Below are positions 1 through 44,558 of a DNA stretch of 44,558 nucleotides, one piece after another (the stretch's first letter is position 1; every line of letters begins with the position of its first letter). The stretch comes from a virus: IMG/VR virus record IMGVR_UViG_3300030012_001971, positions 1 through 44,558 of that record; one strand, written 5' to 3'. Below the pieces are notes generated by a model that worked only from the letters and a program-made list of their open reading frames with translations, had not been told where the DNA came from and searched no databases. The position numbers and the translations under genes were made by a program.

Positions 1-131
1 ATCACAATATCCTAGATACAAGGTGCATGATTCGGCTCGCATTTTTCGGGGTCTCCGGCCCGTGTCACTGTCGACTAGGTTTGGCTCATGAATCCGGCAG
101 CTTTCCCCATGTTTCCAGACTCCGGCAAACT

Positions 132-165
132 ATGCACGATTCCTGAGAAATGCACGATTTCCTGA
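132..165. repeat. Closely spaced direct repeat, ATGCACGATT(T)CCTGA
   Basis: ATGCACGATTCCTGA at 132-146 recurs as ATGCACGATTTCCTGA at 150-165, a start-to-start distance of 18 nt. The copies differ by one inserted T. Paired short repeats in a gene-free leader suggest a protein-binding site, but no function is demonstrated. Confidence 0.5.
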
Positions 166-258
166 TTTGAGGATATGCCCGTAATGGCCTGAGGATCGAT
201 TCTGAGGCGTCTTTGTTCTGGGGGCGGTCTGTATACTGATTTTCCATTCAACAGCTTT

Positions 259-307
259 TGCAACTTACTTGCATTAAGCGTAACTCATTGATAAACAACA
301 AGTTGCA
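259..307. repeat. Inverted repeat TGCAACTT / AAGTTGCA
   Basis: TGCAACTT (259-266) is matched by its exact reverse complement AAGTTGCA (300-307), separated by 33 nt. A further TTGCATT lies between the arms. The arms are far apart for a hairpin; two half-sites for a dimeric DNA-binding protein would fit better. An 8-bp match in AT-rich DNA can also arise by chance. Confidence 0.3.
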
Positions 308-425
308 TTTTCTGGTAGTTGTTAGAGTTTCTGAGTTGTAAGTGATTGGTTTTCAATGCTTTGTGGCAGATTTGCGTGATTATTGCACCCTGATTCATGG
401 CCCATTTATCCGGTAGAATTGGCCC

Positions 426-466
426 GTGATCTGGTGGTGATCTGGTGGTGATCTGGTGGTGATCTG
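426..466. repeat. 11-bp tandem repeats, GTGATCTGGTG x 3.7
   Basis: Three perfect copies of GTGATCTGGTG (426-436, 437-447, 448-458) are followed by a partial copy GTGATCTG (459-466); a degenerate TTATCTGGTG follows at 471-480. The 11-bp period is about one helical turn, so bound proteins would line up on one face of the DNA. The array ends about 65 nt upstream of the -35 box at 532. This suggests an operator or activator array, or iterons. Confidence 0.75.
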
Positions 467-531
467 CCCGTTATCTGGTGGACTGAGATTTGAAGTATTA
501 TCTGAGTAGAAAAGAATTTGAATAAAAGTAG

Positions 532-560
532 TTGACGCATATTCCAGCTGCATTTATGCT
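532..560 (+). promoter_or_regulatory. Sigma-70-like promoter of the left operon
   Basis: TTGACG (532-537) and TATGCT (555-560) are separated by 17 nt. Transcription would start near 567, giving a leader of about 35 nt before the ATG at 602. It is the only good promoter before the DUF6011/MoxR/VWA cassette, so it probably drives that operon. Confidence 0.6.
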
Positions 561-601
561 GTGTCCGGCAACCGCCACTGAATACTTGAACAACTGAAAT
601 T

Positions 602-1294
602 ATGAATACTGCTATCGAGCCTTCCAACTTTGTTTTTGAATCCATCACCTCTGCCAATGGCAAGGTGCATGCCGGATTCACTTCCAACTTCAACTCCAAC
701 GATGCGGCATGGCTGCATCTATCTCAGAATACCAACGGGTCATCCTTTGCTCAGTCTATTTGTGACAAGTGGGTGAAGGCATCCAGCAGAGGCTGGAATT
801 TCAGCCCAGCCCAGAGCTTTTGGCTCCATCGATTGGCTACCCCTGAGGCCAAGCCTGCGCCTAAAAATCAGGTAGAAATCGATACCTCTGGGATTGCTGA
901 TTTGCTGGCAGCCTCAGAGGCTAATCTCAAATTCCCCAAGTTTATCATCAGTTCACCTGATGGTAAGACTACAATCAAGGTAGCCAAGGCTTCGGCCAGA
1001 TCCAAGTTTCACGGGTCATTTACTGTGGCCTCTCCGGTATTTGGAGAGGGATTCTTTGGCACCCTCAAAGATGGGAAGTTTACCCCATCTCGTCAGGCCA
1101 CTGATGATGTCATTCAGTTGGTCATTGATTTTGCAGCTGATCCAGCCGGAGTCGCTGCGGCCCATGGTCACCGCACTGGTGCCTGCTGCTTTTGCTCCAA
1201 AGAGCTTTCCACCCCTGAGTCTACGGCGGCTGGCTACGGCCCAGTTTGCGCCAAGAATTTCGGCCTCCCATGGGGCAACAAATCCAACAAGTAA
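602..1294 (+). CDS. DUF6011-type zinc-finger protein
   Basis: A 230-residue protein. The C-terminus carries C195-C196-x-C198 and then a GYGPVCAKNFGLPWG block (C216 at 216, ending near G225). This Cys-x-x-Cys-like cluster followed by GYGPxCA and GLPWG is the pattern I know as DUF6011, a small zinc-binding domain of unknown role found in phages and actinobacteria. The middle (about 48-78: FAQSICDKW... and SPAQSFWLHRL) resembles the short helical segment that often precedes it. It is first in the left operon, 33 nt before the MoxR ATPase. No Shine-Dalgarno site precedes the ATG; an AACTGAAAT box lies at 592-600. The function is unknown; an adaptor or nucleic-acid-binding role for the downstream ATPase/VWA proteins is inference. 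Confidence 0.8.
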   Translation: MNTAIEPSNFVFESITSANGKVHAGFTSNFNSNDAAWLHLSQNTNGSSFAQSICDKWVKASSRGWNFSPAQSFWLHRLATPEAKPAPKNQVEIDTSGIADLLAASEANLKFPKFIISSPDGKTTIKVAKASARSKFHGSFTVASPVFGEGFFGTLKDGKFTPSRQATDDVIQLVIDFAADPAGVAAAHGHRTGACCFCSKELSTPESTAAGYGPVCAKNFGLPWGNKSNK

Positions 1295-1327
1295 CCCACT
1301 ATCTCCAATATCAATAAACTGAATACT

Positions 1328-2443
1328 ATGACTAAATCATTACATTCCCCAGTCCGTTACAGCCGCCTTGGTGCAGCTGCTAGATTCGCCTTTGAATCTG
1401 AAAGATTCCTCCTCCTTTATGGTCAGGTTGGAGTCGGTAAAACCGCAGCCGGTGCCGTGATTCATGAGGCCCTCACAGGCCGCACTGGTGACGGCAAGAT
1501 CAGCCACAATGAGTGGCGCAATGGTGAGAGCGGCTACGCCGTTGTCAACTGCACAGGCCAAAGTCCTGACTCGATTTCCGGTTTCTTGGTGCCTGATCAT
1601 GAGACCCGTGACGGGTGGTTTACCAAGCCTGAGCACTGGCCTCTTGAGTCCGTAGTAGGTGACGCCCACATCACCCTCTGCGTCGATGAGGTAGACAAGC
1701 TCTCAACTGACGCCGTGTCCGTCCTCCTAGGTCTCCTCGATGCCAATGATACGGGTGAGCTTTACCTCGGCACCCACAAGCTGGGGCCGAACGTGAATCT
1801 GTATTTCACGGCCAATGGAAAAGAGCACGGCTCCACATCCTCCAAGGTATTGCCAGCACCCCTGACTACCCGTTGCTATAGCCGGAGTTTGATTGCTGAT
1901 GTGGGTGCATGGTTTACAGGCTACGCTGCCCCCAAAGGGCTGGATTCCTCACCCGTCACAGCATGGCTAGCCAGCTACGGTGAAGAGTGGTTCTCACCCG
2001 TGATCGAAGGCCGCTGGGATGGTCGCAGCATTCCTTGCCCCCGTCAGTGGTCAGCCGCTGCCAAACTGGTCACCATCGATACCCCGTATGACGTGGCCGT
2101 GAATGACATTCTCTGGCCGCTGGTAGGTGAGGACGCAGCGAATGCCTGTGCCGCCTACATCCAGCTAATTCACAAGGTGAAGCCTGAGCTGGAGGCCCTC
2201 AAAAATGGTGGTGATTTGCCGTCAGATCACCGCGCCCAGTATGCCGTGATCTTCGCGGCCATCAGGACTATCGTTGTCGATTACCCTGATACAGGCGCAG
2301 CCATTCAGGCTGGTGATCTGGACTGGTTCGTCGACGCCTTAGTCAATGCCGATAATGAGATCAGGCAGTGGGCCGTGCCTCTTGCATCTGCCTCAGGAAT
2401 CCTCCTCAAATTCAGTGACAAAATCGACGCTCTCAAAGCATAA
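1328..2443 (+). CDS. MoxR-like AAA+ ATPase
   Basis: A 371-residue AAA+ ATPase. Walker A is GQVGVGKT (residues 32-39), Walker B is LCVDEVD (D120, E121), and a sensor-1-like YFTANGKEH follows. The short N-terminus before the P-loop and the order of motifs fit the MoxR/CobS branch of AAA+ proteins. These form rings that work with a VWA-domain partner to remodel or metallate target proteins. The matching VWA partner is encoded two genes downstream (3476-4933), a pairing seen in cobaltochelatase (CobS/CobT) and RavA/ViaA-type systems. The region after about residue 230 is helical and unassigned. Composition is G+C-rich like the rest of the cassette. The start is preceded by AACTGAATAC (1317-1326) rather than a Shine-Dalgarno site. 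Confidence 0.9.
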   Translation: MTKSLHSPVRYSRLGAAARFAFESERFLLLYGQVGVGKTAAGAVIHEALTGRTGDGKISHNEWRNGESGYAVVNCTGQSPDSISGFLVPDHETRDGWFTKPEHWPLESVVGDAHITLCVDEVDKLSTDAVSVLLGLLDANDTGELYLGTHKLGPNVNLYFTANGKEHGSTSSKVLPAPLTTRCYSRSLIADVGAWFTGYAAPKGLDSSPVTAWLASYGEEWFSPVIEGRWDGRSIPCPRQWSAAAKLVTIDTPYDVAVNDILWPLVGEDAANACAAYIQLIHKVKPELEALKNGGDLPSDHRAQYAVIFAAIRTIVVDYPDTGAAIQAGDLDWFVDALVNADNEIRQWAVPLASASGILLKFSDKIDALKA

Positions 2444-2486
2444 CTTACTAACAATCAACTAACTATAAACTAGAAAGAACAATACA

Positions 2487-3425
2487 ATGAACATCGAACA
2501 AGCTACAATTAACAGCATCGCGAAGGTCAGAATCCGCGCCACTTACCTTCCAACAAAAGCCAAGTATGAGGCCGGAATAAATACCCTCGCCCGTCTCAAT
2601 GGGGCAGATCCTAAGGCCATCGACGCCGGATTGCATTTCCTACCCTCTGAGGACAATGCGATAGCGGAAGCTCGAAACATCGTCACCGCTGGCAAGAAGG
2701 CCCTCATTGCGGCTGCATTCGACGGCAACGGCAAGCGCACCAAGTCCAAGCTCAAGCCAATGGGCAGCGACAATATCGGCTGGTACTACGCAGACTCTGA
2801 TGATGCCGATGCCATCAGGGAAATTGCTGACGCGACAGAGCGTAAGCTGGAGGCCGCCAAGGCCCGTATCAGCCGCGACTGGGACAGTCTAGTGCAGCAG
2901 GGTAAGGCCCTTCTTGGCAAGGCTGCACTGACCTTTGCATACCCTGAAAGGGATGAGTATATCAGCCGCGCCTCATTCGGTGTGACCATTCGCAATGGCT
3001 CAATCAATTTCACTGACACGGCCCTCGCCGCGCTGCCTGAGGAGCTGGCTTCACAGGTCAGAGCTGATCAGAAGATCGAGCGCGAACAGCTCATAGAAAG
3101 TCATCGCGCCAGCGTCGATGCATTCTTCGACTCGGTAGTGTCTCAGGTTTCCAAAGTTGAGGCCAGTTTGAAGAAGGGCAATCGCCTTCGTCCTGAGGGA
3201 TTCGATACCCTACTCGACGAGGCCCGTGATCTGGAGCGCGATAACTGGCTAGGTGACAAGGCCATAAGCAAGATCGCCGAGGCTTTTGGGGCAGTCCTCA
3301 GATCCACTGACGGCCTCTGGGCTGACGATCAAAAGGTCGCTCACCGTGAGCGCGTAGCCAAGGCCAAGGAAATCAAAGAAGTGGCCGCCGATGCTGTCAA
3401 TCTTGCCAAGTCCATAGGTCTGTAA
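2487..3425 (+). CDS. Uncharacterised helical protein of the MoxR/VWA cassette
   Basis: A 312-residue, mostly alpha-helical, charged protein with no catalytic motif I recognise. A central segment (about 135-170: WDSLVQQGKALLG, then AYPERDEYISRASFGV) and its position between a MoxR ATPase and a VWA protein recall DUF3150 proteins, which I remember from similar phage and plasmid neighbourhoods; this match is weak. The C-terminal half (about 190-312) is rich in Lys, Glu and Ala and likely coiled coil. The gene lies 43 nt after the ATPase and 50 nt before the VWA gene, with the same G+C-rich codon use, so it is probably a third subunit or the substrate/adaptor of that machine. Confidence 0.8.
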   Translation: MNIEQATINSIAKVRIRATYLPTKAKYEAGINTLARLNGADPKAIDAGLHFLPSEDNAIAEARNIVTAGKKALIAAAFDGNGKRTKSKLKPMGSDNIGWYYADSDDADAIREIADATERKLEAAKARISRDWDSLVQQGKALLGKAALTFAYPERDEYISRASFGVTIRNGSINFTDTALAALPEELASQVRADQKIEREQLIESHRASVDAFFDSVVSQVSKVEASLKKGNRLRPEGFDTLLDEARDLERDNWLGDKAISKIAEAFGAVLRSTDGLWADDQKVAHRERVAKAKEIKEVAADAVNLAKSIGL

Positions 3426-3433
3426 ATACCCTG

Positions 3434-3462
3434 TTGACACTGAAGAATTAATCCATTAACTT
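3434..3462 (+). promoter_or_regulatory. Possible internal promoter before the VWA gene
   Basis: TTGACA (3434-3439) matches the sigma-70 -35 consensus exactly. A weak -10 candidate TAACTT (3457-3462) follows after 17 nt, 13 nt before the ATG at 3476. The -10 agrees at only three of six positions, so this is tentative. It could boost the VWA gene relative to its upstream partners. Confidence 0.3.
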
Positions 3463-3475
3463 AGGACTCAATAAA

Positions 3476-4933
3476 ATGAATACTACGATTGACTACAACC
3501 TGAACGGGGATGACACCCTCGCCAAGGCCCTTCGCCTTATCAGATCTTACTTCCCCCTCGCCTTCCAGAAATTGATCCTCCTGACATGGTCGTGGAGGAC
3601 TCAGGGAATCGGCAGCTACGGTGCCACTGATGGCCGCAACCTGTATCTTAATCCTGAAGGCTACGCCAAGATCGAGCGCACCTCCAACCCAGTTGGATAC
3701 CTTGCATTCCTCCTGATTCATGAAGCCTTACACGCTCTCCTGAATCATGCACTGAGACTGGGCAAGCTTAAAAAACATGGCCTTGCCAATGTCGCAGCTG
3801 ACTACGTGATCAATGCCATCATTGTTCGCATCAATGATCGAGTCTATGCTGAGGAGGGATTCGTTCCTTTCCCATTGATTGACGGCATTCTCCACGATAT
3901 CTCAATCGCTTACGACTCCAAGGGTGAGAGCCTCTCAGCAGAGCAGGTCTACCAGAACCTCAACAAGCCTGAGCCTGAGCAGCCTGAGCAGCCTGAGCCA
4001 CAGCCTGAGGAGGGTGACGAGTCCGGTGATGATGCAGTCGATCAGTCCGGTGATGAGGCAGGCGATGAGGCAGGCGATGAGGCAGGCGATCAGTCCGGCG
4101 AGTCCGGTGATGAGGCAGGCGATGAGGACGGCGAAGGGGCACCGTCAGGTAATGGAGATTCTGAGAATCCACTTACTGATGAGGACATTCTTGGTGGGGA
4201 TTTCGTAGGCACAGGCTCCGACGATCTTGCCGAGCCTGAGCTGGCTGAGGGTGAGACTCAGGAGGAAGTTGACCAGCAGATCGAGATCGAGAATGAGCAG
4301 ATCGAGATCGAGTCCAAGGCCAACCAAGAGAAGGGCATCGGCGGCACGTCAATCGAATTCGAAAATGCTCGCCGCAATCGTGACGGGGTGGTTGACTTTT
4401 CCGATACCCTCACCGACCTGCTCCGTCAGAATTATGACGGCGGCTGGAAGAAGCCATTCAACAATCAAATGTTCGAAGGCGGCGGCGTTGTCTGCCACGG
4501 CAGGGGCAACACTGAGGCAGGCGAGATTGCTTTTCTCGTTGATCTCTCCGGCTCCAACTACCACGAGGCAGGTGACATGATCAGCCGGACTCAGGAAGCT
4601 TTTGACTCAGTCAATCCTGAGGTGATCCACCTCGTAGGATTCGACCATCAGGTTCACGATCACATCGAGGTAACTGGTGGTGAGCGTCTCCCCTCCAGAC
4701 TCGACGGCGGCGGCGGCACCAACATCGCCAAGGCCCTAGCATGGGTCGAGGAGAACATCCCTCATGTCGAGGCCATCATCGTCCTCACTGACGGCTACGA
4801 TCACTGGAGCCGCATCGAACGCTACGAGCCGGAGCAGCCAGTCGTGTGGCTCAACTACGGCGAGGATCGCTGGCTCGAAGCATACGGTAACTACTACTCA
4901 TTCGGCGAGCGCATCGATGTCAACACCCTGTAA
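3476..4933 (+). CDS. Metallopeptidase-like / VWA-domain protein (DUF2201 type)
   Basis: A 485-residue, three-part protein. Residues about 1-150 form a zincin-like domain with HEALHALLNH (H82, E83, H86, H91), an intact HExxHxxxxH site. Residues about 160-290 form a very acidic low-complexity linker built of PE(Q), GDEAG and QIEIE runs. Residues about 310-485 form a von Willebrand A domain with a complete MIDAS metal site: DLSGS (D356, S358, S360), T415 in GGGGTN, and D439 in LTDG. This order (putative metallopeptidase, then VWA) is that of the DUF2201 family. The VWA domain and acidic linker also recall CobT, the partner of the MoxR-like CobS. With the upstream ATPase it likely forms an ATP-driven remodelling or proteolytic machine. 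Target unknown. It is encoded last in the G+C-rich cassette. Confidence 0.88.
   Translation: MNTTIDYNLNGDDTLAKALRLIRSYFPLAFQKLILLTWSWRTQGIGSYGATDGRNLYLNPEGYAKIERTSNPVGYLAFLLIHEALHALLNHALRLGKLKKHGLANVAADYVINAIIVRINDRVYAEEGFVPFPLIDGILHDISIAYDSKGESLSAEQVYQNLNKPEPEQPEQPEPQPEEGDESGDDAVDQSGDEAGDEAGDEAGDQSGESGDEAGDEDGEGAPSGNGDSENPLTDEDILGGDFVGTGSDDLAEPELAEGETQEEVDQQIEIENEQIEIESKANQEKGIGGTSIEFENARRNRDGVVDFSDTLTDLLRQNYDGGWKKPFNNQMFEGGGVVCHGRGNTEAGEIAFLVDLSGSNYHEAGDMISRTQEAFDSVNPEVIHLVGFDHQVHDHIEVTGGERLPSRLDGGGGTNIAKALAWVEENIPHVEAIIVLTDGYDHWSRIERYEPEQPVVWLNYGEDRWLEAYGNYYSFGERIDVNTL
3966..4140 (+). repeat. In-frame low-complexity repeat encoding the acidic linker
   Basis: Inside the VWA gene, CCTGAGCAG-type units encode Pro-Glu-Gln repeats up to about 4010. 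They are followed by GGCGATGAGGCA-type units encoding GDEAG/GDQSG repeats to about 4140. The near-identical DNA copies make the linker prone to slippage, so its length probably varies between related phages. An antisense open frame across this stretch is a by-product of the repeat. Confidence 0.8.
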
Positions 4934-4946
4934 CCTTAACCCTTTA

Positions 4947-4973
4947 CCCTGCCCCCTGCATCGGGGGGTGGGG
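4947..4973. other. GC-rich hairpin after the MoxR/VWA cassette
   Basis: CCCTGCCCCC (4947-4956) pairs with GGGGGGTGGG-type sequence at 4964-4973 over 10 base pairs, two of them G-T wobbles, around a 7-nt loop. It sits 14 nt after the VWA stop codon and 22 nt before the next ATG. No T-run follows on either strand, so it is not a classical intrinsic terminator. It could be an mRNA 3'-end stabiliser or processing site separating two expression levels. Confidence 0.6.
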
Positions 4974-4994
4974 AAACTCAACTGAATAACTGAT

Positions 4995-5162
4995 ATGAAA
5001 ACGTTCCTTACAATTATCCTCGTCGCATTCTTCGCGGCATTCTTCCTCAACCTCGCATACCAAGTAGGAAAGCGAGACCAGCGCATCGAACACAAGCGCG
5101 AACAGGCAGCCCAGATCAAGGCTGATATCGAGCGCATGAATGAGTCATTCAACCGCCAGTAG
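4995..5162 (+). CDS. Small single-pass membrane protein
   Basis: A 55-residue protein starting MKTFLTIILVAFFAAFFLNL. Residues 3-21 are a clear transmembrane or uncleaved signal segment, followed by a charged, probably coiled-coil tail (about 26-55, rich in Arg, Glu and Gln). The ATG follows an AACTGAATAA box (4980-4989). The gene lies between the VWA gene and a short unknown gene, all on the plus strand. Function is unknown; a membrane-anchored accessory or superinfection-type protein is possible, but nothing in the sequence shows it. Confidence 0.65.
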   Translation: MKTFLTIILVAFFAAFFLNLAYQVGKRDQRIEHKREQAAQIKADIERMNESFNRQ

Positions 5163-5165
5163 ATC

Positions 5166-5381
5166 ATGAATACAGAAAACATATCCATTACACGGAGCCT
5201 CTTTGGCACGTATTACGATACCCAAAACCTGGGTCTGGTAATCCCTAAAGATAAAGAGGCAGCACACTTGGTAACCATAATGGTGACGCGATACAGATAC
5301 AAATGCGTAAGCATCTCTAGACAAGACGCGCTGGGGCTACTCACGGCCATGAGACAAGAACATTCAAACACTAACTCGTAG
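5166..5381 (+). CDS. Small hypothetical protein
   Basis: A 71-residue soluble protein starting 3 nt after the preceding stop codon and ending 4 nt before the AcrVA2-like gene. This tight packing argues that it is real. No motif is recognisable. The composition is mixed, with no membrane segment, and it is somewhat Tyr/Arg-rich in the middle (VTRYRYKCVSISRQDALGL). From here on the G+C content falls towards that of the rest of the window. Small genes beside a putative anti-defence gene are common in phage accessory regions, but that is context, not evidence of function. Confidence 0.6.
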   Translation: MNTENISITRSLFGTYYDTQNLGLVIPKDKEAAHLVTIMVTRYRYKCVSISRQDALGLLTAMRQEHSNTNS

Positions 5382-5385
5382 AATT

Positions 5386-6618
5386 ATGACTAGACAAGAA
5401 GCGACAACGGAAATGTATGGCCTCACACCCGATCAGCAGTGGTGTGACAACTCCAAGCTCATGCGCAAAATGATTTACGGATTCATTCAGCATGGATACC
5501 ACCCAGCATTTGAAAAGCTGGACAGGGAAAATTTGTATCAGAGACTCTTCCCAAAAACATACAACCTCGACGGCAAAAACTACGACCCCACCCTGCTGGG
5601 CGTAAGTTTATTTGAGACTATGTTTGCTACCGAACCGGATGTTTCAGATGTCACACAGGACATCGCTTATGATACGTGGAACACCATTGACCGTGAGCTG
5701 CACAGCTTTGACTGGAGGACATACTTCTTAGATGGAACATGTGCTGAGATGATTAACCGCAGCCATTACAATGACTCCGTGGACATGAGTGAAACTCTTT
5801 TCACCATGCCTGCGTTCACCGTGTCCCTGCCGAAGGGGATAGACATCACTGACTCCAAGGATAATGACCCCGTGATTGCCATCGCAGTGTGCCGATCATT
5901 CACAATTTGCCACACCAATTATTCGAAAGAGTTTCGAGCCGTCAGCGAACTGGACTTACAAAGATGGGGCATCCGTAAAGAGGATCTCAATAATCTAAAT
6001 AAGCTGGTCACCAAAGATGGGGAAGGTAGTTGGAAGCAGATCAGGGATAGCTGGACTGGGTTCTTCCAACAAAAGGGAAGGTTCCCTGACGGCGTGGAGC
6101 TGGCTCCTGTCCTCAACATAGGGGGCATTACAAAGAGCGGAGAGAACATGCCCATCCGGTTTCCTTTACTAGACATCTCTGCCAAGGATTGCCTCGACTT
6201 CCTGTATTCCCACGAGCTGGAACGCATGGATGGTAGTCACCCACTTAATGCGCGGAAAAATTTCCAAGGCAACCAAGCTGAGGAAAGTCTACGTGAGGCT
6301 CGCCAGTTAACTGAGTTCACACTAAAGCTCTTACTGTTCATGGCCGCCAAACCTCAGGAGGTGGAGACCAACAGCAGATTGTTGAAGCCTGCAAGGGTGA
6401 GGCGTGGCAAGCTGATGAACGATAACAAATGGTCACCGTGCTACATCGGCCGCAAGTATGGAGCCGAGATGAAATCAAAAGGCTACGGCGAGCGCGGTAA
6501 GATTCGTGCCCATTGGAGGCAGGGACATTTCCGTGGGGTGTGGGCAGGCAAGGGCCGATCAAAACATTTGATTAAATGGATTGACCCCTGCTATGTTAAC
6601 GATCCAGATAAGGGGTAA
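5386..6618 (+). CDS. AcrVA2-like protein (putative counter-defence)
   Basis: A 410-residue protein. The C-terminus has IRAHWRQGHFRGVW (residues 373-386), then GKGRSK and KWIDPCYVN. The anti-CRISPR AcrVA2 of Moraxella ends, as I remember it, with a block of the same spacing: HIRRGHWHGYW, GTGQAK and RWQPAVFVN. Two weaker segments also seem to correspond: TMPAFTVSLPKGIDI with its Leu-Pro/Asp-rich strand, and an FTLKLLLFMAAKPQEVE helix shortly before the C-terminal block. AcrVA2 lowers Cas12a levels by triggering loss of its mRNA during translation. Homologues are widespread in mobile elements, many in hosts without Cas12a, so the target here may differ. This protein is about 90 residues longer than AcrVA2 and carries extra N-terminal sequence. 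A hairpin (6625-6692) follows the gene. Confidence 0.72.
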   Translation: MTRQEATTEMYGLTPDQQWCDNSKLMRKMIYGFIQHGYHPAFEKLDRENLYQRLFPKTYNLDGKNYDPTLLGVSLFETMFATEPDVSDVTQDIAYDTWNTIDRELHSFDWRTYFLDGTCAEMINRSHYNDSVDMSETLFTMPAFTVSLPKGIDITDSKDNDPVIAIAVCRSFTICHTNYSKEFRAVSELDLQRWGIRKEDLNNLNKLVTKDGEGSWKQIRDSWTGFFQQKGRFPDGVELAPVLNIGGITKSGENMPIRFPLLDISAKDCLDFLYSHELERMDGSHPLNARKNFQGNQAEESLREARQLTEFTLKLLLFMAAKPQEVETNSRLLKPARVRRGKLMNDNKWSPCYIGRKYGAEMKSKGYGERGKIRAHWRQGHFRGVWAGKGRSKHLIKWIDPCYVNDPDKG

Positions 6619-6624
6619 ACAATT

Positions 6625-6692
6625 GAGCCTGTCCCCTGTCATGGAGTTAGGCATCTGTGCTGTGGGGGTTACGATGCTAAGGGGGCAGGCTC
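6625..6692. other. Branched RNA structure after the AcrVA2-like gene
   Basis: The 96-nt gap between two genes is largely filled by a structure. GAGCCTGTCCCCT (6625-6637) pairs with AGGGGGCAGGCTC (6680-6692) over 13 base pairs with one G-T wobble. Inside it TTAG-G-CATC (6647-6655) pairs with GATG-CTAA (6673-6680), with one bulged G and competing for the last base of the outer stem. No T-run follows, so it is not a standard terminator. It is either a processing or stabilising element or a small structured RNA; the function is unknown. Confidence 0.6.
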
Positions 6693-6714
6693 CGACTAAC
6701 TATTTTCAAAAGCT

Positions 6715-7086
6715 ATGATAACTATTTTACTTTTAATTGCGTGGTTCATCTCAATCGTTTTAATCTGTAGATTCTTCCATGTATCCTGTAAACCATACGA
6801 CAATCCTGTTGATCTCTACTTGGAACTGCAACGGAAACAAGAGGAAGAGGAAGAGGAAGATTACTTGGATTGGGAAGTAGAACAATGCCACCGCTGTGGG
6901 GCAGAGAATGTTCTGTCACCTGACGCCATCAGTTGGGAACACGACGAGCGTTTTGTTCACGAATGGGAAGATGCCATCTTTTGTGAGAGTTGCTTTTATG
7001 ACAAGGGCAAGAACGGTCAGCCATATCTCTCCGATTTGGATGACATGAGGGAGAATCCTTATAGCTATCTGCCTCACGGTTACTAA
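6715..7086 (+). CDS. Membrane-anchored zinc-ribbon protein
   Basis: A 123-residue protein with three visible parts. Residues 3-19 (ITILLLIAWFISIVLIC) form a transmembrane segment. Residues about 42-55 are an acidic stretch (EEEEEEDYLDWEVE). Then come two Cys pairs, CHRC (about 57-60) and CESC (about 91-94), which would form a treble-clef or zinc-ribbon metal site. The topology would place the zinc domain in the cytoplasm if the N-terminus acts as a signal anchor. No family is recognised. It is the last gene before a strong promoter at 7096-7123, so it belongs to the upstream transcription unit. Confidence 0.65.
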   Translation: MITILLLIAWFISIVLICRFFHVSCKPYDNPVDLYLELQRKQEEEEEEDYLDWEVEQCHRCGAENVLSPDAISWEHDERFVHEWEDAIFCESCFYDKGKNGQPYLSDLDDMRENPYSYLPHGY

Positions 7087-7095
7087 TCAAAAGTA

Positions 7096-7123
7096 TTGAC
7101 AAATAAATCTGGTCGGATATACT
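7096..7123 (+). promoter_or_regulatory. Strong sigma-70-like promoter
   Basis: TTGACA (7096-7101), a perfect -35 box, is separated by 16 nt from TATACT (7118-7123), a near-consensus -10 box. It lies in a 65-nt intergenic gap. Transcription should begin near 7130 and leave a leader of about 20 nt before the ATG at 7152. It probably drives the run of tightly packed genes from 7152 to 10505. Confidence 0.75.
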
Positions 7124-7151
7124 TCGGCTTAACCTGAATAAATAAATAACT

Positions 7152-7535
7152 ATGGCTACTCCATTAAACAAAGCAGTCCATCGTGTGGTGGAATTAAATG
7201 GTGAAGAATTCATCGCATCACTTGAACCTTCACTTGAGTTTACACTCCGCAAGAAGCGTCACAAAGCTGTCATCCGTCAGAAGATGGAGAGCTTGATTAA
7301 AGAACCAGAACCTGCGTTCACTCCCGACACCCTGACAGTAGCACCTAAAGGTGTGCGCCGGACTACCCACGCCAGAGTCATGGCAACTGATCCAGCTTGG
7401 ACTGCCGGAGAAATAAAAGCCAAGCTGGCTATCGCTGACATTGACTACAAACTTAAAGTTGAAGTCTTGAAAGCCGTCGAAGATCTACTCGCTATTGATA
7501 GGGAGATAGATGAATCGCGCACCGTGAATCTTTAA
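7152..7535 (+). CDS. Hypothetical protein, first gene after a strong promoter
   Basis: A 127-residue, soluble, charged protein without a recognised domain. Residues about 33-50 are strongly basic (RKKRHKAVIRQKMESLIK), and the C-terminal third (about 85-120) reads as one or two amphipathic helices. A nucleic-acid or protein-binding role is possible but unproven. Being first after the best plus-strand promoter in the window, it may be expressed early and strongly. The ATG is preceded by AACCTGAATA (7131-7140) and an A-rich leader, not by a Shine-Dalgarno site. The next gene starts 2 nt after its stop codon. Confidence 0.7.
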   Translation: MATPLNKAVHRVVELNGEEFIASLEPSLEFTLRKKRHKAVIRQKMESLIKEPEPAFTPDTLTVAPKGVRRTTHARVMATDPAWTAGEIKAKLAIADIDYKLKVEVLKAVEDLLAIDREIDESRTVNL

Positions 7536-7537
7536 CC

Positions 7538-7792
7538 ATGTTGGTTCGTAAGTTGAGCAGGGGTCTGTATGAAGTTATCGACTTGCAGTATAACAACTAC
7601 AGGGTGGAAGACTCAACTAGAGTTGGAGCTTTCAACAGGCCCCACCCATACGGGACACTAGGTAAAGATTATAGGTGGGGGATATGGGAACAAGCCAATG
7701 GTGAGTGGGAATATTTAGATGGGAACAAAACATTCAAAGAGTGTTTGTCTGTCATCTCTACTTGGGCGGCTGCGTCACAACTTGGAAAATAA
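7538..7792 (+). CDS. Small hypothetical protein
   Basis: An 84-residue protein rich in Tyr and Trp (for example YRWGIWEQANGEWEYLDG), giving it a compact beta-rich look. No family is recognised. It starts 2 nt after the upstream stop codon and ends 2 nt before the next ATG, so it is embedded in a tight operon. A longer frame overlapping its 3' end from 7705 is a shadow of the next gene's frame. Confidence 0.65.
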   Translation: MLVRKLSRGLYEVIDLQYNNYRVEDSTRVGAFNRPHPYGTLGKDYRWGIWEQANGEWEYLDGNKTFKECLSVISTWAAASQLGK

Positions 7793-7794
7793 TT

Positions 7795-7983
7795 ATGGAG
7801 AAGAACCCAACAGCAACAGCATTAATCGAGTCTTTAGAAAACTACATAGCAGATCTCAAAGAATACTTTGACGATCCTATCGATGACATAGAAGAGATTG
7901 GCTATGACATGACGGAGAAGGCAGATAATTTACTAGAAGAGTTCAACATTATTGTTGGGCAAACAACGACATCTTATGAATAA
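7795..7983 (+). CDS. Small acidic hypothetical protein
   Basis: A 62-residue, very acidic, probably helical protein (for example EYFDDPIDDIEEIGYDM). The start at 7795 is chosen because it directly follows the upstream stop codon; the longer in-frame start at 7705 lies inside the preceding gene. Highly acidic small phage proteins are sometimes DNA mimics that block host nucleases or nucleoid proteins; here that is only a possibility. Its 3' end overlaps the next start by 8 nt. Confidence 0.6.
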   Translation: MEKNPTATALIESLENYIADLKEYFDDPIDDIEEIGYDMTEKADNLLEEFNIIVGQTTTSYE

Positions 7984-8161
7984 AAAAATAAAATTGAATC
8001 CGATGCAGAGAATTCTGCTAAATGATTATCGTCACCAACAGAGGAGGAGGCTGCATAAAACACAAGTTTGTTTAGAGTTTGCTACTTACTGTCCTCGCAC
8101 TAAGCAATGGCACGATAAAGCAATTAACAGAAATGAAATCATTATTCCCAAAACAATCTGA
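7976..8161 (+). CDS. Small basic hypothetical protein
   Basis: A 61-residue basic protein (RHQQRRRLHKTQ near residues 18-29) following, and overlapping by 8 nt, a very acidic one. I chose the ATG at 7976 rather than the one at 7952, which lies further inside the upstream gene. Its 3' end overlaps the helicase start by 29 nt. No family is recognised. Because it overlaps both neighbours it could be spurious, but the alternative is a gap of about 150 nt in an otherwise gapless operon. Confidence 0.45.
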   Translation: MNKKIKLNPMQRILLNDYRHQQRRRLHKTQVCLEFATYCPRTKQWHDKAINRNEIIIPKTI

Positions 8162-9503
8162 GGCATTTGATTTCTTTGTTGGCAACCTACTCAATGGTCA
8201 GAATACTTTGGACTCCTCACAGATGGGGACAGGTAAGACTGTAGTTGGGGCACGGGTAGCTAAAGAAGTATTGGAGCGTGGGCCTTTTGACAGTGTCGCA
8301 GTGATATGCCCCAAGGCTGTGTTCCCTACGTGGGAAGCAGAATTAAAAGAGTGTGGGATCGAGCCAACCTTTATACTGAATGTTGAGAAGCTGCGTAGGG
8401 GAACCACCCCATACGTCAACAAGGTGGGTAAGAAGAACTTCCGTTGGGTGGTTGGCAACAACACTCTCATCCTGATAGATGAGATACACAAACTCAAAGG
8501 GCCGTGGACACAGAACGCCAACCTGTTGATCGCCCTCGTTAAGCAGGGTTACAGGATTCATGGTATGAGTGGAACCCCGTGTGAATCTCCGATGGAGATG
8601 AGGCCGTTGGGTTACATGCTGCGGTTGCACAGCAATGACATGTCCCGTGGTGGAAAGCCCAGCTACTTCCAATGGATGCACAGACTAAAGTGCAAGCGCG
8701 GTCACTGGGGTGGGTATGAAATGGTAGACCCTGTCTTTGCTTTACACAAAATGAGGGAGACAATGTATGGTGTTAACACGCACGGTCTCACAGTGGCTGA
8801 CTTCCCTGATTCATTCAGAGATAACCGAGTGCTGGTAGATCCGATTGAGTTTAGCAACAACGCTAAGATCGTTAAGTCCTACAAGAAACTCAACATGAAT
8901 GCTGCCGACATAAAGCAGTATATCGAAGACGGCACTTTGTCTGATGATATGAAAAGCAGAGAGGAAGAAGATGACGAACCAATCATCGTTAAGATTCTTC
9001 GGGCACGACAGGAATGTGAGATACTCAAAATAAAAGACATTGCACCCATGGCACAAGACGCCGTGGAAGAAGGATACAATGTGGTTATCTTTCTCAACTT
9101 CACAGAAAGTTTACGGGAGTTGTCTTCCATGCTGGGTTGCGAATACATTGATGGGTCTACCCCAGCAGATCTGCGCACTGAATACATAGACTCATTCCAG
9201 CGAGATGAGACGAACTTACTTGTCATCAATGCTGCCACGGGAGGCACTGGTATCTCGCTTCACGATACTTTGGGTAACAGACCCAGACTATCTTTGATTT
9301 CACCTAGCTTCAACGCCAAGGAATTTGCTCAAGTGATTGGTCGGATACACAGGAATGGAGCTAAGTCTGACGCACTACAGAAGGTGCTACTTTCACACGG
9401 CTCGATTGAAGAGTATGTGATGGAAGCGATTAATAAGAAACTAGACAACATGAATATTATTCACCACTCGCGCCCATGCGAACTGAATACAACACACTAC
9501 TAA
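8133..9503 (+). CDS. SNF2/SF2-type DNA helicase (ATPase)
   Basis: A 456-residue superfamily 2 ATPase. Using the ATG at 8133: Walker A SSQMGTGKT (K35), motif II DEIH (116-119), motif III MSGTP, a second RecA-like lobe with VIFLNF and ATGGTGISLHD (motif V), and QVIGRIHR (400-407, motif VI with its arginine finger). The FPKQSEAFDF start resembles the Q-motif region, and the overall form is that of compact phage SNF2-like helicases. Such proteins usually remodel forks or assist recombination and repair. An ATG at 8079 would add 18 residues of unconvincing sequence and deepen overlap with the upstream gene, so 8133 is preferred. It lies in an early-type operon, away from the polymerase and primase. 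Confidence 0.9.
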   Translation: MKSLFPKQSEAFDFFVGNLLNGQNTLDSSQMGTGKTVVGARVAKEVLERGPFDSVAVICPKAVFPTWEAELKECGIEPTFILNVEKLRRGTTPYVNKVGKKNFRWVVGNNTLILIDEIHKLKGPWTQNANLLIALVKQGYRIHGMSGTPCESPMEMRPLGYMLRLHSNDMSRGGKPSYFQWMHRLKCKRGHWGGYEMVDPVFALHKMRETMYGVNTHGLTVADFPDSFRDNRVLVDPIEFSNNAKIVKSYKKLNMNAADIKQYIEDGTLSDDMKSREEEDDEPIIVKILRARQECEILKIKDIAPMAQDAVEEGYNVVIFLNFTESLRELSSMLGCEYIDGSTPADLRTEYIDSFQRDETNLLVINAATGGTGISLHDTLGNRPRLSLISPSFNAKEFAQVIGRIHRNGAKSDALQKVLLSHGSIEEYVMEAINKKLDNMNIIHHSRPCELNTTHY

Positions 9504-9504
9504 A

Positions 9505-9870
9505 ATGAAAGAACCAGAAAACACAACGGCCACTGTTGTTCAAATTGAATCCCCTATCATGGGAGATGAACCAATAACCGTAGCCATCAAAGCAAAGAAA
9601 GATGATCACCCAATGAATCCTAGCGGATGGAGCATCATTGCTTTCACACCATCAGCAAGTATTCGGTGCGTTCGTGGACACCAACCGATACACTTAGCGT
9701 TGTTTATCAGAAGCATCATAGCGATATGCGGCCATCAATTAACCTCTGAAGATTGCAAAGGCTCTGAACATTTTGGCCCTAATTATAATACGCAAAATGT
9801 TTTGTTTCAAAAGATTGAAGAAGCCGTCCATAAAATAACTCAAGGAGAATTTAATGCGGCACATAATTAG
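9505..9870 (+). CDS. Hypothetical protein
   Basis: A 121-residue soluble protein with no recognised motif. It starts 1 nt after the helicase stop codon and overlaps the next gene by 17 nt, so it is part of the same operon. The C-terminal third is helical and the middle has hydrophobic strands (ALFIRSIIAICGHQL). AACTGAATAC lies at 9481-9490, inside the end of the helicase gene and 14 nt before this start. Function unknown. Confidence 0.65.
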   Translation: MKEPENTTATVVQIESPIMGDEPITVAIKAKKDDHPMNPSGWSIIAFTPSASIRCVRGHQPIHLALFIRSIIAICGHQLTSEDCKGSEHFGPNYNTQNVLFQKIEEAVHKITQGEFNAAHN

Positions 9871-10117
9871 AGCAACTTACCGGAAACCAAACCTTGATTT
9901 GCCCATGCTCATTCAAGGCGAGGTGGTTGAAGACTACGTAGACCCATCAACTATAAGAGTGTGGGCACTGTGGAAAAACTATGAGGGAGAAGAAATAGCT
10001 GGGGCTGAGTTGATCTCTGATCCTGAATCTGAATCAACAAAGAAACTCTGCTTGAGGTCTGCTGTGTATCTAACAAAAATATTAAAGGGAATCGATGACG
10101 CTAAAACAACTACTTGA
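9854..10117 (+). CDS. Small hypothetical protein
   Basis: An 87-residue soluble protein overlapping the gene before it by 17 nt and the gene after it by 23 nt. Such overlaps suggest translational coupling. It has a beta-rich N-terminal half (GEVVEDYVDPSTIRVWALW) and a helical C-terminus. No family is recognised. Confidence 0.6.
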   Translation: MRHIIRATYRKPNLDLPMLIQGEVVEDYVDPSTIRVWALWKNYEGEEIAGAELISDPESESTKKLCLRSAVYLTKILKGIDDAKTTT

Positions 10118-10505
10118 TCTACACCAAGAGACTACAGACAGGTGTCGTAGTATAATGGAACACAAGAATAACGATTACACAGGAGGCAAAGAAGCTGATG
10201 ACGTGTTTGCTAACTTCCGTTGTTCTACAATCTTAGACGTGCATCCTGTAGTAGGAATCATGATGCGTGTTATGGACAAAATTCAACGCATAAAAACTTT
10301 CACCAACGATGGCAAGCTGTCTGTATCAGGAGAAACGGTTGATGATGCATGCGAAGACATTATCAATTACGCCATACTTGCGAAGGCAATGCTCCATCAA
10401 GAAAGACAACAGCAAAAGCCCCCTCACGAGGGAGCTTGCTCTGAAGAAAACTATGATGCTTTGAAGGAAGAGATGACTAACGCCATCAAGCAGCAGATAC
10501 TTTAG
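10095..10505 (+). CDS. DUF1599 protein (nucleotide modification associated domain 1)
   Basis: A 136-residue, all-helical protein. It shows the pattern of DUF1599, also called nucleotide modification associated domain 1: KNNDYTGG near residues 24-31, then FANFR, a GIMMRVMDKIQRI helix, SGETVDDACEDIINYAIL and a polar tail. The conserved Glu/Asp residues of the last helices resemble those of MazG-type all-alpha NTP pyrophosphohydrolases. Family members are often near genes for modified bases, so it may handle a non-canonical nucleotide. No thymidylate-synthase-like or base-modifying enzyme is visible in this window. It is the last gene of the left plus-strand block and overlaps the end of the opposing gene by 4 nt. 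Confidence 0.85.
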   Translation: MTLKQLLDLHQETTDRCRSIMEHKNNDYTGGKEADDVFANFRCSTILDVHPVVGIMMRVMDKIQRIKTFTNDGKLSVSGETVDDACEDIINYAILAKAMLHQERQQQKPPHEGACSEENYDALKEEMTNAIKQQIL

Positions 10506-10792
10506 TATCCACCCATCCTTTTTTCGACCGCTTGATTGAAGGACATTGGCTTGGCCTTCTTCTTTTTAACGGTTTTCTTTTTAGCTGCTTTCTTTGCTTT
10601 TGGTTTGTTTGGCATTGTCTTGTTTTGTTTTTTAGCAACCTTCTTTGCAGAAGGGCTGAGTTCATTGAAGTGAAAAAGTTTAACACTCGATGAGTTATGT
10701 TTGTCGCCAGTATGGAGTTCTCCATTTGGCATTTTGTGAGTCCCACCCTCGTGAAGGGTGCCGTCTTTTTTGTAGTGTGCTACGCCTTTCAT
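10502..10792 (-). CDS. Small Lys-rich protein, downstream of the giant gene
   Basis: A 96-residue, strongly basic protein. The N-terminus contains THKMPNGELHTG (about 18-29), a motif I recall from small uncharacterised proteins of marine podoviruses. Residues about 55-82 are almost entirely Lys and Ala (KAKKAAKKKTVKKKK), a histone-tail-like segment. Such proteins may condense DNA or sit in the capsid interior. It starts 2 nt after the giant gene's stop codon on the same strand, consistent with co-expression as a virion component. Its 3' end overlaps the opposing DUF1599 gene by 4 nt. Confidence 0.72.
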   Translation of the reverse strand: MKGVAHYKKDGTLHEGGTHKMPNGELHTGDKHNSSSVKLFHFNELSPSAKKVAKKQNKTMPNKPKAKKAAKKKTVKKKKAKPMSFNQAVEKRMGGY

Positions 10793-10794
10793 AA

Positions 10795-13700
10795 TTAATC
10801 TTCTAATGGAATATACCTATCGTATTTGTTTCCGTAGTTAAAGAACTTACGGGATCGTTGTCTCCCAACAGGGGTTGTCTTTAACCTGTCTTCTATGAAT
10901 TTAGATAAGACAGGGCGGTTCATCCAACCGTTGTAGTTCAACGTTAATCTTTCTTTGCTAACTCCACGCGACTTCGCCTGTGCTGAGATCTCATTCCAAC
11001 TTATTCCTAAATTGTTGTAAGCTCTCATGATCCGACGGAACTCATTGTTCATACTCAATCGAGTGGTGTAGATGTTATCGTAGATATCGAATATATCACT
11101 ATCCAGCATACTGGACTTCGTACTCAGCAAAGCATTTTGTTTGGAGTTTATTTCCCGATAATCTTCTGTGTGAGTTCTAAGATAATTTCTAAGTGAGCTA
11201 TTGAGATCTAGCTTGTGTGGTTTGACTGGAAGGAATTCACTGAAGATAACTCCTAATGGGCTAGTGAACATATCGTTCGAAGGATTATCTCCTTCGATTG
11301 ATCGATAAGCCTGCCGAAGTTTTGCTAACGCTCTAGGTTCATATGCTTTCTCCCAAATGTATTTGAAACCCCTGAGCACGTTCTTAGGCACATCATCTCC
11401 ATACAGGATCTTATCACCGTACTGGTTTTTATTTGAAATAACATCTGACACAGCACCAGATAATATCTGCTCGTTGAAGTATGGCCTAAATAAACCAGTG
11501 ACTAATTCTATTCCTGCATCAAGTGGGTTTATCTCGCCCTCATCGAACAGTGCTTCAAAAGATCTAGCTACTGGGTCAGCGATAACTGAGAAGGGGTTGA
11601 GATACGTAAGATCTAATGACCATACATCCCCGTCCTTTTCTTTGAGATAGTAGAAGGTGTGATCTCTCAAGTAGAAAGGCATACCCAATCTCAAAGCTTC
11701 ATCCTCATCTTCACCTATGCCAGCTAAGAGTTTGAGGAATGCTGGAACTGCGAACGTGAAGGACATTGTCCCGATCATGCCCGATAGCCTTTTCCTGTAT
11801 CGTGCTCTCATGACGGGGTTTGTTTTCCCCTGTCTTTTTTCTTCCCTAATCAAAGAGAAAGTATTCGCAGTAACTCTGGGGATCTCTGCCGCAAACCTGA
11901 CATACGGAGCGACGAGCAATCCGACTGGGTGACGGGTAAGAGCTTTGATTACTGGAGGTGCTTGACTATAAGACTGAGATACTTTCTTAACTTTGAGAGC
12001 CGCCGCTCTCTTCATATCTACTGAAGGATTGCCATCCGCGTCTAGCAGTCTCGCGAACTCTCCACCTGCTGGGTCAGCTTTGGCCGCCCTTAACAGTGTG
12101 TCTAATTCAAACTCATACAACCCGATCTTGTAGTAAGCATCCATCGCAGAAGCAAGTCTAGTAGCCATGCCCACTGCGCTATCGTAAGCTTTATTCCCTA
12201 CCTTTACTACGCCCTCTACCTTCTTCGCTATTTTAGCAAGTTGAGATTCTGCATCAGGTATGGTCATTTTTCCGGTTAACAAATCCCTTAGGAGGTTAGC
12301 TTCTAGTTCATCTCCGAATACATTCATCGAAGCTAATACCGTAAGCTCTGCATCCATAGCTGCCCTAGACCCCATTGCGGCCCTGACTATCATGGATTTA
12401 CTACCTTCTGCATCGCCCAGTAATGCCTTGCTCACACCACTTACTTCTCCAAAGGCTTTACCAACTCCACCTACATAACCCTGCATCGGGCCAAAGAACA
12501 TCGCATTACCTAACATGTTACGGACATAGAATCCCGGTGAACCAAGAGTCTTGGACGCCAAAGATAAACCAGTTCCCCTATGGAGATACCCAAGTAATTT
12601 ACTGGCGACATACAAAGCTGGGTTGCTTGTCTCTTTGCTGACAACCTCTGCCTTGGACATGTTGATTAGGTCATCAAACTCCTTAACGATTTCTGGTCTG
12701 GTGTAATAGCCTTTGAGTGGGTTCCAATCTGTTGGCCCTCCATCACCTTTAAGTTTTTGCCAGCCTGTATATTTTTGCTGAGACACTGGAAGATCTAAAT
12801 CTTCTTCAATCATCTCTGCTGTAACCAGCCAAGGCTTGTTACCCTTAGTCCCATACTCAACAATTCTGTTAAAGAAGGCTTGGTTAGCCATGACCGTAGA
12901 GGTATGGACAAGAGTGTGAGCTAAGTTGCCAGCCGCCGACTCATCTCCAAACTCCCCAAGCAATCTTCTAATAGGTGATGGGATGTTCTGCTTCTGGTTA
13001 AGATTCTTGGCGAGTGCATTGAGGACGCTACCTTTGAACTTCTTCTCGTTCATCATTATGCTGCGCCCACCATCTGCTGATTGATAGATATCTAGCTCCT
13101 TGGTAATTGCATTCTTCTCATACGCATTAAGGAACTCAGTCATCAAGTCCTTGCCTTTCGTTCTGGCAGAAGATCCTTTCTCTTCTAAGTCTAACTGCAC
13201 ATTGAATCGTGCATCCTTTTTACTGAGTCCTTTCTCCATCTCCCTTGCCACATGGTAATCCATGTATTGCTTGGCGAAGTAGTTGATGGCGTCCTGTCTT
13301 TCTTGAGCATAGGTAGGATCTGTTTCATCACGAACCCTAGCTAAGTAATCATTGTCCTCAAACATACGATACCTCCTCGTGATGTAGAGGCCGCCGTTCA
13401 TGTCGAACACAGCGTTGAACTCATCCTTACCTTGGATGAAATCACTAAACAATTCGTTGCCCTTGGCAGATAGATCATCGATCAACTTACGTAAGTTGAG
13501 GATCATCTTGTGTGCCTCCGGTGAGATAGCTACGAGATCTTTTAATGCCTGATCTCTATCGGCAAGTAACACCTTTCTATTTTCTAGGCGCAGATTCTTG
13601 GCGTTTTGTAATTTGTTTTTCTCAGCAATTTCCAGCAGTAGTGCTCGCCTCTTGGGGTCGGTTGCTCTGTTGGCCTTGGCTCTCTCTTTATTGAATCGAG

Positions 13701-16700
13701 CTTCGACATTATCTATTTGTTCATCAGTTAACTGCGTCCCTTGATTTGATCCAGACGCACGAGAAATAAGTTCCGGTGGTATCTCTATTCCGTTCTTCTC
13801 TGCGTCTTTGATTAACCTGTCATGCTCTTGTTTAAAATCTTCAGCGAGTTTCTTGGCTTCCCTAACAAAGGAATCACGCTCTTCTTTCAGACGTATTAAG
13901 TCACGGTCAGCGTAACCTTTGACTAACTTCTTGAATATACTAGACGGAGATTTGTACGTCCCAAACTCCATGAGTGGGATGTCCAGCATCTCTACCCAGT
14001 TGCTGAAGTCTACTGACGCAGCGTCTATCTCCTTGGGTATATAGGAGTTCGCACCGTAGCGCGATTGTAACCTTGGGGTTACTGTTCCTTCTGTGTCCGA
14101 CGCGGTCTGGAGAAACCTCTCCCTCCTATCGCGAACTTTCTGCTGAATATCGGGTGTGAGTCGGGGGCTGAGGGAAAGTATCCCCTCCCCTTCTTTATCG
14201 GCGTCCCAGTCGTGGAATCCGTATTCTCCGACTGTTGTGATTTCTTCAAAGGTTGCTTGTTCTTCATATCTTTCTGCTAGCTTAGTTGTGAACGTATCGT
14301 CTGTCAACTCAGGGAGCATATCTTTATAGTCGATCTTAAAGTTGATCACAGTAATTTGGTTACTGTCTATTTTTGTGAACCCTAAGTCTGGGTGTATATC
14401 ACCCAAGGTGTCTTGTATCTCTTGTTCTTTTTCTGCGGTTAGGTCTTCGTCGAAAGTAAGAATAAATCCGTGTGACTGTTCGTTACCTGCGACATAAGTT
14501 AAAATAGATTTGTTGGCAAACTCTTCGGCAGCTGACTGAGCATTGCTATCTGCATCTCTGACAACCCTTGCTTCATCCCAACCATCTTCGAAGATTCCGT
14601 CTTCATCTTGATGCTCGTTCCTTAAAGTGTCCTCGTCTGGTTTAAAGACAGGAATCTCTTCCATCTTATTGGTTTCCTTACTCTTTAATTTGTAAGGCTT
14701 GCCTTTTGAATTAAGGATCTGATAACCCCCATCAACTTTGACAACTTGAGGTGTGTCAATGGTAGCATTCTTTTCTTGGGAAAACTTTATTGCTTCTTCT
14801 TGAGTTGCAAACTTGCCACCTTTTTGAACTGCCTTGTCACCTTTAAGAACTCTGTAGTGAACATCTTGTTTGTTCTTCTTAACGTACCTCACCCACGGCA
14901 CAGCATCTTGCATGAAGATATACTGTAGTGATCTGGCATAAGCGCGGATCGCGTCATCATCGTAATCACCTGCTGGTTTGTTAGGGTAAAGGGTGGACAA
15001 TACATTCGGAGTAACCCCACCAGCGTAACCACCCATAGACATTCTAGCTGTAGATATTGCTATGCCTAAATCTCTAGCAAGAGTATCCTCACCAGTAACA
15101 GGATCTACAATAAGTTGCATAGCCTGCTGAGTGAATGACCTCTTCTGCTCAGGAGTCATAGCCGCAAGTTTTTTACCTATTGGTGTTTGCTCAGACGCAA
15201 TAACTTCCCACGTTGCCGTGAGTCCCATTGAATTAACGAAGTAATCAAACGAGCGAGATGCTTCGATAAAGTCTACTCCTTCTGCGGCGAGTGCGTTCTT
15301 TGTCCACCTGAGTTGATGTTTACGCTCACCCTCTTTGCTTGTAAACTTTCTGATCTTCTTACCTTTAGGATAAATTAATTTAAGATCTCCTGCTCTTATA
15401 CTCTGAGCTTCAGTCTTTTCTTTAACATCTTTATCTTCTGACCTAGCTTTAATTGCTGTCCAAAGCATAGCCTGTATCTGGTGTGCTTGGAAAGGAGCAG
15501 CTTCGGGTGCTCTGTTTTGGTTGAGAGCATATGCAAGTCTGTTGATTAGTTTCTCAGAAAACCCAAACGCACCCTGTCCTTTATCATCCGTAAGACCAAT
15601 GGTGTCATATCCCATGGCTCTGTAAACCCACATGTCTACAGTTACTGGCTGCTGAATATCGTTAAGGAACTCTGTGTCTATCTGCATCGAAGCTAACTCC
15701 TCAGGAGATGCTTTCGAAACCAAGTGGAACATTAAGTTCTTGTAGAAGTTGTCTGTCTTACGCCCCTTCCAAGGTGCTTTATCATACAGAACTGCCCTCG
15801 CTTTATCATCCTGCACTTTGGTTTTAACTTTAAGACCTGCGCGAGAAACTCCATTTGCGTGTTGCTCGTAAGCACGGACAGCAAAGTAAGTATTAACTTC
15901 AACACCTGTCTGTGGTGAGTAGATAGCGAGAAGGGCAGTAAATTTTTCTGCTTCTACTAGGTCTCCATTAGTAATCTCTAGGATCTTGTCGGCAGCATCT
16001 TCATACCAGAATCTACCTACAGCTCCTTCTATGGTCAGTTGCTTGAGCCTGTCCATTAACTTCTCTACTCCCTTGTCTGATTTAACTTGGGGAGGAGCAC
16101 CTTTGATCTTGCCACCCTTGGTCTTGAATAAATCGAACTCGCTTGGGAAAGAGTCTACATCAAAGTCAGATAACTTCAGGTCTGTGTCAGAGCCAACCCT
16201 TGATTGTAGTCTCGTAGTATCCTCGTCATCTCGTGGAGTAATAGACTGATGCATCTCCAACTGTCTGAGGATTTGGTTAAGACCTCCCTCAGGGTTGCTG
16301 ATATCAAAGTGCATACCATTAGGAGTAAGCCTGTAGCCTGCTTCCATAGCTCGCACCTCAGCCACTACTCTGTTAACTGCATCCCTCATTTCAGGGGACA
16401 CGTCTTTAAGTTTTCTAGCGTATGTTACCTTGGTAAGGTAAGTCTTGAAATACTCCTTAACGGTATCAAGTGTGGTTGGATTCTCTAACAAGAAGTTAAC
16501 CTGCTCGTTAGTCTCAGTGCCTCGTAATACTTTTTGTACGTGGATTCGAAGTTGTTCTTCTGCCAGAATAAACCTTTCAGCTTCACTGACAGCAGCATCC
16601 TCACTCCTAAACCTTTCTAAAGCTTCTGCTCTCTCACCCTCTGGGTAATACTGTTCGATGATACTCTGTGCATCAACGTCATTCAGACTTGCCATTAAGT

Positions 16701-19700
16701 TTTGTATCTCCTCTTGCGATAAGCGAGCGAACGAAGCAACGTGTGCAATCTCTTCGTTAAGAATCGCAGCTAAAATATGATCTCTTCTGATTGGTGCGCC
16801 ATCTACTTCTGCCACCATTTGATTTACTTTTGCCGCAGCCCTTCTTCCATTGAAGACAATAGACTCTGTCTCGGCATCCCACTCAGCAATAACGTCAGTG
16901 GTATTATCCATGACTACATTGATTTCATCGGGAACATAATCGACTACGAAAGCGAAGTATTCTACAGCAGCATTATCGAGGGCTTCGTTGACATTAATGT
17001 CTTCAGCCATTCCAATACTAGTCGCCAATCTTGATCGACTGATCTGCCTGCGGTTTACAGTTGCTGCAACATGGTTCGTGAATCCTGTTCTTGATTCAGG
17101 ATCAGGGAAGTTACGCTTACCTACAAGTGTGAGGACATCCTGCATTGCTTTATCAGCTTTAGCTTGTGCCCTACCAGCTCTTGCAATTAACCTAGATATG
17201 GCAGCAATCGCGCGAGTTAAAAAACTTCTTTGTCCGTCCCCTACTTTCATGCCACTCAAGAAAGATTGGAAGTCTTGAGATGTCATTATAGCAGCCGAAA
17301 ATTCTTCTATGTTTGTTAGACCGTAAAGAACGGAGTCGGGTGCGTTCTCTCTAGTGGCCCTCTTCCTCAACAACTTTATCAACGATTCAACTCTGTTGAT
17401 TGCGTTGTTCTGCTCAGGTGTTCTAGCTTCGGCAGGAAGATCAATGACACGGTTAGTAAACGCGTGTGATAATTCATGAACTAGAGTTTGAGCTACGCCA
17501 CCCTCTGCGTCTCTTGCAAGATTGATGACGATATTTGTTACACCATTTCTATCCGTGTAAGTTTTACCTGCGTAGTTCGCAGCAGTTGCCTCAAAAGAAA
17601 ACTTAATCTTCCTGATAAAGGACGTGTCCGTTAAGAACACTTCAGCTGCGGCACCTAAAGGACTCAAAGGAGATTTCTTGTTTTTGAAAGTGGTTAGCTT
17701 TTCGAGCGCGTTAATAACTCCTTCTGGGCTATTGTCCGTGATACCTAGTCCTTCCAAGTGTGTACGGTTAATAGCTTCGTTTATGTCCATTGACCTACCA
17801 TTAACAATAGCCCGTTGATGGTTAGCCTCTTGAGATTTAGATATGTCGGTATAGAAAGTAACTACTTGATCGTCTGTAACGGTGTAGTCAGCACCAGCTA
17901 TTTGCTGTAGGTCTGTCTTAAATTCTTGTAAGAAGAAAGCATCATTCTCAATGGTCGCATCTACGTTAGGATTCATCAGGCTAAACGTCCTGAAAACCTT
18001 GCGAACTGTCTGGCCTTGTTCACCATACAACCCACGCTTTAAGTCTGACTGTAAATCAACAAGAGGGCGGTTGTTTCTAAATGCACCTTTGGAAGCAAAC
18101 TGAATAAGTTCGTCAAACAATTCGTCTGGCTCTAAGTCAAAAGCTCTGCCAGCCTCATTGTGATATTCCTTGTCGACTATCGCAGCTACTTTAGCAGTCA
18201 ATTCGGTACTGCCTTTCATAGCTTCCACCCCCTCTTCAATCAATGTCTCACCATAGTCTTTTACTTTTCTCGTTGGCAGGGGTGGTAATGGGTTAGGCTT
18301 AGGTGCTACGTAAGTATCTTGTGCCACCGCAGCAACATTGGTGTCTTGGTAAAGATCGCTGTTTGGATCTAGCACACTGACAAAACTTCTAGTGGCTCTC
18401 TTCTTTCTAGCAATCTGCTGGCCCATTGCATACTTACCCTGTCTTCTCAAGACCGCAGAAGCGTTGAATGGGGTCGGGTCTACCTCTGCATTAGCAGAAA
18501 TATTTTGGGCATACTCAAGAACAGAGATCTGCATCTCAAGGCTGGCAGCTATATTTGCCGTTTCCTTAAATGCTTTAGACATTCCTTTATAGAAGCTGTC
18601 CGTAGCATAAATGTTCTCGAAGATATTGGTGAACGTATTGAAGTCTTTTACTCTATCGTAAATAGTAGACAGCTTAATGCTCTTTGTTCTAGTGTTAAAC
18701 GGGTTAACAACTTTGAGATCCTCAAGTTGATTGAGGTTAACATTTTGTTTCAGCTCGTTAAGTCGGCTCGCAAGATTAGCAATAACAGAGTAGTCTTCTT
18801 CCAGCGCACCAACTTTGTTGAACGCTGTCTTTGCTGATACTGTGCCTCCTGATTCCTGAACCCTGATGTCTGTAACATAACGCTGGCCCGTTCCAGTCGA
18901 GAGTTCGAAAGAAGGATTAATAGTCCCACTATCTATAGCGGTGGAAGGTACAGGAATCGCGATGCCACTCTCCAAGAAAGTGAGCATGGCTACAGGATCG
19001 TTATTAAATATACCCCTACCTTTATCGTCTAAGAAAACTTTGCCCTGACCTCCGTAAACCTTAGGCATTGAACTAGCCTTCTTGGTGAATGCGTCTGTCT
19101 GAACAGGATACTTTTCTTGAATTCTCTTCTTCAGTTCCTTAGTCAAGGTGTTCAATGACGCCCTGTCCATTTTGTCAGTAGCGACACCCAGACGTTCCAA
19201 CTGATCCACAGTAAGTTGATGCGCAAAACCTGCGTTAACCAAAGGGTCTATTCCTGAGGCTTTTATTCCTCTCTGTTGTGCTTTAATTTTTCTCTGTTGT
19301 GCTTCAAACTTTGCTACTTCACTACCAACCAAAGGTTGGTCACTATGTCCCTCAGTTAATTTAAAGGTACCGTTTTCCTCCTCTTTGATATTCTGTGACG
19401 TATTTTCGGGAGCACCTACTTTTCTTACTCTAGCAGCACGAAGCCCTCTTTTCTTGTCCTCTTTATACTCAATAAAAATTGCAGTATACGGGGCACCTTC
19501 ACGGTCGTAATAAGTCACCTTATCACCTTTTTTGAACTGCCCTCTCTTTGAAAATTGTTGCTCTAATGTTAGCTCAGTACGAGTATCAACTCCCTTGGCA
19601 TCTGACTCAGCTTGCTTTGCTAAGTTTGCATCGAGAGTTTCCTTTGCTTTCATCCGCATGAAAGCCGCTTTCTTCTTTGAGAAAGCACGGTTCTCATTTT

Positions 19701-22700
19701 CAGCAAGCTTGAGTTCTCTAGTAGCTCTAACAGCAGGGTTACCTGTTAAGGCCATGATACGCTTTTCCATTTTTTGATGGAGCTTCCTCTTCGCATCTAT
19801 GGATAGAAGCGTGGCCTCGTAGTCTTGTTTGTAGTCTGGGTTTATTTTCTTAGCTGGGTGCTCAGAAGTAATTGCAACACTACCAGCTACAGCTTGTCCT
19901 TCCGAATCAGCTAACGCCTGTTCAGCGGCAGTTCCTTCTATTTCAGGGTTGTTACCCTGTTGAAGGTTCTGCGCCTGCATGTTTGATATCTCCGCTTCGA
20001 TGGCCTCGCTAGTTACCTCTGTCTGCAAAAGATAGTTAATCTCATCTAAATCTTCTTGAGTTAGTTCTTGGGTTTCTTCCTCAATAACTACATCTGCCTC
20101 GCCTACTACATCTTCTTCTTCGTCAATTGGCGCAGAAGATAAACGCGCCTCCATTTGTGGACGCTCTGATCTTTTGTATTGCCTTACTTGTCTCTCCGCT
20201 TCTTGTGCTGTGGCAGGAGATCCTGCTTCCCTTAGTTGATCGCCAAGTCCTTGAGCCTCTACGTCAGCTTCGAACTGTTTAAATACTTCTTGCTCCACTC
20301 GTGCAGCAGCGGCTCTGTCTAAAAATTTATCGGGAGCAATATTTTTAGCGGCCTTGCTAACAACATTACCTCCTCCACCTAATGCAGCACCTATGAGGAA
20401 TCCATGCCAAACTTGCTGTATCCTATCTAGCATCCCCGTGTCTTGGTTCGTGTAGACATCCTGAACTATGATGTTGAAGAACTCGTCTAGTCCTTCTTCA
20501 AATCCTTCGTCCAATGCCGACCTTGCAAACTTCTTGGGGGCTTCCATCAATGCGTGTTTGCGCGTCACTTTCTTGAGTGAGTTCTTAATTAACGCTTTGA
20601 AAGTTTCGTCGCCTACGTTACGGCCAAGAACATTAGACGTGATCTGCCTCATCTGTCGGAAGCTCATCCCTTGAAGAAAGGCATCTTCCAAACCACCCCT
20701 CCCAAGAACTGAGAAAGAGGACGTTAGTAAACCAGTTATTGTTCCTGCTGTTAGGGCAGATCCAAATGCTTTATCGTGCGATTCTTGTTTTACCCTTTCT
20801 TCGCTCCACCCTTCTTCCCATTGTCCGTCTTCCCCTTTATGCTTACTGGTTAAGTCATCGGATACTGTTTTAAATACTGCACCATAAGTATTAGCACCTG
20901 ACCTAGTAGCGGCAGGAATAAATGCAGCGGTTCCAACTCCAAGCTTCGAAGCGATGTTGCCGTTGTATGCTTTGACAACGGCGAGAGTTCTTTCTTTGGT
21001 GGCACCTTTTAAGGCACCTGCTTTTAAAATTCTTTCGGCTGCTTGCTCGGCAGTTTCTTTACCGACTGTCTTTAGCATACCCCTAGAAGCTGCGGATATA
21101 ACAGCTCTAGCAGAAGCCGTAGCTGTTGATTTTGCCCCAGTGTAAGCAGCCAATCCAGCTAAACTGGTGCCAGCAGTGGGCTTAGTTACAAGAACAAGAC
21201 CAGCTGTAACAAGGGCATCTGCAAATAGTGGAGCAATAGCTTCCGCTAGATCTTGTTCGCCGCCCATTTCTAAGCCAAACACTTTAGCTATTTCTCTGTC
21301 GTGCGCGTTGTCTTCCGCAATTTGAAGTAATCCTTCGCGCCCCCAGTCAGTGTCCATGGCAGCACCTATTCCATAAGCAATAGACGTTGCTCCTTCCCAC
21401 ACACTACTTAGTACCCCTTTAGCTCTGTGTAGTATTGGGCTGAAATCAAATTCAGCTCTAAATTTTTCTAGGATCTTAGAGTTGCTTAGACCTCTCTGCT
21501 TTCCTTCAATAAGTGCGTCTCCCCACTCCTCAGAAAACGCATCGTCTTTACTTAAAAGACCAGATATCCTTTCGAAGTTATCTACTACGGCTAGTTCTCT
21601 TTGAGCATTTGCTTGGGCTGCTTCGGCTTCAGTTACGTTAGCTTGTCTTAAAGCTCTGTTAAAATCAGAAGGAGATAGCATAAGTTCGTTAGCAACGAGA
21701 ACCCCACTGTATCTTGTCTGGTATACGTTCTGCCCCAACTCCTCTTCGTTATCAGTATACTTGAGAAATGGTTTAACGTTTTCTTTAGAGTCTCCTTCGA
21801 ACGCATACTTGACTATTAGCTCACTGACTACGTCTTCCAACACTTCTGAACTAAATCCAGTAGCTTCGGACAATTCTCCTATGAGCCTGAGTTTAGCTAC
21901 ATCAGTCCTTTCTTGATAATAGTCTTGGAGAGTTTTTTTATTACTCTCCGCTATAAGTTCGTCACGTTCCTCATCATCCCCCACCAAATCATTCCATCCT
22001 ATGCGGAATGTACGCACGATATCGCTGAACCCATCGGTCGCCCAATCGTTAAGCTTATCACCAGCATCCCAAGTTGCATTCTCCCCATAGTTTTTAGCCA
22101 GCCCATATAGGGCCGCTTTGTTTGCTGGGTCAATGTTCTCAATAACTTCTCTTACCTCAGCTTCTGCCAGAAGTCTTTGATCAACTTCATATCTCTTGAG
22201 ACCTTTGCCTTGCGGATGTTCTTCTCTCTTGTAGCGTAAATTAAATAAATGCTTCGGAGTTACCCCATACTTAGCAGATTCCCTAATAACGTCTGACTCA
22301 GTCATTCCTTCGGGAATGTTTCCCCCTAAGAAAAACTCGTTTCCTTCTTCGTCTTCAATGACTGCTGCAAGCAGCTCTCCCTTTTTAAACTTATCTGTAA
22401 ATTTCTTTTGGTTTGTTCTACGAACAATCTCAGATAGTTCTACAGCTTGATCTGGATCAATATCGAACGGCGATGCATCTTCATCTAAGTCTTGCGCAGT
22501 AGCGTATAAGTTGATCTTCTGCCTATCTTCCTCAGACAAGTATTGATTCTCAGTGTCTTCTTCATCGAGAAGTGTTTTTATTGAAGAGCCTAAATCTGGC
22601 TTAGAGTAAGAGCTAAGTATGTCCTCAATTTCTTGTGAGTTGTCCTCAGTAAGTATTCCTTCCTCACTTAAAACTTGACTGAGGTTATAATTGATTTGGC

Positions 22701-22863
22701 TCTCTATTGTTTCATCATACTTGCCTGCTGCTAAGTATTCATTTCTGACATTTTCAGTATACCTTCCGTAACTTTCGAGAGGGTTATCGTAAGGGTTTTC
22801 AATAGACCAATCTTGATAGGTCGTTTCAACGAAGGGTGCGTTTAGGTTGCTTGGGTCTGACAT
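10795..22863 (-). CDS. Giant phage polyvalent protein (4,022 residues), likely ejected with DNA
   Basis: The largest gene, about 27% of the window. Parts in order: acidic N-terminus (1-230); Ala/Gly-rich hydrophobic helices (about 545-600) that could insert in membranes; acidic linker (about 950-1000); a short SH3-like strand block near 1108 (KKGDKVTYYDREG); a zincin-type HELSHAF (H1796, E1797, H1800); a related NEEIAH at 2036-2041 in which the first His is Glu; an SPQTGVE block at 2316-2319 in a domain that recurs in other phage polyvalent proteins; coiled coil (about 2970-3090); C-terminal membrane-active-looking segments (about 3430-3470 and 3695-3713). RLQSR-[VY]-G occurs at 2218 and 2931. 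Multi-domain giants of this kind are injected into the cell, where their domains protect or process phage DNA. No vRNAP motif of the N4 type was found. Two virion-type genes lie upstream. Confidence 0.85.
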   Translation of the reverse strand: MSDPSNLNAPFVETTYQDWSIENPYDNPLESYGRYTENVRNEYLAAGKYDETIESQINYNLSQVLSEEGILTEDNSQEIEDILSSYSKPDLGSSIKTLLDEEDTENQYLSEEDRQKINLYATAQDLDEDASPFDIDPDQAVELSEIVRRTNQKKFTDKFKKGELLAAVIEDEEGNEFFLGGNIPEGMTESDVIRESAKYGVTPKHLFNLRYKREEHPQGKGLKRYEVDQRLLAEAEVREVIENIDPANKAALYGLAKNYGENATWDAGDKLNDWATDGFSDIVRTFRIGWNDLVGDDEERDELIAESNKKTLQDYYQERTDVAKLRLIGELSEATGFSSEVLEDVVSELIVKYAFEGDSKENVKPFLKYTDNEEELGQNVYQTRYSGVLVANELMLSPSDFNRALRQANVTEAEAAQANAQRELAVVDNFERISGLLSKDDAFSEEWGDALIEGKQRGLSNSKILEKFRAEFDFSPILHRAKGVLSSVWEGATSIAYGIGAAMDTDWGREGLLQIAEDNAHDREIAKVFGLEMGGEQDLAEAIAPLFADALVTAGLVLVTKPTAGTSLAGLAAYTGAKSTATASARAVISAASRGMLKTVGKETAEQAAERILKAGALKGATKERTLAVVKAYNGNIASKLGVGTAAFIPAATRSGANTYGAVFKTVSDDLTSKHKGEDGQWEEGWSEERVKQESHDKAFGSALTAGTITGLLTSSFSVLGRGGLEDAFLQGMSFRQMRQITSNVLGRNVGDETFKALIKNSLKKVTRKHALMEAPKKFARSALDEGFEEGLDEFFNIIVQDVYTNQDTGMLDRIQQVWHGFLIGAALGGGGNVVSKAAKNIAPDKFLDRAAAARVEQEVFKQFEADVEAQGLGDQLREAGSPATAQEAERQVRQYKRSERPQMEARLSSAPIDEEEDVVGEADVVIEEETQELTQEDLDEINYLLQTEVTSEAIEAEISNMQAQNLQQGNNPEIEGTAAEQALADSEGQAVAGSVAITSEHPAKKINPDYKQDYEATLLSIDAKRKLHQKMEKRIMALTGNPAVRATRELKLAENENRAFSKKKAAFMRMKAKETLDANLAKQAESDAKGVDTRTELTLEQQFSKRGQFKKGDKVTYYDREGAPYTAIFIEYKEDKKRGLRAARVRKVGAPENTSQNIKEEENGTFKLTEGHSDQPLVGSEVAKFEAQQRKIKAQQRGIKASGIDPLVNAGFAHQLTVDQLERLGVATDKMDRASLNTLTKELKKRIQEKYPVQTDAFTKKASSMPKVYGGQGKVFLDDKGRGIFNNDPVAMLTFLESGIAIPVPSTAIDSGTINPSFELSTGTGQRYVTDIRVQESGGTVSAKTAFNKVGALEEDYSVIANLASRLNELKQNVNLNQLEDLKVVNPFNTRTKSIKLSTIYDRVKDFNTFTNIFENIYATDSFYKGMSKAFKETANIAASLEMQISVLEYAQNISANAEVDPTPFNASAVLRRQGKYAMGQQIARKKRATRSFVSVLDPNSDLYQDTNVAAVAQDTYVAPKPNPLPPLPTRKVKDYGETLIEEGVEAMKGSTELTAKVAAIVDKEYHNEAGRAFDLEPDELFDELIQFASKGAFRNNRPLVDLQSDLKRGLYGEQGQTVRKVFRTFSLMNPNVDATIENDAFFLQEFKTDLQQIAGADYTVTDDQVVTFYTDISKSQEANHQRAIVNGRSMDINEAINRTHLEGLGITDNSPEGVINALEKLTTFKNKKSPLSPLGAAAEVFLTDTSFIRKIKFSFEATAANYAGKTYTDRNGVTNIVINLARDAEGGVAQTLVHELSHAFTNRVIDLPAEARTPEQNNAINRVESLIKLLRKRATRENAPDSVLYGLTNIEEFSAAIMTSQDFQSFLSGMKVGDGQRSFLTRAIAAISRLIARAGRAQAKADKAMQDVLTLVGKRNFPDPESRTGFTNHVAATVNRRQISRSRLATSIGMAEDINVNEALDNAAVEYFAFVVDYVPDEINVVMDNTTDVIAEWDAETESIVFNGRRAAAKVNQMVAEVDGAPIRRDHILAAILNEEIAHVASFARLSQEEIQNLMASLNDVDAQSIIEQYYPEGERAEALERFRSEDAAVSEAERFILAEEQLRIHVQKVLRGTETNEQVNFLLENPTTLDTVKEYFKTYLTKVTYARKLKDVSPEMRDAVNRVVAEVRAMEAGYRLTPNGMHFDISNPEGGLNQILRQLEMHQSITPRDDEDTTRLQSRVGSDTDLKLSDFDVDSFPSEFDLFKTKGGKIKGAPPQVKSDKGVEKLMDRLKQLTIEGAVGRFWYEDAADKILEITNGDLVEAEKFTALLAIYSPQTGVEVNTYFAVRAYEQHANGVSRAGLKVKTKVQDDKARAVLYDKAPWKGRKTDNFYKNLMFHLVSKASPEELASMQIDTEFLNDIQQPVTVDMWVYRAMGYDTIGLTDDKGQGAFGFSEKLINRLAYALNQNRAPEAAPFQAHQIQAMLWTAIKARSEDKDVKEKTEAQSIRAGDLKLIYPKGKKIRKFTSKEGERKHQLRWTKNALAAEGVDFIEASRSFDYFVNSMGLTATWEVIASEQTPIGKKLAAMTPEQKRSFTQQAMQLIVDPVTGEDTLARDLGIAISTARMSMGGYAGGVTPNVLSTLYPNKPAGDYDDDAIRAYARSLQYIFMQDAVPWVRYVKKNKQDVHYRVLKGDKAVQKGGKFATQEEAIKFSQEKNATIDTPQVVKVDGGYQILNSKGKPYKLKSKETNKMEEIPVFKPDEDTLRNEHQDEDGIFEDGWDEARVVRDADSNAQSAAEEFANKSILTYVAGNEQSHGFILTFDEDLTAEKEQEIQDTLGDIHPDLGFTKIDSNQITVINFKIDYKDMLPELTDDTFTTKLAERYEEQATFEEITTVGEYGFHDWDADKEGEGILSLSPRLTPDIQQKVRDRRERFLQTASDTEGTVTPRLQSRYGANSYIPKEIDAASVDFSNWVEMLDIPLMEFGTYKSPSSIFKKLVKGYADRDLIRLKEERDSFVREAKKLAEDFKQEHDRLIKDAEKNGIEIPPELISRASGSNQGTQLTDEQIDNVEARFNKERAKANRATDPKRRALLLEIAEKNKLQNAKNLRLENRKVLLADRDQALKDLVAISPEAHKMILNLRKLIDDLSAKGNELFSDFIQGKDEFNAVFDMNGGLYITRRYRMFEDNDYLARVRDETDPTYAQERQDAINYFAKQYMDYHVAREMEKGLSKKDARFNVQLDLEEKGSSARTKGKDLMTEFLNAYEKNAITKELDIYQSADGGRSIMMNEKKFKGSVLNALAKNLNQKQNIPSPIRRLLGEFGDESAAGNLAHTLVHTSTVMANQAFFNRIVEYGTKGNKPWLVTAEMIEEDLDLPVSQQKYTGWQKLKGDGGPTDWNPLKGYYTRPEIVKEFDDLINMSKAEVVSKETSNPALYVASKLLGYLHRGTGLSLASKTLGSPGFYVRNMLGNAMFFGPMQGYVGGVGKAFGEVSGVSKALLGDAEGSKSMIVRAAMGSRAAMDAELTVLASMNVFGDELEANLLRDLLTGKMTIPDAESQLAKIAKKVEGVVKVGNKAYDSAVGMATRLASAMDAYYKIGLYEFELDTLLRAAKADPAGGEFARLLDADGNPSVDMKRAAALKVKKVSQSYSQAPPVIKALTRHPVGLLVAPYVRFAAEIPRVTANTFSLIREEKRQGKTNPVMRARYRKRLSGMIGTMSFTFAVPAFLKLLAGIGEDEDEALRLGMPFYLRDHTFYYLKEKDGDVWSLDLTYLNPFSVIADPVARSFEALFDEGEINPLDAGIELVTGLFRPYFNEQILSGAVSDVISNKNQYGDKILYGDDVPKNVLRGFKYIWEKAYEPRALAKLRQAYRSIEGDNPSNDMFTSPLGVIFSEFLPVKPHKLDLNSSLRNYLRTHTEDYREINSKQNALLSTKSSMLDSDIFDIYDNIYTTRLSMNNEFRRIMRAYNNLGISWNEISAQAKSRGVSKERLTLNYNGWMNRPVLSKFIEDRLKTTPVGRQRSRKFFNYGNKYDRYIPLED

Positions 22864-22890
22864 AGCAGAAGCGGTTATGTGTTGTTTGAT

Positions 22891-23988
22891 TTACTGTGAT
22901 TTAAAGGATTCTATCAATTGTTGCAATTGTTGAAGCTGATCTGATGTCATGCCATCGGGCAAGGCTATGGTTTGCTTTCGTCGCATGCTATTAGCAGCCC
23001 CTTGTGGGTCTGCTGCTTTTTCTAATCTCTCTCGCATTAGCGCAGGTTCTCTTCTTTTCTGAAGAGCCTCTGCATCTAACTCTGCAAGAGTTACTAGCGC
23101 ACTCGAAATGTCTGTAACACCACGATTTTTTAACGTTGTGCCATCACTAAGTTTAAGGTTTTGAACAATCTCGGCTTGTTCTCTGGCTATCCTGTCACTT
23201 GTCTCGTCTGGTTTTTCTCCATCAAGAGGTGCCGATGTAAAGTTATCTTGAATGTCTTTAATTGTTGTTCGTAGCTTTGAATATTCATCTTGAGATAACT
23301 TGAGTTCAGCATCTAGTCTTGCTTCTTGTGCTTTAGATGCAGTCGCGCTTGCTTCAGCAGTTCTTCTTTCGGCGGCAGCTCTGCCCCTATTGAAATTAGC
23401 TTCATTGATTTTTGCCTCCATTGCTTCTGCTGGAGTCGTGATCCCATCAGCATTGGCAAAGTTTTTAAAGTCTACAGGGTCAATACCAGCGGTAGCCATT
23501 CTAGCCATAGTCTGTAGGTTTTTATCGGCGGCATCGGCTTCAGCTTGGCGTGACTTCAATGAATCTGTGGCTGATTTAAATATAATATTAGCTGCTGGGT
23601 GCTTACTTAATATCTTGGCATTCTTCATACCAAAGGCAGCTATGTCCCTTTGCTTTTGGAAATTATTCTTGTTGGGATCGTCGATAATATTGTTTAAAGA
23701 TTTTGTGAGTTCTTCTGTGCGTTCACCAAAATCTATTTCTTCTTGTGCCTTGCGTTTCTTTTCTTCGAACTCAAGCAAACTACTTTGGTAAGCTAATTCA
23801 GAATTCCTTTCTCTCAGTAACTGAGAGCGTAACTTCATCATTTCCTCTAGCTGAGGCTGAAGTTCTTGGTTCTCGTACGCAGTGATGAAGCCGCTTTCCC
23901 TACTAGTCAGACCATAAGTATTCCTTAATGGCTTGATATCACGGTTAAAGAAATCGTCAGTTGCAACTGGAAATTGTGGTTCAGCCAT
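22891..23988 (-). CDS. Coiled-coil virion-type protein
   Basis: A 365-residue, mostly helical, charged protein lacking membrane segments. Residues about 45-110 are a long Glu/Lys/Arg-rich helix (for example LLRERNSELAYQSSLLEFEE). Residues about 195-260 are an Ala/Glu-rich helix (AAAERRTAEASATASKAQEA). The C-terminus is Gln-rich (DQLQQLQQLIESFKSQ). No enzyme motif is seen. Its place between the 440-residue protein and the giant gene on one strand suggests an internal or ejected virion protein, or a helper that packages the giant. Both it and the next gene upstream begin with MAEP, perhaps an old duplication or coincidence. No Shine-Dalgarno site is evident. Confidence 0.7.
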   Translation of the reverse strand: MAEPQFPVATDDFFNRDIKPLRNTYGLTSRESGFITAYENQELQPQLEEMMKLRSQLLRERNSELAYQSSLLEFEEKKRKAQEEIDFGERTEELTKSLNNIIDDPNKNNFQKQRDIAAFGMKNAKILSKHPAANIIFKSATDSLKSRQAEADAADKNLQTMARMATAGIDPVDFKNFANADGITTPAEAMEAKINEANFNRGRAAAERRTAEASATASKAQEARLDAELKLSQDEYSKLRTTIKDIQDNFTSAPLDGEKPDETSDRIAREQAEIVQNLKLSDGTTLKNRGVTDISSALVTLAELDAEALQKRREPALMRERLEKAADPQGAANSMRRKQTIALPDGMTSDQLQQLQQLIESFKSQ

Positions 23989-23992
23989 GGCT

Positions 23993-25315
23993 TTATGCTA
24001 TTTTGATTGGAGGGTTTCTAACTTCCATAGTTCTTATGGGTTGGCTCTTTCCATCAATAACCATATTGCCATCCCTGAAAACTGGCCCCATATTGCCTCC
24101 CCTGAAAACTGGCCCATCCTGTCCTCCTACGTTAACGTTTGGCATAAAGTTAGGGTTATTTTTCATACGATCCATAAGCATTTCTTGAAGGCGCATATTA
24201 CTCTCTCTGGTTTTAGCAACTCGTGCTTCTGCTGCGTCTCTCGCAGCTAAGAACTGCGGCGTAGCTACAGCTGGTGCGTTGCTTTCTGGTGAACTAGCCC
24301 AATCAGCCGCTGCTTTATTTGCCGCAGCAATGAATCCTTTTTTCCTAAGCATCCTTGCTTTTCGTAAACCAGCGTTTCTTGAGTATAAAGACCTTCTTGA
24401 ACCAGACCCCAAGGTTCTGTTAGGGTCTTGCATTCTTTTATAGAAGTCTTCGTAGCTCCCTAATTGCTTCCGCTCACGTTCCCTCCTTTTGGCTATCATC
24501 TCTTTGGATTTGCCTCGGACAAATTTTCTCCTCTCCTCCATTATCTCCCTGTCCATTTCTTTCCTGCCAATGCCCAGCTCGGTCATTCCAATTTCACGCA
24601 AGTCATTAACGCCACCGTCTCCATCTATGTTATTAGCTTTAACTTGTTCCGTGATTCTTCTCCTCAACGCTCTACGTTGGTTGAGATTAGAACCGTAATC
24701 TGGATCAGTTAGAGAACCTGACTCTATGCCTGCTTGAGAGTAAGGGTCGGTAACTAACTTAGGCAATTGACCGCTACCAGTGACTCCCTGATCGGGGTTG
24801 GTGGCAGGTTGATCTGATACTCGTCCTTGTGATTCTGGTTCAGCGGCAGCCGTGGCTCGTGTGGGGTTGTTCTCATCAAAGGCCGCAACCATATCTGAAG
24901 TTTCGCCTGCTGCTATAAGCCTCTCACGCTCTTCTCTATTTTCACGAGCTGTTTCTTCGGAGATGGCAGGTTGCTCTGATACTCGCTCCCCCATAGGTGG
25001 AGTGTTATATTCGATGACATCACCACGATTTGGTTTTCCTGTGGGTACATTAGCAGCTTGACTAACTGCACCTCCTGTTACACCTGCCGTTCCAGCATCA
25101 CCTGTCGGGCCAGTCACTCCAGATTCCCCCAGCCTCTGCTGCTTGTCCTCTTCCATCCTACCCTGAACTATTCTATTACGTTGTTCTACCTGTTCGGGAG
25201 TTCTAAGCTGATCTAATGAAGAACTACTCAAACCCCCTGATGGTTGCAGCTTTCCTGTTTGCAAACCCCCCGATGATTTAAGTGCCTTTGCTTTCTTTTT
25301 TTTAGGTTCAGCCAT
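23993..25315 (-). CDS. Virion-type protein with a collagen-like segment
   Basis: A 440-residue protein. The N-terminus is Lys-rich (KKKKAKALK). Residues 66-80 form five Gly-X-Y triplets (GVT GPT GDA GTA GVT), a short collagen-like stretch. Two similar segments, RVSEQPA and RVSDQPA, occur at about 110 and 165. The region about 215-300 is basic and helical (RREREREQ-like). Near the C-terminus GPVFRGGNM is immediately repeated as GPVFRDGNM. Such low-complexity, repeat-containing proteins are commonly structural. A consensus promoter ends 7 nt upstream of the ATG (25323-25351), so this gene starts its own, probably leaderless, transcript covering the giant gene as well. Confidence 0.7.
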   Translation of the reverse strand: MAEPKKKKAKALKSSGGLQTGKLQPSGGLSSSSLDQLRTPEQVEQRNRIVQGRMEEDKQQRLGESGVTGPTGDAGTAGVTGGAVSQAANVPTGKPNRGDVIEYNTPPMGERVSEQPAISEETARENREERERLIAAGETSDMVAAFDENNPTRATAAAEPESQGRVSDQPATNPDQGVTGSGQLPKLVTDPYSQAGIESGSLTDPDYGSNLNQRRALRRRITEQVKANNIDGDGGVNDLREIGMTELGIGRKEMDREIMEERRKFVRGKSKEMIAKRRERERKQLGSYEDFYKRMQDPNRTLGSGSRRSLYSRNAGLRKARMLRKKGFIAAANKAAADWASSPESNAPAVATPQFLAARDAAEARVAKTRESNMRLQEMLMDRMKNNPNFMPNVNVGGQDGPVFRGGNMGPVFRDGNMVIDGKSQPIRTMEVRNPPIKIA

Positions 25316-25322
25316 AAGTTAA

Positions 25323-25351
25323 ATTATACAATTTGAATTAAAAAAAGTCAA
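25323..25351 (-). promoter_or_regulatory. Consensus promoter giving a probably leaderless mRNA
   Basis: On the minus strand TTGACT (25346-25351) is separated by exactly 17 nt from a perfect TATAAT (25323-25328). The ATG of the 440-residue protein begins at 25315, only 7 nt past the -10 box, which is where transcription itself should start. The -35 box overlaps the terminase stop codon. It would drive the structural genes from 25315 down to 10502. Confidence 0.85.
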
Positions 25352-27135
25352 TCGACTAGGGTAGTATCAGCGTTTTGTAAAGCTCCACTTAATGTTTTTA
25401 TAGATCGTGGAGGCTTATTGAAAGATACATCTCCTTCTTTTGGTGGGTCGACAGCTACTAAACCTAGTCTTTGACGAGCGCAATCTAACGCTAAAAACGC
25501 TGCATCTGCAAGGTCTGGACTTTTACCAAAGCGAGCTTTGTATTCAGGTTTACTTTCAATTTTCATACGAAGGGTCGAACCCTTTACATGATCATAATTT
25601 CTTCCTGTTATTTCTTGTGCTAAATCTGAACTGACCCCAAAGATTTGACGAGTCCTCATCAACTCTTTACCAACAAACCAAAGTTCAGATACCCTATTAA
25701 CGTAAAGTTCATGTCCTACAAGTTTGCTGTTGACGCTGACGCGCTTGTCACTTGCTTTGCCTCCGAATGAAACCCTCATAAAGCGGCCAGACCATTCACC
25801 TGCCAGAACGTCACAAAACGGAGCACCAGCTCCAGTAGCGTCCACACTTACATTTTCAGGTGGGACGTTATGCTTTGTGCATAAATCTTTGATTTGTTTT
25901 ACAATTTGGTAAGTCCTTGGAATCGCCTTATTAGTTGCGTCATCGTTTAAATGAACGGCTTGTCCAAACTCTATAACATATTGACCACTGCTGTCATAAC
26001 CACACTTAGCTAAAAAAGCGATACACCTATCGCCTCCATTCGTGAAGGCCGGATCGATACCGCAAAGGTTAATCGGAGTGCTCTGCCATTGAACAGAGTT
26101 CATAGCTTTACTATTTGCTATTTCGTTTTCTGTATAAATACCTGTGGTCTCATCACTATCAAAGAAAACAGCTCTGACCATTCGCATATAACCTCTGCTT
26201 TCAACTCCAAGTAATGCTTTGTCTTCGGCAAGTTTTTCTTCCGTGGGTAGCCATGGGTAAATAGTTTCTCCTGCTAGAATGTTGGGAGATCTCTCTCCAT
26301 CTAAACGAACATATTTTCCTTTCCATTTAGTGTCCCACTCATCGGCAGTATTTGTGTCCACACTATCCCATCCGTCTTTAGGGGTTGACCAAACCCCAAA
26401 TGCGTCGAAGCGGCTATTAGGGTTAGACATACCGATCATTTGAAATGAAGGGTTTTTACTCAAGTTTGTAAGACCTGCGTTAAGGATAGCTTCAGAAAGT
26501 TCTGAAAGCTCGTCGCCAATAAGGATCACGCGTTTTTGTTTAATACCAATGAATTTACCTACCGCTTCTTTGGTTTTACTTTTTTCCGCTGAGATCAATG
26601 AAAGCCCAGCTCGTTCTATAAGAATGTCTTTTTCGTTTACATAAGAAGCGTTGCCTATTGAATCCCGTATCTTGATCGGTGCATCATCAATCACGGATAG
26701 GAGAGACATCACACTGCCCCATATACGTTTACGAGCTTCGCGTAGTGTAGTGGAAGTCATAAGGACTAGAGTGTCTTGGGGTTGACACAGCCAATTGATT
26801 ATCCCCCACGCAGCCATTGTATGTGATTTTCCAGATGATGCACTTCCCCCAACAGCAAGATATTTATTGTTGATCGCAGCTCGTATCATCATCTCAGCCC
26901 ACGGATGCTTAACCATTAACTTTTCTGGGAGATCTTCGCGGTTCCATAACTCATCACAAATTCTCCAGAAATAATATTCACGAGCAAGAGGTTCTTCATG
27001 TTTAGCAAAACCATAAAGAAGTGCTGTCAATAAGCTAGTTGGGGGGATAGAGAAACCGCCCACGTCCATCCTTTTTGTTTTAGGACAAATTTTAGGTTCT
27101 AGTAACTGCTTGCTCCTCTCTTCCTTTAAAGCCAT
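25348..27135 (-). CDS. terL: Terminase large subunit
   Basis: A 595-residue DNA-packaging motor. ATPase domain: Walker A GGSASSGKS (96-104, K103) and Walker B RVILIGDE (202-209, D208, E209), followed by a coupling-type MIGMSNP. Nuclease domain with RNase H fold: LCGIDPAF (D361), VSVDATGAG (D432) and DLADAAFLALD (D541, D544), the three acidic positions expected for metal-dependent cleavage. The length is typical for TerL. It is transcribed away from the putative small subunit (27162-27722), with only 26 nt between the two start codons, which is unusual. The 3' end contains the -35 box of the next promoter. No Shine-Dalgarno site. Confidence 0.95.
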   Translation of the reverse strand: MALKEERSKQLLEPKICPKTKRMDVGGFSIPPTSLLTALLYGFAKHEEPLAREYYFWRICDELWNREDLPEKLMVKHPWAEMMIRAAINNKYLAVGGSASSGKSHTMAAWGIINWLCQPQDTLVLMTSTTLREARKRIWGSVMSLLSVIDDAPIKIRDSIGNASYVNEKDILIERAGLSLISAEKSKTKEAVGKFIGIKQKRVILIGDELSELSEAILNAGLTNLSKNPSFQMIGMSNPNSRFDAFGVWSTPKDGWDSVDTNTADEWDTKWKGKYVRLDGERSPNILAGETIYPWLPTEEKLAEDKALLGVESRGYMRMVRAVFFDSDETTGIYTENEIANSKAMNSVQWQSTPINLCGIDPAFTNGGDRCIAFLAKCGYDSSGQYVIEFGQAVHLNDDATNKAIPRTYQIVKQIKDLCTKHNVPPENVSVDATGAGAPFCDVLAGEWSGRFMRVSFGGKASDKRVSVNSKLVGHELYVNRVSELWFVGKELMRTRQIFGVSSDLAQEITGRNYDHVKGSTLRMKIESKPEYKARFGKSPDLADAAFLALDCARQRLGLVAVDPPKEGDVSFNKPPRSIKTLSGALQNADTTLVD

Positions 27136-27161
27136 ATTTAAGTAACAATAAGTCTTTTAAT

Positions 27162-27722
27162 ATGAGTATCAATTCCAAAGAAGAAATACAAAAACGCGCA
27201 GTCGAAATGTATGAAGCAGACTGGAAAACTGCGGCTATTGCCAAAGAACTTGGTGTTCATGCTGGTACAGTAAGAAGATGGTTTAAAAAACGTGGTATTC
27301 CTGCCCGTAAAAACGGTGGAATTGAGTCTAAAATCGACACAACAGAGAAACATGTCGAAGAAGTGGACGAAAGTAAACTCACAAAAGAAGCTGCCATACT
27401 AGCCAAACATGATGCGCGTATGAAAGAAGAGGAAGAGATATTGCAAATTGCAGAAAGCCAAGCAAGTCCTGCCGATAAATATCAAAATTATATAGCTATG
27501 GCAGCGATTAGATTGGCTAGGGACAATATGAAAAACATAAGTGGCCCTAGAAATATTAAAGAGCTTTCTGAACTAGACCAACTTATCCGCAGGAATCTTG
27601 GTCTGAATTCTAAAAGTAGTGGGGGTGACGCCAACAAAATGCAAATTGATATTTCTATACTGAATAATAAAAGAGCCGATACGGGTAATGGAACAGTAAT
27701 TGATATACAGTCAGATGATTAA
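27162..27722 (+). CDS. Putative terminase small subunit (HTH protein)
   Basis: A 186-residue protein. Residues about 6-45 form a helix-turn-helix (KRAVEMYEADWKTAAIAKEL, then GVHAGTVRRWFKKRGIPAR). This type is common to small terminase subunits and to transposase-like DNA-binding proteins. The rest is helical, with an acidic middle (about 70-105). Position directly beside terL supports TerS, which recognises the packaging site. Opposite orientation to terL is unusual, so an alternative is a regulator that controls the divergent promoters. The start is an ATG without Shine-Dalgarno site. Its 3' end overlaps the next gene by 8 nt. Confidence 0.65.
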   Translation: MSINSKEEIQKRAVEMYEADWKTAAIAKELGVHAGTVRRWFKKRGIPARKNGGIESKIDTTEKHVEEVDESKLTKEAAILAKHDARMKEEEEILQIAESQASPADKYQNYIAMAAIRLARDNMKNISGPRNIKELSELDQLIRRNLGLNSKSSGGDANKMQIDISILNNKRADTGNGTVIDIQSDD

Positions 27723-28044
27723 CAACTTTGAAAATTTTTCGTGGGAGTATAATCCAGAGGAAGATCCTTATGTAAAGCGGCAGATAACGCCAGAGAACAC
27801 TAAGGCAGTTCGGTATGAAGAAATAATGTTCTTCAATCAACTACATGAAGCCCTTGTAGGAGTAGTTGAAAAACCAGATGGGCCACCTATTGCGTGTTAT
27901 GACAGCCTCAAGTCTCTTGCAATTTTGCAAGATGAACACGGTCTTGATGAAGACGATGCAAGAATGGCACTCAACCAATTGATGGATACTGACCTTGGCC
28001 CAACGGCTCCTTGTTTCCTAGATACAACAATACTTGAAAAATAA
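27715..28044 (+). CDS. Hypothetical protein
   Basis: A 109-residue acidic protein, starting at the ATG at 27715 inside the end of the previous gene; an in-frame ATG at 27700 would add five residues and a deeper overlap. The stop codon overlaps the next ATG by 1 nt (ATAATGAG). The middle has a helical EIMFFNQLHEALVGVVE segment and the C-terminus a helix of the EDDARMALNQLMD type. No family is recognised. It is the second gene of the replication-side operon. Confidence 0.65.
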   Translation: MINNFENFSWEYNPEEDPYVKRQITPENTKAVRYEEIMFFNQLHEALVGVVEKPDGPPIACYDSLKSLAILQDEHGLDEDDARMALNQLMDTDLGPTAPCFLDTTILEK

Positions 28045-28271
28045 TGAGCTTATTTAAAAACAAAGAACTCGTTCATAATCCAAGAGTTTTAATTCGTAGA
28101 ACTGATACTGAAGATGTTTCCTTTACAGTGAAACAACTTGAAGGTGCTTTTTATAGAGTTAAACCAGAAAACATGAAGGAGATTTTGTTTTTACAAGGAC
28201 TTAAAAAAAACATATTTTTATATAGTCCTGCTTCTGGGGACGGATTAATTATTACCCTCAACTTGTTTTGA
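28044..28271 (+). CDS. Small hypothetical protein
   Basis: A 75-residue protein with alternating hydrophobic residues suggesting a small beta-rich fold (VLIRRTDTEDVSFTVKQ; IFLYSPASGDGLIITLNLF). Its ATG overlaps the preceding stop by 1 nt and its TGA overlaps the TTG start of the resolvase gene by 3 nt, so translation of the three genes is probably coupled. No family is recognised. Confidence 0.6.
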   Translation: MSLFKNKELVHNPRVLIRRTDTEDVSFTVKQLEGAFYRVKPENMKEILFLQGLKKNIFLYSPASGDGLIITLNLF

Positions 28272-28744
28272 TCGTAGGTATTGATAACGGATTGAACGGG
28301 GGTCTGTGTGCCATATCTAAAGCTGATGGTCTTGTCATAGATAAAATGGTAATGCCTACAAAGGTAGTATTAAAAAAGAAAGAGGTTGATACTCTAAAAA
28401 TAAAAGAGTGGATCTTAGATTTAAATACTCCTTTTACAATCGCGATAGAAGAGCCACTCAAACACGCCAAAAGTTCACAAGCAGTAAGGTCGATGGCTTT
28501 AAGCTTTGGTAAGATTGTAGGTATGGCAGAAGCAAACAGGTATGACGTGCAAAGAGTTTCTGTGCATAAATGGCAAAAGCGTATGTTGGGTTTTGTGCCC
28601 AAAGGAAAATCAAAAGAAGTTGCACTCGAACGTGCGCAACAACTGGCCGAAGACGAGTGCTGGATCAAAAACAAAAGGTGCCGCAAACCCCATGACGGGA
28701 TGATAGACGCATTCTTGATTGCTCGCTATTTGTGGGAGGTCTAA
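28268..28744 (+). CDS. RuvC-like Holliday-junction resolvase
   Basis: A 158-residue RNase H-fold nuclease. It has IVGIDNGLNGG (D6) on the first strand, AIEEP (Glu pair) after the third, and KPHDGMIDAFLIA near the C-terminus, giving the acidic set of RuvC-type resolvases. Size and order match the phage branch of the family, which resolves branched DNA before packaging. The start is TTG at 28268 in a TTGA overlap with the preceding stop codon; there is no ATG nearby upstream. It lies with the nuclease, SSB-like and polymerase genes in the replication block. Confidence 0.85.
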   Translation: MIVGIDNGLNGGLCAISKADGLVIDKMVMPTKVVLKKKEVDTLKIKEWILDLNTPFTIAIEEPLKHAKSSQAVRSMALSFGKIVGMAEANRYDVQRVSVHKWQKRMLGFVPKGKSKEVALERAQQLAEDECWIKNKRCRKPHDGMIDAFLIARYLWEV

Positions 28745-28797
28745 AGAATTTGAAAAATTTCTTTGACCGTTCTACGCTCCTGTGATTACGTGGGCGA

Positions 28798-29913
28798 ATG
28801 AATCAACCCGACCACTCTGAAAGAGGCCACGCAGAGTTTTCACCATCGTCACTAAAATACGTGGCAGGGTGCGCTGGATACAAAGGCAGAGATGGTTCTT
28901 CCGCAGCAGCAGAAATGGGGACAAGGATTCATGAGGCTCTTGAAATAGAAGATCCTAGTAACTTACAGAGTGAGGAAGAAGTAAGCATTTATCAGGAGAT
29001 CATGAATGATCAGGCTGAGTATCTTATGAACTTCGATTCGTTGGAGCTTACCGAAACTCACTCAGAGATTATGTTAGACGTTGCACTCAACGGCACTTCA
29101 ACATATGGAACCTGTGATTTCTTAAATGTGTATGAGGGCACAAAGGGGGTGTTGATCGATTATAAGACTGGCATAAGCAAGATCGACACCCCCGATAAAA
29201 ACTGGCAATCTAAAGCTTACACTCTTGGATGCTTTCAAAAGTTCCCCAAACTAGAAACCATTGAGTTTGTCTTTTTTATTCCGCAAAGGAATGAAATCTT
29301 ATCTCATACTTTTAAGAGAAGTGACGTAAAGCAACTTACTGAAGAGTTGTCCGAAGTAATTATCAAAGGTGAAAAAGTAAGACCTAAATGGGATACAGGA
29401 ACACCTGATCTTTCAGAGCTTACCCCCACAGTAGATTGCAGATTTTGTAGGTATGAAGATGTGTGCCCAGCTTTAGGGGGGCTTGTTGTTGAAGTAGCGA
29501 AGAAAATAAATCCCCGTCTTCCTGATGTGGATATTGACTCCACTGAAGACCCCGAAGTTGTAGAACAACTCTGGGCTATCGCAAAAATAGTAACTAACTG
29601 GGCAGAAGGGTTTAAGAAAAGGGCGGTTGCTTTGGCCGAGGATGGCGTCGAACTCCCTACGCTACGCCTTAAAAAACTTGGGGTAAGGAAAAAAGTTACC
29701 GACCCCAGCACATTTATTTCTATTGCAGACAAATACGGTGTTGACACTGAAACAATCCTGAGCAATGTAAGCCTCCCTGTGAGCAAGATTGCTAAAGCCG
29801 TAGGAGACACTGCTGAAAAAGGAGGCAAACAAAAACTGTCTGCTGAGTTTTTAAGCGAATGTCAGGACGCAGGAATCATAGAAGAATCTCCCTCTCGACA
29901 CACACTGTCGTGA
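28798..29913 (+). CDS. PD-(D/E)XK nuclease, Cas4/DUF2800-like
   Basis: A 371-residue nuclease-like protein. It begins FSPSSLKYVAGCAGYKGR (C25 in the window around residues 14-31), then AAAEMGTRIHEALE, as in DUF2800 and the PD-(D/E)XK family of RecB-like exonucleases. The core reads TYGTCDFLNVYEG then VLIDYKTG (the D...DYK active site) and NWQSKAYTLGCF (the QxxxY motif). CRFCRYEDVC follows near residues 213-222; with C25 these cysteines could hold a 4Fe-4S cluster as in Cas4 and AddB. It probably makes recombinogenic ends with a ssDNA-binding partner. The adjacent 218-residue gene is a candidate partner. The C-terminal 130 residues are helical. Confidence 0.82.
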   Translation: MNQPDHSERGHAEFSPSSLKYVAGCAGYKGRDGSSAAAEMGTRIHEALEIEDPSNLQSEEEVSIYQEIMNDQAEYLMNFDSLELTETHSEIMLDVALNGTSTYGTCDFLNVYEGTKGVLIDYKTGISKIDTPDKNWQSKAYTLGCFQKFPKLETIEFVFFIPQRNEILSHTFKRSDVKQLTEELSEVIIKGEKVRPKWDTGTPDLSELTPTVDCRFCRYEDVCPALGGLVVEVAKKINPRLPDVDIDSTEDPEVVEQLWAIAKIVTNWAEGFKKRAVALAEDGVELPTLRLKKLGVRKKVTDPSTFISIADKYGVDTETILSNVSLPVSKIAKAVGDTAEKGGKQKLSAEFLSECQDAGIIEESPSRHTLS

Positions 29914-29941
29914 GGAAACATAGAACCAAGAAACAAGAAAC

Positions 29942-30598
29942 ATGAGTAAAGAAAAAACTGAGCTTGCGAAAGCTCCCTCTACTGCCCTAACAACATCTGC
30001 AATTTCAGATACGTTAGATCAATCAGACATTGATATTCCAAGAGTCAATGTCGTTCAAAAGACCAGCGACATAACTGGCCCTGATGGAACTCCTGCTCCG
30101 TATGGGTCTCTTGTATTAGACAAGAGAATCATTCTTGCACAACCAGAGGAACCAATTCAAGTGGTTCCCCTTAGTGCTACTAAAGCATGGAGAGAAGATG
30201 TTCCGTTTGAATCGGATGACATCCCACGCATTGCAAATAATGTCGAAGAGAAGAACAAACTCAGCACGGACTCGGAATATCCTATTCTTGAGTTTGCTGA
30301 AATTACTCTTCTGTTTAAGGGTAGTGATGACGTTGAGTCGTTTCCTTTCCCCCTTGGTAAAGACAATTATGCAATGGGCAGGATTAATGTTGCGAAGGAT
30401 GCTTATCGTCAAACCTTCAAAAGGTTGGCGACATTTGCTGTCTTTAACAAGACAACGCCCATTCACAAACGTCTATGGAACTTTCAATCAACTGCTATCA
30501 CCCGTGGTAAATACAGTTGGTTTGCGCCGTCCCTAACCATTACTAACGAAGAACCAAGTGATGAAGTCGTAGACTTTATCTCTGGTTATTTAGGATAA
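29942..30598 (+). CDS. Possible single-stranded-DNA-binding or recombination-mediator protein
   Basis: A 218-residue protein with no firm family match. It has a disordered Thr/Ala/Asp-rich N-terminus (about 1-28), followed by a beta-rich core (for example YGSLVLDKRIILA; ILEFAEITLLFKG) and an RLATFAVFNK segment. It sits between a RecB-like nuclease and the PolA/primase genes; the next gene's ATG overlaps its stop by 1 nt. In many phages this slot is taken by an annealing or ssDNA-binding protein, so that is my guess from context. No acidic C-terminal tail of the T7 gp2.5 type is visible, which weakens it. The leader is purine-rich, without a classic Shine-Dalgarno site. Confidence 0.55.
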   Translation: MSKEKTELAKAPSTALTTSAISDTLDQSDIDIPRVNVVQKTSDITGPDGTPAPYGSLVLDKRIILAQPEEPIQVVPLSATKAWREDVPFESDDIPRIANNVEEKNKLSTDSEYPILEFAEITLLFKGSDDVESFPFPLGKDNYAMGRINVAKDAYRQTFKRLATFAVFNKTTPIHKRLWNFQSTAITRGKYSWFAPSLTITNEEPSDEVVDFISGYLG

Positions 30599-30813
30599 TG
30601 GATGCGGTACAAACTCAAATGGAAGTCTTATCGGTTGAAATCGAAAGGCTTGGGGAAATAATCGACAACATTGAAAAGGCCGTCGAAGCAAGCAAAGTTG
30701 ATTTACAAGCCACAAAGATTATCAGAGATAGTCTTGTAACAGTGCTTGGCAGCTACTCCACCACAGCTCCTCTAGAACTGGGGTTGGATGTTGAGGAAAC
30801 GGCACAAGAATAA
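30598..30813 (+). CDS. Small coiled-coil protein
   Basis: A 71-residue acidic protein. Residues about 3-50 form a continuous heptad-like helix (VQTQMEVLSVEIERLGEII and beyond), and the tail is acidic (LDVEETAQE). Its ATG overlaps the stop of the preceding gene by 1 nt. It probably dimerises and may be an accessory to the preceding protein. No family is recognised. A 148-nt gap with a strong hairpin follows. Confidence 0.65.
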   Translation: MDAVQTQMEVLSVEIERLGEIIDNIEKAVEASKVDLQATKIIRDSLVTVLGSYSTTAPLELGLDVEETAQE

Positions 30814-30904
30814 TTCCGACAAGGAATAGGTAATGCGGCGGCCTTGGCTTGGGCTGGTTAATTTCATTCACCTAGAGGTAACCGCATAAAAGCCTCTTCC
30901 CCCA

Positions 30905-30944
30905 CCCCGACTCCCCTTTTTAGGCAATCAAAGGGGGGTCGGGG
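30905..30944. other. 15-bp GC-rich hairpin just before polA
   Basis: CCCCGACTCCCCTTT (30905-30919) pairs with AAAGGGGGGTCGGGG (30930-30944), with a single T-G wobble and a 10-nt loop. The right arm ends 17 nt before the polA ATG (30962). Neither strand has a T-run after it, so it does not look like a typical intrinsic terminator. Upstream in the same 148-nt gap ATGCGG (near 30833) and CCGCAT (near 30882) form a second weaker pairing. Possible roles are translational or transcriptional attenuation of polA, an RNA-processing site, or part of a replication origin. Confidence 0.75.
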
Positions 30945-30961
30945 TTAACCCTATATACCCT

Positions 30962-32725
30962 ATGGATAAAAATATTTATGCAGTAGATTTTGAAACCTAC
31001 TATGACAAAGAGTGCAGCATTAAAACTCTAGGAACGTTAGGCTATTTTAGCCACCCACAATTTGATGCATACATGGTTTCCGTTGTAGGAAACGATGGAA
31101 CTAGTTTTGTTGGGCACCCAAAAGATTTTAACTGGGATATCCTTACAGGAAATATTGTGCTTTCGCATAACGCTAGTTTTGATGAGACCCTGTATCTTTA
31201 CGGAGTAGAACATGAATGGTGGGATTCATGTGACCCATTTGAGTGGCACTGCACAGCAGACCTAGCCGCTTATTGTAAGCTCCCAAGATCCTTGAAAGGA
31301 TCAACGGCAGAATTGTTTGACTTAACAGTAGATAAAAGCACGAGGGATAACATGTCTGGCAAGAGGTGGGAGGAAATGACAAAAGAATTTAAAGATGAGG
31401 TCAGTGAGTATGCACTAAAAGACAGTGAACTGTGCCTTAAATTATGGGAGACATTGAGTGATAAGTGGCCTGAGTTCGAAAGGAACATAAGCAGATTGAA
31501 CAGAAAGATTGTTCAGGAAGGAATCCCCATCAACGAAGATCTTTTAAAGGAGCAACTAGAAACTATTAAAGTTAAGTTGTTTGAAGCAGAAGAAGTTATT
31601 CCGTGGCTGGGTGAAAAACCGTTACTTAGTCGTGCAGCATTCGATGAGCAATGCTTGCTGGTAGGGATTGAGCCTCCAGTAAGTTTAGCTGTGACTGATG
31701 AAGAATCCCAGAAATGGGTAGAATACCATAGCAAAGAATTTGCGTGGATAAGTGCGGTAAAGGATTGGCGAAGGATTAACTCTCTCCAAAAGAAGTTGGA
31801 AAGTTTTGATTACGCAACGATGCCTAACGGCAGATATTACGGGGGATGCATGTATTTTGGAGCGCATACTGGGAGATTCTCTGGATCTGGGGGAAACCTA
31901 AACTTACAGAATTTACCAAGGGAGGAAATGTTTGGTGTAAACCTAAGGCATTTAATAGCCCCTAATTCTGACAAAAGATTAATCGCAGTTGATCTTTCTC
32001 AGATTGAAGTCAGGACACTTTGCTGGTTAGCTAAGGATTCCGAAATGCTTGAAGAGATACGTAACACAGATGATATCTATGAAGCTTTTGCCATAAGGTT
32101 TGGTATGTGGGATGAAGAAAAAGGGTCAATAAAACAAGACCCCAAACTTAGGCATGCAGTGAAAGGAATGGTGTTGGGTTGCGGCTATGGGGCAGGAGCT
32201 GCTAGGTTTGCTTCTATGTCTGGTATTAGTGAAGACGAAGCTGGGAAAAGAGTTCGTAAATATCGGATGAAGATGAGAAGGGTTAAGAACCTTTGGGATA
32301 AATACACTAGTGATATCGAATGCTCCCACCAAGCTAAGTCTGAATTTACTGTGGATCTTCCTAGTGGCAGAGTTATTAACTATGGTCGGCTAAAAGCTTT
32401 AGCGGAAGGAGGAAGACTTCACTTTATAACCAAAATGCCTAAGCACGGTAAAAATATTACAGTCCGTCTTTGGGGAGGGCTTGTGGCAGAGAATGCCAGC
32501 CAAGCTTTAGCCAGAGATATTTTTTCTGATATGCTCCTGAGGGTAGATAAAGCAGGACATAGAATCATTATGCACGTTCATGACGAGATGGTAATTGAAG
32601 CAGATGAAGATAAAGCCAAGCAAACACTAGAGGATGTTATCTCCATAATGTCCAAACCTCCTGAATGGATTCCCGATATCCCAGTAGATGCAGAAGGATC
32701 AATACTAACAAAATATGAAAAATGA
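30962..32725 (+). CDS. polA: DNA polymerase, family A, with 3'-5' exonuclease
   Basis: A 587-residue replicative polymerase. The N-terminal proofreading exonuclease starts with AVDFET (D9, E11) and continues with SHNASFD. Polymerase motifs: motif A DLSQIE (D344, E348); the motif B helix RHAVKGMVLGCGYG (R397, K401, Y409); motif C HDE (540-542). The residue equivalent to Phe762 of E. coli Pol I is L405. Phage PolA enzymes with Leu there have been discussed in marine viral surveys as a distinct, perhaps slower and more accurate class. No 5'-3' exonuclease domain is present. Its 3' end overlaps the primase-helicase start by 4 nt (ATGA), so the two should be translated together. Confidence 0.95.
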   Translation: MDKNIYAVDFETYYDKECSIKTLGTLGYFSHPQFDAYMVSVVGNDGTSFVGHPKDFNWDILTGNIVLSHNASFDETLYLYGVEHEWWDSCDPFEWHCTADLAAYCKLPRSLKGSTAELFDLTVDKSTRDNMSGKRWEEMTKEFKDEVSEYALKDSELCLKLWETLSDKWPEFERNISRLNRKIVQEGIPINEDLLKEQLETIKVKLFEAEEVIPWLGEKPLLSRAAFDEQCLLVGIEPPVSLAVTDEESQKWVEYHSKEFAWISAVKDWRRINSLQKKLESFDYATMPNGRYYGGCMYFGAHTGRFSGSGGNLNLQNLPREEMFGVNLRHLIAPNSDKRLIAVDLSQIEVRTLCWLAKDSEMLEEIRNTDDIYEAFAIRFGMWDEEKGSIKQDPKLRHAVKGMVLGCGYGAGAARFASMSGISEDEAGKRVRKYRMKMRRVKNLWDKYTSDIECSHQAKSEFTVDLPSGRVINYGRLKALAEGGRLHFITKMPKHGKNITVRLWGGLVAENASQALARDIFSDMLLRVDKAGHRIIMHVHDEMVIEADEDKAKQTLEDVISIMSKPPEWIPDIPVDAEGSILTKYEK

Positions 32726-34887
32726 AATACAGATACCTTAAAAATCTTAGAGCCAAAAAAATTACAGCTTGCGATGACATGTCGCAGATTGTTGCCCAGA
32801 GACCAGTCTTTAAATCAAAAGCATTATATAGAGAGTGGTGCGGTAAAACTGACACTGATCATTATTTCTTTAGTTTGGCAGAGGGCCTTAATAGTGGGGC
32901 GCGTATCGAAGGTGAGAATAAAGTAGTTAAGGTACATGGTGTTGCTGCTGATTACGATGCGCCCGTTGACTGGGCTAACGTCGATAATATTATCGCCGCT
33001 AAGTGTGTAGATTGTATGCCTTCATGGAGGGCGATGACATACAGCGGATACATTCGTGTCGTTTTTGAATTCGAAGAAGTATGTTCTGTGCCTCATTTTC
33101 TTTATCGTCCTTTTATGGGCGAACTGAAGAAGCTTATAAATTTTTCTAAGATATTTGCTGGATACGATAAGAAGTCCGAAGAGCCATCACAGTATTTTGA
33201 ATTGGGAACCGAGTGGGTTGCGCTGAATGGAAAAGTTCCAGCGGCGGTTGTCCAGACTGCACTTATCAAAGCAGCTAAGAATAACCCTCCCGAATCTGCT
33301 GACACATCTATACCCATAGAAGAAGTCGCTGCTGAAGTTCAAAAGAAATTTCCAAATCGTTGGATAGGAGACTTTGAAGTGGGGTCAAGAGGCCCTTTGT
33401 TCTGGATTGATGATGGAATTGATAGGGAGGGGTGTCAGGTATTTGAAGATGGGATGATTGTCTATTCAGACAGAGACTATGGGTGGAAGCCTTGGAGAGA
33501 AATATTTGGGCCTAGCTTTGTTAAAGGCTATGAGCAAAAGAAGATGGGGGGCTTGCTTGATGAGTATTGGTTTAATGGCAGACAATTTTTTAAGCTGTTA
33601 CATGGAGCCGCACAACCTATCCCTAGAGATCAGCTTGTCCTAGAACTTAGACAGCGTGGTTTTAAGAACTCTACAAAGAAAGGAGACAACATTTCTGAAG
33701 TGGAGAATGCTATATTAGTTATAAGCAACCAGAATAGAATAAATGAAATAGCTCCTGTTGTGTTTAGACGTAACGAAATAGTCGTTGATTTCAACGGCCT
33801 TAGGATACTTAACAGTTCTAACATCCAGCCCATATTACCTTCGGGTGATCCTGACCCCTCGAATTGGGCTTGGCTCGATATGTTCTTTGATCAGTTCTTT
33901 GTGGACTCAACTGAGGTGAGAACTAAGTATTACTTCTTTGCGTGGATGAAGCGATACCACGCTGGTGTTGTAAACAACAGGGAAGATCAAGGGCAAGCGT
34001 GTATTCTTGTAGGGCCAGCTAAGAAAGGTAAGACACTTGTATCCAATAAAATTATTGCCGCCGCAGTAGGAGGGTATGCAGATGCTAGTGACTACTTGTC
34101 TGGGGGAACAAAGTTTAACAAAGATTTGGGAAGAGCAGCTTGTTGGGTAATTGATGATACCGTTAGTGCTGCTTCATTTCAAGATCAGCGCAAAGCGACA
34201 GAGCTTATTAAAAGAGCTGTAGCTAATCCCCGTATTGAATTTATGGCTAAGTATGCAGACGCTGTAACTTTACCATGGGCAGGGAGAGTTGTTGTCAGCC
34301 TTAATGATGACGCGAATAGTATGAGCGTTATACCAACTCTTGATTCAAGCAATAAGGATAAGCTCATGGCATTTAAAGTTTCGGACACGCCTTTTAATTT
34401 CCCTGTCAAAGCAAAGCTAGAAAACATTATCGCTACTGAATTGCCCCATTTCCTTGCTTGGTTGGATCAATGGAACCCACCTGCCGAGATCCTAGATGAT
34501 GACAGGTTTGGTGTAAAAAGCTTTATCGACAAGAGTATTGCTCATGCGGCCTACGACAACTCAAGTAGATCACAAGTAGCAGAGCTTGTTGATTTCTTTG
34601 CTAAAGCAGCTCGTGAAAACGATGTCGAAAGAGAATGGAGTGGGACATTGACTGAGTTTCAGCGAGCTTTACACACCTACAACAACGGCAGAACTTTAGG
34701 TGCCTCAAACAAAATTGAGTTCGTGCGGAATGGATTAGCACATATGGAAGATGGTGGTAAGTCCAACTTGAAACTTAGGCCCATCAAGTCTGTTGGTAAG
34801 GGCGGTGGTAAGATATGGACTATCAATATAGAGGAGAAATATGATATCGACTTTACAGAGAATTCGAAGGACGCAATGCTCCAATAG
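32722..34887 (+). CDS. Primase-helicase (Prim-Pol plus SF3-type helicase)
   Basis: A 721-residue bifunctional replication protein. The N-terminal archaeo-eukaryotic primase-like domain shows VAADYDAP (D77, D79), the DxD metal motif. The C-terminal helicase of superfamily 3 type has Walker A GPAKKGKT (431-438), Walker B CWVIDD (D478, D479) and the conserved Asn-containing VVVSLNDD segment (sensor 1). It is the functional equivalent of T7 gp4 but from a different family. The ATG overlaps the polA stop codon (ATGA). Its 3' end runs 35 nt into the convergent endonuclease gene, with no room for a terminator between the two units. Confidence 0.88.
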   Translation: MKYRYLKNLRAKKITACDDMSQIVAQRPVFKSKALYREWCGKTDTDHYFFSLAEGLNSGARIEGENKVVKVHGVAADYDAPVDWANVDNIIAAKCVDCMPSWRAMTYSGYIRVVFEFEEVCSVPHFLYRPFMGELKKLINFSKIFAGYDKKSEEPSQYFELGTEWVALNGKVPAAVVQTALIKAAKNNPPESADTSIPIEEVAAEVQKKFPNRWIGDFEVGSRGPLFWIDDGIDREGCQVFEDGMIVYSDRDYGWKPWREIFGPSFVKGYEQKKMGGLLDEYWFNGRQFFKLLHGAAQPIPRDQLVLELRQRGFKNSTKKGDNISEVENAILVISNQNRINEIAPVVFRRNEIVVDFNGLRILNSSNIQPILPSGDPDPSNWAWLDMFFDQFFVDSTEVRTKYYFFAWMKRYHAGVVNNREDQGQACILVGPAKKGKTLVSNKIIAAAVGGYADASDYLSGGTKFNKDLGRAACWVIDDTVSAASFQDQRKATELIKRAVANPRIEFMAKYADAVTLPWAGRVVVSLNDDANSMSVIPTLDSSNKDKLMAFKVSDTPFNFPVKAKLENIIATELPHFLAWLDQWNPPAEILDDDRFGVKSFIDKSIAHAAYDNSSRSQVAELVDFFAKAARENDVEREWSGTLTEFQRALHTYNNGRTLGASNKIEFVRNGLAHMEDGGKSNLKLRPIKSVGKGGGKIWTINIEEKYDIDFTENSKDAMLQ

Positions 34888-35386
34888 GTAAGTGATATCC
34901 ATCTACTTTATAGGTGAATCCGTAATCATCGGGTTCACCTTTTTTCTTGTAGAGTCCTGATTTCTGAATCTTGAGTCCTGTAGCCCAACCCAGCATCCAT
35001 GCTCTGGTAAAATCTTTTTTTACCCTGACAAAGAAATAAGCATTGGCAGGAAGCTTCTTTCCTTCAGCACAATTAACTGAAGCAGTGTAATGAGGCTGCG
35101 GTTTGCCAGCGCAACTCTTTGCCTTTACGTCTATCTTACGTTTACCAATCTCGTAGTCGTGGGTGTATGTTTTATCGCCCACATAAACAGCTTCAGGGTA
35201 CAGTTTTTCAAAGGCAACCTCCCCCAAAAAACCTGTCATTCTTCCTGCCCCTCTCGTAAAGGAGTTGGGTAGCACCCCTAATTCTTCGCTTCGTTCGAAC
35301 GCTTCTTTTATATTGTCGCTGTTAGGCGTAAAGATTAGCATGCCCTTAGTTCTATGGAACTGAGGGGGCAGCTTCTTGCGTTTCAT
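34853..35386 (-). CDS. PD-(D/E)XK endonuclease-like protein
   Basis: A 177-residue protein with a restriction-endonuclease-like core. GFLGEVAFEKLYPEA (Glu on the first helix, near residue 55) is followed by THDYEIGKRKIDVKAK, which contains the D...DxK metal site (near 75-88). Length and order resemble small phage nucleases used in DNA degradation, junction processing or packaging. It is the last gene of the lysis-side minus operon and overlaps the converging primase-helicase gene by 35 nt, so transcripts of the two blocks are antisense at their 3' ends. Its start overlaps the stop of the preceding (zincin-like) gene by 4 nt. Confidence 0.75.
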   Translation of the reverse strand: MKRKKLPPQFHRTKGMLIFTPNSDNIKEAFERSEELGVLPNSFTRGAGRMTGFLGEVAFEKLYPEAVYVGDKTYTHDYEIGKRKIDVKAKSCAGKPQPHYTASVNCAEGKKLPANAYFFVRVKKDFTRAWMLGWATGLKIQKSGLYKKKGEPDDYGFTYKVDGYHLPIGALRPSNSL

Positions 35387-35682
35387 CCACTACTGGTTCG
35401 TTTATTTAATCTGTCCCAAGCAGGAAAAAATACTTCATCCATGCATCGGACTACGGCTTCTTGTTCAAAGGTTTCACAGAAGCCTACTCCAGATATACAA
35501 AGACTAGCCTCCATTAACTCGTGCCTCAGTGTTTGCATTATCTGTTGGTCTTTTAAATGCTTTGATAAAATTATGACTTTTCTATCGTGACTGTAGTAAC
35601 CAAACAAACCGTCATCACTTAAATCTTCTTTTAAGATACGAACTGTTTGTCCTGCTACTCGTATAGTTTTGGGAATCCTCAT
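35383..35682 (-). CDS. Small zincin-like protein
   Basis: A 99-residue protein. Strands with a DRKVIILS segment precede the helix TLRHELMEASL (H54, E55, E58), that is, HExxE instead of HExxH. I recall small phage proteins with the same HE-x-x-EA helix, so the third-ligand change may be a family trait rather than decay. A later Glu/Cys-rich helix (EQEAVVRCMDEVFF) may supply further ligands. Whether it is an active peptidase is not clear. It lies between amidase and endonuclease genes, sharing overlaps of 1 nt and 4 nt with them. Confidence 0.65.
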   Translation of the reverse strand: MRIPKTIRVAGQTVRILKEDLSDDGLFGYYSHDRKVIILSKHLKDQQIMQTLRHELMEASLCISGVGFCETFEQEAVVRCMDEVFFPAWDRLNKRTSSG

Positions 35683-36227
35683 TACACATAAAAATTGTTG
35701 ATTCCCTTTGCATAAACTTTAGCTAACTTGTCCAAGTCAGACATAATCAAGGATACATCACTAGAATTTGATCCAAAGAACGGTTCAGATATTACAGCGT
35801 AGCAAGGCGTCTTACGCAAGAACAGTGCTCCTCGTTGCCCTCTTCCTCGCGCCTTAACCCCACGGGAACGCAACGTAGGATAATACTTATCCATTTGTTC
35901 TTTTAGTTTTGTAGCGAGTCTTTTCCCTCCCCTACTAGTCTCCCAATGTAGCCACTCATGTCCTGTAGCTTTGGGGCCAGCAGCGTTAAAATGTAATTCA
36001 ATACACGCGTCGACATTATCTTCCCTCATTTTACGGGACACATAATTCATTGCCCCTACATAACTACGAGCGTTGTAATCGTCGTATACTTTGTATGGAA
36101 CTTTGAGCATAGGCGTTATCAAAGGTACAAGTTCTGAGTTGAACTTATGCTCACTGATACTGTTAGGCCCTACAGTGTAAGCCCCGTTATCTCCTTCCCT
36201 TGAATGTCCTATGGCGAGTCCTATCAT
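35682..36227 (-). CDS. N-acetylmuramoyl-L-alanine amidase (endolysin)
   Basis: A 181-residue, single-domain Amidase_3-type zinc enzyme, which cuts the bond between muramic acid and the peptide stem. Candidate zinc ligands are H8 in AIGHS, E26 and H79 in ELHFNA; the catalytic Glu is E148 in ISEPFF. There is no signal peptide or wall-binding domain, so a holin must let it reach the wall, as in phages of Gram-negative hosts. It is encoded immediately after a 57-residue membrane protein in an ATGA overlap (36224-36227), which fits a holin-endolysin pair. Confidence 0.9.
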   Translation of the reverse strand: MIGLAIGHSREGDNGAYTVGPNSISEHKFNSELVPLITPMLKVPYKVYDDYNARSYVGAMNYVSRKMREDNVDACIELHFNAAGPKATGHEWLHWETSRGGKRLATKLKEQMDKYYPTLRSRGVKARGRGQRGALFLRKTPCYAVISEPFFGSNSSDVSLIMSDLDKLAKVYAKGINNFYV

Positions 36228-36397
36228 TTTTTGTACTTAAAAATTAATCGATAAAGAGATACAGCGGCTACTGCGATTCCTAGTATAAGAGATATCACGC
36301 GTAACCAATATTCTATCTGCTCTTGCATAGACGCAGCAATTGCTATCGTTGGAGTTAAAGTCCCAAGAAGGGTGTCTATTAATTTTGAAGAGTTCAT
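36224..36397 (-). CDS. Holin-like small membrane protein
   Basis: A 57-residue protein. Residues about 9-23 (TLLGTLTPTIAIAAS) and about 33-52 (WLRVISLILGIAVAAVSLYR) are hydrophobic, and the C-terminus is basic (FKYKK), the usual holin layout. One or two membrane passes are possible. It overlaps both the preceding lipoprotein gene and the amidase gene with ATGA junctions (36394-36397 and 36224-36227), so the three are translationally coupled. A second membrane protein (36717-36905) in the same cluster could be the holin instead, or its antiholin. Confidence 0.7.
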   Translation of the reverse strand: MNSSKLIDTLLGTLTPTIAIAASMQEQIEYWLRVISLILGIAVAAVSLYRLIFKYKK

Positions 36398-36636
36398 TTG
36401 CTGCCAATTGTTATAGCCCTTAGGTATGAGTAATGACTGTGAAACTTGTGTTCTTCTCTACCCATTAGGGTACCTTCAACAAATTGATATTTTTTACCTT
36501 CAATCAACGTTATCGTCGGTGGATCGTAAAGTGCGCTCTCGTTCGCGGCTGAGTCGTTTGCCCAATCTTTCGATGCGCAACTTTGCAGCAGGACTACCAA
36601 TACGGGCAAGCTCATCAATTTCATCTTCAATCTCAT
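36394..36636 (-). CDS. Lipoprotein, candidate outer-membrane spanin
   Basis: An 80-residue protein with a signal of type II: KMKLMSLPVLVVLLQSC, with the lipobox LLQSC giving a lipidated Cys at residue 20. The residue after it is Ala, which favours outer-membrane sorting and so a Gram-negative host. It overlaps the end of the 71-residue ORF (36500-36715) out of frame by 137 nt. That is the arrangement of Rz/Rz1 spanin genes, where a lipoprotein reads within a second frame of the inner-membrane partner. Here the partner's membrane segment is weak, so the pairing is a hypothesis. Confidence 0.7.
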   Translation of the reverse strand: MRLKMKLMSLPVLVVLLQSCASKDWANDSAANESALYDPPTITLIEGKKYQFVEGTLMGREEHKFHSHYSYLRAITIGSK

Positions 36637-36715
36637 CTATATACCGTGTCTTTTTTAGTTCTATTAATCCTACAAAAGCTTCTAAGGCTGCTGTGATTAA
36701 ACGCATTATGCGCAT
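36500..36715 (-). CDS. Small coiled-coil protein, candidate inner-membrane spanin
   Basis: A 71-residue protein. Residues about 5-19 (RLITAALEAFVGLIEL) are hydrophobic but include two Glu, so a membrane anchor is doubtful. Residues about 24-65 are a highly charged helix (YIDEIEDEIDEL ... RIERLGKRLSRERERT), typical of a coiled coil. It begins 1 nt after the preceding gene ends and is overlapped out of frame by the lipoprotein gene. Both coding frames being maintained over 137 nt supports real overlapping genes. If not a spanin it may be an accessory structural protein. Confidence 0.55.
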   Translation of the reverse strand: MRIMRLITAALEAFVGLIELKKTRYIDEIEDEIDELARIGSPAAKLRIERLGKRLSRERERTLRSTDDNVD

Positions 36716-36716
36716 A

Positions 36717-36905
36717 TTATTTCTGTTTGCTCTTTCCGATATTTAACGCCAGCCATTCGACCACGACATATAGCTTCCGCACAATGCCATCATCTTTAGG
36801 TGTGGGAGTTAAAGCACAGATAGCCGATGCCACTGCCACAACCGAAGTTAAAACTCCGACAACTTGCTGTTTGTTTTCAGTAATGAATGTAATAAGGTCT
36901 GTCAT
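36717..36905 (-). CDS. Small membrane protein, holin-like
   Basis: A 62-residue protein with one clear membrane segment (about 14-33: VVGVLTSVVAVASAICALTP), then a charged linker with a KDDG turn and a C-terminal amphipathic helix. The TPTPKDDGIV and ALNIGKSK features recall a small membrane protein family often seen beside lysis genes in marine phages (from memory). Candidate holin or pinholin; the 57-residue protein is a competing candidate. The start codon at 36905 lies 2 nt beyond the stop of the 326-residue structural gene. Confidence 0.65.
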   Translation of the reverse strand: MTDLITFITENKQQVVGVLTSVVAVASAICALTPTPKDDGIVRKLYVVVEWLALNIGKSKQK

Positions 36906-36907
36906 AA

Positions 36908-37888
36908 TTATAATAAGTTAGGGACGCGTGAGCCAGATCCAGACGGATCGAAGCGAATAGTTGGTTTGGCAGCTCCCCTGTATGCGTCTAATTCTTCTTC
37001 AAGAAGCTGCTTGCATATGGCCCAATGGTAATTGGCCCGTTCAATATCTGCATTATCCTCAGCAACTGAACCCAACAAGGCGTGTTTGATTGCGTTTAAA
37101 TTGCTAGGACGAACCACATCGTAAGAATTTACTAGTGGTTTAAATTGTCTTTTAACCAGTAACTTGAGAGTTTGAGATGTTTGCGTTACATCTTTACCTA
37201 TTCTGTATCTTCTGAATCTAGTTACTGTGTTTGCTTGTTGTATTTCTGCCAGCTCTAACTGCTCGGTTGTATTTCCGGCAGCTGTATTTACTTCAAGAGC
37301 TTCGACTAATACAGGGTCTGGTAAGTTAGAATCCCCCGTGCGTATTTGAGTTACCGCAGTAAAGGTTTCTCCAGTCGCAGAACTTGACAACATCCCTGCC
37401 CCAGCTGTTTCAAAGTTAGTGGTGTACTCAATTGTTTCCGGCGTTGTGCTGTTATTTAAACCCGTAACAGTTATAAAATTATTGCTAGTTCTGGGTATCT
37501 GAGTCCTTGGTTTGATAGGTAACACCCTTATTATGTATTCTTTTTCAGGGTTCAACTCGTTAATGGTGGGCACAAACCCATCATCAATTAGCCCATACAT
37601 ACCTAAAGTTGTTCCATCAGTATTTCTTCCAGTCAACCTGTAGTCATGGAACTGCGCTCTAACCTGAGCAGGATCATCTTCAAGCAGTGCTAGAACTACA
37701 GATTCTGCTTCAGGTAATGTAAAATCTCCATCGGTTGTTTGTATCGTAGTCTCATAAAGAAGATCACGCCACATGCCCATCCCATACAGACGGGGTAGGA
37801 TCAAATTAAGCTCCGCTATAAAGCTTGACCCTACGGTTTTATATTTAGACAAGGCTTCTTCTACGCCTGCCACAGTTAAAGTAGCCAT
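36908..37888 (-). CDS. Putative virion structural protein (neck/tail type)
   Basis: A 326-residue protein with an N-terminal helical part (about 1-50, with EALSKYKTVG and RLYGMGMWRD), a long beta-rich middle and a helical C-terminal part (about 275-310: DIERANYHWAICKQLLEEEL). The C-terminal helix and the RFDPSGSGSRVPNLL tail suggest a protein that docks into a larger ring. No enzyme motif is seen. Head-tail connector or tail-tube roles are plausible, not shown. A promoter reading TTGACC/TACAAT ends only 5 nt before its ATG, so this gene heads the lysis-side transcript, probably leaderless. Confidence 0.65.
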   Translation of the reverse strand: MATLTVAGVEEALSKYKTVGSSFIAELNLILPRLYGMGMWRDLLYETTIQTTDGDFTLPEAESVVLALLEDDPAQVRAQFHDYRLTGRNTDGTTLGMYGLIDDGFVPTINELNPEKEYIIRVLPIKPRTQIPRTSNNFITVTGLNNSTTPETIEYTTNFETAGAGMLSSSATGETFTAVTQIRTGDSNLPDPVLVEALEVNTAAGNTTEQLELAEIQQANTVTRFRRYRIGKDVTQTSQTLKLLVKRQFKPLVNSYDVVRPSNLNAIKHALLGSVAEDNADIERANYHWAICKQLLEEELDAYRGAAKPTIRFDPSGSGSRVPNLL

Positions 37889-37893
37889 ACCTC

Positions 37894-37922
37894 ATTGTAA
37901 TGGCTAACACCGTTAAGGTCAA
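37894..37922 (-). promoter_or_regulatory. Promoter of the lysis-side operon, probably leaderless
   Basis: On the minus strand TTGACC (37917-37922) lies 17 nt from TACAAT (37894-37899). The ATG at 37888 follows after just 5 nt, so transcription should start at or next to the start codon. A short inverted repeat, TTATCAA with TTGATAA, lies just upstream (about 37928-37950) and could be an operator. It would drive the genes from 37888 down to 34853. Confidence 0.75.
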
Positions 37923-37960
37923 GTTATCAACTTTATCAAGTCTTTTGATAAGGGACTTGA

Positions 37961-39433
37961 TTACGGGTCTTGGCAATAGTCACATTGACTTGATTCAGGT
38001 TCTTTAACCACCTTCAAATTATCGTAAGAACCTGTATATACCTGCTGAGTTCCGGTAGGAGTAACAACATCCACACAGGTAAGCTCTGTAATTGAACTTG
38101 TCTGTGTTAAAGAACCGTCATCAGAAATTCCAGTTATTTGAACAGCACTCGTAACTCCCACAACTTCACTAGGGCTATCAACATATGTAACACTGGCTGG
38201 CGTAGCTTCTAATGCGGAAGAAGTAATCTCATATCCTACGACCCAATAGCATGCTTCACTAGCTCCTGAGTAACCAGTCGTAGATGTTTCCACACAAATT
38301 TTAACCCAAGGTAATGTTCTTTCAGTTCCATCAGCCCACATCTTGTTATGGGGTGTTCCTTGGATCATACTGGAGTTGGACTGTCCGTCAGCCCAAGCAG
38401 TAGTTATTGTTTGAGTTGTGGTGGGGCAGGAAGCAACAGAAACACTAGTAGTTGTAGTGGCAGGAACTGTCGTGAGTGTTAATGTTTCAACGGGCAAATC
38501 TCCGAAGCAACGAACCAGCCCATCTTCTACAATCCCCACAAACTTATCTCCAACTTTGATTGTTTCGTTCTTACGATTACCGTAAATCTCAATAGTGTCC
38601 CCATTTGTAGCTACGTTTATCTGAGCAACTCCAGAAACCCTATTATCCCCAGAACAATTTTCTGTTTGGCCTTTACTCGTTAGTGTTCGTAAATTTTTAA
38701 AGTCATCACTCTCTGTATAGTCTTTGTAAACATTCTGGCCCCCACCTACGTTTTTGAGTGCATCATACCCATGTATCCAAAACATAGGGCCACGCTGCCC
38801 TTCTAAAGCTCCCATGACTTGGGCTTGTCTACCGTCTACATCTGAATCGAACTGATGCTTTACAAATTTAAAATCCTGTATGAAGCATATGGGGATATTG
38901 TATTCCCCATCTTTCCCCACACCCCCAACACCATCAGGTAAAGTAAAATTAGTAGATGCTGGGACTTCAGTGCCTTCTCCAACTTTTAATACGTAAGGTG
39001 AAGGTGCTTCTTCTCCTTCGTTCTCTGCCTCCTCTGTTTTTATGTTCCCGTGATCATCAGTTTTAAACTGAGCGTAAACTACACACTCAGATTGAACTGC
39101 TATCTGCAACGGTGTTAGTGGGTATCTCTTTACAGATTCAGCGAGTGGGTGAATTACATACAAGAATGCTTTAGATATACATACAGTTTTATCTTCTTCC
39201 TGAAGATTATATGGTTCGTGCTCTTCTCTGAAAGGGATAAACTCTCCGGCAATCCTCTCCCCTTTTTGATCAGAAAAAGGTCTTGCCTGATAAAACTCAG
39301 AGTTGCCCTGTTCTATTGTTGGGCTTGGGGCGTAATCACTAACCCTAGTTAACTCTGGTTCTTCACCCGTCAAACCCATCTTAGGTCTGTTATATTCTAC
39401 ATTGAACCCTGAATCTGTATCATTATCAGCCAT
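37961..39433 (-). CDS. Putative virion structural protein, Thr/Ser-rich
   Basis: A 490-residue protein of alternating beta-strand and turn character, rich in Thr, Ser, Gly and Val from about residue 250 on (LTLTTVPATTTTSVSVASCP). The C-terminus contains CDYC and other paired Cys (CSGDN, CVETS, CYWVV), suggesting a compact, perhaps disulfide- or metal-stabilised end. An acidic loop lies near 125-145 (TEEAENEGEEAP). No family is recognised. It follows the 430-residue gene with a 1-nt overlap, so the two are probably made together as tail or capsid-surface components. Confidence 0.62.
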   Translation of the reverse strand: MADNDTDSGFNVEYNRPKMGLTGEEPELTRVSDYAPSPTIEQGNSEFYQARPFSDQKGERIAGEFIPFREEHEPYNLQEEDKTVCISKAFLYVIHPLAESVKRYPLTPLQIAVQSECVVYAQFKTDDHGNIKTEEAENEGEEAPSPYVLKVGEGTEVPASTNFTLPDGVGGVGKDGEYNIPICFIQDFKFVKHQFDSDVDGRQAQVMGALEGQRGPMFWIHGYDALKNVGGGQNVYKDYTESDDFKNLRTLTSKGQTENCSGDNRVSGVAQINVATNGDTIEIYGNRKNETIKVGDKFVGIVEDGLVRCFGDLPVETLTLTTVPATTTTSVSVASCPTTTQTITTAWADGQSNSSMIQGTPHNKMWADGTERTLPWVKICVETSTTGYSGASEACYWVVGYEITSSALEATPASVTYVDSPSEVVGVTSAVQITGISDDGSLTQTSSITELTCVDVVTPTGTQQVYTGSYDNLKVVKEPESSQCDYCQDP

Positions 39434-40725
39434 TACATTCCATTAGAAGAGGGTTTATGGACAGTCCATTTTGTCCTGAGATACCCTCCTCTTGCTGGTT
39501 CCTGAGTGTCTTTGGCAACATGAGTTTCAGGTATGCTAGACGGGCTAGTTGTTGGAACTGTTTTAGTATAAGCGGTATACTTGTATACAGGATCTACTGT
39601 TCCTGAAGTGCAGCTAAGTTCACCCCCGTTCATCAAACAAGGAGGTATATTGATTTGAACATACGGGGTTCCGAATGTAAAAGACTGAGGCTCAAAGTTT
39701 TGAACTTGAAGACCAGTGAAAGGAGCCGCAGACCAAGAAACAGCAACATCTGTTTGGCACGATCCCCTAAACGATTCGGGGTTCATATTATACTCCACGA
39801 AGGTTGTATTCTGACCATCGTGTTTCTCCCACGGTATTATCTGAATAGATTCCAATACGGGAGGGAATGAGTGATCCATAGCAGTTGAATAAGCCTGCAC
39901 AAGGATGTTGCCAACTCCATTAGAGACCGCTCCGTCAGGTGCCCCAGCTACTGTTTCTTTTTTTACCACCTCAAACCAATCGGTAGATACTTGCCTGCCC
40001 TCCCTGTAAGAAGCTATTCTTCTAGAAGGGATAGATGATGTATCTCTAGTTTGGGACTTCCAATATCTGGCACCCCCATCACTAACTAAACTCTCAATAC
40101 TTTGATTAGTAGCAGTATTTGCTTCACTTATTGTTTCCCCTCTGTAGTGGTAAGAAACTGTTTGAGTTAAGTTATACTGGGATAAGTCATCCCATGCTAT
40201 TGTTTTTATGGGGGTAGGATCAATGTATGTCCTTTGCTCAACAACAAAAACCCCGTCTAACTCTTTATCACCAATTCGCTTTTGATCGCGAGCCATCAGC
40301 ACGTAACCTTTGCCTGTGAAGTTAGCTGAAGTTGGTGCAACAGGCATAGCAGTTCCTGCGGCATGAGCTGCGGCATCTTCGGTAAATGAAGAACGAAGAT
40401 CTACATAAGTCCTTACAACGGTATCAAACTTTGTCTGCCCCAAGTTGGCTTGAGAAAATTCAAAGTTATACTCATCTTGTGATTCCCTAGCATTGACGTA
40501 AAAGTAAAAATAAAGCTGACCATTTTGATCAGCTTGTTTGACATGCGCCAATATGTGATTAGGAAACTGCACCTTGTCTGGGTGCGGTGTTCCATAAGCA
40601 GGAGGAGTCTTGCCCACCCTCTGAGCGTCTACAGTTTCGTAGAACAGAAGGTCTTGTACATTCGGAGATACGAACGTTAAAACAGTCTGCCGCTGAGGGC
40701 TGGGCTGGTTCCTCTGTACAGGCAT
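39433..40725 (-). CDS. Putative virion structural protein
   Basis: A 430-residue soluble protein, largely beta-strands with Asn, Thr, Gln and aromatic residues (GQLYFYFYVNARESQDEY near 70-90). It has no signal peptide, membrane segment or catalytic motif. The N-terminus MPVQRNQPSPQRQ is basic and flexible. It starts 1 nt into the preceding 68-residue gene's stop and ends 1 nt into the next gene, so three genes form one coupled unit. A tail-needle, tail-tube or minor capsid role is possible from position only. Confidence 0.6.
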   Translation of the reverse strand: MPVQRNQPSPQRQTVLTFVSPNVQDLLFYETVDAQRVGKTPPAYGTPHPDKVQFPNHILAHVKQADQNGQLYFYFYVNARESQDEYNFEFSQANLGQTKFDTVVRTYVDLRSSFTEDAAAHAAGTAMPVAPTSANFTGKGYVLMARDQKRIGDKELDGVFVVEQRTYIDPTPIKTIAWDDLSQYNLTQTVSYHYRGETISEANTATNQSIESLVSDGGARYWKSQTRDTSSIPSRRIASYREGRQVSTDWFEVVKKETVAGAPDGAVSNGVGNILVQAYSTAMDHSFPPVLESIQIIPWEKHDGQNTTFVEYNMNPESFRGSCQTDVAVSWSAAPFTGLQVQNFEPQSFTFGTPYVQINIPPCLMNGGELSCTSGTVDPVYKYTAYTKTVPTTSPSSIPETHVAKDTQEPARGGYLRTKWTVHKPSSNGM

Positions 40726-40931
40726 TACTCTGCTACTTCTTCAACTTCAACTGGGGCAGGAGCATCTTCTTCCTCAGAAGGAACGGGGTCATCTGCAAAC
40801 TTCTCAGCAAGATATCTGGCGGCACCTGAAACCGCAAGCCCACCCTCTGTTGGATGCTTGACTGCGAGGTCGATTAGATTGACGAGCACTCGTCTTTCGT
40901 CGGCGTTTAGTTCGATTGTTTTAGTATCCAT
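40725..40931 (-). CDS. Small acidic-tailed hypothetical protein
   Basis: A 68-residue protein: a helical N-terminal part (about 7-48) and a disordered acidic tail (DPVPSEEEDAPAPVEVEEVA). The layout resembles small assembly helpers, but nothing proves this. The stop overlaps the next ATG by 1 nt. A weak promoter candidate (40940-40968) ends 8 nt before the start. Confidence 0.6.
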   Translation of the reverse strand: MDTKTIELNADERRVLVNLIDLAVKHPTEGGLAVSGAARYLAEKFADDPVPSEEEDAPAPVEVEEVAE

Positions 40932-40939
40932 ATGGGTTC

Positions 40940-40968
40940 AAACTAGGGTTGATAGGCAAATTTTTCAA
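40940..40968 (-). promoter_or_regulatory. Weak promoter candidate before the 68-residue gene
   Basis: On the minus strand TTGAAA (40963-40968) and TAGTTT (40940-40945) are 17 nt apart. The -10 box is poor (three of six matches), but the distance of 8 nt to the ATG repeats the leaderless geometry of the promoters at 25323 and 37894. It would drive 40931 down through 37961. Confidence 0.35.
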
Positions 40969-40973
40969 GGTTT

Positions 40974-41663
40974 TTAAACGAAAAAAGATTTTAGGTGGCC
41001 TACGCGTAACTTAGGCACTACCAAAGGCTTAATACCTGTAGCATCGTAGCAGTTGCGGCAGAAGCTTACATCTTCAAAAGACATGTCTTTTATGTCCATT
41101 TTAGCTCCTCCGTTTGGGTTTTTGCATCCTTTTATCTCTACAGGATTAAGAGGGTAGTAGGGATACTCCATCTCTTCATAAATAGATCTGTGGACTTTGG
41201 TAAAACCAAACCCACACCAGTCTACTTTAATTAGCTTTGAGGGAGACTCTTGTGCTTTCTTCTCCATAAAATCTCCAGACAAAAAGGGCATGTGTAAATG
41301 TTTACGGAAGTAATCCTCATCCCACTTACCTACCATTGCTGTATCCGATCCATCACTCTTATACCAACCCGTTACAAATTTGTGTTTAGGATCTATTCGA
41401 TGCAAATGATCTATTTGATCTATTGAAAATTGTATATCGGAATCAATCCAAAATAACCATTCTGCTTCAATTGGTCTTGTGTCGTAGTTGCCCCTACCTC
41501 CTGTGGCTAAGAAATTTCTAGCGAAATTTAAGAACAAACCACTACAGGTAAATATCTGTGAATTGTTTTTCTCGCACCAAGACTGAAGTTCTAGGTATTG
41601 TTGAAATAACTTACCATCTATACCTCGATGATCTATTGGGATTAAAAATACTGTATTAAGCAT
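40974..41663 (-). CDS. Glycosyltransferase-like protein (GT-A type)
   Basis: A 229-residue protein. It begins LNTVFLIPIDHRGIDG and has WLFWIDSDIQFS (D74, D76), the DxD-type motif that binds a metal and sugar nucleotide in GT-A fold transferases. WCGFGFTKVHRSIYEEM follows near 148-165, and SFEDVSFCRNC (about 195-205) is the E-D-x-x-F acceptor-side pattern also seen in such proteins. The start overlaps the end of the tail-fibre gene by 8 nt. This close link suggests that it glycosylates the fibre or another virion protein, or that it alters the host's surface. Which sugar and acceptor cannot be told. Confidence 0.7.
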   Translation of the reverse strand: MLNTVFLIPIDHRGIDGKLFQQYLELQSWCEKNNSQIFTCSGLFLNFARNFLATGGRGNYDTRPIEAEWLFWIDSDIQFSIDQIDHLHRIDPKHKFVTGWYKSDGSDTAMVGKWDEDYFRKHLHMPFLSGDFMEKKAQESPSKLIKVDWCGFGFTKVHRSIYEEMEYPYYPLNPVEIKGCKNPNGGAKMDIKDMSFEDVSFCRNCYDATGIKPLVVPKLRVGHLKSFFV

Positions 41664-44558
41664 TAGCTAAAGAATCGATGTATTCAACTGAGGTAGTGTC
41701 CACTTCAGCAGGGCTATCTGCTATGGCCTCCTCTTCATCATCTTCTTCAACATCAACCTCTATTACAAGTTTATCAATATCTTTTCTTTCTCCATAAACA
41801 ACGTAGTAGTAATTCAAAGGCTCATCAGTATTTGATCCAACAACAACATCTCCGTTAGCCTCCATAGAAGAAACGAAGAGACATTGTTTAGATCCAATAG
41901 CTGTAAGCTCTACTGTCATGCTATCGAGATCTACTAACCCATCCCAATAATCCGGCATAGTTATAGTGTTGGAGGTGCTCTTACCTCGGAAGTATACACC
42001 AATCTCTGGCCCCTCAAGAGAGGCATGTACAAGCTGCTTGTTCTCTTTGGTTGGGTGATCAATTACGAAACTCTTATAAGATCCTTGAATGCTACCATTG
42101 ACTTGTAGTGCGTAGTAACCCGATACAGAACTGGTTCCTATACCTACGTTGCCTTGGATAAGCATTCCGTTAGTAGGAGCCGTAGATGAAGTGTAACTAG
42201 CTCCGATAGCTACACCCCCATTAACTGCGAGTTTGCTCGAAGCAGTTGTAGTTCCTATTGCAAAATTACCTCCGCTAGTAATTGCACTCTCTACACCACT
42301 ACTAGCACTTCCCCCATTCGGTCTGAACCTAAATCCTTTGCCACTTCTAGCAGCAAAATACATATGATCGCCAGCTTTAGCGAAGATTCTGTGGTGACCA
42401 TTTGTTAAGTTTGTTGTTCCGATTCCAAATGATCCATAGTCCCCACCATAAGTGCCATCGACATCAATCTTACTGTTGGCATCAGTGATAGTGACATCAG
42501 CTAAAGAAGCGTTGCTTCCTGATTTGTAAAATGTAGAAGCATGATACCCATCTAGTTTATCCGCATCTAATCCAGAGCTACTGCCGTCAACGGTCTTGAT
42601 TGCGGTAAGAATCTCACTAGCAGTCTGATCTCCTTTAGCTCCGCTTTCAATTCCATCTAACTTATTCTTGAGTGTTGTGGTAAAATTCTTTTGAGTAAGT
42701 CCTCCGTCTCCGACTGAGTAAGTTGTATTAGTATCTGTCCAAGGAACGTTGACATACATCTTCTCAGATGAAAGTTCGACGGGATAGTTCTTTCCGTTCT
42801 CGGAATACCCAATCTTAACACCGCCTCTAGTAGAACTAGTAGCAAGTGGAAGAGAGTAGTTATTCGCGTTAGTCGCAATACCATCTAACTTACTCTTGAG
42901 TGTTGAGGTAAAATTCTTTTGAGTGAGTCCTCCGTCTCCTACTGAGTAAGTTGTATTTGTGTCAACCCAAGGAACGTTGACATACATCTTCTCAGATGAA
43001 AGTTCGACGGGGTAGTTCTTTCCGTTCTCAGGATACCCAATCTTAACACCACCTCTAGTAGAACTAGTAGCAAGTGGTAGTGAGTAAGCAGAAGGGATTG
43101 TGGGAGTATTAGTAAAATTATTATAATTTAGATAATGTGAGCCATGGTTTCCATCAAGTGTATCTGCGTTTACATTATCATTAGTAGTAAGAACTTTGTA
43201 TTGGGTCGTGTCACCGTCAGCGTAGATTGGGCCAGTCGTTGCAAAACCACCCTGTGCAATTTGATCTAAATCAATTCTAGAACTTTCAGTGAAAGATCCG
43301 TAGTTGTCTACAGAGGGTGGGGTGGTAGCATCTGGAATAAAATCTCGAAGAACCCAACCGGAAGATTGAAAGTTATCTCCAAGGATAGCTACATTCAGTG
43401 CATTCTGAGCGTTATCAATATATACTTGAAGGGCAGCACCATCATAAGTTCCACCTGCTTTGATTCTTAGGTAACGCAAAGGACTAGTGCCGTAGTAAGA
43501 ATTATCTAAAACAGTAATCGTATCGGCTGCTGCATTTCCATATTTATGTGCTGCATAAAAAGTCACACTCTGGTGACGGCTACTATCTGTATCCCAAATA
43601 CCAAATCTAGCTGTAGCTCTATCACCTGTGTTAGTCGCAATGGTATACCAACCAACAGAAAGGTCAGAGGCTGTATGCCCAGAAATGTAAGAGTTATCCA
43701 TAAACGTCTGGATCTCACTTTCTGTATAATAACGTGAATCTAAGTTGGTACTACTTAATCCAGTTACGTGACCAAAAGTATCAAGAGTAACGTCTTGAAT
43801 AACCGAGCCATTACTATTGTTAATAGATGACTGCGAAGATGTATCAGAGTGACTAAACGTAGTGCTAGATAAATTTAATCCTGATCCAGCAGCGTAGGTT
43901 GTATTGGTATTTGTGTCTGTCCAAGGAACGTTGACATACATCTTCTCAGATGAAAGTTCGACAGGGTAGTTCTTTCCGTTCTCGGAATATCCAATCTTAA
44001 CACCACCTCTAGTAGAAGAAGAGGCAAGTGGAAGAGAGTAGTTGTTCGCGTTAGCAGCAATACCATTTAACTTACTTTTAAGTGCGTCCGTAAAATTGTT
44101 TTGAGTAAGTCCACCATCCCCTACCGAATAAGTTGTATTAGTATCAACCCAAGGAACGTTGACATACATCTTCTCAGATGAAAGCTCGACGGGATAGTTC
44201 TTTCCGTTCTCGGAATACCCAACCTTAACACCACCTCTAGTAGAAGAAGAAGCGAGTGGAAGAGAGTAGTTGTTAGCATTAGTAGCTCCAGTGTATCCAA
44301 GATCTGCGAGTGTCAACGTACGTGTAGAGTGTGATTGAATCACACCGTCTGTCATATTCAACTGGTCAATAACAGTAGATCCAGATGTGTTTATGTCAGA
44401 GTCTGTGCCAATTACTTGATTAAAAGAGGATGCATGTAGCCCATCAAGTTTATCCGCATCTAGTCCAGAACCAGATCCATCGTTATTGCTATGCCAAACA
44501 TTGTAGCCCAAGACAGAAAGATCGGTTCCATTCCATTTTAATTCTTTCCTATTACTCC
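41656..44558 (-). CDS. Tail fibre protein, N-terminus cut off by the window edge
   Basis: A partial coding region of at least 967 codons. The frame stays open to the right edge, with GLDADKLDG-type sequence near it; a TTG at 44511 is internal, not a start. The body is a series of repeats: SLPLASSSTRGGVKVGYSEN and following residues, then ELSSEKMYVNVPW, TTYSVGDGGLTQ and LKSKL(D/N)GI. One period is 76 residues. GLDADKLDGLHAS- and DADKLDGYHAS-type spacers occur between. The C-terminal domain (about the last 150 residues) contains KSFVIDHPTKENKQLVHASLEGPEIGVYF-type sequence split over two blocks, a fold that ends many phage fibres, followed by an acidic tail. Such trimeric fibres bind the host receptor. 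Confidence 0.88.
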   Translation of the reverse strand, partial: SNRKELKWNGTDLSVLGYNVWHSNNDGSGSGLDADKLDGLHASSFNQVIGTDSDINTSGSTVIDQLNMTDGVIQSHSTRTLTLADLGYTGATNANNYSLPLASSSTRGGVKVGYSENGKNYPVELSSEKMYVNVPWVDTNTTYSVGDGGLTQNNFTDALKSKLNGIAANANNYSLPLASSSTRGGVKIGYSENGKNYPVELSSEKMYVNVPWTDTNTNTTYAAGSGLNLSSTTFSHSDTSSQSSINNSNGSVIQDVTLDTFGHVTGLSSTNLDSRYYTESEIQTFMDNSYISGHTASDLSVGWYTIATNTGDRATARFGIWDTDSSRHQSVTFYAAHKYGNAAADTITVLDNSYYGTSPLRYLRIKAGGTYDGAALQVYIDNAQNALNVAILGDNFQSSGWVLRDFIPDATTPPSVDNYGSFTESSRIDLDQIAQGGFATTGPIYADGDTTQYKVLTTNDNVNADTLDGNHGSHYLNYNNFTNTPTIPSAYSLPLATSSTRGGVKIGYPENGKNYPVELSSEKMYVNVPWVDTNTTYSVGDGGLTQKNFTSTLKSKLDGIATNANNYSLPLATSSTRGGVKIGYSENGKNYPVELSSEKMYVNVPWTDTNTTYSVGDGGLTQKNFTTTLKNKLDGIESGAKGDQTASEILTAIKTVDGSSSGLDADKLDGYHASTFYKSGSNASLADVTITDANSKIDVDGTYGGDYGSFGIGTTNLTNGHHRIFAKAGDHMYFAARSGKGFRFRPNGGSASSGVESAITSGGNFAIGTTTASSKLAVNGGVAIGASYTSSTAPTNGMLIQGNVGIGTSSVSGYYALQVNGSIQGSYKSFVIDHPTKENKQLVHASLEGPEIGVYFRGKSTSNTITMPDYWDGLVDLDSMTVELTAIGSKQCLFVSSMEANGDVVVGSNTDEPLNYYYVVYGERKDIDKLVIEVDVEEDDEEEAIADSPAEVDTTSVEYIDSLANA
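42653..43090 (-). repeat. Two tandem 228-bp fibre repeats
   Basis: Two nearly identical in-frame units begin at about 42653 and 42881, a period of 228 bp or 76 residues. The central block (about 42739-42870 and 42967-43090) is almost perfectly conserved at DNA level, including silent sites. That suggests recent duplication or gene conversion, so repeat number may vary. Confidence 0.8.
43915..44280 (-). repeat. Further copies of the fibre repeat
   Basis: A shortened copy (about 43915-44060) and a fuller copy (about 44063-44280) repeat the unit seen at 42653-43090, again with near-identical DNA in the ELSSEKMYVNVPW block. Including these, four copies of the conserved block are visible in the window; more may lie past its right edge. 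Confidence 0.75.

Follow-up and report, generated by a model that had tools for sequence, protein, structure and literature searches.

AcrVA2 of Moraxella bovoculi is reported to recognize the N-terminus of nascent Cas12a and to bring about a translation-dependent loss of the mRNA, with the degrading machinery as yet unidentified (PMC13131331, a review; PMC12908700, a meeting report). It has been reported as the first prokaryotic protein to couple nascent-chain recognition to mRNA loss (PMC13131331). Homologues of AcrVA2 have been described in two phyla, where RefSeq shows no Aca gene beside them (PMC6739104). Huge phages encode them as well (PMC7162821), and so does the Shewanella phage vB_SbaS_Y11, in which ORF43 is annotated as 'AcrVA2' (WIF21996.1, PMC10846135). 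A preliminary description of the DNA analyzed here proposed an AcrVA2-like gene outside the usual Moraxella context. The setting is indeed outside Moraxella, but this alone is not new, given the three reports on homologues; what our analysis appears to add to them is a phage subfamily that is both distinct and divergent, with a reliable structural model, and a wider extent of the superfamily.

The window, by which we mean the whole 44,558-nucleotide stretch analyzed, is the 44.6-kb virus record IMGVR_UViG_3300030012_001971, an uncultivated marine phage. The open reading frame at 5386-6618 is a genuine gene; its coordinates were confirmed and its reading frame is open. The features of the locus are collected in Table 1, and the product of this gene is referred to below as the window protein.

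Table 1. Features in the window, with positions, strand and the evidence for each
Feature	Position	Strand	Evidence or remark
AcrVA2-superfamily gene (phrog_6160), 410 aa	5386..6618	+	PHROG and family profiles, AlphaFold2 model, Foldseek
N-terminal helical segments, residues 5-47, mostly missing in the majority of family members	5398..5526	+	alignment occupancy, model
Clade-specific insertion, residues 182-201	5929..5988	+	alignment
Region aligned to the AcrVA2 group, residues 264-410	6175..6615	+	profile-profile (hhalign 98.0%, E 2.8e-13)
Conserved basic module HxRxGHxR...GxGR...WIxPxxVN, residues 373-405	6502..6600	+	predicted beta-strands; conservation in part a consequence of fetching loci by the motif
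MoxR-like AAA ATPase	1328..2443	+	context
DUF2201 putative metallopeptidase plus VWA-like protein	3476..4933	+	context
55-aa ORF, hydrophobic at its N-terminus; fits tightly between VWA gene and 71-aa ORF	4995..5162	+	sequence reading
71-aa ORF whose end lies 4 bases ahead of the AcrVA2-like start; also precedes the gene in L002	5166..5381	+	conservation in L002
Helicase (ResIII plus Helicase_C), downstream, syntenic in relatives	8079..9503	+	context
4022-aa ORF	10795..22863	-	
Terminase	25348..27135	-	

No family in Pfam, NCBIfam or PADLOC matched the window protein. PHROG_6160, annotated as being of unknown function, matched residues 296-405 (E 1.6e-9); all 13 members tested matched this PHROG, and so did the Shewanella 'AcrVA2' and Moraxella osloensis proteins. 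When the window protein alone was searched against all PDB sequences with phmmer, AcrVA2 (7ci1) was the only match listed, and it fell on the same C-terminal block that the preliminary description had named; the pairwise similarity was not significant (E 0.21), and a profile of the window protein and its phage orthologue in L002 brought no gain (E 0.24). Relatives were gathered from phage and plasmid records, from IMG/VR and from one genome per species. A 64-member profile from which AcrVA2-type rows had been removed matched AcrVA2 at E 2.1e-4 over chain residues 12-318, near its full length, with the next PDB match at 0.29. A 97-member AcrVA2-free profile matched five of six held-out AcrVA2-type proteins at E values from 1.3e-4 to 8e-15 and the sixth, from a Dickeya phage, at 0.035, while the best of the reversed and shuffled decoys reached only E 420. 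The preliminary description had named a profile search beforehand as a check on its proposal; in a profile-profile comparison of the window clade with the AcrVA2 group, the match indeed lay within the last ~147 residues (Table 1).

The C-terminal block of the window protein (373-IRAHWRQGHFRGVWAGKGRSKHLIKWIDPCYVN-405) and its counterpart in AcrVA2 (KRPHIRRGHWHGYWQGTGQAKEFRVRWQPAVFVN, chain residues 284-317) carry H-x-R-x-G-H, G-x-G, W and V-N in register, with the same order and spacing. This bears out the claim that the block matches the end of AcrVA2, with which the profiles and hhalign agree. Three elements of the proposed motif are not exact: AcrVA2 reads K-R-P-H where the window protein reads I-R-A-H, GTG in place of GKG, and W-Q-P-A in place of W-I-D-P.

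An AlphaFold2 model calculated with a 64-row alignment had a mean pLDDT of 88.1 and a pTM of 0.90. In a Foldseek search of this model against 350,542 PDB chains, only AcrVA2 (7ci1_B) was significant (E 1.9e-6, probability 1.00), in line with the structural comparison that the preliminary description had called for. MHC-class-I-like matches ranking after it were discarded as noise (probability of 0.10 or less, TM about 0.16). Twelve viral proteins whose annotation is unknown or doubtful likewise matched the model. The superposition on 7ci1_B was loose overall (TM 0.50 by target, rmsd 10.5 A), and the domain arrangement thus differs from that of AcrVA2. The predicted structure thus places the AcrVA2 fold in the window protein as well as in AcrVA2 (PDB 7ci1/7ci2). 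A chance match to a short basic motif, with which the weak single-sequence and two-sequence E values would be compatible, is very improbable and was rejected on the fold match, the more so as held-out proteins were matched with clean decoys, the hhalign alignment (E 2.8e-13) extends over 147 residues, the motif in loose form occurred in 0 of 200,000 shuffles of the window protein, and AcrVA2 was the sole significant structural match. By sequence profile and fold, the window protein is a remote homologue of AcrVA2.

Conservation is unevenly distributed along the window protein. Its best-conserved region is the C-terminal module (H376, R378, G380, H381, R383, G388, W398, P401 and V404), where the pattern H-x-R-x-G-H ... 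G ... W ... V-N occupies residues 376-405. Among 13 members, 11 of which had been found by plain tblastn without a motif pattern, H376, R378, G388 and V404 were invariant and H381 almost invariant; in most of the fetched loci, conservation of the module is partly by construction, because that motif was used to find them. The last 80 residues are strongly basic (pI 10.6). Between the window protein and its relatives L002 and L015, identity was 66-71% over residues 301-410 and 36-44% over residues 1-110 and 181-300. The window protein was described as about 90 residues longer than AcrVA2 owing to an extra N-terminus; the length difference stands (410 versus about 323 residues), but it is spread over N-terminal helical segments at residues 5-22 and 32-47 and the insertion at 182-201.

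In a phylogenetic tree, the window protein (P0001) grouped with L002, L015, L016 and L198 in a clade with support of 100/97, which forms a separate branch of phrog_6160, whereas AcrVA2, the Shewanella Y11 protein and the M. osloensis protein formed a clade of their own (97/95) with the window protein outside it. The window clade was weakly sister to the wider AcrVA2-containing group (80/83), and a forced clade of AcrVA2 plus the window protein was not rejected by the AU test (p-AU 0.236). Identity to M. bovoculi AcrVA2 is below 20%. The Shewanella ORF43 protein resembles the window protein in its PHROG, its C-terminal module and its being phage-encoded but, unlike it, is closely related to AcrVA2 (E 1.5e-72 to 7ci1); tblastn of the window protein against Y11 gave E 0.8.

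Members of the superfamily, as delimited by phrog_6160, occur in phages, on plasmids and in genomes that bear the labels of eleven phyla: Cyanobacteriota, Pseudomonadota, Bacteroidota, Bacillota, Chloroflexota, Verrucomicrobiota, Lentisphaerota, Ignavibacteriota, Thermodesulfobacteriota, Saccharibacteria and Acidobacteriota, some of which labels may be wrong because many of the records are MAGs. It is rare and patchy (2/246 Flavobacteriales genomes). The genomic neighbours of its members are mixed, without a recurrent partner; resolvases are the commonest, with occasional defence genes. Serine-recombinase-type resolvase genes recur beside members, including L133, L134, L137, L143 and L146 (one cluster comprises 11 loci, and 5 of the neighbours scanned match Pfam Resolvase), which suggests mobile cargo, and a solo gene with mixed neighbours is as expected for such cargo.

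Two plasmid settings were observed besides these. On pTHIMO01 of Thioflavicoccus mobilis (L007/L235, L235:13476-14519), a superfamily gene with an overlapping start follows brxL and a 114-aa ORF, so that this copy lies inside a defence locus, the plasmid's BREX operon. A general link to BREX was considered and dropped, as no BREX gene was among the top 25 neighbour families listed for the other loci. On two Nostoc plasmids (L008, L232), the AcrVA2-like gene overlaps at both ends with its neighbours, an HNH endonuclease gene upstream and a DUF262 gene downstream; these may form a conserved three-gene unit.

In the window, the gene order runs from the MoxR-like ATPase through the DUF2201/VWA gene and two small ORFs to the AcrVA2-like gene, followed by small ORFs, the helicase and a DUF1599 protein. 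Of the two phage orthologues that are 50-52% identical to the window protein, that in L002 (51%) has the same gene order, and that in L196 (52%) has it as far as the contig extends, with some inserted genes. More distant copies, at 26-29% identity, were found on two phage contigs of otherwise different gene content (L016/L197 and L198). Among records with a related terminase, many of them fragments, the AcrVA2-like gene was present in only 1 of 45, and it is accessory in its phage clade. The preliminary description placed the gene in a counter-defence island because of the adjoining MoxR cassette. We see no sign of a defence cassette in the MoxR/VWA pair: both the ATPase and the DUF2201/VWA protein match general phage families, and their order is kept in the relative. 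For the VWA part, matches include Acinetobacter phages such as Presley, which are N4-like phages. No other acr gene was recognized near the AcrVA2-like gene, and promoter-like sites were not above chance (11 found, 12.8 expected).

IMG/VR holds more than 300 relatives of the terminase, of which the 80 retained show 76-100% identity, but none of 50,697 isolate phage records matched it; by these relatives, the phage belongs to a common uncultivated phage clade. The 4022-aa ORF takes up over a quarter of the window and shares 65% identity, over part of its length, with a 1965-aa ORF in L002. For host prediction, the terminase, DNA polymerase, helicase and VWA proteins were compared with isolate phages and gave no close relative; no tRNA was found in the window, and Rfam gave no match.

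We then considered Cas12a as the target. Of 49 genomes that carry a member of the wider family, none had a full-length Cas12a above the curated cut-off (0/49); one carrier, a Bacteroidetes genome, held a 51-residue Cas12a N-terminal fragment, and this match lies directly beside a cas1 match (L226 / G069:C40:29107-29764). Applied to 246 Flavobacteriales genomes, the same search recovered one with a full Cas12a, confirming that it works. Matches to cas1 were present in 32/49 carriers, but this count, having no taxon-matched background, carries no weight here. The lack of full Cas12a among the carriers makes it unlikely as a general target of the superfamily and suggests that the target of the window protein itself is probably not Cas12a either. 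That the window protein is a true anti-CRISPR, silencing Cas12a in the host of this phage as AcrVA2 does in Moraxella, would fit the shared homology and fold, the sister position of the window clade and the joint clade that the AU test retained; we consider it improbable, however, in view of the AcrVA2 clade that excludes the window protein, the carrier counts with a positive search control, the absence of a second recognized acr gene nearby, and a host prediction that gave no close relative. The proposal of Cas12a as target is not upheld by these results.

Collectively, we favor, with a probability of roughly 0.5, a reading in which the window protein is an early phage factor that would recognize a nascent host polypeptide and cause loss of its mRNA, the target probably not being Cas12a specifically. 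As a divergent member of the AcrVA2 superfamily and an accessory, presumably early, gene product, it would most likely act co-translationally, by homology with AcrVA2. The variable N-terminal and middle region may bind the nascent polypeptide at the ribosome, and the basic C-terminal module (H376, R378, G380, H381, R383, G388, W398 and V404) may couple this recognition to mRNA loss, so that the target would no longer be made; this division into a variable reader and a conserved effector region is inferred from the homology with AcrVA2. A host defence protein or another antiphage protein is the probable target. Sequence homology, fold, modular conservation, the solo gene and the mechanism reported for AcrVA2 argue for AcrVA2-like action; the identity below 20%, a recognition region that is the least conserved part and the loose superposition argue against it.

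An alternative is a homologous fold with a different job, in which the protein would be an RNA- or ribosome-binding takeover factor, or a nuclease, acting on host translation without reading any single nascent peptide. The contrast between the conserved C-terminal module and the variable region before it, the basic tail, and the spread of the family over varied phages, plasmids and chromosomes with no constant partner are all consistent with such a role. However, AcrVA2, the only characterized member, is selective for one gene product (PMC13131331), and the H-R-H pattern alone does not count as evidence for catalysis; we regard this alternative as possible but doubtful.

Extending the favored reading of a co-translational silencer to the family, we tentatively suggest that AcrVA2 may be a single branch within a large superfamily of mobile silencers that act co-translationally, each of which would read a different nascent polypeptide and destroy its mRNA via the shared C-terminal module, the window subfamily being aimed at a non-CRISPR host target. 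A superfamily spread over phages, plasmids and genomes of eleven labelled phyla, mostly where Cas12a is absent, would offer natural variants with which to map the recognition and effector parts, and it would point to a mechanism that reaches beyond CRISPR. Both questions can be tested directly, given the conserved residues and the reliable model.
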